Shown here: piece after piece, positions 1 through 64,000 of the stretch
Position numbering within the stretch: position 1 is the stretch's first letter
Layout: the number at the start of each line of letters is the position of its first letter
Source: Bacteroidales bacterium
GTDB lineage: Bacteria; Bacteroidota; Bacteroidia; Bacteroidales; F082
Assembly (NCBI GenBank): GCA_016290215.1
Contig: JAEETH010000005.1
Span: 41,169 to 105,168 of the forward strand
DNA length: 64,000 nucleotides
Direction of reading: 5' to 3'
Notes under the pieces: generated by a model
Told to the model about the DNA's origin: nothing
Databases searched by the model: none
Seen by the model: the letters and a program-made list of their open reading frames with translations, nothing else
Translations under genes and position numbers: made by a program

Positions 1-2
1 AC

Positions 3-1202
3 ACCTATTATTGGGATCACTGTGACTTTTACATTGATGGAATTAGACAATTTTATGCTGGCGCTAACATTGTTGGGTGGAACTACTACACTTTCCCTGT
101 TTCAGCTGGTGAGCATACATTCACGTGGTCTTACAGTAAAGACAGTAGCGTACATCCCACAGGAGACTTTTTTGGTATTGATAATGTCATCTTTGCTTGC
201 AATAGTTTCAACTATGGCTCTACTTGCTCCCTTATTGCCACGCCCAACCCAGGCTATACCTTTGATAATTGGACAAAAAACGGTACCGTAGTTTCCACCA
301 ACCCCAATTATAGTTTTACGGTTACGGAGGATGCGGCTTATGTGGCTAACTTTAGCCTAAAGATCTTCCATTTTATCACGGAAGGCAATTGGAGCATCTC
401 TTCCAACTGGGAAGGAGGTTCATTACCAGAAATCTTCAATGAAGTATTCATTGATGCGCCATGTCAACTTGACCAAGATGCAATAGTGGCCAACTTGACC
501 GTTACAGATGGCCAATCACTCACTTTGCAACCAGGTAAAAAGCTCACTGTAACGAACACCTTGAACAACACGTCAACGACAGGCTTGATTATTGAAGACG
601 GCGCACAACTCGCGCATGCATCAGAGAACGTTAGCGCATTGGTGAAAAAGAGTATTCCAGGTCATGGCACGAATAAGGGCAAATATTTCCTTATCTCCAA
701 TCCCTTGGCTACCATTGTCAATCCTGAGTTGGCAAGCATCTATCACATCACCAGAGGCAACTACGACCTTTACGACTGGCTCCCAAGTGCCCCCGATAGC
801 CTTGAATGGAGAAACTACAAGACAAATGATTTCATGATGTTACCCGAAGGCTATGGTTACCTCTATGCCAACCAAAATGGCATGGAGCTGAACTTCCCAG
901 GCATCCTCAAACCGAGCCATAATCGTTGTGCCAAATCCGTAAGCTACGATTCCGGCGATACCGAGCATCCTGGTTGGAACCTTATCGGCAACCCCTTCGT
1001 ATGCAATGCCTATCTTGTCGATGAAGAAGGTACGCTCTTGCCATACTACAGGATGAATGCCGCAGGCAATGGCTTTGAGGCTGTTGCTCCCGGTACCCCC
1101 ATTGCCCCCATGGAAAGTGTCTTCTATGTGGCCTCGGAAAGCGGAACGGTTTACTTCACGAGAAATGCTCCTGTCCAGGAAGAGGAGCCTTTGGAGAAGT
1201 AA
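3..1202 (+). CDS. Giant surface protein, C-terminal part (5' truncated by window edge)
   Basis: The reading frame is open from base 3 to the TAA at 1200-1202, so this is the last 399 or so codons of a larger gene; the first GTG at 342 is not a true start. In order it shows a beta-sandwich segment ending in a DFFGIDNV motif (residues 1-58 of the visible part), as in MAM or carbohydrate-binding jelly-roll domains, one divergent InlB B-repeat (GYTFDNWTKNG to AAYVANF), then a segment of about 280 aa starting FHFITEGNWS. That last segment is strongly similar to residues about 3761-4031 of the next gene. No C-terminal sorting domain was recognised. The protein is probably exported and exposed on the surface; its function is unknown. 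Confidence 0.85.
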   Translation, partial: TYYWDHCDFYIDGIRQFYAGANIVGWNYYTFPVSAGEHTFTWSYSKDSSVHPTGDFFGIDNVIFACNSFNYGSTCSLIATPNPGYTFDNWTKNGTVVSTNPNYSFTVTEDAAYVANFSLKIFHFITEGNWSISSNWEGGSLPEIFNEVFIDAPCQLDQDAIVANLTVTDGQSLTLQPGKKLTVTNTLNNTSTTGLIIEDGAQLAHASENVSALVKKSIPGHGTNKGKYFLISNPLATIVNPELASIYHITRGNYDLYDWLPSAPDSLEWRNYKTNDFMMLPEGYGYLYANQNGMELNFPGILKPSHNRCAKSVSYDSGDTEHPGWNLIGNPFVCNAYLVDEEGTLLPYYRMNAAGNGFEAVAPGTPIAPMESVFYVASESGTVYFTRNAPVQEEEPLEK

Positions 1203-1225
1203 GCCTTTCACATGCTGAAAGCAAA

Positions 1226-1258
1226 ACGGCCGCTCTCGTTTGAGGGCGGCTGTTTTTT
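1226..1258 (+). terminator. Rho-independent terminator after the first surface-protein gene
   Basis: A ten-pair stem (1226-1235 with 1244-1253, two G-T pairs) with an eight-base loop is followed by a run of five T. It lies 24 bases after the stop codon and should separate this gene from the next giant gene. Confidence 0.85.
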
Positions 1259-1322
1259 GTATTCAAGACGATTGTTTTTTGCGAGAGCTTCAAATTAATG
1301 GTTAGGCTTTGGCTGTTTTTCT

Positions 1323-1331
1323 TATATTTGC
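1323..1331 (+). promoter_or_regulatory. -7 box of the giant surface-protein gene
   Basis: TATATTTGC matches the Bacteroidota -7 consensus TAnnTTTGC. It lies 61 bases before the ATG at 1392 and 109 before the one at 1440. No well-spaced -33 TTTG was found. Confidence 0.6.
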
Positions 1332-1439
1332 CGCCTATAAATCAACGGAGGTTGTAGCCAATCTCATTGGTTTTTTTGAAAACCATAAAAGATGAAAATT
1401 CAAATAATTAAAAGTAATATGGAAATCAAGTTTTTACAA

Positions 1440-4400
1440 ATGAAAAGGGCGTTGCATACATCCCTGATTGTCCTGATGCTGAGTGTGGTGGGGATGACTA
1501 AAACAATAGCTCAACAACCTCAACAAATCAAGGTATCAGATATCAATTTATCGAACATCAAGACTATTGAGGAACGGGTTTTTATAGTACACTCTATTCT
1601 TGAAAAAGGATATTATTGCTATACTAACACCCGTTTGCCCAACACTATTGATATTTATGTATCTAGTGATGCATCGGATGAATTGTCGGATTTTGGTTTT
1701 TTCTATGACCATCTTCTTTATGAACAACTCAATGAATTCAGTAGTTTGGACAAAACCATGCGTGGGGAGCTTTTTGTGCAATGGCGTCAAGGTGTTGATA
1801 GTGAAGTTTTCAGAACCATATATGAAGATTTTACAAGAGGCATTGCTTCAGAAAATGCGACTTGCGAAACCGCTCTGCCTTTCACGGCCAATGGTGCTTT
1901 CTCTTTCTCTGCTGGTGTTAACTCTAGTTCACCTTGCGGCGATGTCTATAACGCATCATGCTCCGATCCGTATAAGTGCAGTGGCACACCAGGACAATCC
2001 TCCAGCTGTCTTAGTACCGCCCCGAATCCAGCGTTTTATTACATAAGAATTACTTCTCCTGGCGATTTGAACATTTATCTGGAAAGCACGCCTTCAGTTG
2101 ATATCGACTTCGACTGTTGGGGACCTTTCGATGATATCACGACAGCTTGTGGCCAATTGTCATGCAGTAATATTGTGGACTGTAGCTATAGTTCCTCCCA
2201 TATAGAGAACTGTCATATTAACAATGCCCAAACTGGAGAGTATTACATTCTGCTCATTACCAACTATTCCAATAGACCATGTGAAATCTCATTTGAAAAC
2301 ACTGGCACTGGTTCTGGCGGTGATATATTAATTACGACCGAGGCTTCCCCTATCGAAGGAGGCACGGTAACAGGAACGGGCTTTTACAGCACAGGGGAAA
2401 CCTGTACTGTGTCCGCCATAGCCAATTCAGGCTATATTTTCGTGAACTGGACCGAGAACGGAACACCCGTTTCAACCAATGCTACCTATACATTTAGTGT
2501 AACGGGCAATCGTGCCTTGGTGGCAAACTTCCGACTCAGCTGTTCTGTCACAGCCACTTCCAGCCCGTCAGAAGGAGGCACAGTCGCGGGTAGCGGTGTT
2601 TACGCGCAAGGCACATCCTGTACCTTGACAGCCACACCAAGCTTAGGTTTTTCTTTCGTCAACTGGATGGAAAGCGATACCGTTGTCTCGACGGAGCCTA
2701 ACATCAGCTTCACGGCCTATTATGACAGGACCTTTGTGGCGAACTTCGAGATAATCATGCACCATATCAATGTGGAGGCTAGCCATAGTGCTGCAGGTTC
2801 AGTTTCGGGCGGTGGTGACTATCAGGAAGGCTTCTACGCCACGGTTTCGGCCCAGCCCAATGAAGGTTTCGAGTTTTTCCACTGGACGGAGAACGGTGCC
2901 AGTGTATCGACCAACCCAAACTATATGTTCGCCGTTTGGGCACCCCGTAACCTTGTGGCTGATTTTAAGATGCAAATCACCGATACGATGGCTTACACCT
3001 GTAACACCTTCAACTGGCACGGTCATACCTATTCTTCCAGCGGCGTCTATTACGACACCTTGAGCAGCTATTTGGGCATCGACAGTATTGTCGCCTTGCA
3101 TTTGACGGTTTATCCCTCGTATCACTACGAGTACACCGAGACAGAGTGCGGGAACTATTTTTGGGAAGGTGTCGTTTATTCCGAGAGCGGTGACTATTCA
3201 AGGGAGTATCAGTCCGTTTACGGCTGTGATAGTACCTTTACGCTGCATTTGACCATCCTTCCTGTCCGTTCCTTGGGTAACTTCACCTACATGAGTCCAG
3301 CCAATAACTACATTGACCGCTACACCGACATGGATTTCTATTGGGATGCCATCCCCAATGCTAACTGCTATGACTTTTACTTCTGGCAAGGCGAAGGTGG
3401 TAAACCTAATACGCCGATGGCGGCCAACATCACCTCTCATTCCTATCAGGTCGGTGGCTTGACACATGGCGCGACTTATCATTGGTGTGTCGTGGCCAAA
3501 AATGAATGCGAGGAGAACGAAAGCGCGACAAGAACATTCACTTGCCAGTTGAATCCTTCGATGACGGTCGTTCCTAACGGTTGGTACGATTTCGGTGAAG
3601 TAGAAGTGGGCGAGTCGCTCATCAGGACTATTTCTGTTTCGGGTACCGCACTCACGGAGGACATCAGCTATACCTATTTGGATAACGCTTGGGGTCATGA
3701 TGCCGAGTTCTTTACCATCACTCCGTCGAACTGGAATCCTACGAGCGGTGGTTTGCTGCACGTTACCTTTACCCCAGAAGCCACGCAGTTGTATTACAAT
3801 GTAGGCATCCGAATCGCCTCGGGTGTTTTTGTTGACACCTTGTACTTCGCGGGCAGTTTGGCCGACCGCTATGTCTTCACGACGAATGTCGAAGGCGAAA
3901 TATATTCCTCCAACGATGAGATTACCATTACAGGCCATGTGGAAGACATATTGGGCAATGCCGTGTCTAATATGGGAGTGAATGTCTATCTCATAGTGAT
4001 GGGCACTCGTATTACCCTGCCGACTGTGTCTGACTCCAATGGTAATTACACAGTGACCTACACGCCGCGTTATTCTGAATCGGGCTATTATCAAGTCGGG
4101 TCGTGTGCATACGGGTACAATTCAAACGACATTCACGATGCTTTCGACATTCCAGGAATGAGCCCCGTCAGCAGTGATTTCATCATTTGGCAACCCTATC
4201 AATACGAAACCTTGACGGGCATGGTTGAAATCCGCAATCGCAGCCGTATTCCAATCAACAACATCCAGATTAATTCCATTTCGTTGCCCAACGGCTGTTC
4301 GGTCAGCTTCACGGGAGTCACTGACTTGGGACCTTTGGAAACGGGGCAGCTTTATTACACCGTCACGGGTGCTCAAGTTACATCTGGCAACAGCTATGAG

Positions 4401-7400
4401 GAAGCACTGTTCCAAGTCGCTGCCGACAATGGTCTCACCATGAACATGACTTGCTATTATTATTGTCGTCAGCGTCGTGGCACTCTGGATGTCTATCCGA
4501 CTTCCATTGCCACTTCTATGAAACGCTATAACCAAAAGGTGCTTTCGTTCCAAATTGCAAACAATGGCAATGGCGAGACGGGTCCTATCACCATCAGTCT
4601 GCCGAACGTGGAATGGATGTCGCTGATGGGAAGCGACACTTTGGAATCACTGCCCGTGGGCGACTCATGTGCTTTCTCCATCATTCTTGCACCTGACGAG
4701 AACGTGAATTTGGTGCAATACACCGGTTCCATTGCAGTGAATAGTGCCAATGGCAATGGTATTTCGATTCCGTATGTCATTGATGCCACTTCCGACTCTA
4801 CAGGTGTCCTGAGGGTGGATGTGACCGATGATAACACTTATAATGGCAATGGTGATCATTTGGCTGGTGCTTTTGTCCAATTGAAGGGTTATTATTCATT
4901 GGAGATAGTGTCAGAAGGTGAAACCGACGAAAATGGTCTCTTCATTGTGGAGAATGTATCTGAAGGGTATTACTATCTCACTATCCACGCCACAGAACAC
5001 AAAAATTATGAGGCTGGTATCATCTACATTGAAGGAGGCAAAACCAACTACCAGAACATTTATCTACAGTATCAGGCCATTTCTTATTCTTGGGTGGTGA
5101 TACCTACTGAGATTGAGGACGAATATGAGTTTGAGTTGGTAGCCGATATCAAAACGAACGTGCCGGTGCCGGTGGTCACGGTGGATTGCCCAAGCAGGAT
5201 TGATACATTGGCATACGGTGATACGATACAGTTCAATTTGATGGTGACAAACCAAGGTCTTGTTGATGCATACGAAACTCAGTTGACCATGCCTACGGAG
5301 TTTCCGGAATATGATTTTATTCCTATGATTGACTTCATAGACACGCTCCAAGCGAAGACATCTGTTCTCATCCCATGTATTGTCACAAGGACGCAAAGAA
5401 ATAGGTTTGACATAGGAAACTATCATTGCAATATAGGTAAGGGCCGCACAGTAAGTGGATATTGGTGTAATAGTAAGAAAGAGTGGGTGGAGTTTTCGTT
5501 CACCTTTAGATTTAGGGTGCATTGTGATTATTCTGGACCTGATAATCCTATAGTTAATTTCCCGCCTCTATTACCTCCAACGCCTACGCCTCCGCCTACT
5601 TATTGTCCTGAGTGTATTCCTACACCACCGCCAAGTGGACCAGAACATTGGCCATGGCCCACTGATCCTACCAATGGATTCGATGATATCGCCACTGTTT
5701 CTCAAGATTGTACCCCATGCTGGAAAGTGGCTGCTTCTAGTGTATTTCATGCTATCGAAGCTTTTACAGGTGTTCCAATTGGCGCGTTTGTTGATTTTGG
5801 GGTTTATTGGAATGAAAATACTAGCTATTATAGGGATATCATTCATAATGTAAAGACAAATCCAACTTCACTACTTACACAAGTAGGACCGGATGCGATG
5901 GCTTTGAAAGATTGCATATCAGCTACTGCAACTATTCCAAGTCATTTCGCCCCGTCTTATGGTTGGAGATACAATTTGTATAAAGCACGGCTTGCATTTC
6001 AAGAACATACTTCCTCACTTAGTAGCGCAGCTTCTGGATTAGCTTCTATCGTATCAATAATTAGTAGGTTAAGTGAGTGCATTACATTCTCGATAAGAGA
6101 TGATTCTGAAATGAGCATTGTGATGGATCAACTTGAACATAGTGTCAATTATTACCAGTCTGCTCTTAATGAAATGACCAATCTGTTTCATGATGAGGAA
6201 TGGTTAGAAGAGGAGAATTTTGACAACTTTGTGAGTAATTTCCAAGCTGTGATTGACACTTCTAATTATATGATATCGTCACAGGCAGCTCAATACCTGA
6301 AAGATGTTTGTGAATTAACGAATGTCAATGATTCCATCATTCAACGATTTGTTGATCGTTGGAATAGAAGTGTTCAATATTGGAATGAAGATATTTATAC
6401 TATAGCCGACTTACCTGAGGGCTATAATGATGATTTCATTCAATTGGATTCTTTGATGGTTCTTCCGGCTATAGAAGCTAACGGGGCTGCTTCTGCATAC
6501 GGGTTTGAAAGCCTTTCTGATATGTACAACTCGGCTTTGGATGATGTGTATTTTGCAGTCCAAGATCACAAGACCGACGTCTGCGCTAAAATCAGTGTCA
6601 GCTTCAAACAGACGATGACCATGACGCGCGAGGCCTTTGAGGGCACCTTGAAGATCTTCAACGGTCATGCCACAGACCCGATGCAGGACATCAATGTGGA
6701 CATTGTTGTCAAGGATGCTAATGGCGTGGACCGCACCGACCTGTTCCAAATCAATGTTACTTCGCTGAACGACATCACAGGCGTTGACGGAACGGGTATT
6801 TTAGATGCTCAGACGGAAGGCTTCGCCCAGTTCTTGATGATTCCGACCATCGAGGCTGCACCCGACACTACCAAGATTTACTACTTTGGTGGCTCGTTCT
6901 CCTTCCTCGATCCCTTCTCGGGTAGCGTAATGACTTACGACCTTTATCCTGTGCAACTTAAGGTGAACCCAGGCCCAAACCTCCATGTGGACTATTTCAT
7001 CTCACGCCATATCATCAGTGATGACCCGCTGACGGATACCATTGAGGCTGCCGAACCGGCCGAGCTGGCCATGATGATTAGCAATGTTGGTGCAGGCAAT
7101 GCCAACAACGTGTATCTCCAGAGTGCACAGCCACAGATTATTGAAAACCAGAACGGCCTGTTGATTAGCTTTGATATTGTAGCAGCGGCCATGAATGGTG
7201 TGCCACGTTCTCTTGGATTGATAGACATACCGTTCGGCACCATTGAGAGCCACTCCGCTGGCATAGCCGAATGGTATTTCACCAGCACTTTGATGGCACG
7301 TGTCGTGCATTCCACGCCGCATGTCATACACAATGACAGCTATGGTAATCCGAAGTTGAGCTTGGTCACTGAGCTCAACTCTCATGAATTGATTAAGGCG

Positions 7401-10400
7401 ATAAAGGCCTACGGCTCTTTAGAGGATGGTATCAATGACTTCTTCGTCAATGAGACGGCCGACTTTAGCCATACTCCCGACAAGATTTACTTCTCAAACG
7501 GAGGTACGACTGATGTGAGTAAAATCAATGGAGCCGAAACGGAGGGCATTCTTTCAAACACGAATAATGTCATTCTCTTGCATGTGAACCCGATAAAGGT
7601 GGGATGGAACTATGCTTGCGTTGACGACCCGGCTAATGGACTACGGCAGATACTCAGTTGCACCAGAGACGACGGTCAGGTGATTCCGCTCAGCAATGTG
7701 TGGATTTCCCATGTGACCATGCTTGATGAAGGTGCGCCCGTCCATGAGAACAAGCTCCATATCGTTGACACCTTGTCGACTCGAGAAATGACTACCTATA
7801 CGTTGTATTACGACCAGGATTTGCATTATGACATTGCCGTCACAATCAATCCGGAAGAAGGTGGTACGGTTGCGGGAGGAGGTGTTTATGATGTTGGTGA
7901 AATCGTTACGTTGGAAGCCATTCCCAACGAAGGCTACACCTTTATCAACTGGACGGAAAATGGCGAGGAGGTCTCCACTGAGGCCATTTATAGCTTTACG
8001 GTTAGCGGAGACAGAGACTTGGTGGCAAACTTCGACCTCAACGACACAGGGCTATTGAGTGGTTTGTTCTCTGTGAACGAACACTCACAAGTAAACTTCT
8101 CGCAAGGCAACCTGCAATACCAAGCTTCCACAAACACATGGAAGTTTGCCGAGAAACAGTATGACTATGTTGGTAGCGACAATAGTAACATTTCTGAAAC
8201 TTATGGCGGCTGGATTGATCTCTTCGGCTGGGGTACGAGTGGCTTCAACCATGGTGCTGTCTGTTATCAGCCTTGGAGTACGAGCCGAACCAGTAGCGAC
8301 TACTATGCCTATGGCCAATACACCTACAACCTCTACGACCAGACAGGCCAAGCCGATTGGGGATACAATGCAATAAGCAATGGTGGCAACATGACACATC
8401 AATGGCGCACTTTGACTCTTGACGAATGGGTTTATGTCCTCAATATACGCAGCACGACAAGCGGCATCCGTTATGCCAAGGCACAGGTGAACAATGTGAA
8501 TGGCCTCATCTTGTTACCCGACAATTGGAGCGCAAGCACCTATAGTCTAAGCAATACGAACCAAAGTGGCGCGAGTTACAACAGCAATGTGATTTCTGCT
8601 ACGCAATGGAACACATTGGAGGCTGCAGGCGCAGTTTTCCTGCCTGCTGCAGGCTGTCGCATCAGGGTTACCCTCTACGGTGAGGGAACTTGGGGGGGCT
8701 ACTGGTTGGCCTCGTACAAAGATAGCGAGGCCGCTTATTATGTGGACTTCAACGATGGTTACATCAACACTATCAATACGCACTACCGTTCCTTTGGCTT
8801 TTCTGTGCGCCTTGTTTGCCCCGCCGAGAATTATTCCTATACCATCAATACTACTGCCAACCCCGAAGTGGGCGGCGGAGTGAGCGGCGGTGGTGCCTAC
8901 GAAGAGGGCACCACTTGCACGCTCACAGCAACAGCTAACGAGGGCTACACTTTCACTAATTGGACCGAGAACGGAGTGGTGGTTTCCACTGAGGCCACTT
9001 ATAGCTTTACGGTTATGGGGGATAGGAATTTGGTGGCTTACTTTGTGGAAGGAGATGTGTGTGCCATCACGTTTGACCTCAACGATTCGTATGGCGACGG
9101 CTGGAATGGCAATTACTTGGTGGTGAGCTATGGCGACATTACCGAGCAACTTACGGTTGAAAGTGGCTCTTATGCTTCTCATACATTACAAATCCCCGAT
9201 GGAGGCCATGTGGAATTGACTTGGATTCCTGATTCATGGATTGAAGAATGTTCTTTCTCTGTAAGCTATGAAAATGGCAATGTGATATACTATGGAAGTA
9301 ACATGAGTAGCGGTTTCTCGTATGGGTTCGATGTGGATTGTGTTGGGATGCCTGCGACAATATTCGACATCATGGCCACAGCTGATCCTGTTAATGGTGG
9401 AACTGTGACAGGTACAGGTGAATTTGAATATGGCTCTACTTGTACTTTGACGGCAACAGCCAATGAGGGATACACTTTCATGTACTGGACATTGAATGGA
9501 AATCAGGTGTCGTCTGCATCCGTGTATTCATTTATTGTTACAGGCGACGGGAACTTGGTGGCACATTTCACACTTCCTTTGAATATTGCAACCTCAGCTA
9601 ATCCCGCTGAAGGTGGTACGGTGAGTGGATTCGGTTCTTATGATTACGGTGCCACATGCACTTTAACCGCCACGTCAAATGAAGGTTATGTTTTCCTGAA
9701 TTGGACGGAGAATGGAACTCAAGTCTACAAGAATCCTACTTATGAATTCACCGTAACGAGAAATAGAACTTTGGAAGCTAACTTCATTTCTATTGCATCA
9801 TTATTATATGTATTAAGCGATGATTTCAACGACGGTGTGATTAACTCTGATTATTGGATTGCCTCAGGACCTGATATTATTGAGGAAGACGGCATGATTA
9901 AAATGCAGCAAAATGAAACCGATGCATACGTGGCGTTGGAATCAGTACCCATGCGAATACCTTCCAATAACCAAATCGTTATCGATAGAAGTTTCTTTGT
10001 CCATGAACAGCTTTATAATTCATATTGGGGTGATCATTATTATTATGGAAGTCTTAATATCAGATTCAATGGAGATGAAGACAACTTAATAGGTATCTGT
10101 TACTATGATGATGACTACGAAAACAGACACGGTACGTATTTAATAAATAAACAGGATGGCGAAGTCACCGAGACCCGTATCTGCGATGCTACATTTGATG
10201 CTTGGCTATCTGAAAGGATTGTCCTTGATTTAGCAAATGAAACATTGACTTATTATTTGAATAATGCATTTGTTTCGACGCTTAATGTCCCTGGAATCGC
10301 GTCACAACAAATGGATTATTATACGGTATGGTTTAATCCATACGGCTGGTGGACGGGCCATTATCACAATATGGATTATGTAAATATTAATGTTGATGAT

Positions 10401-13400
10401 ATGTTCCTATTGGCTTCGTTGAGCGATGACTTCAACGATGGTGTCATTGCCCCTGAACTGTGGACATACACTGGCAATGCCGTCCTGGAGGAGGATGGTC
10501 TACTTAAGCTTCAACAGAACGTCACAGACCAGGATGTGCTTCTCCGTTCGGTCGACATGCAAATCCCTGAAAACGGGAAAGTGATCATGGATCGCAGATT
10601 TATGGTACATTATTCATACGAATACTATTATGGACGTAATACCATCCGACTAAACGGCGATTCAAATTCTTTCATCCAAATAGATTACATCTATACATAT
10701 TATTATGATGATTCCTACCATAATGACCTAAAAACGGGAATCTATCTCATCACCAAATTGGACGGGGAGTTATCGGAAGTCAGACTCTGTGATTTAAGCT
10801 TCGACACATGGCTTACTGAGTATGTGGAAGTGGACTTTACAGCTGGAACATTGTCCTACATTATGGACACGTTAGTGGCAACGGTGACGATTCCAGGACT
10901 TGCGGAGCAGACGGTGAATTACTACAATGTGGAATATGGTCCCTACGGTTGGTGGACAGGCCATCAACATTATATGGACTATATCAATATCACACCTGAG
11001 TCTAGTAGCATCATTGCAGCCACGGTTGAGCCCGCCGATGGCGGAACGGTCACTGGTGGAGGCACATTCGAATTTGGTCAAACATGCACCTTGACAGCTA
11101 CACCCAACGAAGGCTACAACTTCATGTATTGGACCGAAAATGGTGTAATGGTTTCATCGGATGCCATTTATTCCTTCATAGTTACTGGTGATAGGGATTT
11201 GGTTGCCAATTTTTCTGAAGGAGAATCGGTATGTAATATTGTCTTCGATTTGTATGACTCTTATGGTGATGGCTATACAGGTAATTATTTGGTTGTGAGT
11301 TATGGTGGTATTACTGAACAATTTACAGTTGAGAGCGGTTCGTTTGCCTCGTATTCTCGTGAAATAGCAACAGGAAGCGATATTTCATTGTCTTGGATTC
11401 AAGGATCATACCCAGAGGATTGTTCCTTTGACATCAAGTTCGAAAATGGTGTTTTAATATATCATGGGTCAAATCTTAATGATGGTTTCCAACATGAACT
11501 CGACATCAATTGTGCAGTCGCCAATGCGCCACGCCTCATTTCAGCTATCGCCATTCCCGAGGAAGGTGGTTCTGTTATGGGTGCTGATATTTATGAAGAA
11601 GGTTCTACTTGTACTTTGACGGCATTACCTAATGAAGGATATCGTTTCTATTATTGGGCAGAGAATGGGGGTATTGTCTCGTCAGAGGCAAATTATTCAT
11701 TTGTTGTATCTGCCAACCGAGAGTTGTTGGGCATCTTTGGACCGCCGTTGCTCATTTCGGCTACTGCTAACCCAACGGAAGGCGGCACGGTGAGCGGTGC
11801 TGGTGAATACGATTACAATAGCACCTGCACGTTGACGGCAACAGCCAATGAAGGCTATACTTTCATGTACTGGACTGAGAACGGACAGCAAGTTTCTTCT
11901 GACGCTACCTATTCTTTCACCGTTACTTCTAGCCGCAATTTAGTGGCTCACTTCTCACTACCACTGACTATCAACCTCTCGGTGGAACCAATGGAAGGCG
12001 GTACAGCCACTGGTTCTGGCATAGTTGATTATGGCAATACCTGCACGTTGACGGCAACACCAAATCCAGGTTATTTGTTCTCCTATTGGACCAAAAACGG
12101 AAATGTGGTCTCATACGTGTCTCCATATAATTTTACGGTGACGGAGAATGCAGACTATGTGGCACATTTCGAGGTTGCTCCAGAGGAGGGTATCTGTATC
12201 GGAAATCCTGAATCTGCCAACCAATACTTGCCCAGCTATTCCGTTTACAACTACACCCTTTCACAACAAATCTACACTGCCTCGGAGATTGGCACGGTAG
12301 GCTTGATCAACACTTTGTCGTTCTATAACACAGGAGGAACAAAGACGCGCAATTACGATATCTATTTGGTGCACACTGACAAGACGACATTCGAAAGTGC
12401 TACAGACTGGATTACCGTGACAGAAGTCGATCACGTATATAGTGGCGACGTGGACATGACCCAAGGCTATTGGACCACCATCGTTCTTGACACGCCTTTT
12501 GCTTACGATGGGATCTCCAACCTCGCTGTTGTCGTGGACGATAATTCAGGAAATTGGACAGGTTGGCCATACATGGATTGTCGCGTGTTTAATACCAATG
12601 ACGTTCAGGCTATTCAAGTTTACAGCGATGGTACCAATTACGACCCATTCAATCCATCTGGCTACATCGGTACGCGTCATTCGGTGAAGAACCAAATCAT
12701 CTTGGGGTTCTCTTCAACCTGCCACTTCATCATAGCAGGCAACTGGAGCACAGCCTCTAACTGGAGCAATGGCACTTTGCCACAAACCGTTGATGAAGTT
12801 TTCATCGACGCCCCTTGCCAACTTGACCAAGATGCCAAAGTGGCCATGCTGACCGTTTCGGGCGGCCAGTCGCTCACCTTGCAATCAGGCCAAACGCTCA
12901 CCGTAACGAACACCTTGAACAATACGTCAACTTTAGGCTTAATCATCGAGGACGGTGCCCAACTCGTTCATGCCTCTGAAAACGTCAGCGCAATGGTGAA
13001 GAAAAACATCGCAGGTCATGGCACGAGCAATGGCAAATATTGCCTTATCTCCAGCCCGCTTACTGAGGCTGTCGACCCTGAAATGTCAAATGTCTATCAC
13101 CTCCTCAGAGGCAGTTACGACCTCTACGACTGGCTTCCTAGTGCCTCAGATCGCCTTGAATGGAGAAACTTCAAGGACAACAACTTTATGATGTATCCCG
13201 ATGGTTTTGGTTACCTTTATGCCAACCGAAACGGCGTGGAGCTGAACTTCCCCGGCATCCTCAATCCCAGCAGATACCGCTTTGGCAAAGCCGTAAGCTA
13301 CGATTCAAGTGATACCGAGCATCCTGGCTGGAACCTTATCGGCAACCCCTTTATGTGTAATGCCAAACTTGTCAATGCCAATAATGAGCCTGTGTCTTAC

Positions 13401-15164
13401 TATAGGATGAATGCCGCAGGCGATGGCTTTGTAGCGGATACCTCGGGTGCCATAGCCCCTATGGAAGGGGTTTTCTACCAAGCATCGGAGAATGGCACTG
13501 TCTACTTCGTTAGGGCAGACAACACTTCGCAGATACCGACCTTCACGATAAGCGTTTCCGCCAGCCCAAGCGATGGTGGCTCGGTAAGCGGCGGAACTTA
13601 TAGGCAAGGACAAATCATTACCCTTAGGGCCACGGCCAATGATGGCTTTACTTTCGTGAATTGGACGGAGAACGGTGAAATGGTTTCCACTGACGTCAAC
13701 TATACCTTTACGGTGGATGGCGATAGAGTTTTGGTAGCTAATTTCACTGGCGACCACGCCTACGTCGACCTTGGCCTGCCGAGCGGTCTGTTGTGGGCCA
13801 CCTGCAATGTGGGCGCCACAAGTTCTGAGGGCTACGGCGACTACTTTGCCTGGGGCGAGACGGAACCCAAGGACACTTACAACTGGAGCACCTACCAATA
13901 CTGCATGGGCAGCAACAACACGCTAACCAAGTACTGCAACAACGCTAATTACGGCTACAACGGCTTCACCGACAACCTGACCACCCTGCTACCCGAGGAC
14001 GACGCTGCCACGGCCAACTGGGGCTCTGACTGGCGTGTGCCCACTCAAGAGGAATGGCAGGAACTTCTCGACAACACGACCCATACTTGGACAACCCAAA
14101 ACGGCGTGAACGGACAACTCTTCACCGCTGCTAACGGCAACAGTCTCTTCCTGCCCGCTGCCGGCTACCGCTGGTACGATGAGCTTCGCTACGCTGGCAG
14201 CTACGGCGACTACTGGTCGAGTTCGCTGGGCATCCCGGACTACGCGTGGTACTTCCGCTTCCTTTCGAGCAACGCCTACATGAGCAACTACGGCTACCGC
14301 TACTACGGTCGGTCTGTCAGAGCGGTGCGTTCCGCTTCTCAGAACACTTCCTTTCTTATTGATGCTATTGTCAGTCCAAGCGAAGGCGGCACAGTGACAG
14401 GCACTGGTAACTACACTGAAGGCAGCACCTGCACCTTGACTGCCACGGCCAACGATGGCTTTATTTTCGTGAATTGGACGGAGAACGGTGAAATGGTTTC
14501 CACTGACGTCAACTATACCTTTACGGTGGATGGCGATAGAGTTTTGGTAGCTAATTTCACTGGCGACCACGCCTACGTTGACCTCGGCCTGCCGAGCGGC
14601 CTATTGTGGGCCACCTGCAATGTGGGTGCCGACACACCCGAGGGCTATGGTGATTACTTTGCTTGGGGCGAGACCCAGCCGAAGGATTACTACGACTGGA
14701 GCACCTACCAGTACTGCATGGGCAGCAGCACCACGCTGACCAAGTATTGCAACGAAGCCAGCTACGGTTACAATGGCTTCACCGACAACCTGACCACCCT
14801 GTTGCCCGAGGACGACGCCGCCACAGCCAACTGGGGTAGCGATTGGCGTATGCCCACCAATGAGGAATGGCAGGAACTTCTCGACAACACGACCAACACA
14901 TGGACAACCCAGAACGGCGTGAACGGACGACTTTTCACCGCCTCGAACGGCAACAGTCTCTTCCTGCCCGCCGCTGGCTTACGCTACGATAGCATTCTCA
15001 ACGCTGCTGGCAGTTGGGGCGACTACTGGTCGAGTTGGCTCGGCACGGACAGCCCGCGCGACGCGTGGAGCTTCGACTTCCATTCGGGCGGATTCAGCGT
15101 GTATCATAACAACGTCCGCGGCCTCGGTCGGAGTGTGCGTCCAGTTCGTTCAGCTCAGAACTAA
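1440..15164 (+). CDS. Giant mosaic surface protein with 13 InlB-type repeats and three FISUMP/DUF1566-like domains
   Basis: About 4,574 aa. The ATG at 1440 is preferred over 1392 because it places a signal peptide (MKRALHTSLIVLML to TIAQ) at the very N-terminus. Order by residue: PPC-like beta-sandwich 139-290; three divergent InlB B-repeats 296-510; two Cys-containing CDS-type repeats 516-609; an FN3-like domain 618-704; Ig-like and carboxypeptidase-regulatory-like modules 707-1357; proline-rich linker 1374-1411; a helical region 1414-1714; beta-rich 1718-2135; FISUMP-like domain 2201-2460; two DSYGDGW/Y domains; two lectin-like domains 2789-3184; a segment shared with the upstream gene 3761-4031; and two FISUMP-like domains ending in GRSVRAVR and GRSVRPVR. 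InlB repeats separate most modules. No type IX secretion C-terminal domain was recognised. Probably an exported adhesin or binding protein; its ligand is unknown. A promoter box and a strong terminator bracket it as a single-gene unit. Confidence 0.9.
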   Translation: MKRALHTSLIVLMLSVVGMTKTIAQQPQQIKVSDINLSNIKTIEERVFIVHSILEKGYYCYTNTRLPNTIDIYVSSDASDELSDFGFFYDHLLYEQLNEFSSLDKTMRGELFVQWRQGVDSEVFRTIYEDFTRGIASENATCETALPFTANGAFSFSAGVNSSSPCGDVYNASCSDPYKCSGTPGQSSSCLSTAPNPAFYYIRITSPGDLNIYLESTPSVDIDFDCWGPFDDITTACGQLSCSNIVDCSYSSSHIENCHINNAQTGEYYILLITNYSNRPCEISFENTGTGSGGDILITTEASPIEGGTVTGTGFYSTGETCTVSAIANSGYIFVNWTENGTPVSTNATYTFSVTGNRALVANFRLSCSVTATSSPSEGGTVAGSGVYAQGTSCTLTATPSLGFSFVNWMESDTVVSTEPNISFTAYYDRTFVANFEIIMHHINVEASHSAAGSVSGGGDYQEGFYATVSAQPNEGFEFFHWTENGASVSTNPNYMFAVWAPRNLVADFKMQITDTMAYTCNTFNWHGHTYSSSGVYYDTLSSYLGIDSIVALHLTVYPSYHYEYTETECGNYFWEGVVYSESGDYSREYQSVYGCDSTFTLHLTILPVRSLGNFTYMSPANNYIDRYTDMDFYWDAIPNANCYDFYFWQGEGGKPNTPMAANITSHSYQVGGLTHGATYHWCVVAKNECEENESATRTFTCQLNPSMTVVPNGWYDFGEVEVGESLIRTISVSGTALTEDISYTYLDNAWGHDAEFFTITPSNWNPTSGGLLHVTFTPEATQLYYNVGIRIASGVFVDTLYFAGSLADRYVFTTNVEGEIYSSNDEITITGHVEDILGNAVSNMGVNVYLIVMGTRITLPTVSDSNGNYTVTYTPRYSESGYYQVGSCAYGYNSNDIHDAFDIPGMSPVSSDFIIWQPYQYETLTGMVEIRNRSRIPINNIQINSISLPNGCSVSFTGVTDLGPLETGQLYYTVTGAQVTSGNSYEEALFQVAADNGLTMNMTCYYYCRQRRGTLDVYPTSIATSMKRYNQKVLSFQIANNGNGETGPITISLPNVEWMSLMGSDTLESLPVGDSCAFSIILAPDENVNLVQYTGSIAVNSANGNGISIPYVIDATSDSTGVLRVDVTDDNTYNGNGDHLAGAFVQLKGYYSLEIVSEGETDENGLFIVENVSEGYYYLTIHATEHKNYEAGIIYIEGGKTNYQNIYLQYQAISYSWVVIPTEIEDEYEFELVADIKTNVPVPVVTVDCPSRIDTLAYGDTIQFNLMVTNQGLVDAYETQLTMPTEFPEYDFIPMIDFIDTLQAKTSVLIPCIVTRTQRNRFDIGNYHCNIGKGRTVSGYWCNSKKEWVEFSFTFRFRVHCDYSGPDNPIVNFPPLLPPTPTPPPTYCPECIPTPPPSGPEHWPWPTDPTNGFDDIATVSQDCTPCWKVAASSVFHAIEAFTGVPIGAFVDFGVYWNENTSYYRDIIHNVKTNPTSLLTQVGPDAMALKDCISATATIPSHFAPSYGWRYNLYKARLAFQEHTSSLSSAASGLASIVSIISRLSECITFSIRDDSEMSIVMDQLEHSVNYYQSALNEMTNLFHDEEWLEEENFDNFVSNFQAVIDTSNYMISSQAAQYLKDVCELTNVNDSIIQRFVDRWNRSVQYWNEDIYTIADLPEGYNDDFIQLDSLMVLPAIEANGAASAYGFESLSDMYNSALDDVYFAVQDHKTDVCAKISVSFKQTMTMTREAFEGTLKIFNGHATDPMQDINVDIVVKDANGVDRTDLFQINVTSLNDITGVDGTGILDAQTEGFAQFLMIPTIEAAPDTTKIYYFGGSFSFLDPFSGSVMTYDLYPVQLKVNPGPNLHVDYFISRHIISDDPLTDTIEAAEPAELAMMISNVGAGNANNVYLQSAQPQIIENQNGLLISFDIVAAAMNGVPRSLGLIDIPFGTIESHSAGIAEWYFTSTLMARVVHSTPHVIHNDSYGNPKLSLVTELNSHELIKAIKAYGSLEDGINDFFVNETADFSHTPDKIYFSNGGTTDVSKINGAETEGILSNTNNVILLHVNPIKVGWNYACVDDPANGLRQILSCTRDDGQVIPLSNVWISHVTMLDEGAPVHENKLHIVDTLSTREMTTYTLYYDQDLHYDIAVTINPEEGGTVAGGGVYDVGEIVTLEAIPNEGYTFINWTENGEEVSTEAIYSFTVSGDRDLVANFDLNDTGLLSGLFSVNEHSQVNFSQGNLQYQASTNTWKFAEKQYDYVGSDNSNISETYGGWIDLFGWGTSGFNHGAVCYQPWSTSRTSSDYYAYGQYTYNLYDQTGQADWGYNAISNGGNMTHQWRTLTLDEWVYVLNIRSTTSGIRYAKAQVNNVNGLILLPDNWSASTYSLSNTNQSGASYNSNVISATQWNTLEAAGAVFLPAAGCRIRVTLYGEGTWGGYWLASYKDSEAAYYVDFNDGYINTINTHYRSFGFSVRLVCPAENYSYTINTTANPEVGGGVSGGGAYEEGTTCTLTATANEGYTFTNWTENGVVVSTEATYSFTVMGDRNLVAYFVEGDVCAITFDLNDSYGDGWNGNYLVVSYGDITEQLTVESGSYASHTLQIPDGGHVELTWIPDSWIEECSFSVSYENGNVIYYGSNMSSGFSYGFDVDCVGMPATIFDIMATADPVNGGTVTGTGEFEYGSTCTLTATANEGYTFMYWTLNGNQVSSASVYSFIVTGDGNLVAHFTLPLNIATSANPAEGGTVSGFGSYDYGATCTLTATSNEGYVFLNWTENGTQVYKNPTYEFTVTRNRTLEANFISIASLLYVLSDDFNDGVINSDYWIASGPDIIEEDGMIKMQQNETDAYVALESVPMRIPSNNQIVIDRSFFVHEQLYNSYWGDHYYYGSLNIRFNGDEDNLIGICYYDDDYENRHGTYLINKQDGEVTETRICDATFDAWLSERIVLDLANETLTYYLNNAFVSTLNVPGIASQQMDYYTVWFNPYGWWTGHYHNMDYVNINVDDMFLLASLSDDFNDGVIAPELWTYTGNAVLEEDGLLKLQQNVTDQDVLLRSVDMQIPENGKVIMDRRFMVHYSYEYYYGRNTIRLNGDSNSFIQIDYIYTYYYDDSYHNDLKTGIYLITKLDGELSEVRLCDLSFDTWLTEYVEVDFTAGTLSYIMDTLVATVTIPGLAEQTVNYYNVEYGPYGWWTGHQHYMDYINITPESSSIIAATVEPADGGTVTGGGTFEFGQTCTLTATPNEGYNFMYWTENGVMVSSDAIYSFIVTGDRDLVANFSEGESVCNIVFDLYDSYGDGYTGNYLVVSYGGITEQFTVESGSFASYSREIATGSDISLSWIQGSYPEDCSFDIKFENGVLIYHGSNLNDGFQHELDINCAVANAPRLISAIAIPEEGGSVMGADIYEEGSTCTLTALPNEGYRFYYWAENGGIVSSEANYSFVVSANRELLGIFGPPLLISATANPTEGGTVSGAGEYDYNSTCTLTATANEGYTFMYWTENGQQVSSDATYSFTVTSSRNLVAHFSLPLTINLSVEPMEGGTATGSGIVDYGNTCTLTATPNPGYLFSYWTKNGNVVSYVSPYNFTVTENADYVAHFEVAPEEGICIGNPESANQYLPSYSVYNYTLSQQIYTASEIGTVGLINTLSFYNTGGTKTRNYDIYLVHTDKTTFESATDWITVTEVDHVYSGDVDMTQGYWTTIVLDTPFAYDGISNLAVVVDDNSGNWTGWPYMDCRVFNTNDVQAIQVYSDGTNYDPFNPSGYIGTRHSVKNQIILGFSSTCHFIIAGNWSTASNWSNGTLPQTVDEVFIDAPCQLDQDAKVAMLTVSGGQSLTLQSGQTLTVTNTLNNTSTLGLIIEDGAQLVHASENVSAMVKKNIAGHGTSNGKYCLISSPLTEAVDPEMSNVYHLLRGSYDLYDWLPSASDRLEWRNFKDNNFMMYPDGFGYLYANRNGVELNFPGILNPSRYRFGKAVSYDSSDTEHPGWNLIGNPFMCNAKLVNANNEPVSYYRMNAAGDGFVADTSGAIAPMEGVFYQASENGTVYFVRADNTSQIPTFTISVSASPSDGGSVSGGTYRQGQIITLRATANDGFTFVNWTENGEMVSTDVNYTFTVDGDRVLVANFTGDHAYVDLGLPSGLLWATCNVGATSSEGYGDYFAWGETEPKDTYNWSTYQYCMGSNNTLTKYCNNANYGYNGFTDNLTTLLPEDDAATANWGSDWRVPTQEEWQELLDNTTHTWTTQNGVNGQLFTAANGNSLFLPAAGYRWYDELRYAGSYGDYWSSSLGIPDYAWYFRFLSSNAYMSNYGYRYYGRSVRAVRSASQNTSFLIDAIVSPSEGGTVTGTGNYTEGSTCTLTATANDGFIFVNWTENGEMVSTDVNYTFTVDGDRVLVANFTGDHAYVDLGLPSGLLWATCNVGADTPEGYGDYFAWGETQPKDYYDWSTYQYCMGSSTTLTKYCNEASYGYNGFTDNLTTLLPEDDAATANWGSDWRMPTNEEWQELLDNTTNTWTTQNGVNGRLFTASNGNSLFLPAAGLRYDSILNAAGSWGDYWSSWLGTDSPRDAWSFDFHSGGFSVYHNNVRGLGRSVRPVRSAQN
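12722..13530 (+). repeat. Segment duplicated from the end of the upstream surface-protein gene
   Basis: Bases 12722-13530 and 361-1165 align along their whole length at both DNA and protein level, for example QLDQDA, LTVTNTLNNTST, LIIEDGAQL, DLYDWLPSA and DTEHPGWNLIGNPF in the same order. In the upstream gene this segment is the C-terminus. Here it is followed by further InlB and FISUMP modules, so the two neighbouring genes exchanged or duplicated a module. Confidence 0.85.
13640..15150 (+). repeat. Tandem duplication of an InlB repeat plus FISUMP-like domain
   Basis: Two units, about 13640-14335 and 14448-15150. The junction stretch 13655-13765 is almost base-for-base identical to 14463-14573, and the first two thirds of the FISUMP-like domains are very similar. 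The last 60 or so codons before SVR.VR differ strongly between the copies while YWSS and the terminal motif are kept. Confidence 0.85.
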
Positions 15165-15194
15165 CCTTTGTTTGTTCCGTCACGGGCACGGGTG

Positions 15195-15257
15195 AAAAAG
15201 TTGGCGAGCAGGGTGCCTGCGGCAGCAAGCTACCTAGCCCTGCTCGGCAACTTTTTT
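15195..15257 (+). terminator. Long-stem terminator after the giant surface-protein gene
   Basis: An 18-pair arm (15195-15213 with 15238-15256, one mismatch) closes a 24-base loop that holds a small inner hairpin. A-rich on the left and T6 on the right, so it could work in both directions between the convergent genes. Confidence 0.8.
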
Positions 15258-15275
15258 GTTGCTTCTTGCCGATAG

Positions 15276-15403
15276 GAGATTCCCTTTGGGAATGGAAAGG
15301 AGGTTGTTATTAAAAAGCGGCGGCCAATGGAACCTACGAATGGTAAGTGTCATTAGCCGCCGCATTATAAAATGAGGCTAACTCCATTCCCAAAGGGAAT
15401 CCC
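15276..15403. repeat. Nested inverted-repeat element between convergent genes
   Basis: Outer 20-base arms 15276-15295 and 15384-15403 are complementary with one mismatch, and each arm is itself a small palindrome (ATTCCCTTTGGGAAT). Inner 13-base arms 15317-15329 and 15351-15363 pair with one mismatch. The whole 128-base unit looks like a small non-autonomous repeat, although a double terminator is possible. Confidence 0.7.
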
Positions 15404-15411
15404 AATAAGCC

Positions 15412-16791
15412 TTACTTCTTCTTTACATAATCGTTCATCTTCGCCTTGCCCCAAATCACCTCCATGATTTTGAGGGATTCATGCACGTCCATGTTGCCTC
15501 GGGCTTCAAGGTTGCGCTGGATGAACACGCAGTCGGTGAGTTCGGCGTTGTCGCAGACGATGTCGCGAGCCAAGGCATCGCAAGTGGGCGCGCCACAAAT
15601 GCCGCAGTCGGTCTGGGGCAGACGGGCACGGTATTCGTCAATCTTCTTCATCTTCTCCAAAGCCACTGCGATGTTGTCGTCCAAAACGAGCATGGAACGC
15701 GGCTTGATTTCGCCAACCTTCATGTTTCGCATCAGATAGTTACGTTCTTCCACCAACTCGTGGTCCTTGGTCTGCTCACCCTTGCGCTCACGGTCGGCGA
15801 TTTTTCGGGCACGACCAAACACGCGTTCGCACATCAGGAAACGGTTGTCGCAGGTCAGGATGCCGCCCGGACAGCTTTGGTCGCAGGCACGAAGCTCAAG
15901 GAAATCAACATTTTCGATTTCTTCGTTCTCCACTTTTTCCAAAAACTCGATGACATTATGGATTTCGTCGATGGAGTAGGAGTGTTGTGCATCCGAGAGA
16001 CGGCGCTCGCCATTGGTCAAAGAGGTTAAGACGCCATCGGCGGAGAGTTGCGACACTGGCAGCTTCTGTTCCTTGTAGCCATGACCTTGTTTCTTGATTT
16101 CATGGTAAACACGGTTGTAGAGCGAGTCCATATTGATGACACCGTCAACCATCGATTTCTCTTCACCTACGGGGCTTTTCACTGCAGCAATCTTTGCCGC
16201 GCAGGGCGTGATGTAAAAGATGCCGATTTGGTCGTCTTTGATTTCCATTTCTTCCTTGATTTTACGGCGGATGTACATGGCCGTGATGTCAAGCGGTGCG
16301 CGCAAGGGGATGAGGTTTTCGGTCAGACCGGGAAACTTCACCTGGATAAGGCGAACGATGGCCGGACAGAAGGTCGAAATGAGCGGCCTGATGTCGGGGT
16401 TTTCGGCGGCGTACTTGTTTTTGGCTGCCGTATAGATGGGAATGGAAGACTCGGTCTCCAACACGTGGGTGAAGCCCAACTCTTTGAGGATGCCGTAGAT
16501 ACGCGACACGGTAATGTCGTTGGGAAACTGCCCAAAGAAGACGGCAGGGATGAGGGCAACTCGGATGGGATAGTTGAAGATGTCCTCAAAGTCGTCTTGT
16601 TCGATATAAATGGAGCGAGTGGGGCAGACCTTGAAGCAGTTGCCGCAGTCAACGCAACGGTCGGGCATCAGGACGGCCTTGCCATCGCGCACGCGCAATG
16701 CCTCGGTGGGACAAATCTTCATGCAGCGCGAACAGCCGATGCAAGTGTCTTCGTCTATTTTCAGGGCGTGGAAGAACGGGGTCTTTTCCAT
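15412..16791 (-). CDS. [FeFe]-hydrogenase-like iron-sulfur protein, group D-like
   Basis: 459 aa. Two N-terminal [4Fe-4S] motifs (CIGCSRCMKICP and CVDCGNCFKVCP, residues 18-55) precede a hydrogenase large-subunit domain with the three cluster motifs changed: STFCPAI, ITPCAAK and RACDQSCPGG. The Cys that relays protons in catalytic enzymes is Phe here. A C-terminal CGICGAPTC iron-sulfur motif (residues about 400-430) follows. This layout fits hydrogenase homologues usually found beside DRTGG, HATPase and PHP genes and thought to be regulatory or of unknown role. It is the last gene of a minus-strand group with the RsbW-like and DRTGG genes just upstream. Whether it binds an H-cluster cannot be told from sequence alone. 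Confidence 0.85.
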   Translation of the reverse strand: MEKTPFFHALKIDEDTCIGCSRCMKICPTEALRVRDGKAVLMPDRCVDCGNCFKVCPTRSIYIEQDDFEDIFNYPIRVALIPAVFFGQFPNDITVSRIYGILKELGFTHVLETESSIPIYTAAKNKYAAENPDIRPLISTFCPAIVRLIQVKFPGLTENLIPLRAPLDITAMYIRRKIKEEMEIKDDQIGIFYITPCAAKIAAVKSPVGEEKSMVDGVINMDSLYNRVYHEIKKQGHGYKEQKLPVSQLSADGVLTSLTNGERRLSDAQHSYSIDEIHNVIEFLEKVENEEIENVDFLELRACDQSCPGGILTCDNRFLMCERVFGRARKIADRERKGEQTKDHELVEERNYLMRNMKVGEIKPRSMLVLDDNIAVALEKMKKIDEYRARLPQTDCGICGAPTCDALARDIVCDNAELTDCVFIQRNLEARGNMDVHESLKIMEVIWGKAKMNDYVKKK

Positions 16792-16887
16792 AGTTTTAAG
16801 TTGTTAGTTGTTCAGTTGTCAGTTGTTCTGTTAGGCATGTCATCCCTGCAAAGGCTTGTGAGGGAGCGGGGATCTATGCCGGCTTAT

Positions 16888-17301
16888 TCAGGTAAAATTC
16901 ACCTCCATCTCGACGGTGGTGCCAACACCAACGGTAGAGGTCACGTTCAATTTGTCGACATTCTTCTGGATGTTCGGCAAGCCCATACCCGCGCCAAAGC
17001 CCATGTTGCGGACCTCGGGCGAGGCGGTGGAATTGCCTTCCTGCATGGCCCAGTCGATGTCGGGGATGCCGGGGCCGGTGTCCACGACCTTGACGGTAAT
17101 CTTGTCGGGTTCGATGTCAGCGTAGATGGTGCCACCGTAAGCATGAGCGATGGCGTTGACTTCAGCCTCGTATAAGGCAACGACCACCCGCTTGACAATC
17201 TGAGGGCTGATATTGAGCTGCTTCAAGGTCTTCTTGATGGCGCTCGATGCGGCTCCCGCGTTTACGAAGTCCGCTTCATATACTTGATATTCTAAGTGCA
17301 T
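16888..17301 (-). CDS. RsbW/RsbT-like ATP-binding protein (anti-sigma/serine kinase family)
   Basis: 137 aa from the ATG at 17301 (a TTG lies nine bases upstream). A single HATPase_c domain shows the N box EAEVNAIAHA, G1 DTGPGIPD and G2 GFGAGMGLPNI, with no dimerisation or receiver domain, as in partner-switching kinases. It lies 22 bases after the DRTGG gene and 96 bases before the hydrogenase homologue, so the three are probably co-transcribed. It may phosphorylate or sequester a partner that also responds to redox state. No STAS-domain antagonist is in the window, so its target is unknown. Confidence 0.85.
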   Translation of the reverse strand: MHLEYQVYEADFVNAGAASSAIKKTLKQLNISPQIVKRVVVALYEAEVNAIAHAYGGTIYADIEPDKITVKVVDTGPGIPDIDWAMQEGNSTASPEVRNMGFGAGMGLPNIQKNVDKLNVTSTVGVGTTVEMEVNFT

Positions 17302-17323
17302 GGCGTTCAATTTTGGTTAGACA

Positions 17324-17668
17324 TCAGAAAATGGGCAACATGCCCGCTTTGAAGAGCAGTCCGCAGGCCTTGAACATGGAGAAGTCGCTTTCCATGACCA
17401 CCATGCCTTCGTCCTCGGCCTCCTCAATCATCTCCTCGGTGGCTTTCTTGCGTCTGACGAGGACGATGATGTCGAGGTTGCCCATCTCGCAGGTGCGGAT
17501 GGTCTGCATGTTGCAGAGACCGGTCAAAATGACGGGGTTGTAGTCGCCGAGGGTGAGCACGTCGCTCATCAGGTCGGAGGCGAAGGCGGTTTCGTGTTCT
17601 TCGTCCAAACGGTCTTCGCCGCAACGCACCGTGGCGTTCAAAAGTTCAGATATTTCTCTGAGTTTCAT
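17324..17668 (-). CDS. DRTGG-domain protein, copy 1
   Basis: 114 aa, the size of a lone DRTGG domain, the ligand-binding-type module known from HPr kinase and phosphotransacetylase proteins. Conserved features are ASDLMSDVLTLG near residue 30 and LTGLCNMQTIRTCEM near residue 50. It heads the group RsbW-like ATPase and hydrogenase homologue. A paralogue lies at 21404-21739. It is probably a small sensor or scaffold in redox signalling; the ligand is unknown. Confidence 0.8.
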   Translation of the reverse strand: MKLREISELLNATVRCGEDRLDEEHETAFASDLMSDVLTLGDYNPVILTGLCNMQTIRTCEMGNLDIIVLVRRKKATEEMIEEAEDEGMVVMESDFSMFKACGLLFKAGMLPIF

Positions 17669-17672
17669 TTTA

Positions 17673-17814
17673 TTGTTGAATTGTTGTATTGTTTAATCGT
17701 TTAATTGACTACGTCGAATCTTTGATTTGTTGGTTTGTTGACTCGGGACTTCGGAACGCGGGACGTAGGACTTTTTGTCGCTTTGCGTCATCGCGAGGAA
17801 CGAAGCGATCCAGA
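17673..17814. repeat. Composite intergenic repeat block
   Basis: Three repeat types follow one another: a TTGTTGAATTGTTG-type low-complexity stretch (17673-17707), a GACTCGGGAC-type piece (17740-17779) as in the other intergenic elements of this window, and a half palindrome GTCATCGCGAGGAACGAAGC-type unit (17784-17814) related to 61615-61726. Confidence 0.65.
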
Positions 17815-17918
17815 GTGTCGCTGATGTTTAATTGCACAAAAATAAATCATTTTTGAATATTAGAACGGAATTTTATAATAAAAATCTCCCAATTCCACTT
17901 GTTTTTCCGATTTCTTTG

Positions 17919-17927
17919 TATATTTGC
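17919..17927 (+). promoter_or_regulatory. -7 box in front of a candidate structured RNA
   Basis: TATATTTGC matches TAnnTTTGC exactly. The next plus-strand start codon is 279 bases downstream, and the space is filled with paired structure. Confidence 0.6.
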
Positions 17928-17929
17928 CT

Positions 17930-18136
17930 CGGTTCTTATGGCGGATTCTGTGCCGCCGACATCAAGAAACACGAAGCGTTATGCTCGTCTTGTTGATGGA
18001 AACTTGAGAAATTTTCGCAGGCAAGTGAGTATAGTGGTTCGCGCGTTATGCGTGGGCTGTTATATGCATCTTCCTGCAAAGGTAATTCTCACGACCTCCA
18101 TCAAAAGACGTGGTATCGCAGTACCACGCTTCTTTT
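17930..18136 (+). ncRNA. Candidate structured non-coding RNA with own promoter and terminator
   Basis: Read by eye, the stretch folds as: a GGCGG/CCGCC hairpin (17940-17957); a CATCAAGA/TCTTGTTGATG hairpin; and a long interrupted rod TTGATGG/CCATCAA (17993-17999 with 18098-18104) enclosing GAGAA/TTCTC, ATT/AAT and GCAGG/CCTGC pairs. A perfect hairpin CGTGGTA/TACCACG (18109-18128) followed by T-rich sequence looks like a terminator. GCGTTATGC occurs in two hairpin loops (17976 and 18043). Size and rod shape recall 6S RNA, but no family was recognised; it could also be a long leader of the following lipoprotein gene. Basis: pairing seen directly, function inferred. Confidence 0.45.
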
Positions 18137-18205
18137 GTATGATTTGTCCTTTGTGGTGCTAGGAAGGAAATTATAGGTTGCGCCCGACACGAATTTAGGG
18201 GTGAA

Positions 18206-18685
18206 ATGATGAAAAAAATATCAAAAATCAAGTCATTACCAATTGCTTTATTTGCATTTGCTTTGTTTGCCATGACAAGTTGCACCAAAATCGATGACAG
18301 AGATCAGTTTGTTGGCACATACAGAATCAATGCAACAGGTTCTTATTCAATGGTGATAAATGGCCAAACTTACACTGAACCGATATCTTCAGCTAACAAT
18401 GCAACTTTAACTGTTACAAAATCTTCAAGTTCTGAAAACACAGTGTTTGTTTCTGGTTATTATAATGCGGAGGCAGATGTTGTAGGGAATACAATTACTA
18501 TTGACTCAGAAACGGATACACAAACTCAAGACGGCACTACAATAACTCTTACTGTTTCTCATAATAGAGGTACTCTATCTGGCAATACGCTTTCTTTCAC
18601 TAGTAATATCACCGGTAATGCCTATTATCAAGGTTATTCATACCCGATATATGGAAATATTAGTAATGTGGCATATAAACAATAG
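18206..18685 (+). CDS. Small exported lipoprotein of unknown function
   Basis: 159 aa. Lipoprotein signal with hydrophobic core and lipobox FAMTSC (Cys about residue 26), followed by a beta-rich, Thr/Ser-rich domain (FVGTYRIN, then repeated T.T and N.IT strands) that resembles lipocalin-like or DUF-type Bacteroidales lipoproteins in general shape. Two adjacent ATG codons start it. It stands alone on the plus strand inside the interrupted minus-strand signalling cluster, with a terminator at 18768-18800. No family was recognised. Confidence 0.75.
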   Translation: MMKKISKIKSLPIALFAFALFAMTSCTKIDDRDQFVGTYRINATGSYSMVINGQTYTEPISSANNATLTVTKSSSSENTVFVSGYYNAEADVVGNTITIDSETDTQTQDGTTITLTVSHNRGTLSGNTLSFTSNITGNAYYQGYSYPIYGNISNVAYKQ

Positions 18686-18767
18686 TATCTTCATTTCTAG
18701 AGCTTCAGCTTTTCATTTTAAAAAGTGTTGAATATCAGTTTTTCTATAAGAAATAGAAAAGCCAGAA

Positions 18768-18800
18768 AGAAGGCGCGGCATGCTTGTTGTGCCTTCTTTT
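18768..18800 (+). terminator. Terminator after the small lipoprotein gene
   Basis: AGAAGGC (18768-18774) pairs with GCCTTCT (18791-18797), followed by TTT. It lies 83 bases after the stop codon. Confidence 0.6.
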
Positions 18801-18848
18801 GGTATTATGCAGCCCATGCAAAATAATTCAAGGTTCAAGCAAATTTAG

Positions 18849-18857
18849 TACCTTTGC
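18849..18857 (+). promoter_or_regulatory. -7 box before a small ORF
   Basis: TACCTTTGC fits TAnnTTTGC. The ATG at 18866 begins nine bases later, so transcripts would be nearly leaderless, or translation starts at the ATG at 18908. Confidence 0.5.
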
Positions 18858-18865
18858 TATCGAAT

Positions 18866-19075
18866 ATGCCCAACCAAGCAATCCTTAAAGTCCCAACTAC
18901 GATTTTAATGGAAGAACAAGCCTTTATCGATTTAATTCACCAGAGCATGAAGAATTCTGCACGGCAGTTGCAAAGCTCTTTGGGACGACCGTCATCACAT
19001 GCTACGCGAGAGGAAGCTTTGAAGCAAGTTGAAATGTTGAACGCTGCCAAAAAAGTCCAAGAAACTTTGCAATAG
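18866..19075 (+). CDS. Small hypothetical protein
   Basis: 69 aa from the ATG at 18866, or 55 aa from the ATG at 18908. Mostly helical and hydrophilic (MEEQAFIDLIHQSMKN, EEALKQVEMLNAAKKVQETL), with no signal peptide. Its own -7 box directly upstream supports expression. Not recognised. It lies just before the decayed rhuM gene. Confidence 0.4.
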   Translation: MPNQAILKVPTTILMEEQAFIDLIHQSMKNSARQLQSSLGRPSSHATREEALKQVEMLNAAKKVQETLQ

Positions 19076-19180
19076 GCGAGTTTCAAGAACTAATCATTAA
19101 ATCTTCAATCCAAAAAAGTCTTTGGTTTTGCGGTTTTTTTTATCTTTGCAAAGCAAATAACAACATACAAAACCATCTTT

Positions 19181-19803
19181 ATGCCCTCCAACGAAATCAC
19201 CATCCGCTCATCCGCTGCCGAATATCTGACATACATCGCAGCCACTGGCGACAATCCTTAAAGCATCGAAATGCGTTATGAGGACGAGAACATCTGGCTT
19301 ACGCAAAAGCTTATGGCGGTGCTGTATGATGTAGATGTTCGAACAATTAACTATCACATAAAGAAGATTTTAGAAGACGGTGAACTGAACGAGAGTTCAG
19401 TTATCCGAAAATATTGGATAACTGCTTCTGACGGCAAAAACTATGAAACCAACCATTATGGTCTCCAAATGATTATCGCTGTCGGTTTCAAGGTAAACAA
19501 CGAAAGGGCAGTTCGTTTCCGCAAGTGGGCCAACCAAATAGTGAAGGACTAAACTATACAAGGCTGGGCCAAGCCAAACGCAACATTCCAATGACGATGC
19601 AGGATTGGGCAAAGCACCTTGACCGCATCCTCATGGCTACGGAGCATGAACTATTGACCAATGCAGGGACAATCTCAATGGAAGTCGCACGTCAACACGC
19701 CGAAACAGAATTCGAGAAATTTAGAATTGTTCAAGACCGCCTTTTTGAAAGCGATTTCGATAGGTTTTTGGCATTGGAAGAAGGACGGAAGGAGTTGGAA
19801 TAA
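19181..19803 (+). pseudogene. Decayed RhuM-family gene
   Basis: The N-terminal part (MPSNEITIRSS) meets an in-frame TAA at 19259-19261; the same frame then continues with RYEDENIWLTQKLMA, YHIKKILEDGEL and ITASDGKNYETNHYGLQMII, the conserved RhuM N-terminal domain, and stops at 19552. A C-terminal piece (PMTMQDWAKHLDRIL to LFESDFDRFLAL) follows in another frame (19525-19803). The middle of a normal RhuM protein (over 300 aa) is missing. Known RhuM proteins occur with restriction and toxin-antitoxin loci. A TATCTTTGC -7 box lies at 19141-19149. One nonsense change plus an internal deletion or frameshift fits a dead gene. Confidence 0.85.
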
Positions 19804-19815
19804 CCCATTGCCAGT

Positions 19816-20364
19816 TCAATCGTTATAATGTATCTCCTCCAAATTCTCCTGAATCATCTCCTTCAGATATTTCATGATGCTGACATCGGTCATGGGCATC
19901 CCGTCGAGGGCTTCCTTGATTTCATCGGTGTCGAAGACGAACTCGCCGTCGTCGGTGATGTGCTTGTAGATGAAATGGATGTCCTCGTGGGCCGAAAACA
20001 GCATCACCAATGAGCCGGCCAAGTCGCCCATCGGGGGACGGTCGAGGTGGTCGTGCTGGAACCAGAAGTTCAGCACAGTGCCTTTCCCAACCTCGCTCTC
20101 AATCTTCATGCCGCCACCAGCGTTTTCGGTGTTCATCTTAATGAGCGGCAGACCCAAGCCGACCTTGCGCGTTGTGCGCGAAGTGGTCCAGGGATCAGTT
20201 ACCTTGGCTAAAAACTCTGGCGTCATGCCTTTACCGTTGTCCTTAATGGTGAAGGCGTATATGTTATCTTTCAGGCTGTCACGAATGGTCAGCTCGACAA
20301 GGGTTGAGTTGGCCGCCGTCGAGTTTTCCATCAGGTCGTAAACGTGCATTGATAGTTCTTTCAT
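19816..20364 (-). CDS. HATPase-domain ATP-binding protein
   Basis: 182 aa. An N-terminal HATPase_c domain with MENSTAANST (N box), IKDNGKGM (G1) and RKVGLGLPLIKMNTE (G2), then a C-terminal helical part of about 80 aa with no clear family. There is no histidine-phosphorylation domain, so it is not a normal sensor kinase; in known clusters such ATPases sit next to PHP, DRTGG and [FeFe]-hydrogenase genes, as here. Downstream, the same-strand genes resume only at 17668 after a foreign-looking plus-strand block. Its partner is unknown. Confidence 0.8.
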   Translation of the reverse strand: MKELSMHVYDLMENSTAANSTLVELTIRDSLKDNIYAFTIKDNGKGMTPEFLAKVTDPWTTSRTTRKVGLGLPLIKMNTENAGGGMKIESEVGKGTVLNFWFQHDHLDRPPMGDLAGSLVMLFSAHEDIHFIYKHITDDGEFVFDTDEIKEALDGMPMTDVSIMKYLKEMIQENLEEIHYND

Positions 20365-20377
20365 AGTCTATTTTTTT

Positions 20378-20515
20378 GACTTCGGGACACGAGACTTTTT
20401 GACTATGACCATTGACCATGACTATGACCGCTTTCACGGAAATGCAGTAGTTTCAACTCTAGGCTAAAGTGGTCATTGTCATAGTCACAAGTCATCGTCC
20501 CATAGTCTCGCGTCC
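20378..20515. repeat. GACTATGACC-type intergenic repeat, copy 1
   Basis: Left arm holds GACTATGACC / GACCATGACTATGACC units, right arm the complementary GGTCATTGTCATAGTC, and the ends carry GGGACACGAGAC and CCATAGTCTCGCG. Related copies lie at 21913-22090, 30959-31036 and 35358-35502. Confidence 0.75.
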
Positions 20516-20543
20516 AATGTGTAAACTAATGTTGTTCATTTAC

Positions 20544-21320
20544 TCATCCAAAAAGGAGTTGTAGTTTTTCCTTGGGTTCAGTGTCGATATAGCGTCCGTT
20601 CTCGCCGTGCAGCGTCTTGCGGAACTCATCGAAGGTCTTGTCGTACATGTGCAGCACGCAATGCACCTCGCCGATGATGTGCAGGAAGTGAGCGTCGCTG
20701 CTCTTGGTGAAGTTGAACTTCTTCAGGTAGGCGTATTTCTTCAGGAAATCGGGCTTGGTGACGTGCTTCGAGATTTCCAAAGCATCCGCCTTGATGTCGG
20801 GCGGCACGAAGCCTAACTGACTCACCAAGCTGCTTGCTGGCTTGTTGACGTGCGCGGGAACAAACAGCCCGCCGATTTCATGCACCACATCATAGAGTTG
20901 GTCCAAATCGGCATCCAGCGCCGACCACAGCAGCCATTCCTCTTCGCCTACCACTTCCTCATTCTCATCAACGATGAGTTGATAGCCGAATTTTTCCTCA
21001 TCCAATGGAATGTGGGGGAGGTGTGCGTCAAGAAATTCCTGGAATTTGTCCAGCTGCTCGTCGTTCTCGAAGTAGGCGAGGGCATGGGCTTCTTCTTGCG
21101 TGGTGATTTCGACGCCGCCGATGACAAAGATGCCGTTTTCGCGTCCAATCTTTTGCGTCACCTTCACCTGCCGGGTGGTGTTGTGATCGCAGATGGCGAT
21201 GACGTCGAGGTGGAGCTTCTTGGCCTGCTCTACGATGGCGGAGGGACTCATATAGAGGTCGCCGCACGGCGAAAGCACCGTGTGCATGTGGAGGTCGGCT
21301 CTATATGATTGGAGTTCCAT
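20544..21320 (-). CDS. PHP-domain metal-dependent phosphoesterase-like protein
   Basis: 258 aa. PHP motifs are visible: DLHMHTVLSPCGD near residue 9, ICDHN near residue 43, a Glu in VEITTQEEAHALAYF, VPAHVNKP near 155, and SSDAH near 210. These supply the usual metal-binding His, Asp and Glu residues. The known family hydrolyses phosphoesters or phosphates; the substrate of this branch, which travels with redox-cluster genes, is unknown. It lies between a DRTGG gene and an HATPase gene on the same strand. Confidence 0.85.
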   Translation of the reverse strand: MELQSYRADLHMHTVLSPCGDLYMSPSAIVEQAKKLHLDVIAICDHNTTRQVKVTQKIGRENGIFVIGGVEITTQEEAHALAYFENDEQLDKFQEFLDAHLPHIPLDEEKFGYQLIVDENEEVVGEEEWLLWSALDADLDQLYDVVHEIGGLFVPAHVNKPASSLVSQLGFVPPDIKADALEISKHVTKPDFLKKYAYLKKFNFTKSSDAHFLHIIGEVHCVLHMYDKTFDEFRKTLHGENGRYIDTEPKEKLQLLFG

Positions 21321-21415
21321 AAGAGTTAGGAGTTAGGAGTTAGGAGTTAGGAGTGAAATGCATTGCTGGCGTCAGCCTGCTCCTCACTCCCAACTACACA
21401 CTCCTAACTATTTAA
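21321..21415. repeat. GAGTTAGGAGTTAG low-complexity inverted repeat
   Basis: Four and a half direct copies of TTAGGAG(T) at 21326-21354 and complementary CTCCTCACTCCCAAC / CACTCCTAAC stretches at 21380-21410 form an imperfect hairpin. The same words start the nqrB coding sequence (25688-25730). It overlaps the last codons of the downstream DRTGG gene. Confidence 0.7.
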
Positions 21416-21739
21416 AAGGTTATAAACCAATCCAGCGATCTCGTATGTGGGAAGGTTGGTCTGCAGGATGGGCAAATCCTCGTCGTTGCTCTGCTCGATG
21501 GTCTCATCGTTAGGCATGAGGTTCTTCACCAGGATGATGCATGACATTTCCTTCAGCGAGGCCACGGCCATCACGTTCTTGTGGGTTTGGAGGGTAATCC
21601 AGATGTTGCCTTCCATGGCGTTGCCCATCACGTCGCTCAAAAGGTCGCTGATGTAGCAGCCATCTATCTCTCTGTCAAGGCCTTTCTCACCCGAGAGGAC
21701 CTTCAGGTTGAGTTTTTCGACTAATTCTTTTACTTTCAT
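21404..21739 (-). CDS. DRTGG-domain protein, copy 2
   Basis: 111 aa. Same architecture as the protein at 17324-17668: CYISDLLSDVMGNAMEG near residue 27, then WITLQTHKNVMAVASL. It is first of the minus-strand trio DRTGG, PHP, HATPase. A role as ligand sensor in the redox-signalling cluster is inferred from context only. Confidence 0.8.
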   Translation of the reverse strand: MKVKELVEKLNLKVLSGEKGLDREIDGCYISDLLSDVMGNAMEGNIWITLQTHKNVMAVASLKEMSCIILVKNLMPNDETIEQSNDEDLPILQTNLPTYEIAGLVYNLLNS

Positions 21740-21818
21740 TGTTTATCGTTTTAAATCTTGTGTTTCGTTACTATTGGACTGCAAATTTATGAATTATTTT
21801 CTAAATAACGAAAAACTC

Positions 21819-21856
21819 AAAAAAATAACGGCACCGCATGAAGCGACACCGTTATT
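21819..21856 (-). terminator. Terminator for the minus strand downstream of aspA
   Basis: AATAACGG (21824-21831) pairs with CCGTTATT (21849-21856), with an inner CGC/GCG pair. On the minus strand the hairpin is followed by a T run (A run 21819-21825). It ends transcripts from aspA before the DRTGG gene. Confidence 0.75.
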
Positions 21857-21912
21857 CAAAGCAATTTCCTAATTAAATAAGTAACTAATCAAATTTAAAC
21901 TACATGTTTTTT

Positions 21913-22090
21913 GACTCGGGGCTTTTTGACCATGACCATTGACTATGACCATGACCACTTTTATAGAGTTCGAGATTTTGCGGGCTTTTCTTTGGACAAG
22001 TGATTAGCCATTGTAAAGCCGTTAAGCTCAACCACAATTTGCCAGTGGTCATAGTCATGGTCACAAGTCATTGTTCTATAGTCTCGCGTC
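21913..22090. repeat. GACTATGACC-type intergenic repeat, copy 2
   Basis: Same arms as copy 1 (GACCATGACCATTGACTATG left, GGTCATAGTCATGGTCAC right) and the same outer words GACTCGGGG and CTATAGTCTCGCGTCC, but a different and longer centre. It lies between the aspA stop codon and its terminator. Confidence 0.75.
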
Positions 22091-22119
22091 CATTATGTAA
22101 ACTAAATCTGCCCATCTAC

Positions 22120-23541
22120 TTACAGTTTAATGTCAATGGGCTTAAGCATGTTCTCGGGACGGAGAATCTTGTCGAGTTGCTCCTTGGTGAGCAGGTTGTG
22201 CTCGAGGACCAGTTCGTAGACGCCGCGACCGGTTTCGCTGGCTTCCTTGGCAATCTTGGTGGATTGCTTGTAGCCTATGATGGGGTTGAGCATGGTGACG
22301 ATGCCGATGCTGCCTTCAACCAGTTTGCGGCAACGCTCTTCGTTAGCAACGATGCCTTCGATGCAGTACTTGCGCAGGGTGTCAAGGCCGTTGGTGAGCA
22401 GGTGGATGGACTCGAAGAGGCTGTAGGCAATGACAGGTTCCATCACGTTCAGTTCGAGCTGACCGTTGTCGGAGGCGAAGGTGATGGTCATGTCGTTACC
22501 GATCACCTTATAGCACACTTGGTTCATCACTTCGGGGATGACCGGGTTGACCTTACCAGGCATGATGGAAGAACCGGGCTGGCGCTCGGGCAGGTGGATC
22601 TCGTTGAAGCCGCAGCGAGGGCCGGAACTCATCAGACGGAGGTCGTTACACATCTTATTGATCTTGATGCAGAGGCGCTTCATGGCCGCGCTGTATTGGA
22701 TCATGCAACTCGTTGCACTGGTGGCTTCGATGAGGTTGTCGGCCAAATGGATGCTCCATCCTGTAATTTCGCGCAAGGCCTTGATGCAAGCCATGCTATA
22801 GCCAGGCTTGGAGCAGATGCCCGTACCGATGGCCGTGGCACCCATGTTGACGGTGAGGAACTCGCGGGCAGCACTGTTCAAAGTGCGCAGTTCGCCACGA
22901 AGCGAAGCGGCAAAGCCACTGAACGTCTGTCCCAAAGTCATGGGGACAGCATCCTGCAATTGGGTGCGGCCCATCTTGATGACTTCGGCAAACTCTTTGG
23001 CTTTTTTCTCTAAGGCATCGATCATCTGGGTCAGATGGGGGAGGAACTCCTCATGTTCAAGGAACATGGCCATGTGGATGGCGCAAGGATAAGCGTCATT
23101 GGTGGATTGTGAAGCGTTCACCACATCGTTGGGCGAGCAGAACTCGTATTGACCGCGTTGGTAACCCATGATTTCAAGGGCGCGGTTGGCAATCACCTCG
23201 TTGGCGCACATATTGGTTGAGGTACCGGCACCACCTTGTATCATGTCAATCGGGAATTGGTCGTGGTGCTGTCCGGCAATCAGTTCGTCGCAAGCCTGGC
23301 AGATGGCGTTGGCTTGTTGGACCGTGATCATGCCCACTTCATAGTTGGCAAGTGCAGCGGCTTTCTTCGTGATGGCCATACCTTTGATGAAATTGGGGTA
23401 ACTGACCATTAGATTGCCACTGATATGGAAGTTTTCAATGGCGCGGGTTGTCTGAACACCATAGAGGGCATCTTCTGGAACTTCTTTGCTTCCGAGAAGG
23501 TCGCTCTCGGTGCGGAATTTACTTGTGTTCTTGGTTGTCAT
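22120..23541 (-). CDS. aspA: Aspartate ammonia-lyase
   Basis: 473 aa from the ATG at 23541 (a TTG lies 24 bases upstream). It has the fumarase/aspartase signature GSSIMPGKVNP, GAGTSTNMCANEV with the substrate-binding TSTNM, and SQSTNDAYP; the size is normal for AspA. It deaminates aspartate to fumarate and ammonia in the cytoplasm. A fumarase of the same superfamily is a possible alternative call, but the NMCANEVIANRA pattern favours aspartase. Next to the Nqr/fumarate reductase genes it would feed fumarate to anaerobic respiration. It has its own promoter (23613-23621). Confidence 0.88.
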   Translation of the reverse strand: MTTKNTSKFRTESDLLGSKEVPEDALYGVQTTRAIENFHISGNLMVSYPNFIKGMAITKKAAALANYEVGMITVQQANAICQACDELIAGQHHDQFPIDMIQGGAGTSTNMCANEVIANRALEIMGYQRGQYEFCSPNDVVNASQSTNDAYPCAIHMAMFLEHEEFLPHLTQMIDALEKKAKEFAEVIKMGRTQLQDAVPMTLGQTFSGFAASLRGELRTLNSAAREFLTVNMGATAIGTGICSKPGYSMACIKALREITGWSIHLADNLIEATSATSCMIQYSAAMKRLCIKINKMCNDLRLMSSGPRCGFNEIHLPERQPGSSIMPGKVNPVIPEVMNQVCYKVIGNDMTITFASDNGQLELNVMEPVIAYSLFESIHLLTNGLDTLRKYCIEGIVANEERCRKLVEGSIGIVTMLNPIIGYKQSTKIAKEASETGRGVYELVLEHNLLTKEQLDKILRPENMLKPIDIKL

Positions 23542-23612
23542 GGCTTCAAGTGTTTTGATTTTCAATTAATTATAATAATTTCTATTTTTTATTCGATACA
23601 TTTTTATCGTTT

Positions 23613-23621
23613 GCAAAAGTA
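23613..23621 (-). promoter_or_regulatory. -7 box of aspA
   Basis: On the minus strand TACTTTTGC fits TAnnTTTGC, about 72 bases before the aspA ATG. The 388-base gap 23542-23929 otherwise holds AT-rich sequence with short direct repeats (ATAAATGATT) and the divergent nqr promoter. Confidence 0.6.
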
Positions 23622-23797
23622 CAAAGAAATCAAATACTTGAAGTAAAAAAATGAAATATTTGCAAACTATTCTTCAAATTAAAGCTTAATCTATTGGAAT
23701 ATAAATGATTATAAATGATTTAAGAGCTTAAAAAATGCCTAAAATCTCAATTTTGAAAATTTTTGCCTTTTTTTCGTGGAAATCAAAATAAATGTCG

Positions 23798-23806
23798 TAA
23801 TTTTGC
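23798..23806 (+). promoter_or_regulatory. -7 box of the trx-like/nqr operon
   Basis: TAATTTTGC fits TAnnTTTGC and lies about 124 bases upstream of the first ORF of the operon. Confidence 0.6.
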
Positions 23807-23929
23807 AGCGGGATACATATACGATAAAAACATATCGAATTGACGGACAAGTAGCATGATTATTATAATAAGGTATATAAATGCTATGGAAGTGCCAATA
23901 AAGACAAGGAAAATATTTAAATCAAAGTA

Positions 23930-24235
23930 ATGATGATAATAAAGATTTGTACTGGAAGTTCGTGTCACCTCAATGGTTCTTACGACGTGATTCAGGAATT
24001 CAAGAGTTTGCTGAAGAAATACGATGTCGAAGACTTGATTGAACTGAAAGCTAGTTTTTGCTTCAACGAGTGCATCAATGGCGTGAATGTAAAGTGCGAG
24101 ACTGGATCCATGATGAACCAGGAGATGCCGAATATGACGCTGTGTGACGACGGTTTTCTCCTGCATCATGTCACCAAGGAGAATGCCGAGGATCTTTTTG
24201 TGAAGCAGATCTATCCTTTGCTTAACCTCAAATAA
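23930..24235 (+). CDS. Thioredoxin-like [2Fe-2S] protein, nqr-linked
   Basis: 101 aa (a second ATG at 23933). Thioredoxin-like [2Fe-2S] ferredoxin fold as in the NuoE/HydC C-terminal domain: Cys ligands in CTGSSC (residues 7-12) and CFNEC (44-48). It stops one base before nqrA, so it is surely co-transcribed with the Nqr genes. Its close paralogue at 38386-38685 is linked in the same way to the sensory hydrogenase; both end in DGFLL.H.VTK.NAE.LFVK.IYPL. It is probably a small electron carrier or redox sensor; linkage to Nqr is inferred from position. Confidence 0.8.
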   Translation: MMIIKICTGSSCHLNGSYDVIQEFKSLLKKYDVEDLIELKASFCFNECINGVNVKCETGSMMNQEMPNMTLCDDGFLLHHVTKENAEDLFVKQIYPLLNLK

Positions 24236-24236
24236 A

Positions 24237-25685
24237 ATGTCTGAGACTATAACGATACGCAATGGCCTTGACCTGCCCATCAGTGGAGTCGCTGAGAAGC
24301 GCCTCACCGATGCGCGCAGCATCACGACCTACGCCATGAAGCCCACTGACTTTGTGGGACTCACGCCGCGATTGCTGGTCGAGGAAGGCGATAGGGTGGC
24401 TGTCGGCGATGCCTTGTTTTGCGACAAGAGCGATGAACGCATTCGCTTCACTTCACCCGTCAACGGGCAGGTGAAAGCCATCGTGAGAGGCGAGAAACGC
24501 AAGCTTTTGGAGGTGGTTGTGGAAGCGGATTTCAAATCCGCAGGCTCGACCGTCGCTGATTACAAATCAGCGGCAGCGGCTTTGACCACGGCAGATGCAA
24601 TTAAAGCAGCCATGCTGCAATGCGGTCTTTGGACACAACTGCGCCAGCGGCCTTTTGGCACCGTCGCCAACCCCGATGACAAGCCCAAGGCCATCTTCAT
24701 CAGCGCATTCAGCAGTGCACCTTTGGCACCTGATTACGACTTTATTATGCGGGGTAGGGAAGAGCCTCTCAAAATAGGCCTTGAGGCGCTGGCAAAGTTG
24801 ACGAACGGAAAAGTCCATATTTGTTTCCGTCCCAATCAGCATCTTGCTTCAACAATTCAACAATTAAACAATCAACAGTTCAACATCCACTTTATTAACG
24901 GTCCTCACCCTGCTGGAAACATCGGCACACAAATCGCCCACATCGACCCTATTAATAAAGGAGAAATCGTCTGGACGATGAACCTGCAGGACGTTGCCGT
25001 GCTGGGTGAACTGGTTGCCACTGGCATTTACAAGCCTGAGCGTGTTGTCGCCGTGGCCGGACCCAATATTAAGAACCCACATTATTACCGTGTAAAGTGT
25101 GGGGCTTGTTTAGCTGAGATTACGAAAGCGCAACTGCTTAACAATGAATATCCTAAGATGGATGCCAGCGATGTCACGAAGGAAAACCGCGTCATTTCTG
25201 GCGACATCCTGAGCGGCACACAAATCGCCGCTGATGGCTTTCTGAGTGCCTACGATGACCTGGTGAGCATCCTGCCCGAAGGCGACTATTACGACTTCAT
25301 GGGCTGGCTGATGCCTGGCTTCAGGAAGTTCAGCTTCTCGCGTACCTTCCTCAGTGGTTTCATGCCGAAAAGCACCTTCAAGCCCATGGGCATCGAGCTT
25401 CCGCGCTTCGAAAACTTCTGGAAATTCGATACCAACACCCACGGCGACTTGCGCCCCTTGGTATTCACGGGCAACTTCGAGCGGGTCTTCCCCTTCGACA
25501 TTTATCCCACTCAACTCATCAAGGCCTGCATCATCGGCGACATTGAGCTGATGGAGAACTTGGGCATCTATGAGGTCGAGCCCGAAGACTTCGCCATTTG
25601 CGAGTTCATCGACACATCGAAAACCGACATCCAAGCTATCATCCGTGAGGCATTGGAGAAACTGAGAAAGGAGGGATTATCATGA
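24237..25685 (+). CDS. nqrA: Na+-translocating NADH:quinone oxidoreductase subunit A
   Basis: 482 aa, slightly longer than usual. N-terminal ITIRNGLDLPISG, DFVGLTPRLLVEEGD and FTSPVNGQVKAIVRGEKR are typical NqrA; it is the peripheral, quinone-proximal subunit of the Na+ pump. The extra length lies in two places that look like inserted repeats: two back-to-back palindromes (24525-24571, coding ADFKSAGSTVADYKSAA) and a CAATTCAACAATTAAACAATC stretch (24849-24883, coding STIQQLNNQQFN). Both keep the frame. The stop codon overlaps the nqrB start by four bases (ATGA). Confidence 0.95.
   Translation: MSETITIRNGLDLPISGVAEKRLTDARSITTYAMKPTDFVGLTPRLLVEEGDRVAVGDALFCDKSDERIRFTSPVNGQVKAIVRGEKRKLLEVVVEADFKSAGSTVADYKSAAAALTTADAIKAAMLQCGLWTQLRQRPFGTVANPDDKPKAIFISAFSSAPLAPDYDFIMRGREEPLKIGLEALAKLTNGKVHICFRPNQHLASTIQQLNNQQFNIHFINGPHPAGNIGTQIAHIDPINKGEIVWTMNLQDVAVLGELVATGIYKPERVVAVAGPNIKNPHYYRVKCGACLAEITKAQLLNNEYPKMDASDVTKENRVISGDILSGTQIAADGFLSAYDDLVSILPEGDYYDFMGWLMPGFRKFSFSRTFLSGFMPKSTFKPMGIELPRFENFWKFDTNTHGDLRPLVFTGNFERVFPFDIYPTQLIKACIIGDIELMENLGIYEVEPEDFAICEFIDTSKTDIQAIIREALEKLRKEGLS
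24525..24571. repeat. Two in-frame palindromes inside nqrA
   Basis: GCGGATTTCAAATCCGC (24525-24541) and GCTGATTACAAATCAGC (24555-24571), separated by 13 bases, are each a perfect or near-perfect 17-base palindrome and similar to each other. They code for ADFKSA and ADYKSA. Confidence 0.8.
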
Positions 25686-26908
25686 GTAAGAAGTTAGGAG
25701 TTAGGAGTGAGGAGTATAAAGTGAAGAGTACTGCGTTTAAAGGACTGGCAAAGTGGTTCGAGACCCATAAGCCTAAAGGGAAATGGGCTTGGCTGGGAAG
25801 CACATACGAAGCTTTCCATACCTTTGCCTTCACGCCCAATCGGGTCACCAAGCGCGGCAGCCATGTTCGTGACGCCATCGATTTGAAACGCGCCATGATT
25901 ATGGTTGTCATCGCCCTCGTTCCTGCCATGCTCTTCGGTATGTGGAATATCGGCTATCAGACTTCGCTTCACGCCACGGATTGGCCTTACGAACTGGGTA
26001 CAGTAGCCAGTTGGTGGTACTGCCTTTGGTTTGGCTTCTTGAGAATGCTGCCCATGTTGGCAGTGTCGTATATCGTCGGTTTGGGCATTGAATTCACCTT
26101 CGCGCAGATACGTCACCATGAGGTGAACGAAGGCTTTTTGGTCACAGGTTTCATCATCCCGATGATTGTACCGGTCACCACACCTTTGTGGCAACTCGCT
26201 CTTGCCGTGGCCTTTGCCGTCATCATCGGCAAGGAGGTCTTCGGCGGCACGGGAATGAATTTCCTCAATCCCGCCTTGGTGGCGCGCGCCTTCCTCTTCT
26301 TCGCTTATCCCACAAGGATGTCGGGCGACAACGTATGGATTGCCGCCGACCTCTGGGGCACCGACGCCATCACGAGCGCCACGCCTTTGGCTGAATTGGC
26401 CGCTGGCGTGCATCCTTCGGCTTCCGCCTTGGATATGTTCATCGGAACCATTCCTGGGTCTACCTGTGAGACCTCTGTGATAGCCATTTTGTTAGGCGCC
26501 ATTCTGTTGTTGTTCACGGGTATCGCCAGTTGGCGTGTCATGCTTTCTGTCGTGCTTGGCGGTGGTCTCATGGGCTTGTTATTCAATGCCATTGGCGCCA
26601 ACGAATACATGCAAGTGCCATTCTACTATCATTACCTGATGGGCGGTTTCATGTTCGGTGCGGTCTTCATGGCCACCGACCCTGTTACGGCAGCTCAGAC
26701 CAACATAGGCAAGTGGATCTATGGCCTGCTCATCGGTATCTTTGCCGTGATGCTCCGTGTCATCAACCCGGCCTATCCTGAGGGTATGATGCTCAGCATC
26801 CTGCTCATGAACTGCTTCGCTCCGCTCATCGACCACTGCGTGGTGGCCAGGAACATCAAAATGCGCCAACATCGTGCCTTAAAACTCTCAAAAACCGTTA
26901 AGTCATGA
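25682..26908 (+). CDS. nqrB: Na+-translocating NADH:quinone oxidoreductase subunit B
   Basis: 408 aa membrane protein with about ten hydrophobic segments. The SATPLAEL motif carries the Thr that binds FMN covalently in the known family (near residue 232). The first 17 or so codons (KKLGVRSEEYKVKS) are built from the GAGTTAGGAGT repeat also found between genes at 21321-21415, so the N-terminus has been replaced or extended by a repeat. Start and stop overlap nqrA and nqrC by ATGA. Confidence 0.95.
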   Translation: MSKKLGVRSEEYKVKSTAFKGLAKWFETHKPKGKWAWLGSTYEAFHTFAFTPNRVTKRGSHVRDAIDLKRAMIMVVIALVPAMLFGMWNIGYQTSLHATDWPYELGTVASWWYCLWFGFLRMLPMLAVSYIVGLGIEFTFAQIRHHEVNEGFLVTGFIIPMIVPVTTPLWQLALAVAFAVIIGKEVFGGTGMNFLNPALVARAFLFFAYPTRMSGDNVWIAADLWGTDAITSATPLAELAAGVHPSASALDMFIGTIPGSTCETSVIAILLGAILLLFTGIASWRVMLSVVLGGGLMGLLFNAIGANEYMQVPFYYHYLMGGFMFGAVFMATDPVTAAQTNIGKWIYGLLIGIFAVMLRVINPAYPEGMMLSILLMNCFAPLIDHCVVARNIKMRQHRALKLSKTVKS

Positions 26909-27519
26909 AGAAAGATGTCAATAGCAATCGGTATATCTTCTTGTACGCCACTATTTTAATCATCATTGTGGCGGTACTGCTCACGGTGACGGCCTTGTGG
27001 CTACAACCTTTCCAAGACCGCAACAAGAAGAACGAGAAACGTATCAGCATCCTTACGGCGGCTGGCATTCCCAATGTGGATGCCAAAAATGCCCCCTTGC
27101 TTTTCGAGAAGCATTGCACGGGTTCGTTTCTGTTGGATGAGAGCGGCAATATCTCTGAGGACGGAACCCTTCCTTTATTTGTCATCGATCGCCAAATCAG
27201 CGTCATCCCCATGCAGGGCAACGGACTTTGGGGTCCCATTTGGGGCTATCTCGCCATTGCTGCCGATGGCAGGACCATTTTGGGTGCCAACTTCGACCAC
27301 AAGTCGGAAACCCCTGGTTTGGGCGGTGAAATCACGACCGAGAAATTCAAAGGTCAATTCTCTGGAAAACAGATACTTGAAAATGGGAACATTGTTCCTA
27401 TTCAATTTGATGCCATCACAGGCGCAACCAAGACTTCGAATGGAGTTAAAGAAATGATTGACAATACTTTGGAGAAATATTCGGCATATTTAAGCAGAAT
27501 AGCAGAGAGAGGAGAATAA
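26905..27519 (+). CDS. nqrC: Na+-translocating NADH:quinone oxidoreductase subunit C
   Basis: 204 aa. One N-terminal membrane helix (about residues 10-31), then the FMN-binding domain; DAITGATKTSNGV near residue 172 contains the covalent-FMN motif. The central part around GPIWGYLAIAADGRTI is typical of NqrC/RnfG. Normal length, ATGA-coupled to nqrB, two bases from nqrD. Confidence 0.95.
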   Translation: MKKDVNSNRYIFLYATILIIIVAVLLTVTALWLQPFQDRNKKNEKRISILTAAGIPNVDAKNAPLLFEKHCTGSFLLDESGNISEDGTLPLFVIDRQISVIPMQGNGLWGPIWGYLAIAADGRTILGANFDHKSETPGLGGEITTEKFKGQFSGKQILENGNIVPIQFDAITGATKTSNGVKEMIDNTLEKYSAYLSRIAERGE

Positions 27520-27521
27520 CT

Positions 27522-28148
27522 ATGGCTAACTTGAAGAAACTCATTATAGAACCGCTGCGCAAGACGAATCCTGTCACCGTTTTGGTGTTGGGTATCTGCT
27601 CTTGCCTTGCCGTGACCGCCCAACTCAAGCCTGCTTTGGTAATGGGCCTTTCAGTGACGGTTGTGACGGCGTTGTCGAATTTCATCATCTCGCTGCTGCG
27701 AAAGGGCATCCCTAACCGTATCCGTATCATCGTGCAACTTGTTGTTGTGGCCACTTTGGTCATCTTGATTGACCAATTCCTGAAGGCCTTCGCCTACGAT
27801 GTGAGCAAGCAACTATCTGTTTATGTGGGACTTATCATCACCAACTGCATTATCATGGGCCGTTTGGAGGCTTTTGCCTTGTCGCATGGGCCTGGAGAAT
27901 CGTTCTTGGACGGCTTAGGCAACGGGTTGGGTTACAGTTTGATACTTGTCATTGTAGCCTTTTTCCGTGAACTCTTTGGCTCAGGTACTTTGCTTGGCTA
28001 TCAGGTCATCCCGCAGTCGTTCTACGAGGCTGGTTATCAAAACAACGGACTCATGATTTTGCCGCCGATGGCGCTAATCGTAGTAGGTGTCATCATTTGG
28101 ATTCAGCGTACCCGTAACCCCGAAATGCAAGAGAACAACCAAAACTAA
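27522..28148 (+). CDS. nqrD: Na+-translocating NADH:quinone oxidoreductase subunit D
   Basis: 208 aa, six hydrophobic segments, with [23 protein letters not shown] at the N-terminus (one of the two half-repeats whose Cys residues bind the NqrD/E iron centre) and [14 protein letters not shown] in the middle. Normal length; five bases before nqrE. Confidence 0.95.
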
Positions 28149-28153
28149 TAGGC

Positions 28154-28768
28154 ATGGAATACTTTAACCTGTTCATAAAATCGGTTTTCGTTGACAATAT
28201 GATCTTCGCGTACTTCCTTGGTATGTGTTCGTATCTTGCCGTTTCGAAGACAGTGAAAACAAGCGCTGGTTTAGGGCTTGCCGTGACTTTCGTGTTGGTC
28301 GTCACCGTTCCAGTCAACTATCTGATCAACAAATATTTGCTTTTGCCTGGTGCTTTGTCATGGATCAGCCCCAAATTGGCTTCTGTCGATTTGAGCTTCC
28401 TGACCTATATCCTCTTCATCGCCATCATAGCAGCCATTGTGCAAATCTTGGAGATGGTGATTGAGACCTTTACGCCGTCGCTCTATTCCGCCTTGGGCAT
28501 TTTCCTACCGCTGATTGCGGTGAACTGTGCCATCTTGGGTTGCTCGCTCTTCATGCAGGAGCGCAACTTCAGCAACGTGGGTGAGGCCGCCGTGTTCGGT
28601 CTCGGCTCAGGCATTGGCTGGCTGCTGGCCATTGTGGCCATCGCTGCCATTCGCGAGAAACTGCGCTATTCCAAAGTTCCCAAAGGTCTGCAGGGTGTAG
28701 GCATCTCATTTATCATCACTGGCTTGATGGGTATCGCTTTCATGGCCTTTATGGGCATAAAAATATGA
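28154..28768 (+). CDS. nqrE: Na+-translocating NADH:quinone oxidoreductase subunit E
   Basis: 204 aa, six hydrophobic segments. [15 protein letters not shown] and [12 protein letters not shown] supply the Cys pair that, with NqrD, binds iron within the membrane in known structures. Follows nqrD by five bases and precedes nqrF by four. Confidence 0.95.
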
Positions 28769-28772
28769 TATT

Positions 28773-30125
28773 ATGGATTTTACAACCAATATATTACTTA
28801 GCATTATTGTTTTTTTAGGCATCGTCTTGCTGCTTGTTGCCCTATTGCTATGGGTGCGTAACAAACTCATGCCCAAAGGTGAGGTGAAAATCACCATCAA
28901 CGACGACAAAGTGCTGACCGTCCCGACGGGCAACACGTTGATTGCCACGTTGGCCGAACAGAAAGTGTATCTTCCCTCTGCCTGTGGTGGCAAAGGCTCG
29001 TGCGGCCAGTGCAAATGCCGTGTAGTGGAAGGCGGCGGAACGATTTTGCCCACCGAAGTAGGATTCTTCACCCGCAAACAGATTCAGGACCACTGGCGCT
29101 TAGGGTGCCAGGTGAAGGTGAAGGAAAACCTGAAAATCGTGGTGCCGCAGTCGATTCTGAACGTGAAGGAATACGAATGCACGGTGGTCAGCAACCGCAA
29201 CGTGGCCACTTTTATCAAGGAGTTCAAGGTGCAGTTGCCTGCCGGTGAGCACATGGATTTCGTGCCTGGCTCATACGCACAAATCAAGATACCGAAGTTC
29301 GACATCAAATATGCCGATTTCGACAAGGAACTGATAGGGGAGGAATACCTGCCTTCGTGGGAGAAATTCAAGATGTTTGACCTGCGGTGTGTCAACACTG
29401 AACCCACTATCCGTGCCTATTCGATGGCCAACTATCCCGCTGAGGGCGATGTCTTTATGCTGACGGTGCGCATCGCAACGCCACCTTTCAAACCTGACCG
29501 TTCGGGATTCATGAATGTCAACCCTGGCATTGCCTCATCGTATATTTTCTCGTTGAAACCTGGTGATAAGGTTATCATGTCGGGACCTTATGGGGAATTT
29601 CATGTGAAAGAACATGACACTGATGGAGCCGGCCCTTCGACAGGCTCAGGGACCGCTAACTCTCAACTCTCAACTCTCAACTCTAAACTACCAGAGATGA
29701 TATGGGTAGGCGGTGGTGCAGGTATGGCTCCGCTTCGTGCACAAATCATGCACTTGACCCGTACCTTGAATGTAAGAGACCGCGAGATGCACTATTTCTA
29801 TGGCGCTCGTGCCTTGAACGAGGTTTTCTATCTGCAAGACTTCCTGCAGCTTGAGAAAGACTTCCCCAACTTCCATTTCCACTTGGCTTTGGACCGTACC
29901 GACCCTGCGGCCGATGCACAAGGTGTGAAATATACTGCCGGTTTTGTGCATAATGTGATGTACGACACCTACCTGAAAGACCACAAAGCTCCCGAGGACA
30001 TCGAATACTACATGTGCGGTCCCGGACCGATGAGTGCTGCCGTGGTCAACATGCTTGATAATTTGGGTGTGGCGCCCGAGAACATCTTGTATGATGACTT
30101 CGGTGGAGGAGCACCTAAGAAATAA
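28773..30125 (+). CDS. nqrF: Na+-translocating NADH:quinone oxidoreductase subunit F
   Basis: 450 aa, longer than usual. One N-terminal helix, a [2Fe-2S] ferredoxin domain (CGGKGSCGQCKC, then LGCQ), an FAD domain (RAYSMAN) and an NADH domain (GGGAGMAPLRAQ, YMCGPGPM). It is the NADH-oxidising input of the pump. Between the FAD and NADH domains, residues about 283-308 (GAGPSTGSGT, NSQLSTLNSKL) are encoded by two repeat types found elsewhere in the window, which accounts for the extra length. Confidence 0.95.
   Translation: MDFTTNILLSIIVFLGIVLLLVALLLWVRNKLMPKGEVKITINDDKVLTVPTGNTLIATLAEQKVYLPSACGGKGSCGQCKCRVVEGGGTILPTEVGFFTRKQIQDHWRLGCQVKVKENLKIVVPQSILNVKEYECTVVSNRNVATFIKEFKVQLPAGEHMDFVPGSYAQIKIPKFDIKYADFDKELIGEEYLPSWEKFKMFDLRCVNTEPTIRAYSMANYPAEGDVFMLTVRIATPPFKPDRSGFMNVNPGIASSYIFSLKPGDKVIMSGPYGEFHVKEHDTDGAGPSTGSGTANSQLSTLNSKLPEMIWVGGGAGMAPLRAQIMHLTRTLNVRDREMHYFYGARALNEVFYLQDFLQLEKDFPNFHFHLALDRTDPAADAQGVKYTAGFVHNVMYDTYLKDHKAPEDIEYYMCGPGPMSAAVVNMLDNLGVAPENILYDDFGGGAPKK
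29632..29690. repeat. Two repeats inserted in frame in nqrF
   Basis: A 24-base imperfect palindrome (29632-29655: GGCCCTTCGAC then GGCTCAGGGACC) is followed by CAACTCTCAACTCTAAACT-type low-complexity repeats (29659-29690). The first also occurs in the anti-sigma gene at 54728-54751 with 23 of 24 bases equal; the second in frdA at 32560-32592. Confidence 0.85.
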
Positions 30126-30147
30126 TCAACTGAAAATACTTATCATT

Positions 30148-30960
30148 ATGAATTTACCAAAGATACATTCCATTTCCAAGAAGATCCTCGTCGGCGCCTT
30201 GGGCGCTTTCTTGAGTTTCTTCCTGCTGTTTCACGCCAGCGCCAACCTCCTCATTTTGAGACATGACGGCGGCGAGTGGTACAACGCATTCTGTCACTTC
30301 ATGGGCACCTACATCATCGTCAAAGTGATGGAAATAGGGCTGCTTGCCGCACTGCTGCTGCATGTGGTTTTGGCCATTTGGTTGGCCGTTACCAACAAAA
30401 TGGCCCGACCCAAGGGCTACCATAAGCCGCAACGCTCCAAAACGCACACTGGTTCCAAACTGCAAGTGTGGACGGGCATACTCATCTTCGCCTGCCTCAT
30501 CATGCACTTCACCGACTTTTATTTCGTGAAAATCGGCTTGGTGAAAGGAAAATATTTGGCCAAAACGGAAGACGTCGTAGCCTTGAAAACCACTCAACCC
30601 GACGCAATCAACTATGCCGAGCAACACGGCGAATACTCAGCCAAGGAGAACTGGCTCACCAACTTCGACAAAGAAGACAAGGCTGTTCTTGAGGCTGCCG
30701 GACTTGAAGTCGAACCCGATTTTTACCACCAAGCCCGCGAGAAATTCAAGATCTTGCACATCGTCATTTCCTATTTGGTGTTCTTTACCGTCGTATGGTT
30801 CCACTTGCGGCATGGTTTTGCTGCCGTGTTCCAGACCTTCGGGTTGTATAACTACAAATACGGCAAAGCCATTGAGGTGCTTGGCCAAATCTATACTTGG
30901 GTAGTGTGCCTGATGTTCGCTGTCGTGGTCATCGGGGTATATTTCGGACTAGAATTATGA
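30148..30960 (+). CDS. frdC: Fumarate reductase/succinate dehydrogenase cytochrome b subunit
   Basis: 270 aa from the ATG at 30148. Five hydrophobic segments with several membrane-region His residues (LLFHASANL, LLLHVVLAIW, LIMHFTDFY, LRHGFAAVFQ) that would bind two hemes b, as in the five-helix cytochrome b of Bacteroidota and Wolinella-type enzymes. First gene of the frdCAB set, 22 bases after nqrF, so the Nqr pump and fumarate reductase may form one transcript coupled through menaquinone. Confidence 0.92.
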   Translation: MNLPKIHSISKKILVGALGAFLSFFLLFHASANLLILRHDGGEWYNAFCHFMGTYIIVKVMEIGLLAALLLHVVLAIWLAVTNKMARPKGYHKPQRSKTHTGSKLQVWTGILIFACLIMHFTDFYFVKIGLVKGKYLAKTEDVVALKTTQPDAINYAEQHGEYSAKENWLTNFDKEDKAVLEAAGLEVEPDFYHQAREKFKILHIVISYLVFFTVVWFHLRHGFAAVFQTFGLYNYKYGKAIEVLGQIYTWVVCLMFAVVVIGVYFGLEL

Positions 30961-31036
30961 CACGAGACTGCGAGACGCGAGACTACGAGACTGGGACAAT
31001 CGTCCCGAAGTCCCGTGTCTCGAAGTCTCGAAGTCA
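30959..31036. repeat. Short GACGCGAGAC-type intergenic repeat
   Basis: ACACGAGACTGCGAGACGCG and CCCGTGTCTCGAAGTCTCG form an inverted repeat around GGGACAATCGTCCC. It shares its outer words with the longer elements at 20378, 21913 and 35358 but lacks their ATGACC core. It starts within the frdC stop codon. Confidence 0.65.
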
Positions 31037-31051
31037 AAAAAAAGATAAAGA

Positions 31052-33016
31052 ATGAAACTTGACTCTAAAATACCTGCTGGTCCGCTGGCTGAAAAGTGGA
31101 CGAATTATAAAGCTTCGCAGAAGCTGGTCAACCCGGCCAACAAGCGCAAACTCGACATCATCGTGGTCGGCACAGGACTGGCTGGAGCCTCGGCAGCTGC
31201 CTCACTCGGTGCTATGGGCTTCAACGTCGACATCTTCTGCATCCAAGACTCACCGCGGCGCGCCCACAGCATCGCTGCCCAAGGTGGCATTAATGCTGCC
31301 AAGAACTACCAGAACGACGGCGACAGCGTGGAACGCCTTTTCCGCGACACCATCAAGGGAGGCGACTATCGTGCCCGTGAGGCCAATGTGTACCGTCTGG
31401 CCGAGGTCAGCGGTGCCATCATCGACCAATGTGTGGCGCAAGGCGTGCCTTTCGCCCGCGACTACGGCGGGTTGCTCGATAATCGTTCATTCGGCGGCGC
31501 ACAAGTGAGCCGTACCTTCTACGCAAAAGGTCAGACGGGTCAACAACTGCTGCTCGGTGCCTACGGTGCCTTGAGCCGTGAGATCGCACGAGGCACGGTG
31601 AAACTGCACACGCGCTGCGAGATGATGGACCTCGTCGTGGTGGAAGGCCGCGCCCGCGGCATTATTGTACGCAACCTCGTCACCGGCGACTTGGAGCGCT
31701 ATGCAGCCCATGCCGTGGTGCTCGCCACAGGCGGCTACGGCAACCTCTATTACCTCTCCACCAATGCCATGAACAGCAACGGTAGCGCAGCATGGGTGTG
31801 CCACCGCAAGGGAGCCGCTTTTGCCAATCCCTGCTATGTGCAGATCCACCCGACCTGCATACCTGTGCATGGTGACTATCAATCAAAGCTCACCTTGATG
31901 AGCGAGAGCCTCCGCAACGACGGTCGCATTTGGGTGCCCAAGAAAAAGGAAGATGCCGAAGCAATACGTGCTGGGAAGTTGAAACCCACCGAGATACCCG
32001 AAGAAAACCGTGACTACTATCTGGAGCGTCGTTATCCTGCCTTCGGTAATCTTGTGCCCCGCGACGTAGCCAGCCGCGCCGCAAAAGAACGCTGCGACGC
32101 CGGCTATGGCGTAGGTACAGGCTATGCCGTCTACCTTGACTTCGCCGACGCCATCCAGTGTCTGGGCAAGGATGTCGTCGAACAGAAATACGGCAACCTC
32201 TTCCAGATGTACCAAAAAATCACGGACGAGAATCCTTACGAAACTCCGATGATGATCTATCCTGCCATCCACTACACGATGGGAGGACTTTGGGTCGACT
32301 ACGAGCTGCAGACCACTATCCCTGGACTCTTCGCTGCTGGTGAAGCCAACTTCAGCGACCATGGCGCCAACCGTCTCGGTGCCTCCGCGCTGATGCAAGG
32401 TTTGGCCGACGGCTATTTCGTCTTGCCCTACACCATGCAGAACTATCTCGCCGACCAAATCTATGTGGGCAAGATTTCAGCCACAACGCCAGAATTTGAT
32501 GCGGCAGAAGAGGTCGTTCGTGTCCGCCTCAACCGTTTATTACAAATCGGCGCGCAGGCAACTCTAAACTCTAAACTCTCAACTCTAAACTCCGTTGACC
32601 ATTTCCACAAGGCTTTAGGCAAGATTATGTGGGAATACTGCGGTATGGCGCGCAACACAGAGAGCCTCACCAAAGCGAAGAAGCTGGTCTCAGAATTGGA
32701 AGAAGAGTTCTGGAAAAAAGTCTTCATCCCAGGCACTTCCAATGAATTCAACCCTGAGTTGGAGAAAGCCTATCGACTTGAAGATTATTTCGAGTTGGCA
32801 CAACTCGTCATCGACGACGCCATGCATCGCGAGGAATCGTGCGGCGGACATTTCCGCACCGAGCACCAGACCCAAGATGGAGAAACCCTACGCGACGACG
32901 AGCGTTTCATGTATGTCGCCGCATGGGAATACCAGGGTCACGGTCATACCGAGACCATGGAGAAAGAGCCGTTGGTCTATGAACACATCCAAATCGCAAA
33001 CCGTAATTACAAGTAA
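31052..33016 (+). CDS. frdA: Fumarate reductase/succinate dehydrogenase flavoprotein subunit
   Basis: 654 aa. FAD-binding [13 protein letters not shown]; covalent-FAD His in [11 protein letters not shown]; active-site HPTCIP and the C-terminal FAD contact [23 protein letters not shown]. Reduces fumarate to succinate (or the reverse) on the cytoplasmic side. Residues about 503-514 ([11 protein letters not shown]) are coded by a CAACTCTAAACT repeat (32560-32592) that also occurs in nqrF; the flanks read as normal FrdA, so it appears as a tolerated surface insertion. Confidence 0.95.
32560..32592. repeat. Low-complexity repeat inside frdA
   Basis: AACTCTAAACTCTAAACTC-type units; 33 bases, a multiple of three, in frame. 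Same words as nqrF 29659-29690. Confidence 0.8.
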
Positions 33017-33019
33017 GCC

Positions 33020-33775
33020 ATGAAGTTCACATTACATATTTGGAGACAGGAGAACGCCCGCGCCAAGGGCCATTTTGAGACCTATCCTTTGGAAGGCATC
33101 TCGCCCGACTGTTCTTTCCTTGAGATGCTTGACATCCTGAACGAGCAGCTCATCAACGACCACATCGCCCATCCCGTGTGCTTTGATAATGACTGTCGCG
33201 AGGGCATCTGCGGCATGTGCGGACTCTATATCAACGGCCGCCCACATGGCAACGACGACGGCATCACCACTTGTCAGCTGCACATGCGCAAGTTCCATGA
33301 TGGAGACGATATCTGGATTGAGCCCTGGCGCGCCAAGCCGTTCCCTGTCATCCGTGACCTCGTGGTGGACCGTTCTGCCTTCGACAAGATCATCCAAGCG
33401 GGAGGCTACATCAGCACCACCACGGGCGGTGTGCCTGATGCCAACACGATTCCAGTTCCGAAACATAAAGCCGACATGGCCATGGATGCCGCATCCTGCA
33501 TCGGTTGTGGCGCCTGTGTAGCAGCCTGCAAAAACGCCAGTGCGATGCTGTTTGTGGGTGCCAAGGTCAGCCATTTGGCTTTGTTGCCGCAAGGACAAAT
33601 CGAGGCTGCCGACCGCGTTCACAAAATGGTCTGCAAGATGGACGAATTGGGCTTTGGCAGCTGCACCAACACCTACGCCTGCGAGGCCGAATGCCCGAAA
33701 CTCATCAAGCGACAGAACATTTCGAGGCTCAATCGGCAATGGATTGGAGCGTTGTTTGGGAGAGATAGGAAATAA
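33020..33775 (+). CDS. frdB: Fumarate reductase/succinate dehydrogenase iron-sulfur subunit
   Basis: 251 aa. [2Fe-2S] ligands in [15 protein letters not shown] and TTCQL; [4Fe-4S] and [3Fe-4S] ligands in [11 protein letters not shown] and [13 protein letters not shown]. Starts three bases after frdA and passes electrons from the cytochrome b subunit to FrdA. Last gene of the operon; the 3' region meets convergent minus-strand genes. Confidence 0.95.
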
Positions 33776-33828
33776 GAGAATAGAGAATAGCGCATAGCGT
33801 GATTCACATTCGTCAACAATAAAACAAA

Positions 33829-33855
33829 GAGGGTACACCCATTGGATGTGCCCTC
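33829..33855 (-). terminator. Hairpin between convergent frdB and group B hydrogenase genes
   Basis: GAGGGTACAC pairs with GTGCCCTC (one bulge). On the minus strand a T-rich tail follows (TTTGTTTT), so it probably ends the hydrogenase transcript. Short GAGAATAG repeats lie just to its left. Confidence 0.6.
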
Positions 33856-33881
33856 AAACAACGTCTTTAAAACAATTTCAA

Positions 33882-35312
33882 TTATAAAGCTTCCATCAAT
33901 TTGACGGTATTGAAAATCGTCTTTTCCTTGGCTTCATTGCCGTATTTGTCAACGTCGACAACGTTTCGCGGGCTGTGGGTGATGCACACAGGACCGTTCA
34001 AGCAGCCGCCGTCACAGGCCATGCCTTCAAAGAAGTTCTCGGTGGCCTTGTTGAATTTCAACTTGGTCAAAGCGGCTTTACACTCGGCGATGCCGTTCAT
34101 GGCGATAGGCTTCACGCCTTCCACGCCCATTTCCTTGGCCACGTCGGCGATGCCTTTGGCGATGCCGCCCGATTTGGCAAAGATACGGCCGTAGTAGGAA
34201 GCGTTGTTCAGCTCGGAGTCTTCCATCTGCGTAGTGTCGATTCCTCGAGCGTCGACGAAGGCTTGCAGCTCTTCAAATGACATGACGCTGTCAATGGCAC
34301 CGCCAGTCTTTTCGAGCCTGTATTCCAGCTTCTTCGAAGTGCAGGGACCGATGAAGACGACCTTGGCCGTCGGGTCGGATTTCTTGATGAGGCGAGCGGT
34401 TTCCACCATAGGCGATACCGAAGAAGAAATGTATTGCTTCAGTTCGGGGAAGTTTTTCTCCACGAAACTTACAAACGAAGGACAGCACGAGGTGGTCATC
34501 AGTTTCTTCTCGTTCCATTCCTGGGCCTCACGATAAAGGGTGATGTCGGCACCAAGGGCGGCTTCCACAACGTGATGGAACCCTAACTTCTTGATGGCTG
34601 TTACCACCTGCGTGACACGTCCGAAACGGCATTGGCTGACGATGGCCGGCGCAATGACGGCATATACCTTATATTTGGTGTTGTTCTCCGATTTCTTCAG
34701 GATGTCGATAATGTCGAGGATGAGTGACTTGTCTGAGATGGCACCGAAGGGGCATTTATAGACACATGCACCGCAAGAGATACACTTCTCGTTGTCGATT
34801 TTGGCTTTCTTGTTCTCGTCGATGGAGATGGCCTTCACCTTGCAGCTCACCATACACGGGCGGTGTTGCAGAATGATGGCGGAGTAGGGGCAGGCTTGGG
34901 TGCATTTGCCGCACTCGATGCACTTATCCTTATCGACGGTGGCGCGATGGTTCACGATGGTGATGGCGTCCTTGGGGCACACTTCCTTGCAACTATGCAC
35001 CATGCACCCACGACAAGCGGGTGTGACATAGATGCCGTCAATGGGACATTCGTCGCAGGCGCTGTCAATGACCTCGATGACGTTGGGGTTGCTCTTGTCG
35101 CCGCCCATTGCCATCTGGATGCGGTCTTGCAGGATGGCGCGTTCCTTGTAGATGCAGCAGCGCGTTTCGGCTTTCGGACCGGGGCTGAGCAACTTGGGAA
35201 CTTCCATATAGGCTTCCTCCAATCCGCCCTCGTAGGCGCGACGGATGACTTCTTTCAGCACTTTGTATTTGACGAGTTGTACGTCGGTGTCAAAAATCCT
35301 TTGTGAGTTCAT
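33882..35312 (-). CDS. [FeFe]-hydrogenase, group B type
   Basis: 476 aa. N-terminal Cys-rich region with several [4Fe-4S] motifs (CRGCMVHSCKEVCP, CIECGKCTQACP, CISCGACVYKCP, residues about 90-195), then the H-cluster domain with complete Cys motifs TTSCCPSFV, FIGPCTSKK and MACDGGCLNGP. These variants and the ferredoxin arrangement match group B enzymes, which are monomeric and ferredoxin-linked in known anaerobes but little studied. Both Cys of TSCCP are present, so it may be catalytically active in H2 formation. It follows HydS and the phosphatase in the same orientation. Confidence 0.88.
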   Translation of the reverse strand: MNSQRIFDTDVQLVKYKVLKEVIRRAYEGGLEEAYMEVPKLLSPGPKAETRCCIYKERAILQDRIQMAMGGDKSNPNVIEVIDSACDECPIDGIYVTPACRGCMVHSCKEVCPKDAITIVNHRATVDKDKCIECGKCTQACPYSAIILQHRPCMVSCKVKAISIDENKKAKIDNEKCISCGACVYKCPFGAISDKSLILDIIDILKKSENNTKYKVYAVIAPAIVSQCRFGRVTQVVTAIKKLGFHHVVEAALGADITLYREAQEWNEKKLMTTSCCPSFVSFVEKNFPELKQYISSSVSPMVETARLIKKSDPTAKVVFIGPCTSKKLEYRLEKTGGAIDSVMSFEELQAFVDARGIDTTQMEDSELNNASYYGRIFAKSGGIAKGIADVAKEMGVEGVKPIAMNGIAECKAALTKLKFNKATENFFEGMACDGGCLNGPVCITHSPRNVVDVDKYGNEAKEKTIFNTVKLMEAL

Positions 35313-35357
35313 CTTATGCTATTTTCTTGTTTGGTTATGTAAGATTTCAAATTAAAT

Positions 35358-35502
35358 GACTCGAGACATCGGGACTATGACTTGTGACTATGACAATGAC
35401 CGCTTTGGACAAAGGCTTAAACTACAGCGTTTCGTGAAACCGGTCATGGTCATGGTCGATGGTCATAGTCAAAAGTCCTATGTCTCGTGTCAATCCGTCC
35501 CA
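35358..35502. repeat. GACTATGACC-type intergenic repeat, opposite orientation
   Basis: ACTTGTGACTATGACAATGA on the left is the reverse complement of the right arm of copy 1 (20378-20515); the right arm has GGTCATGGTCATGGTC and GGTCATAGTC. It separates the phosphatase gene from the group B hydrogenase gene. Confidence 0.75.
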
Positions 35503-35504
35503 TG

Positions 35505-36665
35505 TCAATAATAATTCAGTTCGACGATTTTGCCTATCTTGCGTAGGTCATTGGCAATTTTCTCCACGATCTTCATCTTCATCGTCGTGTCGATGGGCAG
35601 CCCTTGGTGGGCCACATTGACGCTTTGCCCGACGAAGAAGGTGATGTGGGTGGCGCGCTCAAAGAGGTAATCCGCAAGGAGCGAGGCACCGTCTTTCTTG
35701 GTGAAGGTCTTGGGCGTCAGGTCGGAGATGGAGATGTATTTCTCCAACATTTGCATCAGTCGGCGCAAGGTGAGCACGCCTTCGGTGGTCAGGTCGATGC
35801 CTTTGATATAGCCGATAGGGGGCACTTCTTTGTCGGGGAAATCGAAGCTGGTCTTCAACTCGGTTTTCAGGTGGCGTGCCACTATGGTGGAGCTGGTGCC
35901 GCCGCAAACGATTTTCTTCGAGGGACCTGCCAAGAACTGCTCGATGTAGAAGTCATCCTTCTCCTTGTCAACAGGCGGACCGACCATGATGTTGACATCC
36001 AAGCGCTTGCGAATCTTGACGGCGGCCACAGTGGTATCGTCGCCAGGCTTGTCGGCGTAGAGGTCGTTGCAGGCCGATGCCAAGAGGCAGGCCACGGCAC
36101 GGGCCGACATAGAGCGCGTGATGTTGGCATTGAGGTGCTCCATGATTTGGTCGCGTTCCCAACCGAAGTTGAGGATTTGCCCAATGCCAGCATGAATGGT
36201 GCCGTCGGACATGACAATGATGATGTCATCTTCCTCAAGGTTGAGTTCGGTGCGATATACCTTTTTGCCACACACATCCAGTTCAATACGCTCAAAGTTC
36301 TGGCATTGGCCACGATGGTAGTAGATGGCCTCGGGGTTGTCGAACTCGAACATGATGCCTTTGCCCTCGGTGTTCACATGGATGATGGAGAAGGTGGAGT
36401 AGGCTACACCACGCTCCGAGCACACCGGAAGGGTTTGGATGATGGTCTCCACACATTCGTAGATGTCGATGTCGTTGGCGGCCATCGTGCAGAGGATCTT
36501 GGAGGTGAGCGTGGAAAGGATATTAGCCTTCACGCCGCTACCCAAACCGTCGGCCAAGACGAGGGTGGTGAAGCCGTCCTTAACGGTGCAGGCCACATTG
36601 TCGCCGCATAATTCCTCGCCGACATGGTTCAGCGAGGTGCATCCCGTTTCTAAGCAGAGTTCCAT
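35505..36665 (-). CDS. SpoIIE-type PP2C serine phosphatase
   Basis: 386 aa. PPM/SpoIIE phosphatase motifs: GDNVACTVKDGFTTLVLADGLG (metal-binding Asp), IIVMSDGTIHAG and KPGDDTTVAAVKI; the C-terminal 150 aa have no clear family. No transmembrane segment. It starts within the stop codon of the sensory hydrogenase gene (TGATG), so the two are translationally coupled. Known SpoIIE/RsbU phosphatases dephosphorylate STAS-domain antagonists of RsbW kinases; with the RsbW-like protein at 16888 a hydrogen- or redox-controlled partner switch is a reasonable inference. Confidence 0.88.
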   Translation of the reverse strand: MELCLETGCTSLNHVGEELCGDNVACTVKDGFTTLVLADGLGSGVKANILSTLTSKILCTMAANDIDIYECVETIIQTLPVCSERGVAYSTFSIIHVNTEGKGIMFEFDNPEAIYYHRGQCQNFERIELDVCGKKVYRTELNLEEDDIIIVMSDGTIHAGIGQILNFGWERDQIMEHLNANITRSMSARAVACLLASACNDLYADKPGDDTTVAAVKIRKRLDVNIMVGPPVDKEKDDFYIEQFLAGPSKKIVCGGTSSTIVARHLKTELKTSFDFPDKEVPPIGYIKGIDLTTEGVLTLRRLMQMLEKYISISDLTPKTFTKKDGASLLADYLFERATHITFFVGQSVNVAHQGLPIDTTMKMKIVEKIANDLRKIGKIVELNYY

Positions 36666-38374
36666 CAGTTCTTCTTGTTTTCTTCGGTTAGGGTTTTCTT
36701 GAGTTTCAGTAAGGCCACCTTAGTTTCGGCTGTGGTTTCGCCCAATAGCGACGCAATCTCCTGAGCCACACGCATTTGCTTCTTGATAACCTCATCAGTC
36801 GTGGTCAAGGTTTCCATCTTCACCTTCATGATGCGGTTTTCGTAATCGACGGAATCGGTGACGTCTTTCAGGATGCCGAAGATGACGTTTTGTCCAGCCA
36901 GGTAGTTGATGGATATGTCGACGTATTTTCCAGTGGTGGGTATGTGCGTTTGTTTGCAGCTGATGTGCTTCTTTTGCGTATAGGCGTTGTAGAAGTCGAT
37001 GGGGCTGAAGAAGTCGGCAGCAGGCCTTCCCTTGGCGTTGGGGTCGTCGATGCCGAGGAGCTCCCTACCTTTATTGTTGATTTCCTGAATATTGAGTTCC
37101 GAATCAAGGACGATGATGCCTTCAGGACTGTTTTGGATGATCTCGAACGAGAGCGACTCGGCACGCTGGCGCATGTAAGGCAGGCAGATCTCGATGTCGG
37201 CATAGCCGTTGTAAACGGCCCAAGCCTTTTCGCGGCAGGTGGCATAGCCGCATGAACCGCAATTCAGTTCGTCTTCGGGTTTCATCTTACCGGTCTGGTG
37301 CAGGATGGCCTCAATCTCGCGCTCAGGGGCAGCCATGCTGTGGCTACGAAGGCGCGGATGTGCGGCGGCAAGACTTAAGTCGAGCGGGCTGTCGTCTTGA
37401 GGTCCGGTCAGGGCTTGTTTTTCGCGGCTGACATACTTGCGCACATCGGCAGTGGCCTTGATGGAGCCACCCTCTTTGACCAACGAGCAAGGTCCATTCA
37501 CACAGGCGTCCACGCAAAGGTTGATTTCCATCACCACATGGTCGAGATGCTCGATGTGCTCCAAAGCCTCGACGCACTTCTTCGGGCCGTCGACGGCGAT
37601 GTATTCGTAGCCCTCGGGTAACACGGGGAAGGAGTTGATGATACCTTGCGGTATCGGGTATTCCTTGGCAAGGTTAGGCGTGCCGTTTTTCTTGTTGAGG
37701 CTAAGGTTGGAGATTTCGTCGAGTTTGATGTTCCTCTCGTCGAAGAGTGCCACCACATCCTCGAAGGTCAGCACATGGTCAATCAAATGACATTCATCGG
37801 CTTCACGCTTCTTGGCGATGCAGGGGCCGATGAAGACGATTCGAGCCTCTGGGTGTTGCTTCTTGATGATTTTGGCATGGGCCACCATCGGTGAGTCAAC
37901 AGGAGCAAGGTATTTGAGTGCCTTTGGATAGTATTCCTGTATCATGCGGCAAGCGGCAGGGCAGGCCGATGTGATGAAATTGGTGAACTCGCCCGTCTTG
38001 AGCAGGCGCGCATATTCCTTGGTGACGGCTTGTGCACCGACTGCAGTTTCTTCCGCATCGGCAAAGCCTAACTTGGCCAAGGCCAATTTCATTACGCCAA
38101 AGTCGGTGAGACCGAAGCTTGATATGAACGATGGGGCAACGCTGGCAATCACCTTGTCGGTGCCTGCCAACAATTGTTTCACTTCTTCCAGTTCGCTGTG
38201 GACGATCTTCGCATTTTGCGGACAAGCCAGCGTGCAGTGGCCACACAATATGCAGCGGTCTTCAATAATTTCGGCCTGATGGCCCTTGAAGTCGATGGCT
38301 TTCACCGGACATTCGCGAAGGCATTTGTAGCAATCCTTACATCTCGCATTGCGAAACTCTAAATATTTCGACAT
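36665..38374 (-). CDS. hydS: Sensory [FeFe]-hydrogenase with PAS domain (HydS type)
   Basis: 569 aa. Two [4Fe-4S] motifs (CKDCYKCLRECP, CILCGHCTLACP) in the first 60 residues, hydrogenase domain with TSACPAA, FIGPCIAKK and LCVDACVNGPC, a CGSCGYATC iron-sulfur motif (about residue 375), then a PAS domain (EIIQNSPEGIIVLD onward) and a helical tail. Ala replaces the proton-relay Cys in TS(C)CP, the hallmark of sensory group C enzymes such as Thermotoga HydS. Instead of a kinase it has a separate phosphatase encoded directly downstream. Probably senses H2 or redox state; output to the phosphatase is inferred. Confidence 0.88.
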   Translation of the reverse strand: MSKYLEFRNARCKDCYKCLRECPVKAIDFKGHQAEIIEDRCILCGHCTLACPQNAKIVHSELEEVKQLLAGTDKVIASVAPSFISSFGLTDFGVMKLALAKLGFADAEETAVGAQAVTKEYARLLKTGEFTNFITSACPAACRMIQEYYPKALKYLAPVDSPMVAHAKIIKKQHPEARIVFIGPCIAKKREADECHLIDHVLTFEDVVALFDERNIKLDEISNLSLNKKNGTPNLAKEYPIPQGIINSFPVLPEGYEYIAVDGPKKCVEALEHIEHLDHVVMEINLCVDACVNGPCSLVKEGGSIKATADVRKYVSREKQALTGPQDDSPLDLSLAAAHPRLRSHSMAAPEREIEAILHQTGKMKPEDELNCGSCGYATCREKAWAVYNGYADIEICLPYMRQRAESLSFEIIQNSPEGIIVLDSELNIQEINNKGRELLGIDDPNAKGRPAADFFSPIDFYNAYTQKKHISCKQTHIPTTGKYVDISINYLAGQNVIFGILKDVTDSVDYENRIMKVKMETLTTTDEVIKKQMRVAQEIASLLGETTAETKVALLKLKKTLTEENKKN

Positions 38375-38385
38375 GTCGTTCTGTT

Positions 38386-38685
38386 TTAGATTTCAATCAG
38401 GGGATAGATTTCCTTTACGAAAAGTTCTTCTGCGTTGTCTTTGGTGACGTTGTGCAAAAGCAAGAAGCCGTCTTCGGCGCTGATGCTGGCTTTCTTCATC
38501 ATGTTTTCCGAAATATCGTCGGTCTTTATGTTCACGCCTTGGGCGCAATGGCCGAGGCAGAAACTGGCTTGCAGTTCGACCAGGTCTTCAACGTCATACT
38601 TCTTGAGGATGTCTTTCATAGCTAGAATGACATCGTAGGAACCTTTCAGGTGGCATGAACTGCCAACGCATACTTTAATATTCAT
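38386..38685 (-). CDS. Thioredoxin-like [2Fe-2S] protein, HydS-linked
   Basis: 99 aa. Cys ligands in CVGSSC (residues 6-11) and CLGHC (43-47). Paralogue of the protein at 23930-24235. It lies 11 bases upstream of hydS and is the first gene of that unit, so it may pass electrons to, or report redox state to, the sensory hydrogenase. Similar proteins are the small subunit of bifurcating hydrogenases. Confidence 0.82.
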   Translation of the reverse strand: MNIKVCVGSSCHLKGSYDVILAMKDILKKYDVEDLVELQASFCLGHCAQGVNIKTDDISENMMKKASISAEDGFLLLHNVTKDNAEELFVKEIYPLIEI

Positions 38686-38764
38686 TTTGGGTTAGTTTTA
38701 AAGGGTTATTTTGTTTTGAACGATATTTTCTTGCTTTTGTTGTGGTGTCGTTTAAAAATTAGGT

Positions 38765-38794
38765 CGGGTGGCCACTTTTTTTTGTGGTCACCCG
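38765..38794 (-). terminator. Terminator after the alcohol dehydrogenase gene
   Basis: CGGGTGGCCAC and GTGGTCACCCG form an 11-pair stem around an eight-base loop; T-rich sequence follows on the minus strand. It separates the dehydrogenase gene from the HydS unit. Confidence 0.75.
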
Positions 38795-38816
38795 TAAGTT
38801 TTAATGTTCTATCAAC

Positions 38817-40034
38817 TCAAAAATTAACTTCAGTATCGTAATAGCAGCACTTCAGCAGTTCTTCCATCTCCTTTTGCGTCGGGATGCGTGGGTTGGAGCC
38901 TGTGCAGGCGTCGCCGATAGCGTTCTTGGCGATTTCGGGCAGCCTTTCAAGGAACACGTTCTCAGGCACAAAGCCTTGTTCGCAAGGGTAGGAGTCGGCA
39001 CCGTAATGCTTGATGCAGTGCGGGATGTTGAGGTCGTCGTTCATCTTGCGCAGTGCGGCGATGAGCAGGGCAACTTTTTCGTCGTCGTTGCTGCCACCAA
39101 GGTTCATATTGTCAGCGATGACGCCGTAGCGTTGCTTTGCCTCAGGATTCTTGGCGTTGAAGGCGATCACCTTGGGCAGATACATGGCGTTGGCGGCACC
39201 GTGGATGATGTGTGCGCCAAAGTCAGCAAATGCGGCTCCCGTCTTGTGGGCCATCGAGTGGACGATGCCTAACAGAGCGTTGGAGAAGGCCATGCCAGCG
39301 AGGCATTGTGCGTTGTGCATCTCGTTGCGGGCGGTCACGTCGCCGTTGTATGAGTTCACCAAGTCTCTTTGGATCATTTTGATGGCGTGCATAGCCAGCG
39401 GGTCGGTGTAGTCGCAGTGGGCGGTCGAGACGTAGGCTTCAATGGCGTGCGTCATGGCGTCCATACCGGTGTGGGCGACCAGCTTCTTAGGCATGGTCTG
39501 TGCCAAGGCTGGGTCAACGATAGCCACATCGGGCGTGATTTCAAAGTCAGCGATGGGGTATTTGATGCCCTTGGCATAGTCGGTGATGATGGAGAAAGCA
39601 GTCACTTCGGTGGCTGTACCCGAGGTGGACGAAACAGCGCAGAAATGGGCCTTGGTTCTCAGTTTAGGCAGACCGAACACCTTGCACATATCCTCAAATG
39701 AGGTTTCAGGGTATTCGTATTTGATCCACATGGCTTTGGCTGCATCGATGGGCGAACCACCACCGATGGCGACAATCCAGTCGGGTTGGAACTCTTGCAT
39801 AACAGCAGCACCTTTCATAACAGTCTCCACCGACGGGTCGGGCTCGATGCCGTCAATCACTTTCACATCCATGCCAGCTTCTTGCAAATAGGCAATGGCT
39901 CTATCCAAAAATCCAAAGCGTTTCATGCTTCCTCCGCCAACGCAGATAACAGCACGTTTGCCAGTGAAGGTCTTCAATGCTTCTAATGCGTTCTCACCAT
40001 GATAAAGGTCTCTCGGTAATGTGAATCTATTCAT
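38817..40034 (-). CDS. Iron-containing alcohol dehydrogenase
   Basis: 405 aa, group III Fe-dependent dehydrogenase. GGGSPIDAAKAMW binds the nicotinamide cofactor; metal ligands are in DPALAQ, GMDAMTHAIEAY and SMAHKTGAAF. It resembles NAD(P)H butanol dehydrogenases. It reduces an aldehyde to an alcohol as an electron sink. Upstream is the redox repressor gene rex, which in other anaerobes controls such genes; direct control here is not shown, as no clear Rex site was seen in the 176-base gap. Confidence 0.9.
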   Translation of the reverse strand: MNRFTLPRDLYHGENALEALKTFTGKRAVICVGGGSMKRFGFLDRAIAYLQEAGMDVKVIDGIEPDPSVETVMKGAAVMQEFQPDWIVAIGGGSPIDAAKAMWIKYEYPETSFEDMCKVFGLPKLRTKAHFCAVSSTSGTATEVTAFSIITDYAKGIKYPIADFEITPDVAIVDPALAQTMPKKLVAHTGMDAMTHAIEAYVSTAHCDYTDPLAMHAIKMIQRDLVNSYNGDVTARNEMHNAQCLAGMAFSNALLGIVHSMAHKTGAAFADFGAHIIHGAANAMYLPKVIAFNAKNPEAKQRYGVIADNMNLGGSNDDEKVALLIAALRKMNDDLNIPHCIKHYGADSYPCEQGFVPENVFLERLPEIAKNAIGDACTGSNPRIPTQKEMEELLKCCYYDTEVNF

Positions 40035-40210
40035 TTTATTTTGGTTTTAATTGTTTATTATTAAGGTTGTTTTGTTTTGGTTATTGGTTGTTGAAAATCC
40101 TTTTGTTTTCAGTAATATGCTGATTTCTTCTTATTTCGATATTTTTTTATTGATTTTTATTTCTTCTCTTTGGTTACTATCAATCTATTAGTTTTTGTAA
40201 ATTATATGGA

Positions 40211-40870
40211 TTATTTGTTGTTGTTCAATTTCTTGGCAAGCTGTTGCGAAAGCACGGCTAAAGAGGAAGGAAGGTTCTCGTTTTTCACGAGGATGCCTTG
40301 TGGCACATTGAGTAAGGTGAAAGCGAAGTTCCAGATGGCAAGGATGCCGCACTCAACCATTTGGTCGCAGACGGCCTGAGCTTGGTCGGCGGGCACAGTG
40401 ATAATACCGATTTTGACCCCTGTGCGCTTGATGTAGCTCTCCATTTTTTCCATGGGAAGGATGAATTTGTCGCCGACCTGAAGGCCGTGCAAGTCGGGGT
40501 CTTTGTCGAACCCGACCGTGATGTCAAGCCCCATGCTTGAAAACTCCTTGTTGGTTAGTATGAGCCGTCCAAGGCTTCCCACGCCGACCAAGATGGCTTC
40601 GTCCACATTATTATAACCCAAAAAATCACTTAAATCATTTAATAAGGTATCGATTTCAAAACCCGCGCGAGGCTTCCCTTCCACGCTACTCACTCCCGAC
40701 AGGTCCTTGCGAACCAAGACGGGGTTGAGGTTGAGGCTTTGGGCAACGGCGGCAGCCGACACGTATTTCTCGCCTTGCTGCTGCATCTTGCGGATGTGGC
40801 TGTAGTAGAGCGGCAACCGACTCAAGGTCGATTTCGGTACTACGAGGGAGGTGTTGTGCTGTGTTGCCAT
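40211..40870 (-). CDS. rex: Redox-sensing transcriptional repressor Rex
   Basis: 219 aa. N-terminal winged helix (RLPLYYSHIRKMQQQGEKYVSAAAVAQ, VRKDLS) and C-terminal Rossmann domain (VGVGSLGRLIL). Binds DNA unless NADH is high and represses fermentative and respiratory genes in known anaerobes. Its promoter region carries a long inverted repeat over the -7 box (40903-40955), which suggests autoregulation. Confidence 0.93.
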   Translation of the reverse strand: MATQHNTSLVVPKSTLSRLPLYYSHIRKMQQQGEKYVSAAAVAQSLNLNPVLVRKDLSGVSSVEGKPRAGFEIDTLLNDLSDFLGYNNVDEAILVGVGSLGRLILTNKEFSSMGLDITVGFDKDPDLHGLQVGDKFILPMEKMESYIKRTGVKIGIITVPADQAQAVCDQMVECGILAIWNFAFTLLNVPQGILVKNENLPSSLAVLSQQLAKKLNNNK

Positions 40871-40902
40871 ACCGATAAAAATTTATCCATTTGTTTTGTG
40901 CT

Positions 40903-40955
40903 GCAAAAATAGTGCATTTTCCGATACGAGGTATCAAAAAAATGCACTATTTTTG
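40903..40955 (-). promoter_or_regulatory. rex promoter with a long inverted repeat over the -7 box
   Basis: Arms 40905-40920 and 40939-40954 are exact 16-base complements, with a further GATA/TATC pair inside. The minus strand reads TATTTTTGC (40903-40911), a -7 box for rex; the other arm gives a mirrored TATTTTTG (40948-40955) on the plus strand. The overlap fits an operator. Confidence 0.65.
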
Positions 40956-41007
40956 AAAAGAATTATATATTGCTGTATTTCAATTTAATGAATAATCAAT
41001 AGACAAT

Positions 41008-41274
41008 TCAATAAAAGACGTTCAATTGTATCAATGATTCAAGCGGAAGCTTGTCGTTCTGCCACGCACGGACGTGGATCATGGACAACTCACTGCGAAG
41101 GTCAACCAACAGGAAGTAGCCCACATCACCATAGTTGTTTTCTTTTTGCGGAAGATTATGACGCACTATTATGTCCAAAACATGCCAATTGTAAGAGAAA
41201 ACAAATCTACAACTGCCGTTTATCGTTGTTTTTCCGCATTGCAAATGCTGATATTCTCGCCTTCCGAATTGCAA
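41008..41274 (-). other. Doubtful ORF or gene remnant upstream of rex
   Basis: A minus-strand frame of 88 codons with no ATG (starts TTG). The C-terminal part (YGDVGYFLLVDLRSELSMIH, VRAWQNDKLPLESL) reads like real protein, but the N-terminal half does not, and no family was recognised. A plus-strand frame overlaps it (41074-41286). The 559-base gap 40871-41429 has no better gene. Confidence 0.25.
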
Positions 41275-41365
41275 ATTAGGGAGTAGGGGGGCTAAGATTA
41301 AGATTAGTCTTCGCCGTTGTTAATTGAGGAGAAAGTGGTTACATATGTTTTCTGTCACAAAAAAA

Positions 41366-41378
41366 TGACATTTTGTCA
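41366..41378 (+). promoter_or_regulatory. Small palindrome before the DUF2971 gene
   Basis: TGACATTTTGTCA (five-base arms, three-base centre) within A/T-rich sequence, 52 bases before the start codon. It could be a regulator site; no clear -7 box was found near it. Confidence 0.35.
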
Positions 41379-41429
41379 AAAAAATGTTGGTACAATACTT
41401 GATTTAAGAACTTGTAAAATATTTAAACT

Positions 41430-42353
41430 ATGAAAAAAGGCCTTAGATTGTATTCGAGATGTGCCAACTTAAAACCAACAAGTTATTATAATATTCCAGA
41501 TTTGACGAATCCAGAAAAATCAAATCGATACCATTATATGCAAGTGTTTCTTGATAATGGCGAGAAAACACAACAATTTGTGCCAAAGAAGAACAAATCA
41601 ATTTTTAAGTACATGAATTTGGAGACGGCATTACATTGTTTAAAGAATAAAAACATAAGATTTGTCTTGCCGACCGAATGGCCTGATAAATTCGAAGGCA
41701 GGTTTTATCAAGCCAAAACCAACTTCAATTATCCTCCCTCTAATTCCATGTTCCCAAACCCTGTATTTTGCTGTTGCTTCACGACAAACAGGACAAGTGA
41801 AGCCTCTTGGAAAACATATTCATACGAAAAGTCAGGACTTGGTGAACATGTTGTTCAATTCGAACTTGATTTCAATGCACTTCGCGACGAATTTAGCAAA
41901 AACGTCACAGACCAGTTTTCCATATTTGAAGGACCTGTATTTTATCGTCTTTCTGATTACGAAATCAAGAATCTTCACAGATTTGGAAAAAACAAATACA
42001 GAATAAAAGATTTCTCACTTAATTCCGACATATGGAATGTTGACAGTTCAAACTGGCTTCCATTGTTGCTGATCAAAAGACAGCAGTTTTATTATGAAAA
42101 CGAAATTCGATTTTTCCTGCCCGCCAATGATAATCGGAACAATTACGAAGAATATGTTTCTATAGATTGGAAAAGGGTCATAAAACAAATTTATATTGAC
42201 CCCAAAGCATCTGATATGGAGATTGAAATCCTAACTAATTACTGCAATCAATATGATGTTCCTATTGGCAATAATGCTGGAGAAATTCAAATCACTAGAG
42301 CAAATTTGTATCAAATGGAAACAAACACGCCAATTGAAATTATCGATTTTTAA
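41430..42353 (+). CDS. DUF2971-domain protein
   Basis: 307 aa, no signal peptide. IFKYMNLETALHCLKNKNIRFVLPTEWPDKFEG at residues 50-82 is the start of the DUF2971 domain, followed by the conserved FCCCFTTNRTSEASWKTYS and ENEIRFFLPAND. The biochemical role is unknown; such proteins are frequent in phage-defence and mobile regions. AT-rich compared with the neighbours (rex, nqr), which suggests transfer. It stands alone; the next genes face it. Confidence 0.8.
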   Translation: MKKGLRLYSRCANLKPTSYYNIPDLTNPEKSNRYHYMQVFLDNGEKTQQFVPKKNKSIFKYMNLETALHCLKNKNIRFVLPTEWPDKFEGRFYQAKTNFNYPPSNSMFPNPVFCCCFTTNRTSEASWKTYSYEKSGLGEHVVQFELDFNALRDEFSKNVTDQFSIFEGPVFYRLSDYEIKNLHRFGKNKYRIKDFSLNSDIWNVDSSNWLPLLLIKRQQFYYENEIRFFLPANDNRNNYEEYVSIDWKRVIKQIYIDPKASDMEIEILTNYCNQYDVPIGNNAGEIQITRANLYQMETNTPIEIIDF

Positions 42354-42445
42354 AATTGAAAACTAATTATTATGGTGAAGAGCATCGAATAAAGCCGTCT
42401 TCACGAGGAAAACGGCCTTGTTGTTTTAGGTTGGATTCCATTGAT

Positions 42446-42570
42446 TTACGAGACGCGATAAATCGATGTCTCTACAGGCGAATACGTTGACGACAAACGT
42501 CATTGTTTCCCCATACCATCCAACCTTGTAGAGACGCGACTATCGCGTCTCCAACATCGCGTCTCTCACG
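42446..42570. repeat. GTAGAGACGCG-type palindromic repeat block
   Basis: GAGACGCGATAAATCGATGT then TCTCTACAGG on the left and CCTTGTAGAGACGCG then CGCGTCTC on the right form nested inverted repeats between the DUF2971 and FRG genes. The rest of the 409-base gap has a weak GCCGT/ACGGC hairpin at 42393-42416 and nothing else clear. Confidence 0.65.
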
Positions 42571-42762
42571 ATTTATCTCATCTCCACAAACGCCCCACCC
42601 ACTGCCAACAACAAGCCCATAACGGCGGACGAGACAGCAGAAATCAATTCTCGGCTTTGTTTTATAATGCCAGGACGTTTCGCGGATTTCTGCCAGAATG
42701 ATTGATAAAGACAACTAAAAATTTGACATTAATCCTACGGAACAAACGCATCGCTTTTTCTC

Positions 42763-43716
42763 TCATCGGATTGCACATCCAACCGACCTAGGGAGAACGG
42801 GTTCTTTAATTATGAATTTATCGTTCAATTGTTTTACTTCTTCTATAATTGGTTCATTTTCATCAACATACATCCATCTTAAGTCCACCAATTCTTTATA
42901 TCCTTTCAGAAGTGCTTTAGTTTCTTTTGGGATAATCACCTTTATCAACTCCATGCCTGATGATGCAACGAGGTTTTCAATTGGAACATCAAGTAAATCT
43001 TCTGGTTGAACTGTGAAGAAACCATTTTGGTGGTCCATCCTTTTTATTCCTATTGGTAAGTCTCTATCATCTGGAAGGTAATAATCTTCTCGCAGCACAT
43101 GTATTTTATGGTCTGTGAATGAAAATGGGGTGATTTTTTCGGGCTGAACACTTTTATGTGGATAAGCCAAAATCCATAGTGCCCCATCATTTTCCAACAA
43201 TCCATCCTTGTCATTCATCAGAAAAGAAATTGATTTCCACATACTTGCAGACCAATCCATAAGACGCGAATGCATCCCTAAATGCCTTCCAACAGCCATA
43301 TAAAACAGTGTTTTGTTGAAACTTGGATGCCTAAAGTCTTCATATTCATATTTCTTGCATATTTCTATCAATTCATTAAGAATTTCCTTTTCTTGGTCAT
43401 AGTTCTCAACTTTGTTCCAAACAATAGTGGGCAAAAGGTCATACGAAGCGTTGGGAAGACCACGAAAAAGAAATTGATACCCACACATACGAATAAAGGA
43501 AATTGATAGTTCTAAATCTTTTACTTCCAGAATTGAATGGACTATTCGTGGAACATCTGACAAATGACTATACTTAACCTTAATCTGTGATGACGACACT
43601 TGACAACCAAAATCTTCTATACTATCTAAATCCAGTGTCTCTTGATTATCAAACAAATGCTCAATATCATCATCAGTCAAATTCACATTGTTGCAATTTT
43701 CATAGTTTTCTTGCAT
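42763..43716 (-). CDS. FRG-domain protein
   Basis: 317 aa. The eponymous motif lies in YQFLFRGLPNASYDLLPTIVW (about residue 86), followed by the conserved HLGMHSRLMDWSASMW near residue 154. No signal peptide, so cytoplasmic. FRG proteins are common in accessory and defence loci but have no settled activity. It starts 12 bases after the large lipoprotein gene on the same strand, an odd partner; co-transcription is likely by spacing. AT-rich relative to the neighbouring lipoprotein gene. Confidence 0.85.
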   Translation of the reverse strand: MQENYENCNNVNLTDDDIEHLFDNQETLDLDSIEDFGCQVSSSQIKVKYSHLSDVPRIVHSILEVKDLELSISFIRMCGYQFLFRGLPNASYDLLPTIVWNKVENYDQEKEILNELIEICKKYEYEDFRHPSFNKTLFYMAVGRHLGMHSRLMDWSASMWKSISFLMNDKDGLLENDGALWILAYPHKSVQPEKITPFSFTDHKIHVLREDYYLPDDRDLPIGIKRMDHQNGFFTVQPEDLLDVPIENLVASSGMELIKVIIPKETKALLKGYKELVDLRWMYVDENEPIIEEVKQLNDKFIIKEPVLPRSVGCAIR

Positions 43717-43728
43717 AATTTCTTTGTT

Positions 43729-46700
43729 TTAATGATTACACGCCTTGATAAGACGAACAGATTGTCCTGCCCCTCTGGATCCATATGAATCATCATTTAA
43801 AACAGATTCGGTAAAAGCGAGGCCATACGCATATGGTTGGCCACCATAACTAGATGATGACCAATAAAAACCAGCAGAATAAGGACCAGGACCTCCATTC
43901 ACACCGTTACGATAACCTGCAGCAGGAAGGAACACTGCTCCATGAGATTCAAACGAATTCAGCCAAATAGATTCTGTAATTGTATTACTATTAAAACTCG
44001 CATTTCCATTATTGGTGTTGACTAAACTATAGTAGTTAGTACTCCAATTGTCAGGAAGCAAAATAACTCCTTTTACATCGTTAACCTTGGCTTTTGCGTA
44101 ACGGACGCCAGACACAGTAGAACGCACTGTAAAGACATATATCCACTCGTCTTTCGTCAGTGTACGCCATTGGTTAATTGCATTGCCACCATTACTGATA
44201 TCATTATACCCCCAGTCGGCCTGTCCCGTCTGATCATAGAGATTGAATGAGAGACTTCCATAAGCATAATAGTTATTAGCATCGCCATTTGTTGACCAGG
44301 GCTGGTAACAGACTGCACCATGGTTAAAACCGCTTGTAGCCCAGCAAAATAAATCTCTATCAACGCCATGTTCTTCACTGAATTGTCCGTTATCCCCAAG
44401 ATAATCCCACTGGTTGTCGGCAAACTTCCAGTAAGGCGTGCTGGCACTACCTATGTATTGTAGGTTGCCTTGAGAGAAATAGACTTGGTCGCCATTAGCA
44501 TTTATTGTGAATAAACCATTTATTGCGCCAACTGGAATAGATGTTTCAAAGTTTGCCACCAAAGATATATTTCCACTCACCGTGAAGGAATAGGAAGCAT
44601 TGTTAGATACCACGCTACCTCCTTCCGTCCAATTGGTAAATTCATATCCAGAATTAGCAGATGCCGTTACCGTGCAAGACTGGCCATAGTTGTAACTACC
44701 ACCTCCACTTACCGTGCCACCGTTGCTCGGGTTGGCGGAAACGCTAATCGTGTAGCTTTGTGCTTGGAATTGCGCCACAAGGGTTCGGTTACCACTTACC
44801 GTAAAGGTATAGTTGGCATTGGTGGAGACTTGGCTGCCGTTTTCCGTCCATCTCAAGAAGGTATATCCTGTATTTGCCGAAGCGGTCACCGTGCATGATT
44901 GCCCCTGCTGGTATGTGCCGCTACCACTTACCGTGCCACCATTACTTGGATTGGCAGATATAGCTATAGTGTAACTCGGTATTTCAGAAGTAGTGAAATT
45001 CACCTCACTTCCGTAGGCCGTGCCTTGGCTGTTGATGGCGTAAGCGCGCACATAGTAGGTGGTGCCTAGAGAAAGTCCACTCATGTTTACGGTATAGCTT
45101 CCTGTGCCTGTACCATTGCTGGCATGGCTGCTGCTGGTGGTCGGGTTATGGCTCGTACCCCAGCAGATACCACGTTCGGTTACGTTGGCACCTCCTGTGG
45201 CCGTCACATTGCCGCCACCTGTGGCCGATGTTTGGGTGATGTTGGTAACTTCACTAGTCGTTACAGTCGGCAACGTCACTTGCATAGTAAAGTTTGCCAC
45301 CAACGACCGGTTGCTTGTCACCGTAAAGCTGTAATTTACATTGGTAGATACTTGTGTTCCGTTCTCTGTCCAATTGGTGAAGGTGTAGCCGCTATTGGCC
45401 AAAGCGGTCACCGTGCACGATTGCCCCTGCTGGTATGTGCCACCACCACCCACCGTGCCACCGCTACTTGGGTTGGCAGAAACGGCAATGGTATAGCTCG
45501 GTAAATCCGAAGTGATGAAGCTAACCTCACTGCCGTAAGCCGTGCCTGCACTATTGATGGCATAAGCCCTCACATAATATGTTGTGTTGGATGTTAGGCT
45601 TGTCATGTTTACCGTGTATGTGCCTGTTCCTGTTCCGTTGTTGGCATGGCTATTCGATGTGGTCGGGTTATGGCTCGTGCCCCAACAAATACCACGTTCG
45701 GTTACGTTGGCTCCGCCTGTGGCCGTCACATTGCCGCCGCCCGTAGCGGAGGTTTGAGTGATGTTGGTCACTTGGGATGTAGTCACTGTGGGCAAACCCG
45801 CCGCTGTAGTGAAAGTCACCTCACTTCCGTATGCCGTGCCTTGGCTGTTGATGGCGTATGCGCGCACATAGTAGGTGGTGCTTGGAGAAAGTCCGCTCAT
45901 GTTTACGGTGTAGCTTCCTGTACCTGTGCCATTGCTGGCATGGCTACCGCTGGTGGTCGGGTTGTGGCTTGTTCCCCAACAGATACCACGCTCGGTTACG
46001 TTGGCACCACCACTGTTGGTTACATTGCCACCACCTGTAGCCGAGGTCTGCTGTATGTTGGTCACTTGGCCTGTCGTAACGGTAGGAAGGGTTATCGCCT
46101 GCTGTGTCGTGAAGCTAACTTCGCTGCCATAGCTCGTCCCAGCACTATTGATAGCGTATGCCCTCACGTAATACGTCGTACCAGGAGTCAAGCCTGTCAT
46201 GTTTACGCTGAAGCTGCCCGTGCCCGTTCCGCTGTTGGCATGGCTGCCACTGGTGGTCGGGTTATGGGATGTGCTCCAGCAAATGCCGCGCGCTGTCACG
46301 GTGGCTCCGCCACTGTTGGTTACATTACCGCCACCTGTGGCAGTGGTTTGCTGTACGTTGGTCACTTGGCTGGTGGTCACCGTCGGGGCACTCACGTTCT
46401 GTGCCGTGGTGAAGTCCACCTCGTTGCCGTAGCTCACGCCAGCGCTGTTCTTGGCGTAGGCCCTCACGTAGTAGTGGGTGTTTGCTGTCAGACCGGTCAT
46501 GTTCACCGTAAAGCCACCAGTGCCGGTGCCGTTGCTAGCATGGCTACCGCTTATCGTTGGGTTATGGCTCGTGCCCCAGCATACACCGCGCTCGGTCACC
46601 TCCGCGCCGCCTTCGTTGGTCACGTTGCCGCTGCCCCGCGCCGAGGTCTGCGTGATGTTGCTCACCTCGCCTGTGGTCACCGTCGGGAGTGTGGCCTGTG

Positions 46701-48543
46701 TGGTCAGCGTCTTCTCACTGCCGTAGGCCGTGCCTGCGCTATTGGTGGCGTAGGCCCTCACATAGTAAGTGGTGCCTGGGGCAAGGTCGGTCAGCTCTAC
46801 GGAGAAAGTACCTGTACCCGTTCCACTGCTGCCATGCGTACCTGCCGTGGTCGGGTTGTGGCTCGTGCCCCAGCAGATACCTCTCTCCGTCACGATGGCG
46901 CCGCCTGCGTCGGTCACCTCGCCGTGTGCCGTGGTGTCGCTGATGTCACCCGTCACCACCGTGGGCAAAGTGGCTGCCGTGGTGAAGTCCTTCTGTTCGC
47001 CATAGGTAGTGCCTTGGTCGTTAGTGGCGTAGGCTCTTACGTAGTATTTCGTTCCTGGAGTGAGGTTGCTTATGCTCACAGTGTATTCCCCTGTTCCCGT
47101 GCCGCTTTGGGTATGGTTGCCGCTGGTGGTCGGGCTGGGACTGGTGCTCCAGCAGACGCCTCTTTCCGTCACTGCGCTGCCGCCCTGGTCGGTCACCTTG
47201 CCATGGCCCTTGGCCGTGGTCGAGGCGATGTCGGTAACATCGAGGGTCAACACCTCAGGCAGGCCTTCCAAGGCCGTGAAGCTCACCTCAGCGCCATAGG
47301 CCGTGCCTTGGCTGTTGGTGGCGTAGGCTCTCACATAATAGGTGGCATTGGGCGTGAGGTTCGTCATGCTTACGGTGTAGCTGCCCGCACCTGTGCCACT
47401 GCTGGCGTGGATGCCGCTTATCGTGGGGTTATGGCTTGTACCCCAACAGATACCTCTCTCCGTCACGTTGCTCGCGCCTTGGTCCGTCACCTCTCCACCG
47501 CCCTTCGCGCTGGTAGCGGTAATCTCGGTGATGCCCGAGGTGGTCACCACGGGCAGGCCTTCGGTGGTGGTGAAGGTGAGGTCTTCGCCGTAGGCTGTCC
47601 CCTTGGCGTTGGTGGCATAGGCGCGCACGTGGTAAATCTTATTAGGTGTGAAACCCGTCATAGCCACTTCAAACACACCCAAGGTGGCATCCGTGGCTGC
47701 GGCATGGCTGCCGATAGTGGTCGGGGTGGCGCTCAAGCTCCAGCACACACCGCGTTCGGTCAGTTCGAGGCCGCCGTCACTGGCCACGTTGCCCATGCAG
47801 GTGGCCGTGGTGGAGGTCACATTACTTACTTCAACAGTGGAGACTTCGGGAAGCAGGGCTTCGGCCAAAGTCTCAAACTCCAGCACCTCGCCAAAGCCGA
47901 TGCCGGAGGCGTTCTTCGCATAGGCGCGGACGTAGTATTTCGTGGAAAAGGATAGACCTTCTATGCGTAACGTATATTGTCCCACACCGCCCGCAGCATG
48001 TTGCATCGTCTCGTCGTCCAAAGTCGGGTCGCCGTAGGTGTTCCAGCAGATGCCGCGTTCGGTCACCTCCTGTCCGCCTTCTGCCACCACCTCGCACTTC
48101 ACGCGGACGGTGGTGCTGTCCAAGGCCATCACTTCCAATGTCTTCACCAGCGGGGAGTCGGCAGGCGTGGCGAAGGTCTTGGTCTCGGTCTTGTAAGGTT
48201 TCGAAAAACCGTAGTCCACCTCGTAGCAGTAATGGTATTCCGTGCCGGGTTGAAGACCTATTACTTCCACGGTATAGTCCGTTCCATCAATGTCGGCCAC
48301 AAAGGCATGGGCATCGGCGAGGTCGTTCCTCTTCCCTACTTGCATCTTGATGCCATTGATCTTGCCGTCATAGGTATACACGCCAGAGACGGTGACGGTG
48401 GTCGGGGTATAATGGAAATATTCCCGTTCGAAGGTGATGGATTGGATGTTGGGCTCGTTGTCCTTCTTGCAGGAAAACAACAATGCGGCCAAGGCGATGG
48501 CCAGGATTGCGACGCTTAATATGCGGTTTATTTTTCTACTCAT
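43729..48543 (-). CDS. Large fibronectin-repeat lipoprotein with InlB repeats and FISUMP-like end
   Basis: 1,604 aa from the ATG at 48543. Lipoprotein signal with lipobox LLFSC (about residue 24). One divergent FN3-like domain is followed by ten repeats of about 95 aa marked by VTERGICWGTSHNPTTSG and TYYVRAYA.NS.GTAYG; three divergent InlB B-repeats (GGTV.GGGTYQQGQSCTVTA) lie between and after the last ones; a FISUMP/DUF1566-like domain ends in GQSVRLI. The later repeats are nearly identical in DNA, showing recent homogenisation. Probably surface-exposed; binding target unknown. The C-terminal domain is related to those in the 1440-15164 gene. Confidence 0.9.
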   Translation of the reverse strand: MSRKINRILSVAILAIALAALLFSCKKDNEPNIQSITFEREYFHYTPTTVTVSGVYTYDGKINGIKMQVGKRNDLADAHAFVADIDGTDYTVEVIGLQPGTEYHYCYEVDYGFSKPYKTETKTFATPADSPLVKTLEVMALDSTTVRVKCEVVAEGGQEVTERGICWNTYGDPTLDDETMQHAAGGVGQYTLRIEGLSFSTKYYVRAYAKNASGIGFGEVLEFETLAEALLPEVSTVEVSNVTSTTATCMGNVASDGGLELTERGVCWSLSATPTTIGSHAAATDATLGVFEVAMTGFTPNKIYHVRAYATNAKGTAYGEDLTFTTTEGLPVVTTSGITEITATSAKGGGEVTDQGASNVTERGICWGTSHNPTISGIHASSGTGAGSYTVSMTNLTPNATYYVRAYATNSQGTAYGAEVSFTALEGLPEVLTLDVTDIASTTAKGHGKVTDQGGSAVTERGVCWSTSPSPTTSGNHTQSGTGTGEYTVSISNLTPGTKYYVRAYATNDQGTTYGEQKDFTTAATLPTVVTGDISDTTAHGEVTDAGGAIVTERGICWGTSHNPTTAGTHGSSGTGTGTFSVELTDLAPGTTYYVRAYATNSAGTAYGSEKTLTTQATLPTVTTGEVSNITQTSARGSGNVTNEGGAEVTERGVCWGTSHNPTISGSHASNGTGTGGFTVNMTGLTANTHYYVRAYAKNSAGVSYGNEVDFTTAQNVSAPTVTTSQVTNVQQTTATGGGNVTNSGGATVTARGICWSTSHNPTTSGSHANSGTGTGSFSVNMTGLTPGTTYYVRAYAINSAGTSYGSEVSFTTQQAITLPTVTTGQVTNIQQTSATGGGNVTNSGGANVTERGICWGTSHNPTTSGSHASNGTGTGSYTVNMSGLSPSTTYYVRAYAINSQGTAYGSEVTFTTAAGLPTVTTSQVTNITQTSATGGGNVTATGGANVTERGICWGTSHNPTTSNSHANNGTGTGTYTVNMTSLTSNTTYYVRAYAINSAGTAYGSEVSFITSDLPSYTIAVSANPSSGGTVGGGGTYQQGQSCTVTALANSGYTFTNWTENGTQVSTNVNYSFTVTSNRSLVANFTMQVTLPTVTTSEVTNITQTSATGGGNVTATGGANVTERGICWGTSHNPTTSSSHASNGTGTGSYTVNMSGLSLGTTYYVRAYAINSQGTAYGSEVNFTTSEIPSYTIAISANPSNGGTVSGSGTYQQGQSCTVTASANTGYTFLRWTENGSQVSTNANYTFTVSGNRTLVAQFQAQSYTISVSANPSNGGTVSGGGSYNYGQSCTVTASANSGYEFTNWTEGGSVVSNNASYSFTVSGNISLVANFETSIPVGAINGLFTINANGDQVYFSQGNLQYIGSASTPYWKFADNQWDYLGDNGQFSEEHGVDRDLFCWATSGFNHGAVCYQPWSTNGDANNYYAYGSLSFNLYDQTGQADWGYNDISNGGNAINQWRTLTKDEWIYVFTVRSTVSGVRYAKAKVNDVKGVILLPDNWSTNYYSLVNTNNGNASFNSNTITESIWLNSFESHGAVFLPAAGYRNGVNGGPGPYSAGFYWSSSSYGGQPYAYGLAFTESVLNDDSYGSRGAGQSVRLIKACNH
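44950..47960 (-). repeat. Tandem array of about 290-base FN3 repeats
   Basis: Ten units of about 285-300 bases, most similar around the TERGICWGTSHNPTTSG codons. The repeat has no spacer structure of CRISPR type; it codes for protein. Expected to vary in copy number by recombination. Confidence 0.85.
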
Positions 48544-48627
48544 GTCTATAGGTTTTATCAATAGAGGCTTATTGAGTGCAAAATTAGTCTATTAATTCTC
48601 ATATTCTACTTTCAACACACATTTTTT

Positions 48628-48678
48628 CCGTAAATTTTTTACGGATATTCATTATTATTATTATTTTTGCACCGTAAA
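48628..48678 (+). promoter_or_regulatory. Promoter and candidate operator of the ATPase/Toprim pair
   Basis: A -7 box TATTTTTGC (48662-48670) is preceded by the perfect palindrome CCGTAAA-TTT-TTTACGG (48628-48644) and followed by a third CCGTAAA (48672-48678). The sites flank the promoter, as a repressor would. Confidence 0.55.
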
Positions 48679-48697
48679 TCAATAAATCAATCATGCC

Positions 48698-49801
48698 ATG
48701 CTTGCAAAGTTCTCTGTCAAAAACTACCGAGGTTTCCCAAAAGAAATCATCTGGGATCTTTCTAAACCAAGCAATTATGAGTTCCATCCTGAGGCTATAA
48801 AGAATGGCATTATCAAGAATGGTATCATTTATGGCCCCAATGGGTCGGGAAAAACCAACTTGGGATTGGCCTTATTTGACGTCGTGAACCACCTTTCCCA
48901 AAAATGGAAAAAACCTGATTATTATGGCAATTACGTTTATGCCGGCCATCCTCTCGAACCAGTAGAATTCAAATATGTCTTCCGATTTGACACAAAAACC
49001 GTTGATTATACCTATTCGAAAGACTCCTATGGTGACATTAAGACGGAGTCTCTAACAGTAAATCGAAAAATTGTGTTTCAGAGAGACTTGGTTCAGGTAA
49101 AACTAGACAAAAAGGCATTCCCGAGTATCAATGAAAAAGCGATAGAGAATCTTAATGTTCATGCCAACAATTTCTCTTTCGTGAATTTCCTGCTAACCTC
49201 TATGCCTCTACCTAAAGACCATTATCTTCTTCAACTTCAGCAGTTTGCTAATTCAATGCTATGGTTTAGATGCTTGAATGTCACAGAGTTTATTGGTTTA
49301 GAAACCAACGGTACTATTATCGACGAATACATCATCCGCAACAACTTAGTAAAAGATTTTGAGACGTTTCTCAAAGAAACAAGTGGCCAGGTTTTTGTTT
49401 TTGACACACCCAATCCAAACGACAAACGTCTTTATTGTCTTTTTGAAGGCAACAGAGTCTCTTTTCACAGCATTGCCTCCACAGGTACGGAATCTTTGGA
49501 ACTGCTCTATTATTGGCTATCGAAAATGAATCAAACACAATTCGTTTTCATTGATGAATTTGATGCATTCTATCATTACAAGCTTTCTTTTGCAGTTTGT
49601 AAAAGGCTTTTCAATCTTGATAGTCAAGTGTTTCTCAGCTCGCACAACACCAGCCTGATGACCAATGACCTGCTTCGTCCTGACTGCAACTTCATTTTGA
49701 ACAACAACAAGATCAAACCACTTTGCGACTGCACCGACAAGGAACTCCGTTGGGGTCACAGCATTGAGAAATTGTATCGTGGTGGAACATTTAATATTTA
49801 G
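48698..49801 (+). CDS. AAA/ABC-type ATPase of a two-gene defence-like module
   Basis: 367 aa. N-terminal KNYRGFPKEI and Walker A GPNGSGKTN (about residue 46), a signature-like STGTESLELL, Walker B FVFIDEFDAF (about 284) and H-loop SSHN (about 314). This is the AAA_15/AAA_21 (OLD-like) type without its own nuclease domain. The Toprim-like gene starts three bases after its stop. Such pairs (RloA/RloB, AbiLi/AbiLii, PARIS-type) act against phages in known cases; which branch this is cannot be settled by eye. Confidence 0.85.
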   Translation: MLAKFSVKNYRGFPKEIIWDLSKPSNYEFHPEAIKNGIIKNGIIYGPNGSGKTNLGLALFDVVNHLSQKWKKPDYYGNYVYAGHPLEPVEFKYVFRFDTKTVDYTYSKDSYGDIKTESLTVNRKIVFQRDLVQVKLDKKAFPSINEKAIENLNVHANNFSFVNFLLTSMPLPKDHYLLQLQQFANSMLWFRCLNVTEFIGLETNGTIIDEYIIRNNLVKDFETFLKETSGQVFVFDTPNPNDKRLYCLFEGNRVSFHSIASTGTESLELLYYWLSKMNQTQFVFIDEFDAFYHYKLSFAVCKRLFNLDSQVFLSSHNTSLMTNDLLRPDCNFILNNNKIKPLCDCTDKELRWGHSIEKLYRGGTFNI

Positions 49802-49804
49802 GGT

Positions 49805-50581
49805 ATGATACTTTTCGTTTTTGAAGGGAAGGAAAGGGAGGTCAATATTTTCAATGCCCTCAAGCAGTTGTTCTTCAACAGCGATGAAGTCATTGTTGAA
49901 TTTACATACAATACTGGCTTCCATACTTTATTCAAGGAATTAAAAGAGAACGGCATGTCGTTGTTCAGGGTTTTACAGGAAGCATCGAAAAAACGAGAGA
50001 ATGACACGCTAGGCGCATACACTGAGGACGATTTTTCGGAAGTGTTTCTCGTTTTTGATTACGATTTTCACTACAAGTTCATTCCTCTTGAACAATGGAA
50101 CGACAACCTTAGGGAAATGCTAGCCTTTTTTAACGATGAAACGGACAATGGCAAGATGTATGTGAACTATCCTATGGTGGAATCCATCAGATACACGAAG
50201 CAGTTGCCCGACAAGGACTACTACAAATACACCATAAAAAGAGATGATTGTCCAAAAAAGAAAGGGGATCCGACAAGTGGTTTCAAACACAAGGCTGCAG
50301 CGTTCTCTGCATACAAGGGACTTGATTTCATCCAAATCAACGACAATAAAACTCCTACAGAGCGGAAAATTGTCCGCAAGAATTGGAATCTCCTCAAAAG
50401 GCAGAATGTTGCCAAAGCGAATTATCTCTGCACTGGACGAAACACTTTTCCTCGCAAAAAGAAACTGTTTGATCAATTAAGCATATTCGAGAATCAATGC
50501 ACAAAATATGTCCAATCCGAGCCATGTTGCGTTTCAATTCTCAATTCCTTTCCGATTTTCTTGTACGAGTATTTTAAGTAG
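49805..50581 (+). CDS. RloB/Toprim-like partner of the ATPase
   Basis: 258 aa. The N-terminus ILFVFEGKERE has the Glu of a Toprim motif and VFLVFDYDFHY (about residue 77) the DxD motif; the rest is helical and Lys-rich (RKNWNLLKRQNVAK). This fits RloB/AbiLii-type proteins, proposed nuclease or effector partners of the preceding ATPase. It lies three bases downstream, so both are in one operon. No terminator of clear quality follows; weak GTCACAAA/TTTGTGAC arms lie at 50666-50692. Confidence 0.75.
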   Translation: MILFVFEGKEREVNIFNALKQLFFNSDEVIVEFTYNTGFHTLFKELKENGMSLFRVLQEASKKRENDTLGAYTEDDFSEVFLVFDYDFHYKFIPLEQWNDNLREMLAFFNDETDNGKMYVNYPMVESIRYTKQLPDKDYYKYTIKRDDCPKKKGDPTSGFKHKAAAFSAYKGLDFIQINDNKTPTERKIVRKNWNLLKRQNVAKANYLCTGRNTFPRKKKLFDQLSIFENQCTKYVQSEPCCVSILNSFPIFLYEYFK

Positions 50582-50738
50582 GGGGGCTCTTTTAGGGATT
50601 GTTTTGTCCTGATAATTTGATAAAAGTGGGACAAGAGACAACTATTATCATTCGTCACAAACTATTCAAATCTTTGTGACACATCATAATTATTGGGATA
50701 TGCCAGATAATTATATCAAAGTAGGCAAAAAGTGATTG

Positions 50739-51539
50739 TTACCAAGCATAGCCCAAGCCAAGTTTGCCTTCGAGGGTTTGGAAGTTGGTGGTGACGGCTT
50801 CGGCAGAGAGGACGAAACCGCTCAGGTGGAGCTGGAGTCCGGCGGAGACATCCACACCTTGCACGCTGTTGTCCTTCATCTTGTACCATTGGCCGTCTTT
50901 ATCCTGCCAACAGTGATTACGCACGCCGTAGCCCGCACCCACTCGGATGCAGAGCGGATCGGCAACACGAATCATGCAGCCAGCGATGATAGAGAGGCGG
51001 TCGGTAGTGGTTTGGCCGTTATACATGGGCAGGTAGCCACCCTCCACAAAACCCTGGGCATCGGCCTTCGGCAGGTTACCCATACCCGTGAAGCCGCCGT
51101 TGGTCATGGCACTGACAAACCAACCGAAATGTTTCACTTGACCCACGCTGAAGCCAAACGACAATTGAGGAGCAAAGGAATAAGCCACATTGGCCGTAAC
51201 GAAGGTTTCCTTGCGCCACTTTTCCTTCAGCTTAATGCTCAGCTTGAACTTAACATTGTCGCTCTCGAAAGTGGAGAACTCCTTCAGCACATCCCATGTG
51301 ATGCTTCGGTTGTAACCCGAAGGCACATCCTTGACATCACCTTCCACTTGTTTCAGCGGGCCACGAAAGGTGGTGCCACCATCAGTGGAGACATACAAAC
51401 GCACAAACTCGGCTGGTTGGCTGAGGTCGTACTCAATAACAATCTTGTCGCCTATCTGGTGGACGTCCACAATTTGTTGGGCGAACGACGGCAGGGCAAA
51501 ACCCAATGCCACGGCAAGGATAAGTAATAATCTTTTCAT
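50739..51539 (-). CDS. Exported beta-barrel-like protein of the caspase cluster
   Basis: 266 aa from the ATG at 51539. Signal peptide MKRLLLILAVALG to SFAQ, an N-terminal fibronectin-like strand region (VDVHQIGDKIVIEYDLS, VRLYVSTDGGTTFRGPL), then alternating strands ending in LGLGYAW, a C-terminal aromatic as in outer-membrane proteins. Last gene of the minus-strand unit, ten bases after the caspase gene. Function unknown; a membrane partner of the exported proteins is possible. Confidence 0.75.
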   Translation of the reverse strand: MKRLLLILAVALGFALPSFAQQIVDVHQIGDKIVIEYDLSQPAEFVRLYVSTDGGTTFRGPLKQVEGDVKDVPSGYNRSITWDVLKEFSTFESDNVKFKLSIKLKEKWRKETFVTANVAYSFAPQLSFGFSVGQVKHFGWFVSAMTNGGFTGMGNLPKADAQGFVEGGYLPMYNGQTTTDRLSIIAGCMIRVADPLCIRVGAGYGVRNHCWQDKDGQWYKMKDNSVQGVDVSAGLQLHLSGFVLSAEAVTTNFQTLEGKLGLGYAW

Positions 51540-51549
51540 CTTTTTTTTG

Positions 51550-52461
51550 TTATTTGAGTTTGCGTTTTCTCCAAGTGTCGGCCAACGATGAACTGGCATT
51601 GGCCACAGGGGTCTGCATCTTCGAGTTTTCCACCATCGACATTCTGGTCACTTTGTCATTAATAAAGTCGGCCAAGTCGCCATAGTTCACATCACCTTTC
51701 GACTCTTGAAGCTTCTTCAGCAGGAAATAAGTGAACATGCCATGCGACTTGTCCTGATAGATATAGGCTGTTTCGTCACCCTGCGCTGCGGAGAAAACCA
51801 CGGCGTTGCCTCTCAGCTGTCCGCTCTTCGACTTCACGGCGGCACCACGGCTTTCGGCCATCATGACACCATTACGGTTGGCACCGCTGAAACAGGCATC
51901 AATGAAATAGGTGATTGATTCTGCACTCGATGTACCCAAATCAGCATATAACTTGTCAAGACTATATCCCGATTCAGGATCGGTGGCATAGCCGTCCACA
52001 GGTAGCAGATAGGCATTGCGGCTCGACTCATCGGGGATGCCATGCCCAGAATAATAGACGATGCCTTTGGCCTCGCCTTTATACGCAACGAAAGTGTTTT
52101 TCAGCCAAAGCACCTCATGCTTCATATTGTTAAGCGTGGCATTGCGTTCCATACGGATGTTCTTCTCAGGAATGCCGAGTGCTTGGATGCAATACTGGCG
52201 AAACACTTCGCCGTCGTGAAGGGCAAAAGGCACATTCTGCTCTTTCTGGTAATCCTCGTTGGCGAAGATGACCACAAAGGTCTTGTCGTTAATGGTTTTG
52301 GATTGTGGAATGTTGACATCCACGTCCGACTGGCGAACTTCGTTTCTCGTATTGGCTGTGCCGATGCTGAAGCTGAACACGTCCGACTCCAAGTCTATGG
52401 TTTGGGCTTTACCAATAAAAGCCATCAAGGCTATTGACACAAAAAGTAAAGTACGTTTCAT
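51550..52461 (-). CDS. Exported caspase-like (C14) cysteine protease
   Basis: 303 aa. Signal peptide MKRTLLFVSIALMAFIGKAQ, then a p20-like domain: VVIFANEDYQ, YYSGHGIPD with the catalytic His (about residue 138) and YFIDACFSGA with the catalytic Cys (about 186). FSAAQGDETAY follows as in orthocaspases. Both catalytic residues are present. No membrane segment beyond the signal, so it acts outside the cytoplasm. Its start codon overlaps the DUF4384 stop (TAATG). Substrate unknown. Confidence 0.88.
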   Translation of the reverse strand: MKRTLLFVSIALMAFIGKAQTIDLESDVFSFSIGTANTRNEVRQSDVDVNIPQSKTINDKTFVVIFANEDYQKEQNVPFALHDGEVFRQYCIQALGIPEKNIRMERNATLNNMKHEVLWLKNTFVAYKGEAKGIVYYSGHGIPDESSRNAYLLPVDGYATDPESGYSLDKLYADLGTSSAESITYFIDACFSGANRNGVMMAESRGAAVKSKSGQLRGNAVVFSAAQGDETAYIYQDKSHGMFTYFLLKKLQESKGDVNYGDLADFINDKVTRMSMVENSKMQTPVANASSSLADTWRKRKLK

Positions 52462-53354
52462 TATTCTTTGGTGATTTCAATGGGTTTGACAACAACTTGC
52501 ATTTTCTTATCCAAGCGACGGTTTTTCAACAGCCAGCGTTGGAAGTCCTTGTAGGAAAGATAGCGGGGTAATTCCAGCTCCTCCTTTCCCACCTTGACCT
52601 TCATGGGAGCTGAAGTGTCGTTAGCTTTCACGAAAGGATTGGGCGAAAAGATGACATAGAGCATATCCCGTTCAAGATTCTTCTCACAGGTCAACACATA
52701 TTCATCGCAAGCCTCACCGTTTTCGGCATGGTTGGACGAAAACAACACGTAAGGTTTGTTGGCTTTCACTTCGAACATGCCATCTGTGTCGCTGGCGTAC
52801 GGTAGGAAACAATAGGCATCGCCTTTGTCATCCATCAGATAGACGGCAAGATAGCCTTGTGAGGGTGACTGGAAGGAGAGATAAATGTCATCGCCGTTGC
52901 GGAACTGGTCATCCTCAAATCGGCTTAGTGTACCGTTTTTAAGCACCTTGACACTGATGTCGATAGGCACGGAGACAATCTCACGCGCCAAGCCCCACAC
53001 ATGAGCAGTCACCATGAGGAAATCTTCCTCGTACGACACTTCCGTGACAGGATCCCTTGTATCTTTCAGCCATTCGCCTTTCACGGTGCTTTCGCCCAAA
53101 GCCAGCATGTTGATATAGGAATTGCCGTTCTCGTTCTGCTGGCGGGTATAGGTGGTTTGTTCAATCAAGGTACCGAATTCGTTGGCCAAGGCTTGGATGC
53201 GTGCCTGCTCAATGGCAGTGGCCCGAGCCGACTCAAGACTGACATCTTGAGGAGTATAATAGGTGTATTCCCCCTCCACCCTACGCTCTGACTGGGCGAA
53301 GAGTGAAGCGGGAAACACCAGCGTCAGAAGAATAACAACAATCTTTCTTGGCAT
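52461..53354 (-). CDS. Exported DUF4384-domain protein
   Basis: 297 aa. Signal peptide ending SLFAQ, an N-terminal LPP20-like alpha/beta region (ARATAIEQARIQALANEFGT), then DUF4384 (FRNGDDIYLSFQSPSQGYLAVYLMDDKG, about residues 155-245). DUF4384 is known to accompany caspase and serine-protease genes in several phyla. Translationally coupled to the caspase gene, so the two probably act together in the periplasm or at the outer membrane. Confidence 0.82.
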   Translation of the reverse strand: MPRKIVVILLTLVFPASLFAQSERRVEGEYTYYTPQDVSLESARATAIEQARIQALANEFGTLIEQTTYTRQQNENGNSYINMLALGESTVKGEWLKDTRDPVTEVSYEEDFLMVTAHVWGLAREIVSVPIDISVKVLKNGTLSRFEDDQFRNGDDIYLSFQSPSQGYLAVYLMDDKGDAYCFLPYASDTDGMFEVKANKPYVLFSSNHAENGEACDEYVLTCEKNLERDMLYVIFSPNPFVKANDTSAPMKVKVGKEELELPRYLSYKDFQRWLLKNRRLDKKMQVVVKPIEITKE

Positions 53355-53366
53355 TTGACAAATCTA

Positions 53367-53999
53367 TTAGAATCCAAGAATCTTATCCAATTGTTTCGAC
53401 AAGTCATCAGCTTTCTTTTCCAAGTCCTCACGCATGGTCTGCTTCATGATGTCCATGGCCATATCGTGGCTGTAGTACGTCACCGTTCTGACTTCCACAT
53501 TGCCGTTTTCGAGGTCACGGTACATCTTTATGGGAACAATCACACGACCCAGTTTCTGCGAAACCAAGTTCTTGCTGGCGGCGACGCTCTCAGCTAAAGA
53601 AGTGGCCTGCTTTTGTGAAAGCTGCTTGTTGGCTAACTTGTTGTCGATTAATTCCGTCACCTCGGTCTGAATCTTACCGGCAAGGTCGAGCTTGGCAAGG
53701 TTAGTGGCTTGGAAGAGGGCTGCATCGTAGGTTTCGCCCACGGTCATGGCTTCACCAGCTACATATTTTTCGAAACCTTTTGCGTCTCTCTCCAAGGCTT
53801 TGTCATAGGATTCTTTCAACTGAAGATCCATGGCGATATTGCCAGGAGCCACCTTCCAGCCATCCTTTTTCAGCTGACGGACTTCCTTCTTGATGGATTT
53901 CTGGGCGGTTTTCTGGTCCTTGGTCAGGTTTTGTGAGGCGCAGCTGGCCATCATGACGAACGAGAGTGCGAGCACCAGGATTGTACTTAACTTTTTCAT
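53367..53999 (-). CDS. LPP20-like lipoprotein
   Basis: 210 aa from the ATG at 53999. Lipobox MMASC (about residue 21), then a helix-rich domain (QATNLAKLDLAGKIQTEVTELIDNKLA) resembling LPP20/LPP-type lipoproteins and the N-terminal part of the next protein. It lies 12 bases upstream of the DUF4384 gene and is likely in the same operon. Function unknown. Confidence 0.78.
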   Translation of the reverse strand: MKKLSTILVLALSFVMMASCASQNLTKDQKTAQKSIKKEVRQLKKDGWKVAPGNIAMDLQLKESYDKALERDAKGFEKYVAGEAMTVGETYDAALFQATNLAKLDLAGKIQTEVTELIDNKLANKQLSQKQATSLAESVAASKNLVSQKLGRVIVPIKMYRDLENGNVEVRTVTYYSHDMAMDIMKQTMREDLEKKADDLSKQLDKILGF

Positions 54000-54115
54000 T
54001 TCTGTTTTCCTTTCTAAGTTTATGTTTAACGATTTTGTTTGTTCTTTGCTCAATAGTGGATTCAAGGTTTCAAATTTAGTCCAAAAATTCCAATTATTTT
54101 CATTCTTTTTCTATC

Positions 54116-55579
54116 TCACTGATTTTCACCTAATATAATCGACCAAGGCTCAGAGGCGGAAGGACGATAATAGCCTTCCCAAACGGGATAGCCGTCGGCG
54201 AGCACCTGCAAAAGCTGTGCCTTGTCCTGCTTGGCAAATGGAATCTCTATGCGAAACTGTCCGAAGGCATCGGTCTTCACCTCCATATCCTGAAGGCGTA
54301 CCGTGGCGTTGGCCACCGGATTACCCGTCTTGAAGTCGGACACACGACCGAAGACCACGCCGAGTTCATTGTTGCGACGGATAGGCAAGCTGAAGGCCTT
54401 TTGCACCTGCACAACCGTATCGATAGGCAGATAGCCTTCGGCTTCAAACATGACATGCACCTGTGCGTTTCTATATTTATAAGGAATATCGTTCAGGAAC
54501 ACCGAATGGTTTTCAGCGGTCAGCGGGAAGGTCTGCACGGCATTGTCGGCATACTCGCACGTCAGCGTGCCTTTTTCGAAAGGCAGGTTAGGAATACTGT
54601 ACGCCTTGTCTTCGGAGATATTCACACGCATCTGATAAGGCGTGGCCAAACGCCAAATGAAGTAGGCAGCGCAAGCCAGCAAGGCAAGTGCCACGCATCC
54701 TATTAGATAAAACCTTACCTTACGCGAGGTCCCTGAGCCCGTCGAAGGGCCGCTATGTATGTAACCATCCTCTGCCAATCGCTTGATGATTTCCTCATAA
54801 GCCACATCGGCGAACTTGCGCACATAGCCCAGTTGGTAGTCGAAGTTCTCCATCTCCGGGTTAGCCGAAAGCGGTGCAGCCTGCTTGGTGGCCACCATGA
54901 AGCACCCCGTGTTTTTCCAGCGTTCCATGAAGTCCTTGGCAGGATATCGCTGCTCCACATCGGGATGCGAGGGGTCTTTCACCACCACCTTCAAGTTGTC
55001 CTTGTCTGTGGTATCAATACCGACAACCAGCATCACATGTTGCGCACCGTCATAGCCAAAGGCGGCATCTTCTTGTTCGGGGTTGTCGTTGTCGACACCA
55101 ACGATGATCTTATGACCTTGGCTCAGCTCATGCATGATGTGATAGATGCCGGCATTGCGCATCTGCACCGACTCCACGCCGTATGTGTTGAGCAGCTCAC
55201 CCACAAAGTCGAATGCACTGCCTTTGCCTTCCTCGAACCAACCGTTCTTCTTGGCCAGTTCAGTCAGTTCCTCCGTGGTGGTCTCGATGCCATAGTTACC
55301 CAGCACCATCTGTTGTGCCTTGATGGCGCAGTCCATCTTCTCGGATGCAGCAGCGATAGCGTAGTCGTCGTAACCAATCATCGACTTGGCAAAGACGGAG
55401 GGACTGGAGGCAATGTCGGCCTGATAGGCGAGTTCGGTCCGGGCCATCATCAGGTCGTCCATGGCCTCGTCGTTTTCGGAGAGATAGGCTTCAACGGCAG
55501 AACGTTCCTCTTCCGTCAAGTTACCTTCGAGGTAACAGGCTATCATCTCATCCGTGATTTCAATTCTGTCGTTGTTCAT
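54116..55579 (-). CDS. Membrane anti-sigma-like protein with a C39-type cysteine protease domain
   Basis: 487 aa from the ATG at 55579. N-terminal anti-sigma-type helix pair (EMIACYLEGNLTEEERSAVEAYL, residues 9-40), then a C39-like papain-fold domain: DCAIKAQQMVLGNYG with the Cys (about residue 83), GAQHVMLVVG with the His and VKDPSHP with the Asp. One membrane helix follows at about 287-308, then an outer carboxypeptidase-regulatory-like domain (GRVSDFKTGNPVANATVRLQ). The protease and anti-sigma parts would therefore both be cytoplasmic. It overlaps the sigma gene by four bases. A TGSGT-coding repeat sits between protease and helix. Confidence 0.82.
   Translation of the reverse strand: MNNDRIEITDEMIACYLEGNLTEEERSAVEAYLSENDEAMDDLMMARTELAYQADIASSPSVFAKSMIGYDDYAIAAASEKMDCAIKAQQMVLGNYGIETTTEELTELAKKNGWFEEGKGSAFDFVGELLNTYGVESVQMRNAGIYHIMHELSQGHKIIVGVDNDNPEQEDAAFGYDGAQHVMLVVGIDTTDKDNLKVVVKDPSHPDVEQRYPAKDFMERWKNTGCFMVATKQAAPLSANPEMENFDYQLGYVRKFADVAYEEIIKRLAEDGYIHSGPSTGSGTSRKVRFYLIGCVALALLACAAYFIWRLATPYQMRVNISEDKAYSIPNLPFEKGTLTCEYADNAVQTFPLTAENHSVFLNDIPYKYRNAQVHVMFEAEGYLPIDTVVQVQKAFSLPIRRNNELGVVFGRVSDFKTGNPVANATVRLQDMEVKTDAFGQFRIEIPFAKQDKAQLLQVLADGYPVWEGYYRPSASEPWSIILGENQ
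54728..54751. repeat. In-frame 24-base palindromic repeat in the anti-sigma gene
   Basis: On the coding strand it differs by one base from nqrF 29632-29655 and codes for the same peptide, GPSTGSGT, in the same frame. Confidence 0.85.
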
Positions 55580-56160
55580 ATTTCTTTTTCTTTCAATAGG
55601 GTTCTCAATTCCATTCTTGCTTTCTTCGTCAGGTTGTAGACTGCCGAGACGGTGCATCCCATCTCTTCGGCGATGTCGTCGGCGCTCTTGCCTATCAGCT
55701 CTGCCAGCAACGCATAGCGCTCGCGTGGCTTGGAGAGGCGATCGATGGCCTTGTAGAGTTCGAGGCGGGTCATCTCATTCATGATGTCGTATTCGTCGGC
55801 CTCGTTCTTCTGGGTTTCTACAATCAATTGTGGCTCTACCACCACCAATTTGGTCTGATTGATGCGTTTTTTCTTGAAAAATCGTACTGCAATGACCGTC
55901 AACCAAGTGTTGAGCGATGACTTGAACTCAAACTTCCGCAAGCGGTTCCAGTCGTTTTCGCAGAGATAGAGATAGAATTCGGTAATCAGTTCCTCTTTCT
56001 TGCCCTGCGACTGAAACACGCTGTGGATAATATGGGCAAACATGCCGTTGCAGCGATGGAAAAACACATATTCGACCGCTTCCTGGTCGTTGGCCTGGAG
56101 CAACCTGACCAATTCACGGTCGGGAAGGCTGTCGAAATAGGCTATTCTTCTATCGTACAT
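55576..56160 (-). CDS. ECF-type RNA polymerase sigma factor
   Basis: 194 aa. Region 2 around EYVFFHRCNGMFAHIIHSVF and WNRLRKFEFKSSLNTWLTVIAVRFF, and region 4 helix-turn-helix KSADDIAEEMGCTVSAVYNLTKKAR. Start at ATG 56160; the stop overlaps the anti-sigma-like gene (ATGA), typical of a sigma/anti-sigma pair. The adjacent exported proteases and lipoproteins are its probable regulon, by proximity. Confidence 0.9.
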   Translation of the reverse strand: MYDRRIAYFDSLPDRELVRLLQANDQEAVEYVFFHRCNGMFAHIIHSVFQSQGKKEELITEFYLYLCENDWNRLRKFEFKSSLNTWLTVIAVRFFKKKRINQTKLVVVEPQLIVETQKNEADEYDIMNEMTRLELYKAIDRLSKPRERYALLAELIGKSADDIAEEMGCTVSAVYNLTKKARMELRTLLKEKEI

Positions 56161-56169
56161 ATAGGTTTG

Positions 56170-57186
56170 TTAGTTGTTGAGTTGTTGCTTTATCTTGTCA
56201 ATCTTGTCCTGCACCTCGATGCCCTCAATGACATTCAGCATTTCATACATACGCAAGGCCTTGTTGAAGTATTTCTTTGAAGCCTTCTCCCAGCCTCTCT
56301 CCTTGTAAATCACACCGAGATAGGCGCATGACTTGGCGTATTTGGCACCCGATGTCGCAAAGTCGCTTTCAAACAGGTTGGCGTAGGTTTGCAGCACCAT
56401 GATGTCGGCATACAGTGAATCAGTAGTGGGGATTGAATCCATTCCCGCTTTCGCCATCATTTCTTCTGGATCCTGCAACGGATAGGTCGAGGAGAAATCC
56501 GTATAGGCTTGGAGTACGGTTTCGTATGTTTGGCCACTCACCATGGCCATAGCACCTTCCATGTCGTTACCTTTCAGTTTGGAAACAAGTTCCTTTGTTG
56601 TGGCATCCGTGTCGTCCTCATTGACACGGGCAAAGGCGTATGCGTAATCGTCCATGGTTTGATAAGCACGTTGCAACTCGTTCTCAGCCTCCAGCTTCCA
56701 GTACTGGTATTCAGGCAACGAAAGACGATGGCTGGCATAATTCTCATCAAGAACGCGCATTGTGGCATCATAGCGTGAGATGCATGCAGTTTCCAAAAGG
56801 TCATAATAACGCATCCTTGCCTCGTTGATTTTAGTTGATGGAGCCATTACGATACGCAAGGTATCGCGATCGGTGAGCGTCCAGCCGTCGCGAGTGATGT
56901 GGACATTGACCACCTCGTAGCCATACTTCTTGGCTTTTAGGCCATGCACCACATCGCCCGTCTGATGTTCCCAGAAACTCAGCCTAAACACGCCGAAGGC
57001 GTCACTTGAAGTGGGATGGCAATCATGCGCCGATGGCACTGTGACGGATACGCCGCTCAATGTCTTGCCTTTGGAGTTCATCTCCACCACCTTGCCATAT
57101 TGCACCATCTGTGCCGAAGCCTTCCCACAATGCAGGAAGGCAAGCATGACAATGCCATAAGACAAAAATCGTATTATTCTATTCAT
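56170..57186 (-). CDS. Exported protein with carboxypeptidase-regulatory-like and TPR-like parts
   Basis: 338 aa. Signal peptide to ASAQ, an N-terminal beta domain (KVVEMNSKGKTLSGVSVTVPSA, DAFGVFRLSF) like the outer part of the anti-sigma-like protein, then long helices with TPR-like spacing (CAYLGVIYKERGWEKASKKYFNKALRMYE). Ends nine bases before the sigma gene start. Probably periplasmic, a possible signal partner for the sigma/anti-sigma pair; inferred from context. Confidence 0.78.
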   Translation of the reverse strand: MNRIIRFLSYGIVMLAFLHCGKASAQMVQYGKVVEMNSKGKTLSGVSVTVPSAHDCHPTSSDAFGVFRLSFWEHQTGDVVHGLKAKKYGYEVVNVHITRDGWTLTDRDTLRIVMAPSTKINEARMRYYDLLETACISRYDATMRVLDENYASHRLSLPEYQYWKLEAENELQRAYQTMDDYAYAFARVNEDDTDATTKELVSKLKGNDMEGAMAMVSGQTYETVLQAYTDFSSTYPLQDPEEMMAKAGMDSIPTTDSLYADIMVLQTYANLFESDFATSGAKYAKSCAYLGVIYKERGWEKASKKYFNKALRMYEMLNVIEGIEVQDKIDKIKQQLNN

Positions 57187-57235
57187 GGAAGTCTTTAAAT
57201 TGAATTACAAAAATACAACAATATCTTTCACAAAA

Positions 57236-58708
57236 CTAAAAAGTTACCACTATTGGGTTGTGCGGCCTCATGCTTGGCATACTCATGCCAATATCGGCAC
57301 CGATATAGGTTGGGTCGCAGGCTATATATTTCTTGTTGCCCAGCATTAGATAGTCGCCTTCGACATTTTCGGTAAAACATACCGCCGTGGAAAGGTGCTC
57401 GGGATAGTCAAGCAACACCACGTCTAGCCCCATCAGTTCACGAACCAAGCAGGCAAATAGTATGGAGCGGTCTTCGCAGTCGCAGTATGGATAATACAGC
57501 GACTCGTCGGGATAGAGCGGACGTTCGTAACCAAATTGTTGTTGGTCGGTGGCATAGTCAAAGCCAGTTTGAACGAAGTTGATGAGGATGTTGGCAGCTT
57601 GAGTTTGGGTCTTGCCTTCAATAGCCTTGCGCAGAAAAGGATAAAGCGATTCTTTGGCCTGATCACTCAACGATGCCATTGAGTACAACTGCCATTCGGA
57701 ATTAAGTGGGCAGCTGTTGTAGAAGTCAATCAAGTTTTGATTCAAAGCGACCGTGACCTTCACAGTTGGAAAACGCTTAGATACATGTGTTTTGGGTTCT
57801 GTTTTCCTGACAGTCAATTTGGGTTGACTCATCACAAGACTCATCAATTTTTCCTTTGGAAAAGCACAGTTGAAGATTTGGATAGATTTATGATCTATCG
57901 AATTATCAAAGCAATAGTATTTTATGTCGTTGATTCTGTAGAACCTATAACGGTAGATTTTAGCATCGGAACCTAATAAAGCACAAAGCCGATTGCCAGC
58001 TCTACCGATCCGCATCTGATAACCGGATTGGATAAGCAGATACATGTGGAGGACGACCGCTTCGTTGGTATGGCCACCGCAAAAAGATTCGGCGACCTGC
58101 TCGGTCAACATGACATAACCCCAGTCACAAAGGTTCAATTTGGTGCGGTTTTGAAGGCACTCGGCAATCATATTATCGAAAACCGGATCAGATAATTGCT
58201 TCCACAATGCAGACACACTTTTTTCTGAAGCATCCTTCATGTGCAAAGAGCTGGCATCAGGCAAATGGAACACTATGTCAGTTCCGTAGAATCTGATGAC
58301 GGTTTCAGGAGCGTTTGGCTTAACCGTTGGAGATATAGGCTCGACGGGTTCTGGACGTACGACTGGAACAGGTGGCACAGGTTTGTTCTCAACGGGAATT
58401 GGTACAGGTTCTGGATGTGAATTTGGGTCAACCAAAACGGGAGTTGGAGGTTTAGGTAGTTTAGGGATTTCCTCGGCGGGTTGCGTCTCGAAAGCCGTCC
58501 ATGGGTCGGCCATGAAACGAGCATATTCCTCGTTGGCTCTTCTGCGGAAATCGTTATATTCTTGTTGTGCTTGTTGACGGAATTTCTCGTATTCCTCCCG
58601 GGCATTCTGTTGGGACTCACGAACCCGTTGGTCCCAATCCGTGTCAACTTGTGCAAACAGCGACAAAGCTGTCACGCAAGCCAATGCAGTCATTATCAGT
58701 CTTTTCAT
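57236..58708 (-). CDS. Exported transglutaminase-like protein with proline-rich linker
   Basis: 490 aa. Signal peptide MKRLIMTALACVTALSLFAQ, a charged coiled-coil segment (residues 28-68: repeated EEY..FR.QA), a Pro/Val-rich linker (PVPIPVENKPVPPVPVV, about 80-125), a middle domain, then a transglutaminase-like fold: YCDCEDRSILFACLV with Cys (about 413), HLSTAVCF with His and CDPTYIGADIG with Asp. All three residues are present. The enzyme is exported; it may be a protease or crosslinker. 49 bases separate it from the next gene of the unit. Confidence 0.82.
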   Translation of the reverse strand: MKRLIMTALACVTALSLFAQVDTDWDQRVRESQQNAREEYEKFRQQAQQEYNDFRRRANEEYARFMADPWTAFETQPAEEIPKLPKPPTPVLVDPNSHPEPVPIPVENKPVPPVPVVRPEPVEPISPTVKPNAPETVIRFYGTDIVFHLPDASSLHMKDASEKSVSALWKQLSDPVFDNMIAECLQNRTKLNLCDWGYVMLTEQVAESFCGGHTNEAVVLHMYLLIQSGYQMRIGRAGNRLCALLGSDAKIYRYRFYRINDIKYYCFDNSIDHKSIQIFNCAFPKEKLMSLVMSQPKLTVRKTEPKTHVSKRFPTVKVTVALNQNLIDFYNSCPLNSEWQLYSMASLSDQAKESLYPFLRKAIEGKTQTQAANILINFVQTGFDYATDQQQFGYERPLYPDESLYYPYCDCEDRSILFACLVRELMGLDVVLLDYPEHLSTAVCFTENVEGDYLMLGNKKYIACDPTYIGADIGMSMPSMRPHNPIVVTF

Positions 58709-58908
58709 TGTTTTATGTCAATTTAGATACAATTTATTTACTATAATAGTATCATAAAGATTGTAAAATTAGTCTATAAAATGAAAAAAACAATTTTCAT
58801 TTTTTAAACAAACACTTCATATGATTGTTTTTGCGGCCTTTCCCCAAAAAACTCCCCACAAGCTTTCGGTTTATGGGTAAGTATTATACCCTTGTTCAAA
58901 AGGATGTA

Positions 58909-61185
58909 TCACGGCACAATCTCTATCTCGATGCCAACACTCCAAGGTGAAGGCTGGTTGTTGGGGCTGCCTATCAAGAAATCTTCTTTGGTTATGACTG
59001 GTGACAGGCGGTAGCTACCATAAACGCCAACATTGAGCAAGTTTGCGATGCTATAGCTGATGCGCGTGGTGGCACCGTATTCGAAGAGGTTCATGGCTCT
59101 ACAGTAGTTATAATAACTTGTGACTTTGCTGTTGTATGGTTTAGTCAGGTTGCCTTCAGCATCTTGCCATTTCATATTGTCCACAATCTTGACACGACGC
59201 AGGGCATTGATGCCGCCATAAACGCCTAAGTCCCAGTTGATGCCCCAAAGACGGATAACAACACGCTGCAGCAATTCGCCGCGCAGTTGCATCTGACGCA
59301 TGATGGTTTCGCGATTCGCGACTTCCATGGCGTCTGGAATCTGTCCTTTGGCTACAAAGCGGTTCCAATCCAAGCCAAGACCCATACCTATTTTATAAGA
59401 CTTGCCATACATCCAGCGGCGCCCGAAAGCGAAATGGCGGTTGAAGCCGTTCCAAGTGGCATTGGGCAAGTTGTAGTCGTATTGGAAGTAGGTTGTCTTT
59501 TGCCAACCTTCCTCTTTCACCTTTTTGAACGTACCGTTTTGGCTATTGGCCCAGTTGGTCAGCAAGTTGATATCTTCTCCCGAACCACTGACAGGGCAGG
59601 AGTCGTAGAAACCGTTGTAGCTGACATTGAGTTTCTTGCCTTTGCCCAAATCCCTATTGAGCAACTTGATGCCGGCGGAGTCGGGCCACACCTTATAATA
59701 TCCTTCCAGCACGCCACCGTCGCCCTCCACGTTGATGAAGACACTTTGTCCCTCGATCAGTTTTGGGAAAGCAATCTTCACGCCATCCTTTTCCTGAACG
59801 AGGTCAAACGAGCGCTCGGCAGGTTTCAGGTCACCGGTGAAATAGGCGGCTTGTGGCACACCGTAGCCATACGCATAGTCATAATAAGGATAAAGGTCGG
59901 CAGATTTCTCGATTTCGGCCTTCATCTGAAGGGCTGTCAAGTTGCGTTTGGTCTGCCAGGCGCAGGCACAAAAACCGGCAGTAAGCGGACTGGAGAACGA
60001 GGTGCCTGAGGCATAGGTGTAACCGCCACCAGGTTTGGCGACCTCAGCATTGCCAAAGGCCACCACGTTGGGTTTGAGGCGTTTGTCGGCCGTGGGACCG
60101 TAAGAACTGAAGTCGATATGCTGATAGTTGTCCAATTCGTTCTCGATGCCTCCCACGGTGAGCACATTTTTCGCATCAGCGGGGGTGATGATGGTCATCC
60201 AGCGCTTGTCGCTACCTTCGTTGCCGGCGGAGTTGCAGATCAGGATACCTTTTTCAGCGGCTTTGTTGGCGGCTTTGGCCACGTAGGAAGTGCCGTCCAT
60301 GTCGCGGGTCCAATGGCGGTCCTTGCCGTAGCCCAACGAGCTGTTGATGATGTCGGCGCCGTTTTTGTCGGCCCACTCGGCACCTTGTGCCCACCACACC
60401 TCTTCTTTAAAAGGCTCTGGGTCGATTTCGGTACGGGCCAAAAGGAACTCGGCACCCGTGGCGAGACCCATCTTTTGTCCTTCTTTGTTGATGCCCGCGA
60501 TGCAGCTCAACACCATGGTGCCGTGGGTGCTCCAACCGTAGACGTCTTCACGCTTATTGGGGAAGTTGTAGGTCATCAGAATCTGATTGTTGTCGCGCAG
60601 ATGTTGGAAAGCGGGGTGGGTGTTCACCTTCGGGAAGCCACCGTCCATCACGCAGATGCGCAGGCCCTTGCCGTCGATGCCTTTGTCGATGAAATGTTGG
60701 CCGCCGAAGCGTTTCAGCTGGTCGGTGAGTATGTCAACTGGCTCATCATCGTCAATGCGAGAAGGAACAACGAAGCAATCCACATTCGATGATTCTGGAT
60801 TGTTTCGCTCCGCTTGCAATGACGCAACCGTACCATTGGAGACGATTTCCTGAATGCGAGCCACAAAAGGCAATTGTGCAATCAAGGCGGCATTGTCGTC
60901 GGTGGTCTCGACGCCCACGGCATTGAGCCATCGCGATTCGCCGAAAACCTCTGTAGAATAAGCGCTTACCGAATTGACATAACTGTCGTTCAATGGATAG
61001 TTGCTGATGTCATAAAGGTCGGCACCACATTGTTGATAACGCGCGATGGCCTTGGCATCAAAATAGGAGTAAGGATCGAATTGGGTGTCGTTTTTGTCGG
61101 TGAAGAAGACCCAGAAACACTTGTTTTGTGCCGTTATCGTGCTGGTTAGCAGAAAAAAAACGGCGATTAAGAAATTTTTTCTCAT
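58909..61185 (-). CDS. Exported S8 subtilisin-like serine protease
   Basis: 758 aa from the ATG at 61185. Signal peptide to TITAQ, a prodomain-like region, catalytic Asp in CVMDGGF (about residue 178), His in WSTHGTMV (about 220) and Ser in ASGTSFSSP (about 395), then a C-terminal beta region of about 300 aa resembling an outer-membrane barrel (GMGLGLDWNRF, IEIEIVP end). Within the prodomain, residues about 121-131 (ASLQAERNNPE) are coded by a 33-base piece of an intergenic palindromic repeat (60795-60827). It has its own promoter and a 200-base gap to the next gene. Confidence 0.88.
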   Translation of the reverse strand: MRKNFLIAVFFLLTSTITAQNKCFWVFFTDKNDTQFDPYSYFDAKAIARYQQCGADLYDISNYPLNDSYVNSVSAYSTEVFGESRWLNAVGVETTDDNAALIAQLPFVARIQEIVSNGTVASLQAERNNPESSNVDCFVVPSRIDDDEPVDILTDQLKRFGGQHFIDKGIDGKGLRICVMDGGFPKVNTHPAFQHLRDNNQILMTYNFPNKREDVYGWSTHGTMVLSCIAGINKEGQKMGLATGAEFLLARTEIDPEPFKEEVWWAQGAEWADKNGADIINSSLGYGKDRHWTRDMDGTSYVAKAANKAAEKGILICNSAGNEGSDKRWMTIITPADAKNVLTVGGIENELDNYQHIDFSSYGPTADKRLKPNVVAFGNAEVAKPGGGYTYASGTSFSSPLTAGFCACAWQTKRNLTALQMKAEIEKSADLYPYYDYAYGYGVPQAAYFTGDLKPAERSFDLVQEKDGVKIAFPKLIEGQSVFINVEGDGGVLEGYYKVWPDSAGIKLLNRDLGKGKKLNVSYNGFYDSCPVSGSGEDINLLTNWANSQNGTFKKVKEEGWQKTTYFQYDYNLPNATWNGFNRHFAFGRRWMYGKSYKIGMGLGLDWNRFVAKGQIPDAMEVANRETIMRQMQLRGELLQRVVIRLWGINWDLGVYGGINALRRVKIVDNMKWQDAEGNLTKPYNSKVTSYYNYCRAMNLFEYGATTRISYSIANLLNVGVYGSYRLSPVITKEDFLIGSPNNQPSPWSVGIEIEIVP
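60795..60827. repeat. Intergenic-repeat piece inside the subtilase gene
   Basis: 33 bases, a multiple of three; matches 61617-61649 at 28 of 33 positions and the other arm of the same element. Also related to 17784-17814. Confidence 0.8.
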
Positions 61186-61202
61186 AAAAATTGAAATTTG
61201 TT

Positions 61203-61232
61203 GCAAAGGTATAGAATTATTTTCTACTTTTG
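61203..61232. promoter_or_regulatory. Divergent -7 boxes of the subtilase and TerB-like genes
   Basis: On the minus strand TACCTTTGC (61203-61211) serves the subtilase; on the plus strand TACTTTTG (61225-61232) serves the TerB-like gene. Leaders are short (about 20 bases). Confidence 0.6.
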
Positions 61233-61259
61233 TCGCATAATCACAAAATTAGTCTCACT

Positions 61260-61592
61260 ATGGAAAATCTTACTAAAGAAAAATTCCAAATCTTCATGAT
61301 GCTTTGCGCATCGGGTATCGACGGCAACATTTCTTATACTGAACTTGAGCGTATTCTCAACCAATTTGATGAAAAGAGCTATCGTGAAGTGTTTGACGAG
61401 TTCAAGAAGATGACCAGCCCGGCTTGGCTGAGTTTCTTCAAAGAGCATAAGGATGAATTCTTGAAGACCGAGGAGGACAAGGCAGCCTTTATGGCCGACC
61501 TTAACGACCTCGTTATGGCCGACGGCGAGAATTCGCCCAAGGAGCAGAATTTCATGAAAGTGCTCGAAATGCTTATTAACGACGAGCTTTAA
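61260..61592 (+). CDS. TerB-like small helical protein
   Basis: 110 aa from the ATG at 61260. All-helical with acidic motifs typical of TerB-like domains (IDGNISYTELERI, DLNDLVMADGENSPKEQNFM). No signal peptide, so cytoplasmic. The TerB fold has been linked to metal-dependent stress sensing in other bacteria; its task here is unknown. Single gene. Confidence 0.7.
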   Translation: MENLTKEKFQIFMMLCASGIDGNISYTELERILNQFDEKSYREVFDEFKKMTSPAWLSFFKEHKDEFLKTEEDKAAFMADLNDLVMADGENSPKEQNFMKVLEMLINDEL

Positions 61593-61614
61593 TTAAGACA
61601 TAATATAGATTCCT

Positions 61615-61726
61615 GTCTGGATTGCTTCACTCCGTTCGCAAAGACGCAAAGCGGGTCAGCGCAATACGATGGTATTGTTGTCGTTTGGCGTCATTGCGTG
61701 GGAAGTACGACCGAAGCAATCCAGAC
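61615..61726. repeat. 112-base palindromic MITE-like element
   Basis: Perfect 14-base terminal inverted repeats (GTCTGGATTGCTTC and GAAGCAATCCAGAC), with further pairing (GCAA.GACGC / GCGTCATTGC) inward. Half copies lie at 17784-17814 and 60795-60827. The rest of the 383-base gap is AT-rich and holds the next promoter. Confidence 0.8.
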
Positions 61727-61886
61727 ATGTTTTTATCTGTAAAAAGCCATTTTCTAAATTAGAACGATTCTAATTTACAAACAGGGTGTCAATTCAATTT
61801 ATAAAACATTGAAAAACAATATAGTATAAAACCATAAAATTTAGAAAAAACTTTCCATTTTATTTGGAATGAGTGCTTTATTTTTC

Positions 61887-61895
61887 TAAATTTGC
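61887..61895 (+). promoter_or_regulatory. -7 box of the bifurcating-hydrogenase operon
   Basis: TAAATTTGC fits TAnnTTTGC, 81 bases before the first start codon. Confidence 0.6.
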
Positions 61896-61975
61896 AGCGT
61901 TTTTCGTGAGTTGTGTCTTCGCGGGAAACAAGCAAGAGAATCAAACTCAATAAATAACCATAAAAAAATCATTCT

Positions 61976-62365
61976 ATGGCAAAAGTTAAGTCTTTAGCAG
62001 AACTGAAAGCTATGAGAGAAAAGCTTCAGTCGAAACTTGACCTTCGCGAAAAGAGCAACGACCCCGACTCTTTGGTGCAAATTAAGGTCGCAATGGCTAC
62101 CTGCGGTATCGCTGCCGGTGCAAAACAAGTTATGGAACACATGATGGAGAAGGCCGACGAGCTGAAGCTCGGCATCGTCTTCACCCAGACCGGCTGCATG
62201 GGCTACTGCCACGCTGAGCCGACCATCGAGGTGAAGTGCCCTGGCAAGGACCCGATCGTCTTCGGTCATGTCGACAACAACCGCGCTGACGAAATCCTCA
62301 CCAAGTATGTGATGAACAACGAAATGGTGGACGGCGTCATCCCCGTGAACTACGAAACTATCTAA
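61976..62365 (+). CDS. HndB-like [2Fe-2S] thioredoxin-fold protein
   Basis: 129 aa. N-terminal helix (LAELKAMREKLQSKLDLRE), then a thioredoxin-like ferredoxin domain with TCGIAAGA (residue 42) and TGCMGYCHAEP (about 78). Three Cys are visible, as in the HndB branch. It precedes the HydB-like gene by 23 bases with a GGAGGA-like ribosome site (62378-62383). Probably the small subunit of an electron-bifurcating [FeFe]-hydrogenase. Confidence 0.85.
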   Translation: MAKVKSLAELKAMREKLQSKLDLREKSNDPDSLVQIKVAMATCGIAAGAKQVMEHMMEKADELKLGIVFTQTGCMGYCHAEPTIEVKCPGKDPIVFGHVDNNRADEILTKYVMNNEMVDGVIPVNYETI

Positions 62366-62388
62366 TAACTTAATTCGGAGGAATTTAT

Positions 62389-64000
62389 ATGGCAAAAATC
62401 AAGATGCACGTGCTGGTCTGCGGCGGTACAGGCTGCCAGGCTTCGGCAAGTGCTCAAATCATCAAGAACTTCGAGGACATTCTCGCCGCGAAGGGCTTGC
62501 AGGATGAAGTTCAGGTGGTCAGAACGGGTTGCTTCGGCTTCTGCGAGAAGGGCCCCATCGTCAAGATCATGCCTGACAACACTTTCTACACTCAGGTCAA
62601 GCCTGAAGACGTCGAGAAAATCGTGAACGAGCACATCATCAAGGGCCGTAAGGTCACCGACTTGCTCTACATGGATCCCGAGAACAAGGAACACGTTGCC
62701 GACTCGAAGCACATGGGCTTCTATCGTAAGCAACTCCGTATCGCCTTGCGTAACTGCGGTTTCATCAACCCCGAAAACATCGACGAGTGCATCTCGCGTG
62801 GCGGTTATGAAGCTCTTGGTAAGGTCTTGTCCGAGATGACTCCCCAACAGGTGGTCGACGAAGTCACCAAGTCAGGCCTCCGTGGCCGTGGCGGCGCTGG
62901 CTTCCCCACCGGCGTGAAATGGGGCCTCTGCGCAAAGAACAAGTGCGATGAGATGTACGTCATCTGCAATGCTGACGAAGGTGACCCGGGTGCGTTCATG
63001 GACCGTTCCATCATGGAAGGTGACCCGCACAGCATCGTCGAGGCTATGGCCATCTGTGGCTATGCCATCGGTGCTACCCACGGTTTGGTTTACATCCGTG
63101 CTGAATACCCGTTAGCTATCCACCGTCTGCAAGTCGCCATTGCCCAGGCTCGCGAATACGGCCTGCTCGGTAAGGACATCCTCGGCTCGGGCTTCGATTT
63201 CGACATCGAGCTCCGCTACGGCGCTGGTGCTTTCGTCTGCGGTGAAGAGACCGCTCTGATCCACTCGATGGAAGGCAAGCGTGGTGAACCTACCCTGAAG
63301 CCTCCGTTCCCGGCTGTCAGCGGTTATATGGCCAAGCCCTCCAACGTGAACAACGTGGAGACCTTCGCCAACGTGCCGATCATCATCACCAAGGGTGCCG
63401 ACTGGTTCGCCAGCATCGGCTCCGAGAAGTCGAAGGGCACGAAGGTGTTCGCTCTGGCTGGTCAGATCAACAATGTCGGTCTGATTGAGGTCCCGATGGG
63501 CACGACCCTGCGCGACATCATTTACGAAATCGGTGGTGGTATCAAGGGTGGCCGTAAGTTTAAGGCCGTCCAGACTGGTGGTCCTTCAGGCGGCTGCTTG
63601 ACTGAGAAACACCTCGATACTCCTATCGACTATGAAAGCCTTGCCGCTGCCGGCTCCATGATGGGCTCTGGTGGTATGGTGGTCATGGACGACACCTCCT
63701 GCATGGTGGCCATCGCCAAGTTCTACTTGGAGTTCACCTGCGAAGAGAGCTGCGGTAAGTGCTCGCCCTGCCGTATCGGTAACAAACGTATGCTCGAAAT
63801 CCTCACCAAGATCACGGAAGGCAGAGGCACCATGGACGACCTCCAGGAACTCCGCAACCTCGCCGCTGTGATTAAGGATACCGCCCTCTGCGGTCTGGGT
63901 CAGACCTCACCGAACCCGGTGCTTTCGACCCTCGACAACTTCTGGGACGAGTATGTTGAGCACGTTGTTGACAAGAAATGCCGCGCTGGCGTCTGCAAGA
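62389..64000 (+). CDS. hydB: NuoF/HydB-like subunit of a bifurcating hydrogenase (3' end beyond window)
   Basis: Open from the ATG at 62389 to the window edge, 537 codons. N-terminal thioredoxin-like [2Fe-2S] domain (VCGGTGCQAS, TGCFGFCEKGP), FMN/NADH domain (GLRGRGGAGFPTG, about residue 163; CNADEGDPG, about 189), and the [4Fe-4S] motif CGKCSPCRIG with ALCGLGQ near the end; CRAGVCK begins a further ferredoxin domain. It is the NAD(P)-binding subunit; in known HydABC enzymes it joins NADH and ferredoxin oxidation to H2 formation. The catalytic hydA should lie just beyond 64000. Confidence 0.92.
   Translation, partial: MAKIKMHVLVCGGTGCQASASAQIIKNFEDILAAKGLQDEVQVVRTGCFGFCEKGPIVKIMPDNTFYTQVKPEDVEKIVNEHIIKGRKVTDLLYMDPENKEHVADSKHMGFYRKQLRIALRNCGFINPENIDECISRGGYEALGKVLSEMTPQQVVDEVTKSGLRGRGGAGFPTGVKWGLCAKNKCDEMYVICNADEGDPGAFMDRSIMEGDPHSIVEAMAICGYAIGATHGLVYIRAEYPLAIHRLQVAIAQAREYGLLGKDILGSGFDFDIELRYGAGAFVCGEETALIHSMEGKRGEPTLKPPFPAVSGYMAKPSNVNNVETFANVPIIITKGADWFASIGSEKSKGTKVFALAGQINNVGLIEVPMGTTLRDIIYEIGGGIKGGRKFKAVQTGGPSGGCLTEKHLDTPIDYESLAAAGSMMGSGGMVVMDDTSCMVAIAKFYLEFTCEESCGKCSPCRIGNKRMLEILTKITEGRGTMDDLQELRNLAAVIKDTALCGLGQTSPNPVLSTLDNFWDEYVEHVVDKKCRAGVCK

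What the first reader, a model, noticed from the sequence alone, without database searches (positions are those of the whole stretch)
54116..56160. Anti-sigma factor with its own cytoplasmic C39 protease domain
The order anti-sigma helix pair, intact Cys-His-Asp C39 domain, membrane helix, outer sensor-like domain suggests that an outside signal could trigger self-cleavage and release the co-encoded sigma factor without a site-1/site-2 protease cascade. I know of no described system of this layout.
Basis: inference. Interest (0 to 1): 0.75.

Follow-up and report, generated by a model that had tools for sequence, protein, structure and literature searches.

The report
Sigma-factor inhibitor with built-in C39 peptidase fold
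An uncultured Bacteroidales-type bacterium carries a membrane protein that should hold a gene-switching sigma factor inactive and that has a cysteine-peptidase-like domain spliced between its two sigma-gripping parts; whether that domain cuts anything is not shown, but relatives show that it is a recurring design.

The parts
54116..55579 (-). anti-sigma factor with inserted C39 domain, 487 aa plus stop
55406..55579 (-). residues 1-58: anti-sigma helices H1-H3
   Evidence: AF2 helices 10-18, 23-35, 37-58; the profile of H1-H3 plus C39 also matches, by the H1-H3 part alone, 22 proteins, 20 of 22 with a sigma-profile match upstream
55349..55405 (-). residues 59-77: low-confidence linker with the motif h[FY]x[RK]S[MIL]; Ser66 invariant in 12 of 12
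54884..55348 (-). residues 78-232: C39 (papain-fold) domain; Cys84 55328-55330, His181 55037-55039, Asp202 54974-54976
54758..54826 (-). residues 252-274: helix H4 (putative sigma2-binding helix)
   Evidence: homologous stretch in C39-less L018-L020, L022, L023
54644..54727 (-). residues 285-312: single membrane helix
54119..54640 (-). residues 314-487: predicted periplasmic beta domains, the last carboxypeptidase-regulatory-like (409-447)
55576..56160 (-). ECF sigma factor, 194 aa
   Evidence: TIGR02937 above cut-off; Sigma70_r4_2
56170..57186 (-). TPR-like protein, exported by eye; a relative lies upstream of sigma in 11 of 12 loci of this layout (window included, L095 lacks it)
57236..58708 (-). 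transglutaminase-like protein, exported by eye, same strand (Pfam match sub-threshold)
53367..53999 (-). lipoprotein-like protein (210 aa) downstream; no Pfam family at cut-off
52461..53354 (-). DUF4384 protein downstream
51550..52461 (-). C14 caspase-like peptidase, exported by eye, downstream
   Evidence: Pfam E 8e-17

Best explanation
A membrane-anchored ECF anti-sigma factor in which a C39-type papain-fold domain has been inserted, on the cytoplasmic side, into the linker between the H1-H3 bundle (which in known complexes binds sigma region 4) and helix H4 (which binds sigma region 2). It holds the co-encoded sigma at the membrane. The periplasmic domain, perhaps with the TPR-like neighbour, takes in an envelope signal. 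The C39 module is the cytoplasmic gate of the clamp: when it acts, the two gripping parts come apart and sigma is freed. My single most likely way is Cys84-dependent cutting of a flanking linker, in cis or by a neighbour molecule (about 0.35). A non-cutting peptide- or ligand-sensing gate is nearly as likely (about 0.3). Shown: layout, fold, invariant Cys/His, strong constraint, sigma neighbour, optional module. Inferred: sigma binding, topology, signal, cutting.
Confidence: 0.4

Rival explanations
1. Non-cutting sensor or gate: the C39 domain binds a cytoplasmic peptide or small molecule (or its Cys is oxidised) and shifts the H1-H3/H4 clamp, as substrate-binding C39-like domains without catalysis do in toxin exporters.
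Against: Cys84 and His181 never vary in 40 of 40; a pure binding domain need not keep both. HlyB lost the Cys (recalled).
Confidence: 0.3
2. The C39 domain is an active peptidase against another cytoplasmic protein (sigma itself, another regulator or a leader peptide), with the anti-sigma part only localising it.
For: C39 peptidases normally cut leader peptides in trans (established knowledge); branch B keeps Gln-Cys-His-Asp in 10 of 10.
Against: Of the window genes compared, beside the five distant members (L094-L098) sigma is found in 5, the TPR-like gene in 4, a downstream exported gene in 1. No all-against-all comparison and no search for small leader peptides was done, so a substrate gene is not excluded.
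Confidence: 0.2
3. [quoted passage not shown] the C39 domain is passive, e.g. spacing or stability.
For: An M50 family peptidase is in the genome (as in 14 of 14 control genomes); C39-less orthologous operons exist.
Against: Against the five distant members, C39, the short stretch after it and H4 are the most conserved parts (against the nearer L093, H1-H3 is slightly more conserved than C39). The module recurs after H1-H3 in soluble proteins where no membrane step can apply.
Confidence: 0.2

Closest known systems
Class I ECF anti-sigma factors (RseA, RsiW, FecR kind)
   Same: predicted H1-H3 bundle, separate H4, one membrane helix, sigma gene just upstream; the profile also finds a FecR (L124)
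   Different: about 190-205 residues with the C39 domain inserted between H3 and H4
Peptidase family C39 (ComA, PCAT1 peptidase domains)
   Same: fold, Cys-His-Asp, cytoplasmic side (predicted)
   Different: no ABC transporter, no oxyanion Gln, fused to an anti-sigma factor
C39-like domain of HlyB kind (3zua)
   Different: window protein keeps the Cys (loss in HlyB recalled); not an exporter
RsgI self-cleaving anti-sigma factors (passages of PMC12203970)
   Same: an anti-sigma factor with a domain of its own that starts its release
   Different: RsgI self-cleaves in the periplasmic domain and still needs RseP and ClpXP; here a cytoplasmic papain-fold domain
EACC2/caspase systems with ECF sigma (passages of PMC8195603)
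   Same: proposed coupling of a peptidase domain and an ECF sigma factor
   Different: caspase fold; the terms C39, papain-like and anti-sigma have no occurrence in that paper

Membership tests
Class I ECF anti-sigma factor | gene coupled to an ECF sigma gene | tested here: met
   window (TIGR02937 above cut-off) and 11 of 11 further loci (L094 sigma ORF only 91 aa)
Class I ECF anti-sigma factor | N-terminal three-helix bundle plus H4 | tested here: met
   predicted helices 10-18, 23-35, 37-58, 252-270 (weak model); homologous N-termini beside sigma genes, 20 of 22
Class I ECF anti-sigma factor | curated family hit | tested here: inconclusive
   zf-HC2 E 0.061, 13.9 bits against cut-off 22.2; branch C relative L082 has Hx3Cx2C by eye and zf-HC2 E 0.0082, also under cut-off
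Class I ECF anti-sigma factor | binds and inhibits sigma | not testable with these tools
   no complex prediction or assay
Peptidase family C39 | sequence profile above cut-off | tested here: met
   window PF13529 33.8 (24), PF03412 22.5 (22); L094 passes, L097 does not
Peptidase family C39 | C39 fold | tested here: met
Peptidase family C39 | catalytic Cys-His-Asp | tested here: met
   12 of 12 in this layout
Peptidase family C39 | oxyanion-hole Gln at Cys-6 (position recalled from ComA) | tested here: not met
   0 of 12; Ala78 in the window
Peptidase family C39 | domain of an ABC exporter (usual for PF03412) | tested here: not met
   no ABC domain in the protein
Peptidase family C39 | peptidase activity | not testable with these tools
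   needs assay
Self-cleaving anti-sigma (RsgI kind) | self-cleaving domain in the periplasm | tested here: not met
   the candidate domain lies before the only predicted membrane helix

The most novel reading that the evidence does not exclude
A family of ECF anti-sigma factors, mainly in Bacteroidota, that carry their own cytoplasmic cysteine-peptidase domain in the hinge of the sigma clamp, so that signals from the envelope (branch A), from a GTPase/Hsp70-like system (branch B) or from a RyR-bound ligand (branch C) open the clamp from inside by Cys-dependent cutting, without needing intramembrane proteolysis.
Probability: 0.27. Interest if true: 0.85.

Novelty: new variant of a known kind. 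Interest (0 to 1): 0.62.

Why it matters
How membrane and soluble anti-sigma factors let go of sigma is mostly explained by outside proteases or ligand-driven changes (established knowledge). An anti-sigma factor with a papain-fold domain in the hinge between its sigma4 and sigma2 grips would be a self-contained switch. With and without forms of the same operon, and soluble relatives with a fuller catalytic set, make it directly testable. Some loci of the soluble branches also hold GTPase or TIR genes that match models of defence proteins, which hints at sigma-controlled defence responses.

Tried and rejected
C39 outside the membrane: rejected as unlikely. The best 19-residue hydropathy lies at the helix after the C39 domain in branch A (1.93 or more in 12 of 12) and is 1.43 or less in 28 of 28 proteins of branches B and C. 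Only the maximum was computed, and no signal-peptide program was run.

Dead C39 domain drifting: rejected as the simplest reading; dN/dS and invariant Cys/His argue for function.

Viral origin: the one viral contig scan found no relative by tblastn. Solved structures by sequence: no meaningful match, not even a C39 peptidase, so the fold rests on Pfam and the model. A single gain of C39 along this anti-sigma lineage: the outer-domain tree rejects the 12 C39-bearing rows as one clade (AU p 4.75e-7), while their C39 domains form one clade (100/99), so module exchange or loss took place; one loss shared by L008 and L009 is not rejected (p 0.259). Long branches limit both trees.

Literature (open library; subscription papers mostly missing): 'anti-sigma' + 'C39 peptidase' 0 papers; 'anti-sigma factor' + 'RyR domain' 0; 'C39-like' + 'anti-sigma' 1, with the two terms in separate, unrelated passages; 'anti-sigma' + 'papain-like' + 'Bacteroidetes' + 'fused' 3, of which only passages of PMC3482391 were opened; 'anti-sigma factor' + 'cysteine protease domain' 10, judged unrelated from the listing only; two searches gave 0. 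Looser searches: 214 papers, 12 listed; 33, 10 listed; 12, 10 listed; of these I opened passages of PMC12203970, PMC7406223 and PMC8195603 only.

The sigma profile used was built partly from the sigma genes it then scored. The independent check is NCBIfam on 10 of the upstream proteins: TIGR02937 matched 9 of 10 (2 above its cut-off), and the tenth (L071, 344 aa) matched another sigma family at 1.5e-5. Pfam saw no family in two of the four short branch B or C sigma proteins given to it (L066, L069), nor in the long L070 neighbour.

Full report
Observation. Searches show an ECF sigma gene (55576-56160, -) followed by a 487-residue ORF (54116-55579, -). The ORF list gives a longer start (55657), inside the sigma gene; I take the ATG at 55579. 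Pfam finds C39 above two cut-offs and a carboxypeptidase-regulatory-like domain below its cut-off. The window is part of a 3.8-Mb, 153-contig genome, 85% complete. Named relatives are uncultured Bacteroidales or Bacteroidia MAGs, with yak abomasum and horse faeces among the titles.

Catalytic set. In 40 C39 domains (12 of this layout = branch A; 10 of branch B; 18 of branch C; no row dropped) Cys84 and His181 are invariant and position 202 is Asp in 32, Asn in 8. A Gln six residues before the Cys is present in 10 of 10 of B, 0 of 12 of A, 0 of 18 of C. The MAFFT alignment slips at that column, so the count by distance is the one to use.

A module in the hinge. In the same GTDB family, 52 of 173 genomes have a match to some part of the protein (E 0.001), 17 of 173 to the C39 part (E 0.01), and 7 of 173 have the full layout. 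Sixteen fetched loci (L008-L023) match the outer domains without C39; 15 of 16 also match the N-terminal part, L021 is cut by its contig. L008 and L009 run from H3 (ELAY) straight into an H4-like stretch; L018-L020, L022 and L023 keep a native H4; L010-L017 pass from H3 almost directly to the membrane helix. L059 and L060 (the same genomes as L008 and L009) show the gene order of the window (transglutaminase-like, TPR-like, sigma, anti-sigma, lipoprotein-like) with a C39-less anti-sigma factor. Published coevolution work on class I anti-sigma factors states that H1 contacts sigma4, H4 contacts sigma2, and a flexible linker joins H1-H3 to H4 (PMC7406223, passages). The C39 domain is thus inserted in the hinge of the clamp.

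Three branches. Branch A (window layout): window plus 11 loci (L089-L099; L074 and L075 are L094 and L095). Branch B: no membrane helix, 6 of 10 with a sigma-profile match just upstream; the other four lack the H1-H3 part: in L078 and L103 no sigma was found upstream, L065 and L100 begin near contig ends. Neighbours include a dynamin-like GTPase (Pfam, L066), double-GTPases (Pfam, L067) and Hsp70-like proteins (by eye). Branch C: no membrane helix; RyR by Pfam in L069 (PF02026 1.6e-32) and by eye in most others, not in L079 and L082. In C, 15 of 18 have a sigma-profile match upstream on the same strand, three of these weak and in proteins of 300-360 aa (L047, L051, L052); 3 of 18 do not (L042, L043, and L044, whose sigma-like neighbour is divergent). 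NCBIfam found sigma models in 10 of 10 upstream proteins given, though only 2 of 10 pass the TIGR02937 cut-off. The C39 tree puts A as one clade (100/99) and A+B apart from C (100/97); B as one group is unresolved (47/45) and the root is by midpoint. One branch B protein (L100) is in a record titled Clostridia (title not checked).

Wider search. In the order, 15 of 393 genomes match: the window, 2 of branch A, 3 of B, 7 of C and 2 by H1-H3 alone (grouping). In the phylum, 30 of 395 match the profile A3: the window, two branch B proteins (L102, L103), five very large proteins with a C39 part and 22 proteins matched by the H1-H3 part only; 20 of these 22 have a sigma-profile match upstream and one of the other two is a FecR (L124). 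This supports the anti-sigma reading of the N-terminus, which is below Pfam cut-offs in the window itself.

Constraint. Identity of the window to the distant members L094-L098 is 49-53% in C39 and 57-87% in H4, against 25-48% in H1-H3, 12-26% in the membrane region and 36-47% outside. dN/dS of C39 is 0.025, 0.080, 0.028 and 0.051 in four pairs; H1-H3 has 0.247, 0.071, 0.097 and 0.456. A short motif in the otherwise variable linker (Ser66 invariant in 12 of 12; h[FY]x[RK]S[MIL]) is a candidate cut or docking site (inference).

Mechanism. Holding of sigma by H1-H3/H4 follows from family knowledge and gene order. The C39 domain as the inner gate is inferred from position, constraint and recurrence after H1-H3 in soluble proteins that cannot use intramembrane cutting. 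Cutting is favoured by invariant Cys/His and disfavoured by the missing Gln; I put it slightly ahead of sensing. The genome does encode an M50 peptidase, so a standard cascade stays possible, alone or in addition.

Known or not. Self-cleaving anti-sigma factors exist (RsgI, periplasmic domain, then RseP and ClpXP; PMC12203970 passages), so self-release as an idea is not new. A cytoplasmic papain-fold domain in the hinge was not found in the searches named under Tried and rejected. Verdict: real, recurrent, undescribed as far as these searches go; a new variant of a known kind.

Noticed in passing
L066, L067, L068 (branch B loci): ECF sigma - soluble H1-H3+C39 protein - large GTPase-type gene (L066: dynamin Pfam, PADLOC LeoA 6.3e-19) with Hsp70-like genes by eye and double-GTPase in L067: looks like a sigma-controlled stress or defence system.
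   Followed up: partly
L069, L071, L082 and other branch C loci: Sigma - H1-H3+C39+RyR proteins; a 292-293-aa neighbour follows in L069, L050, L079, L081 and L083; TIR-like proteins lie nearby in L069 and L071 by eye, and next to L082 (no RyR) by PADLOC (5.9e-9).
   Followed up: partly
window 50739-53354: C14 caspase-like peptidase with DUF4384 and another exported-looking neighbour downstream of the sigma operon; paralogous operons L061, L062 and L064 have sigma - C39-less anti-sigma - C14 - a relative of the same neighbour.
   Followed up: partly
L107, L109, L115, L117, L121: Very large proteins (open frames 1086-2766 aa) with a C39-like part at about residues 395-675 of the ORF part held, all from one other family of the phylum.
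   Followed up: no
window 48698-50581: AAA_21 ATPase gene followed by a 258-aa gene on the + strand, opposite to the sigma operon; looks like an ATPase/partner pair.
   Followed up: no
window 1392-15164 and 43729-48561: A 4590-aa ORF, and a 1610-aa ORF with many similar repeats of about 90 residues (by eye).
   Followed up: no
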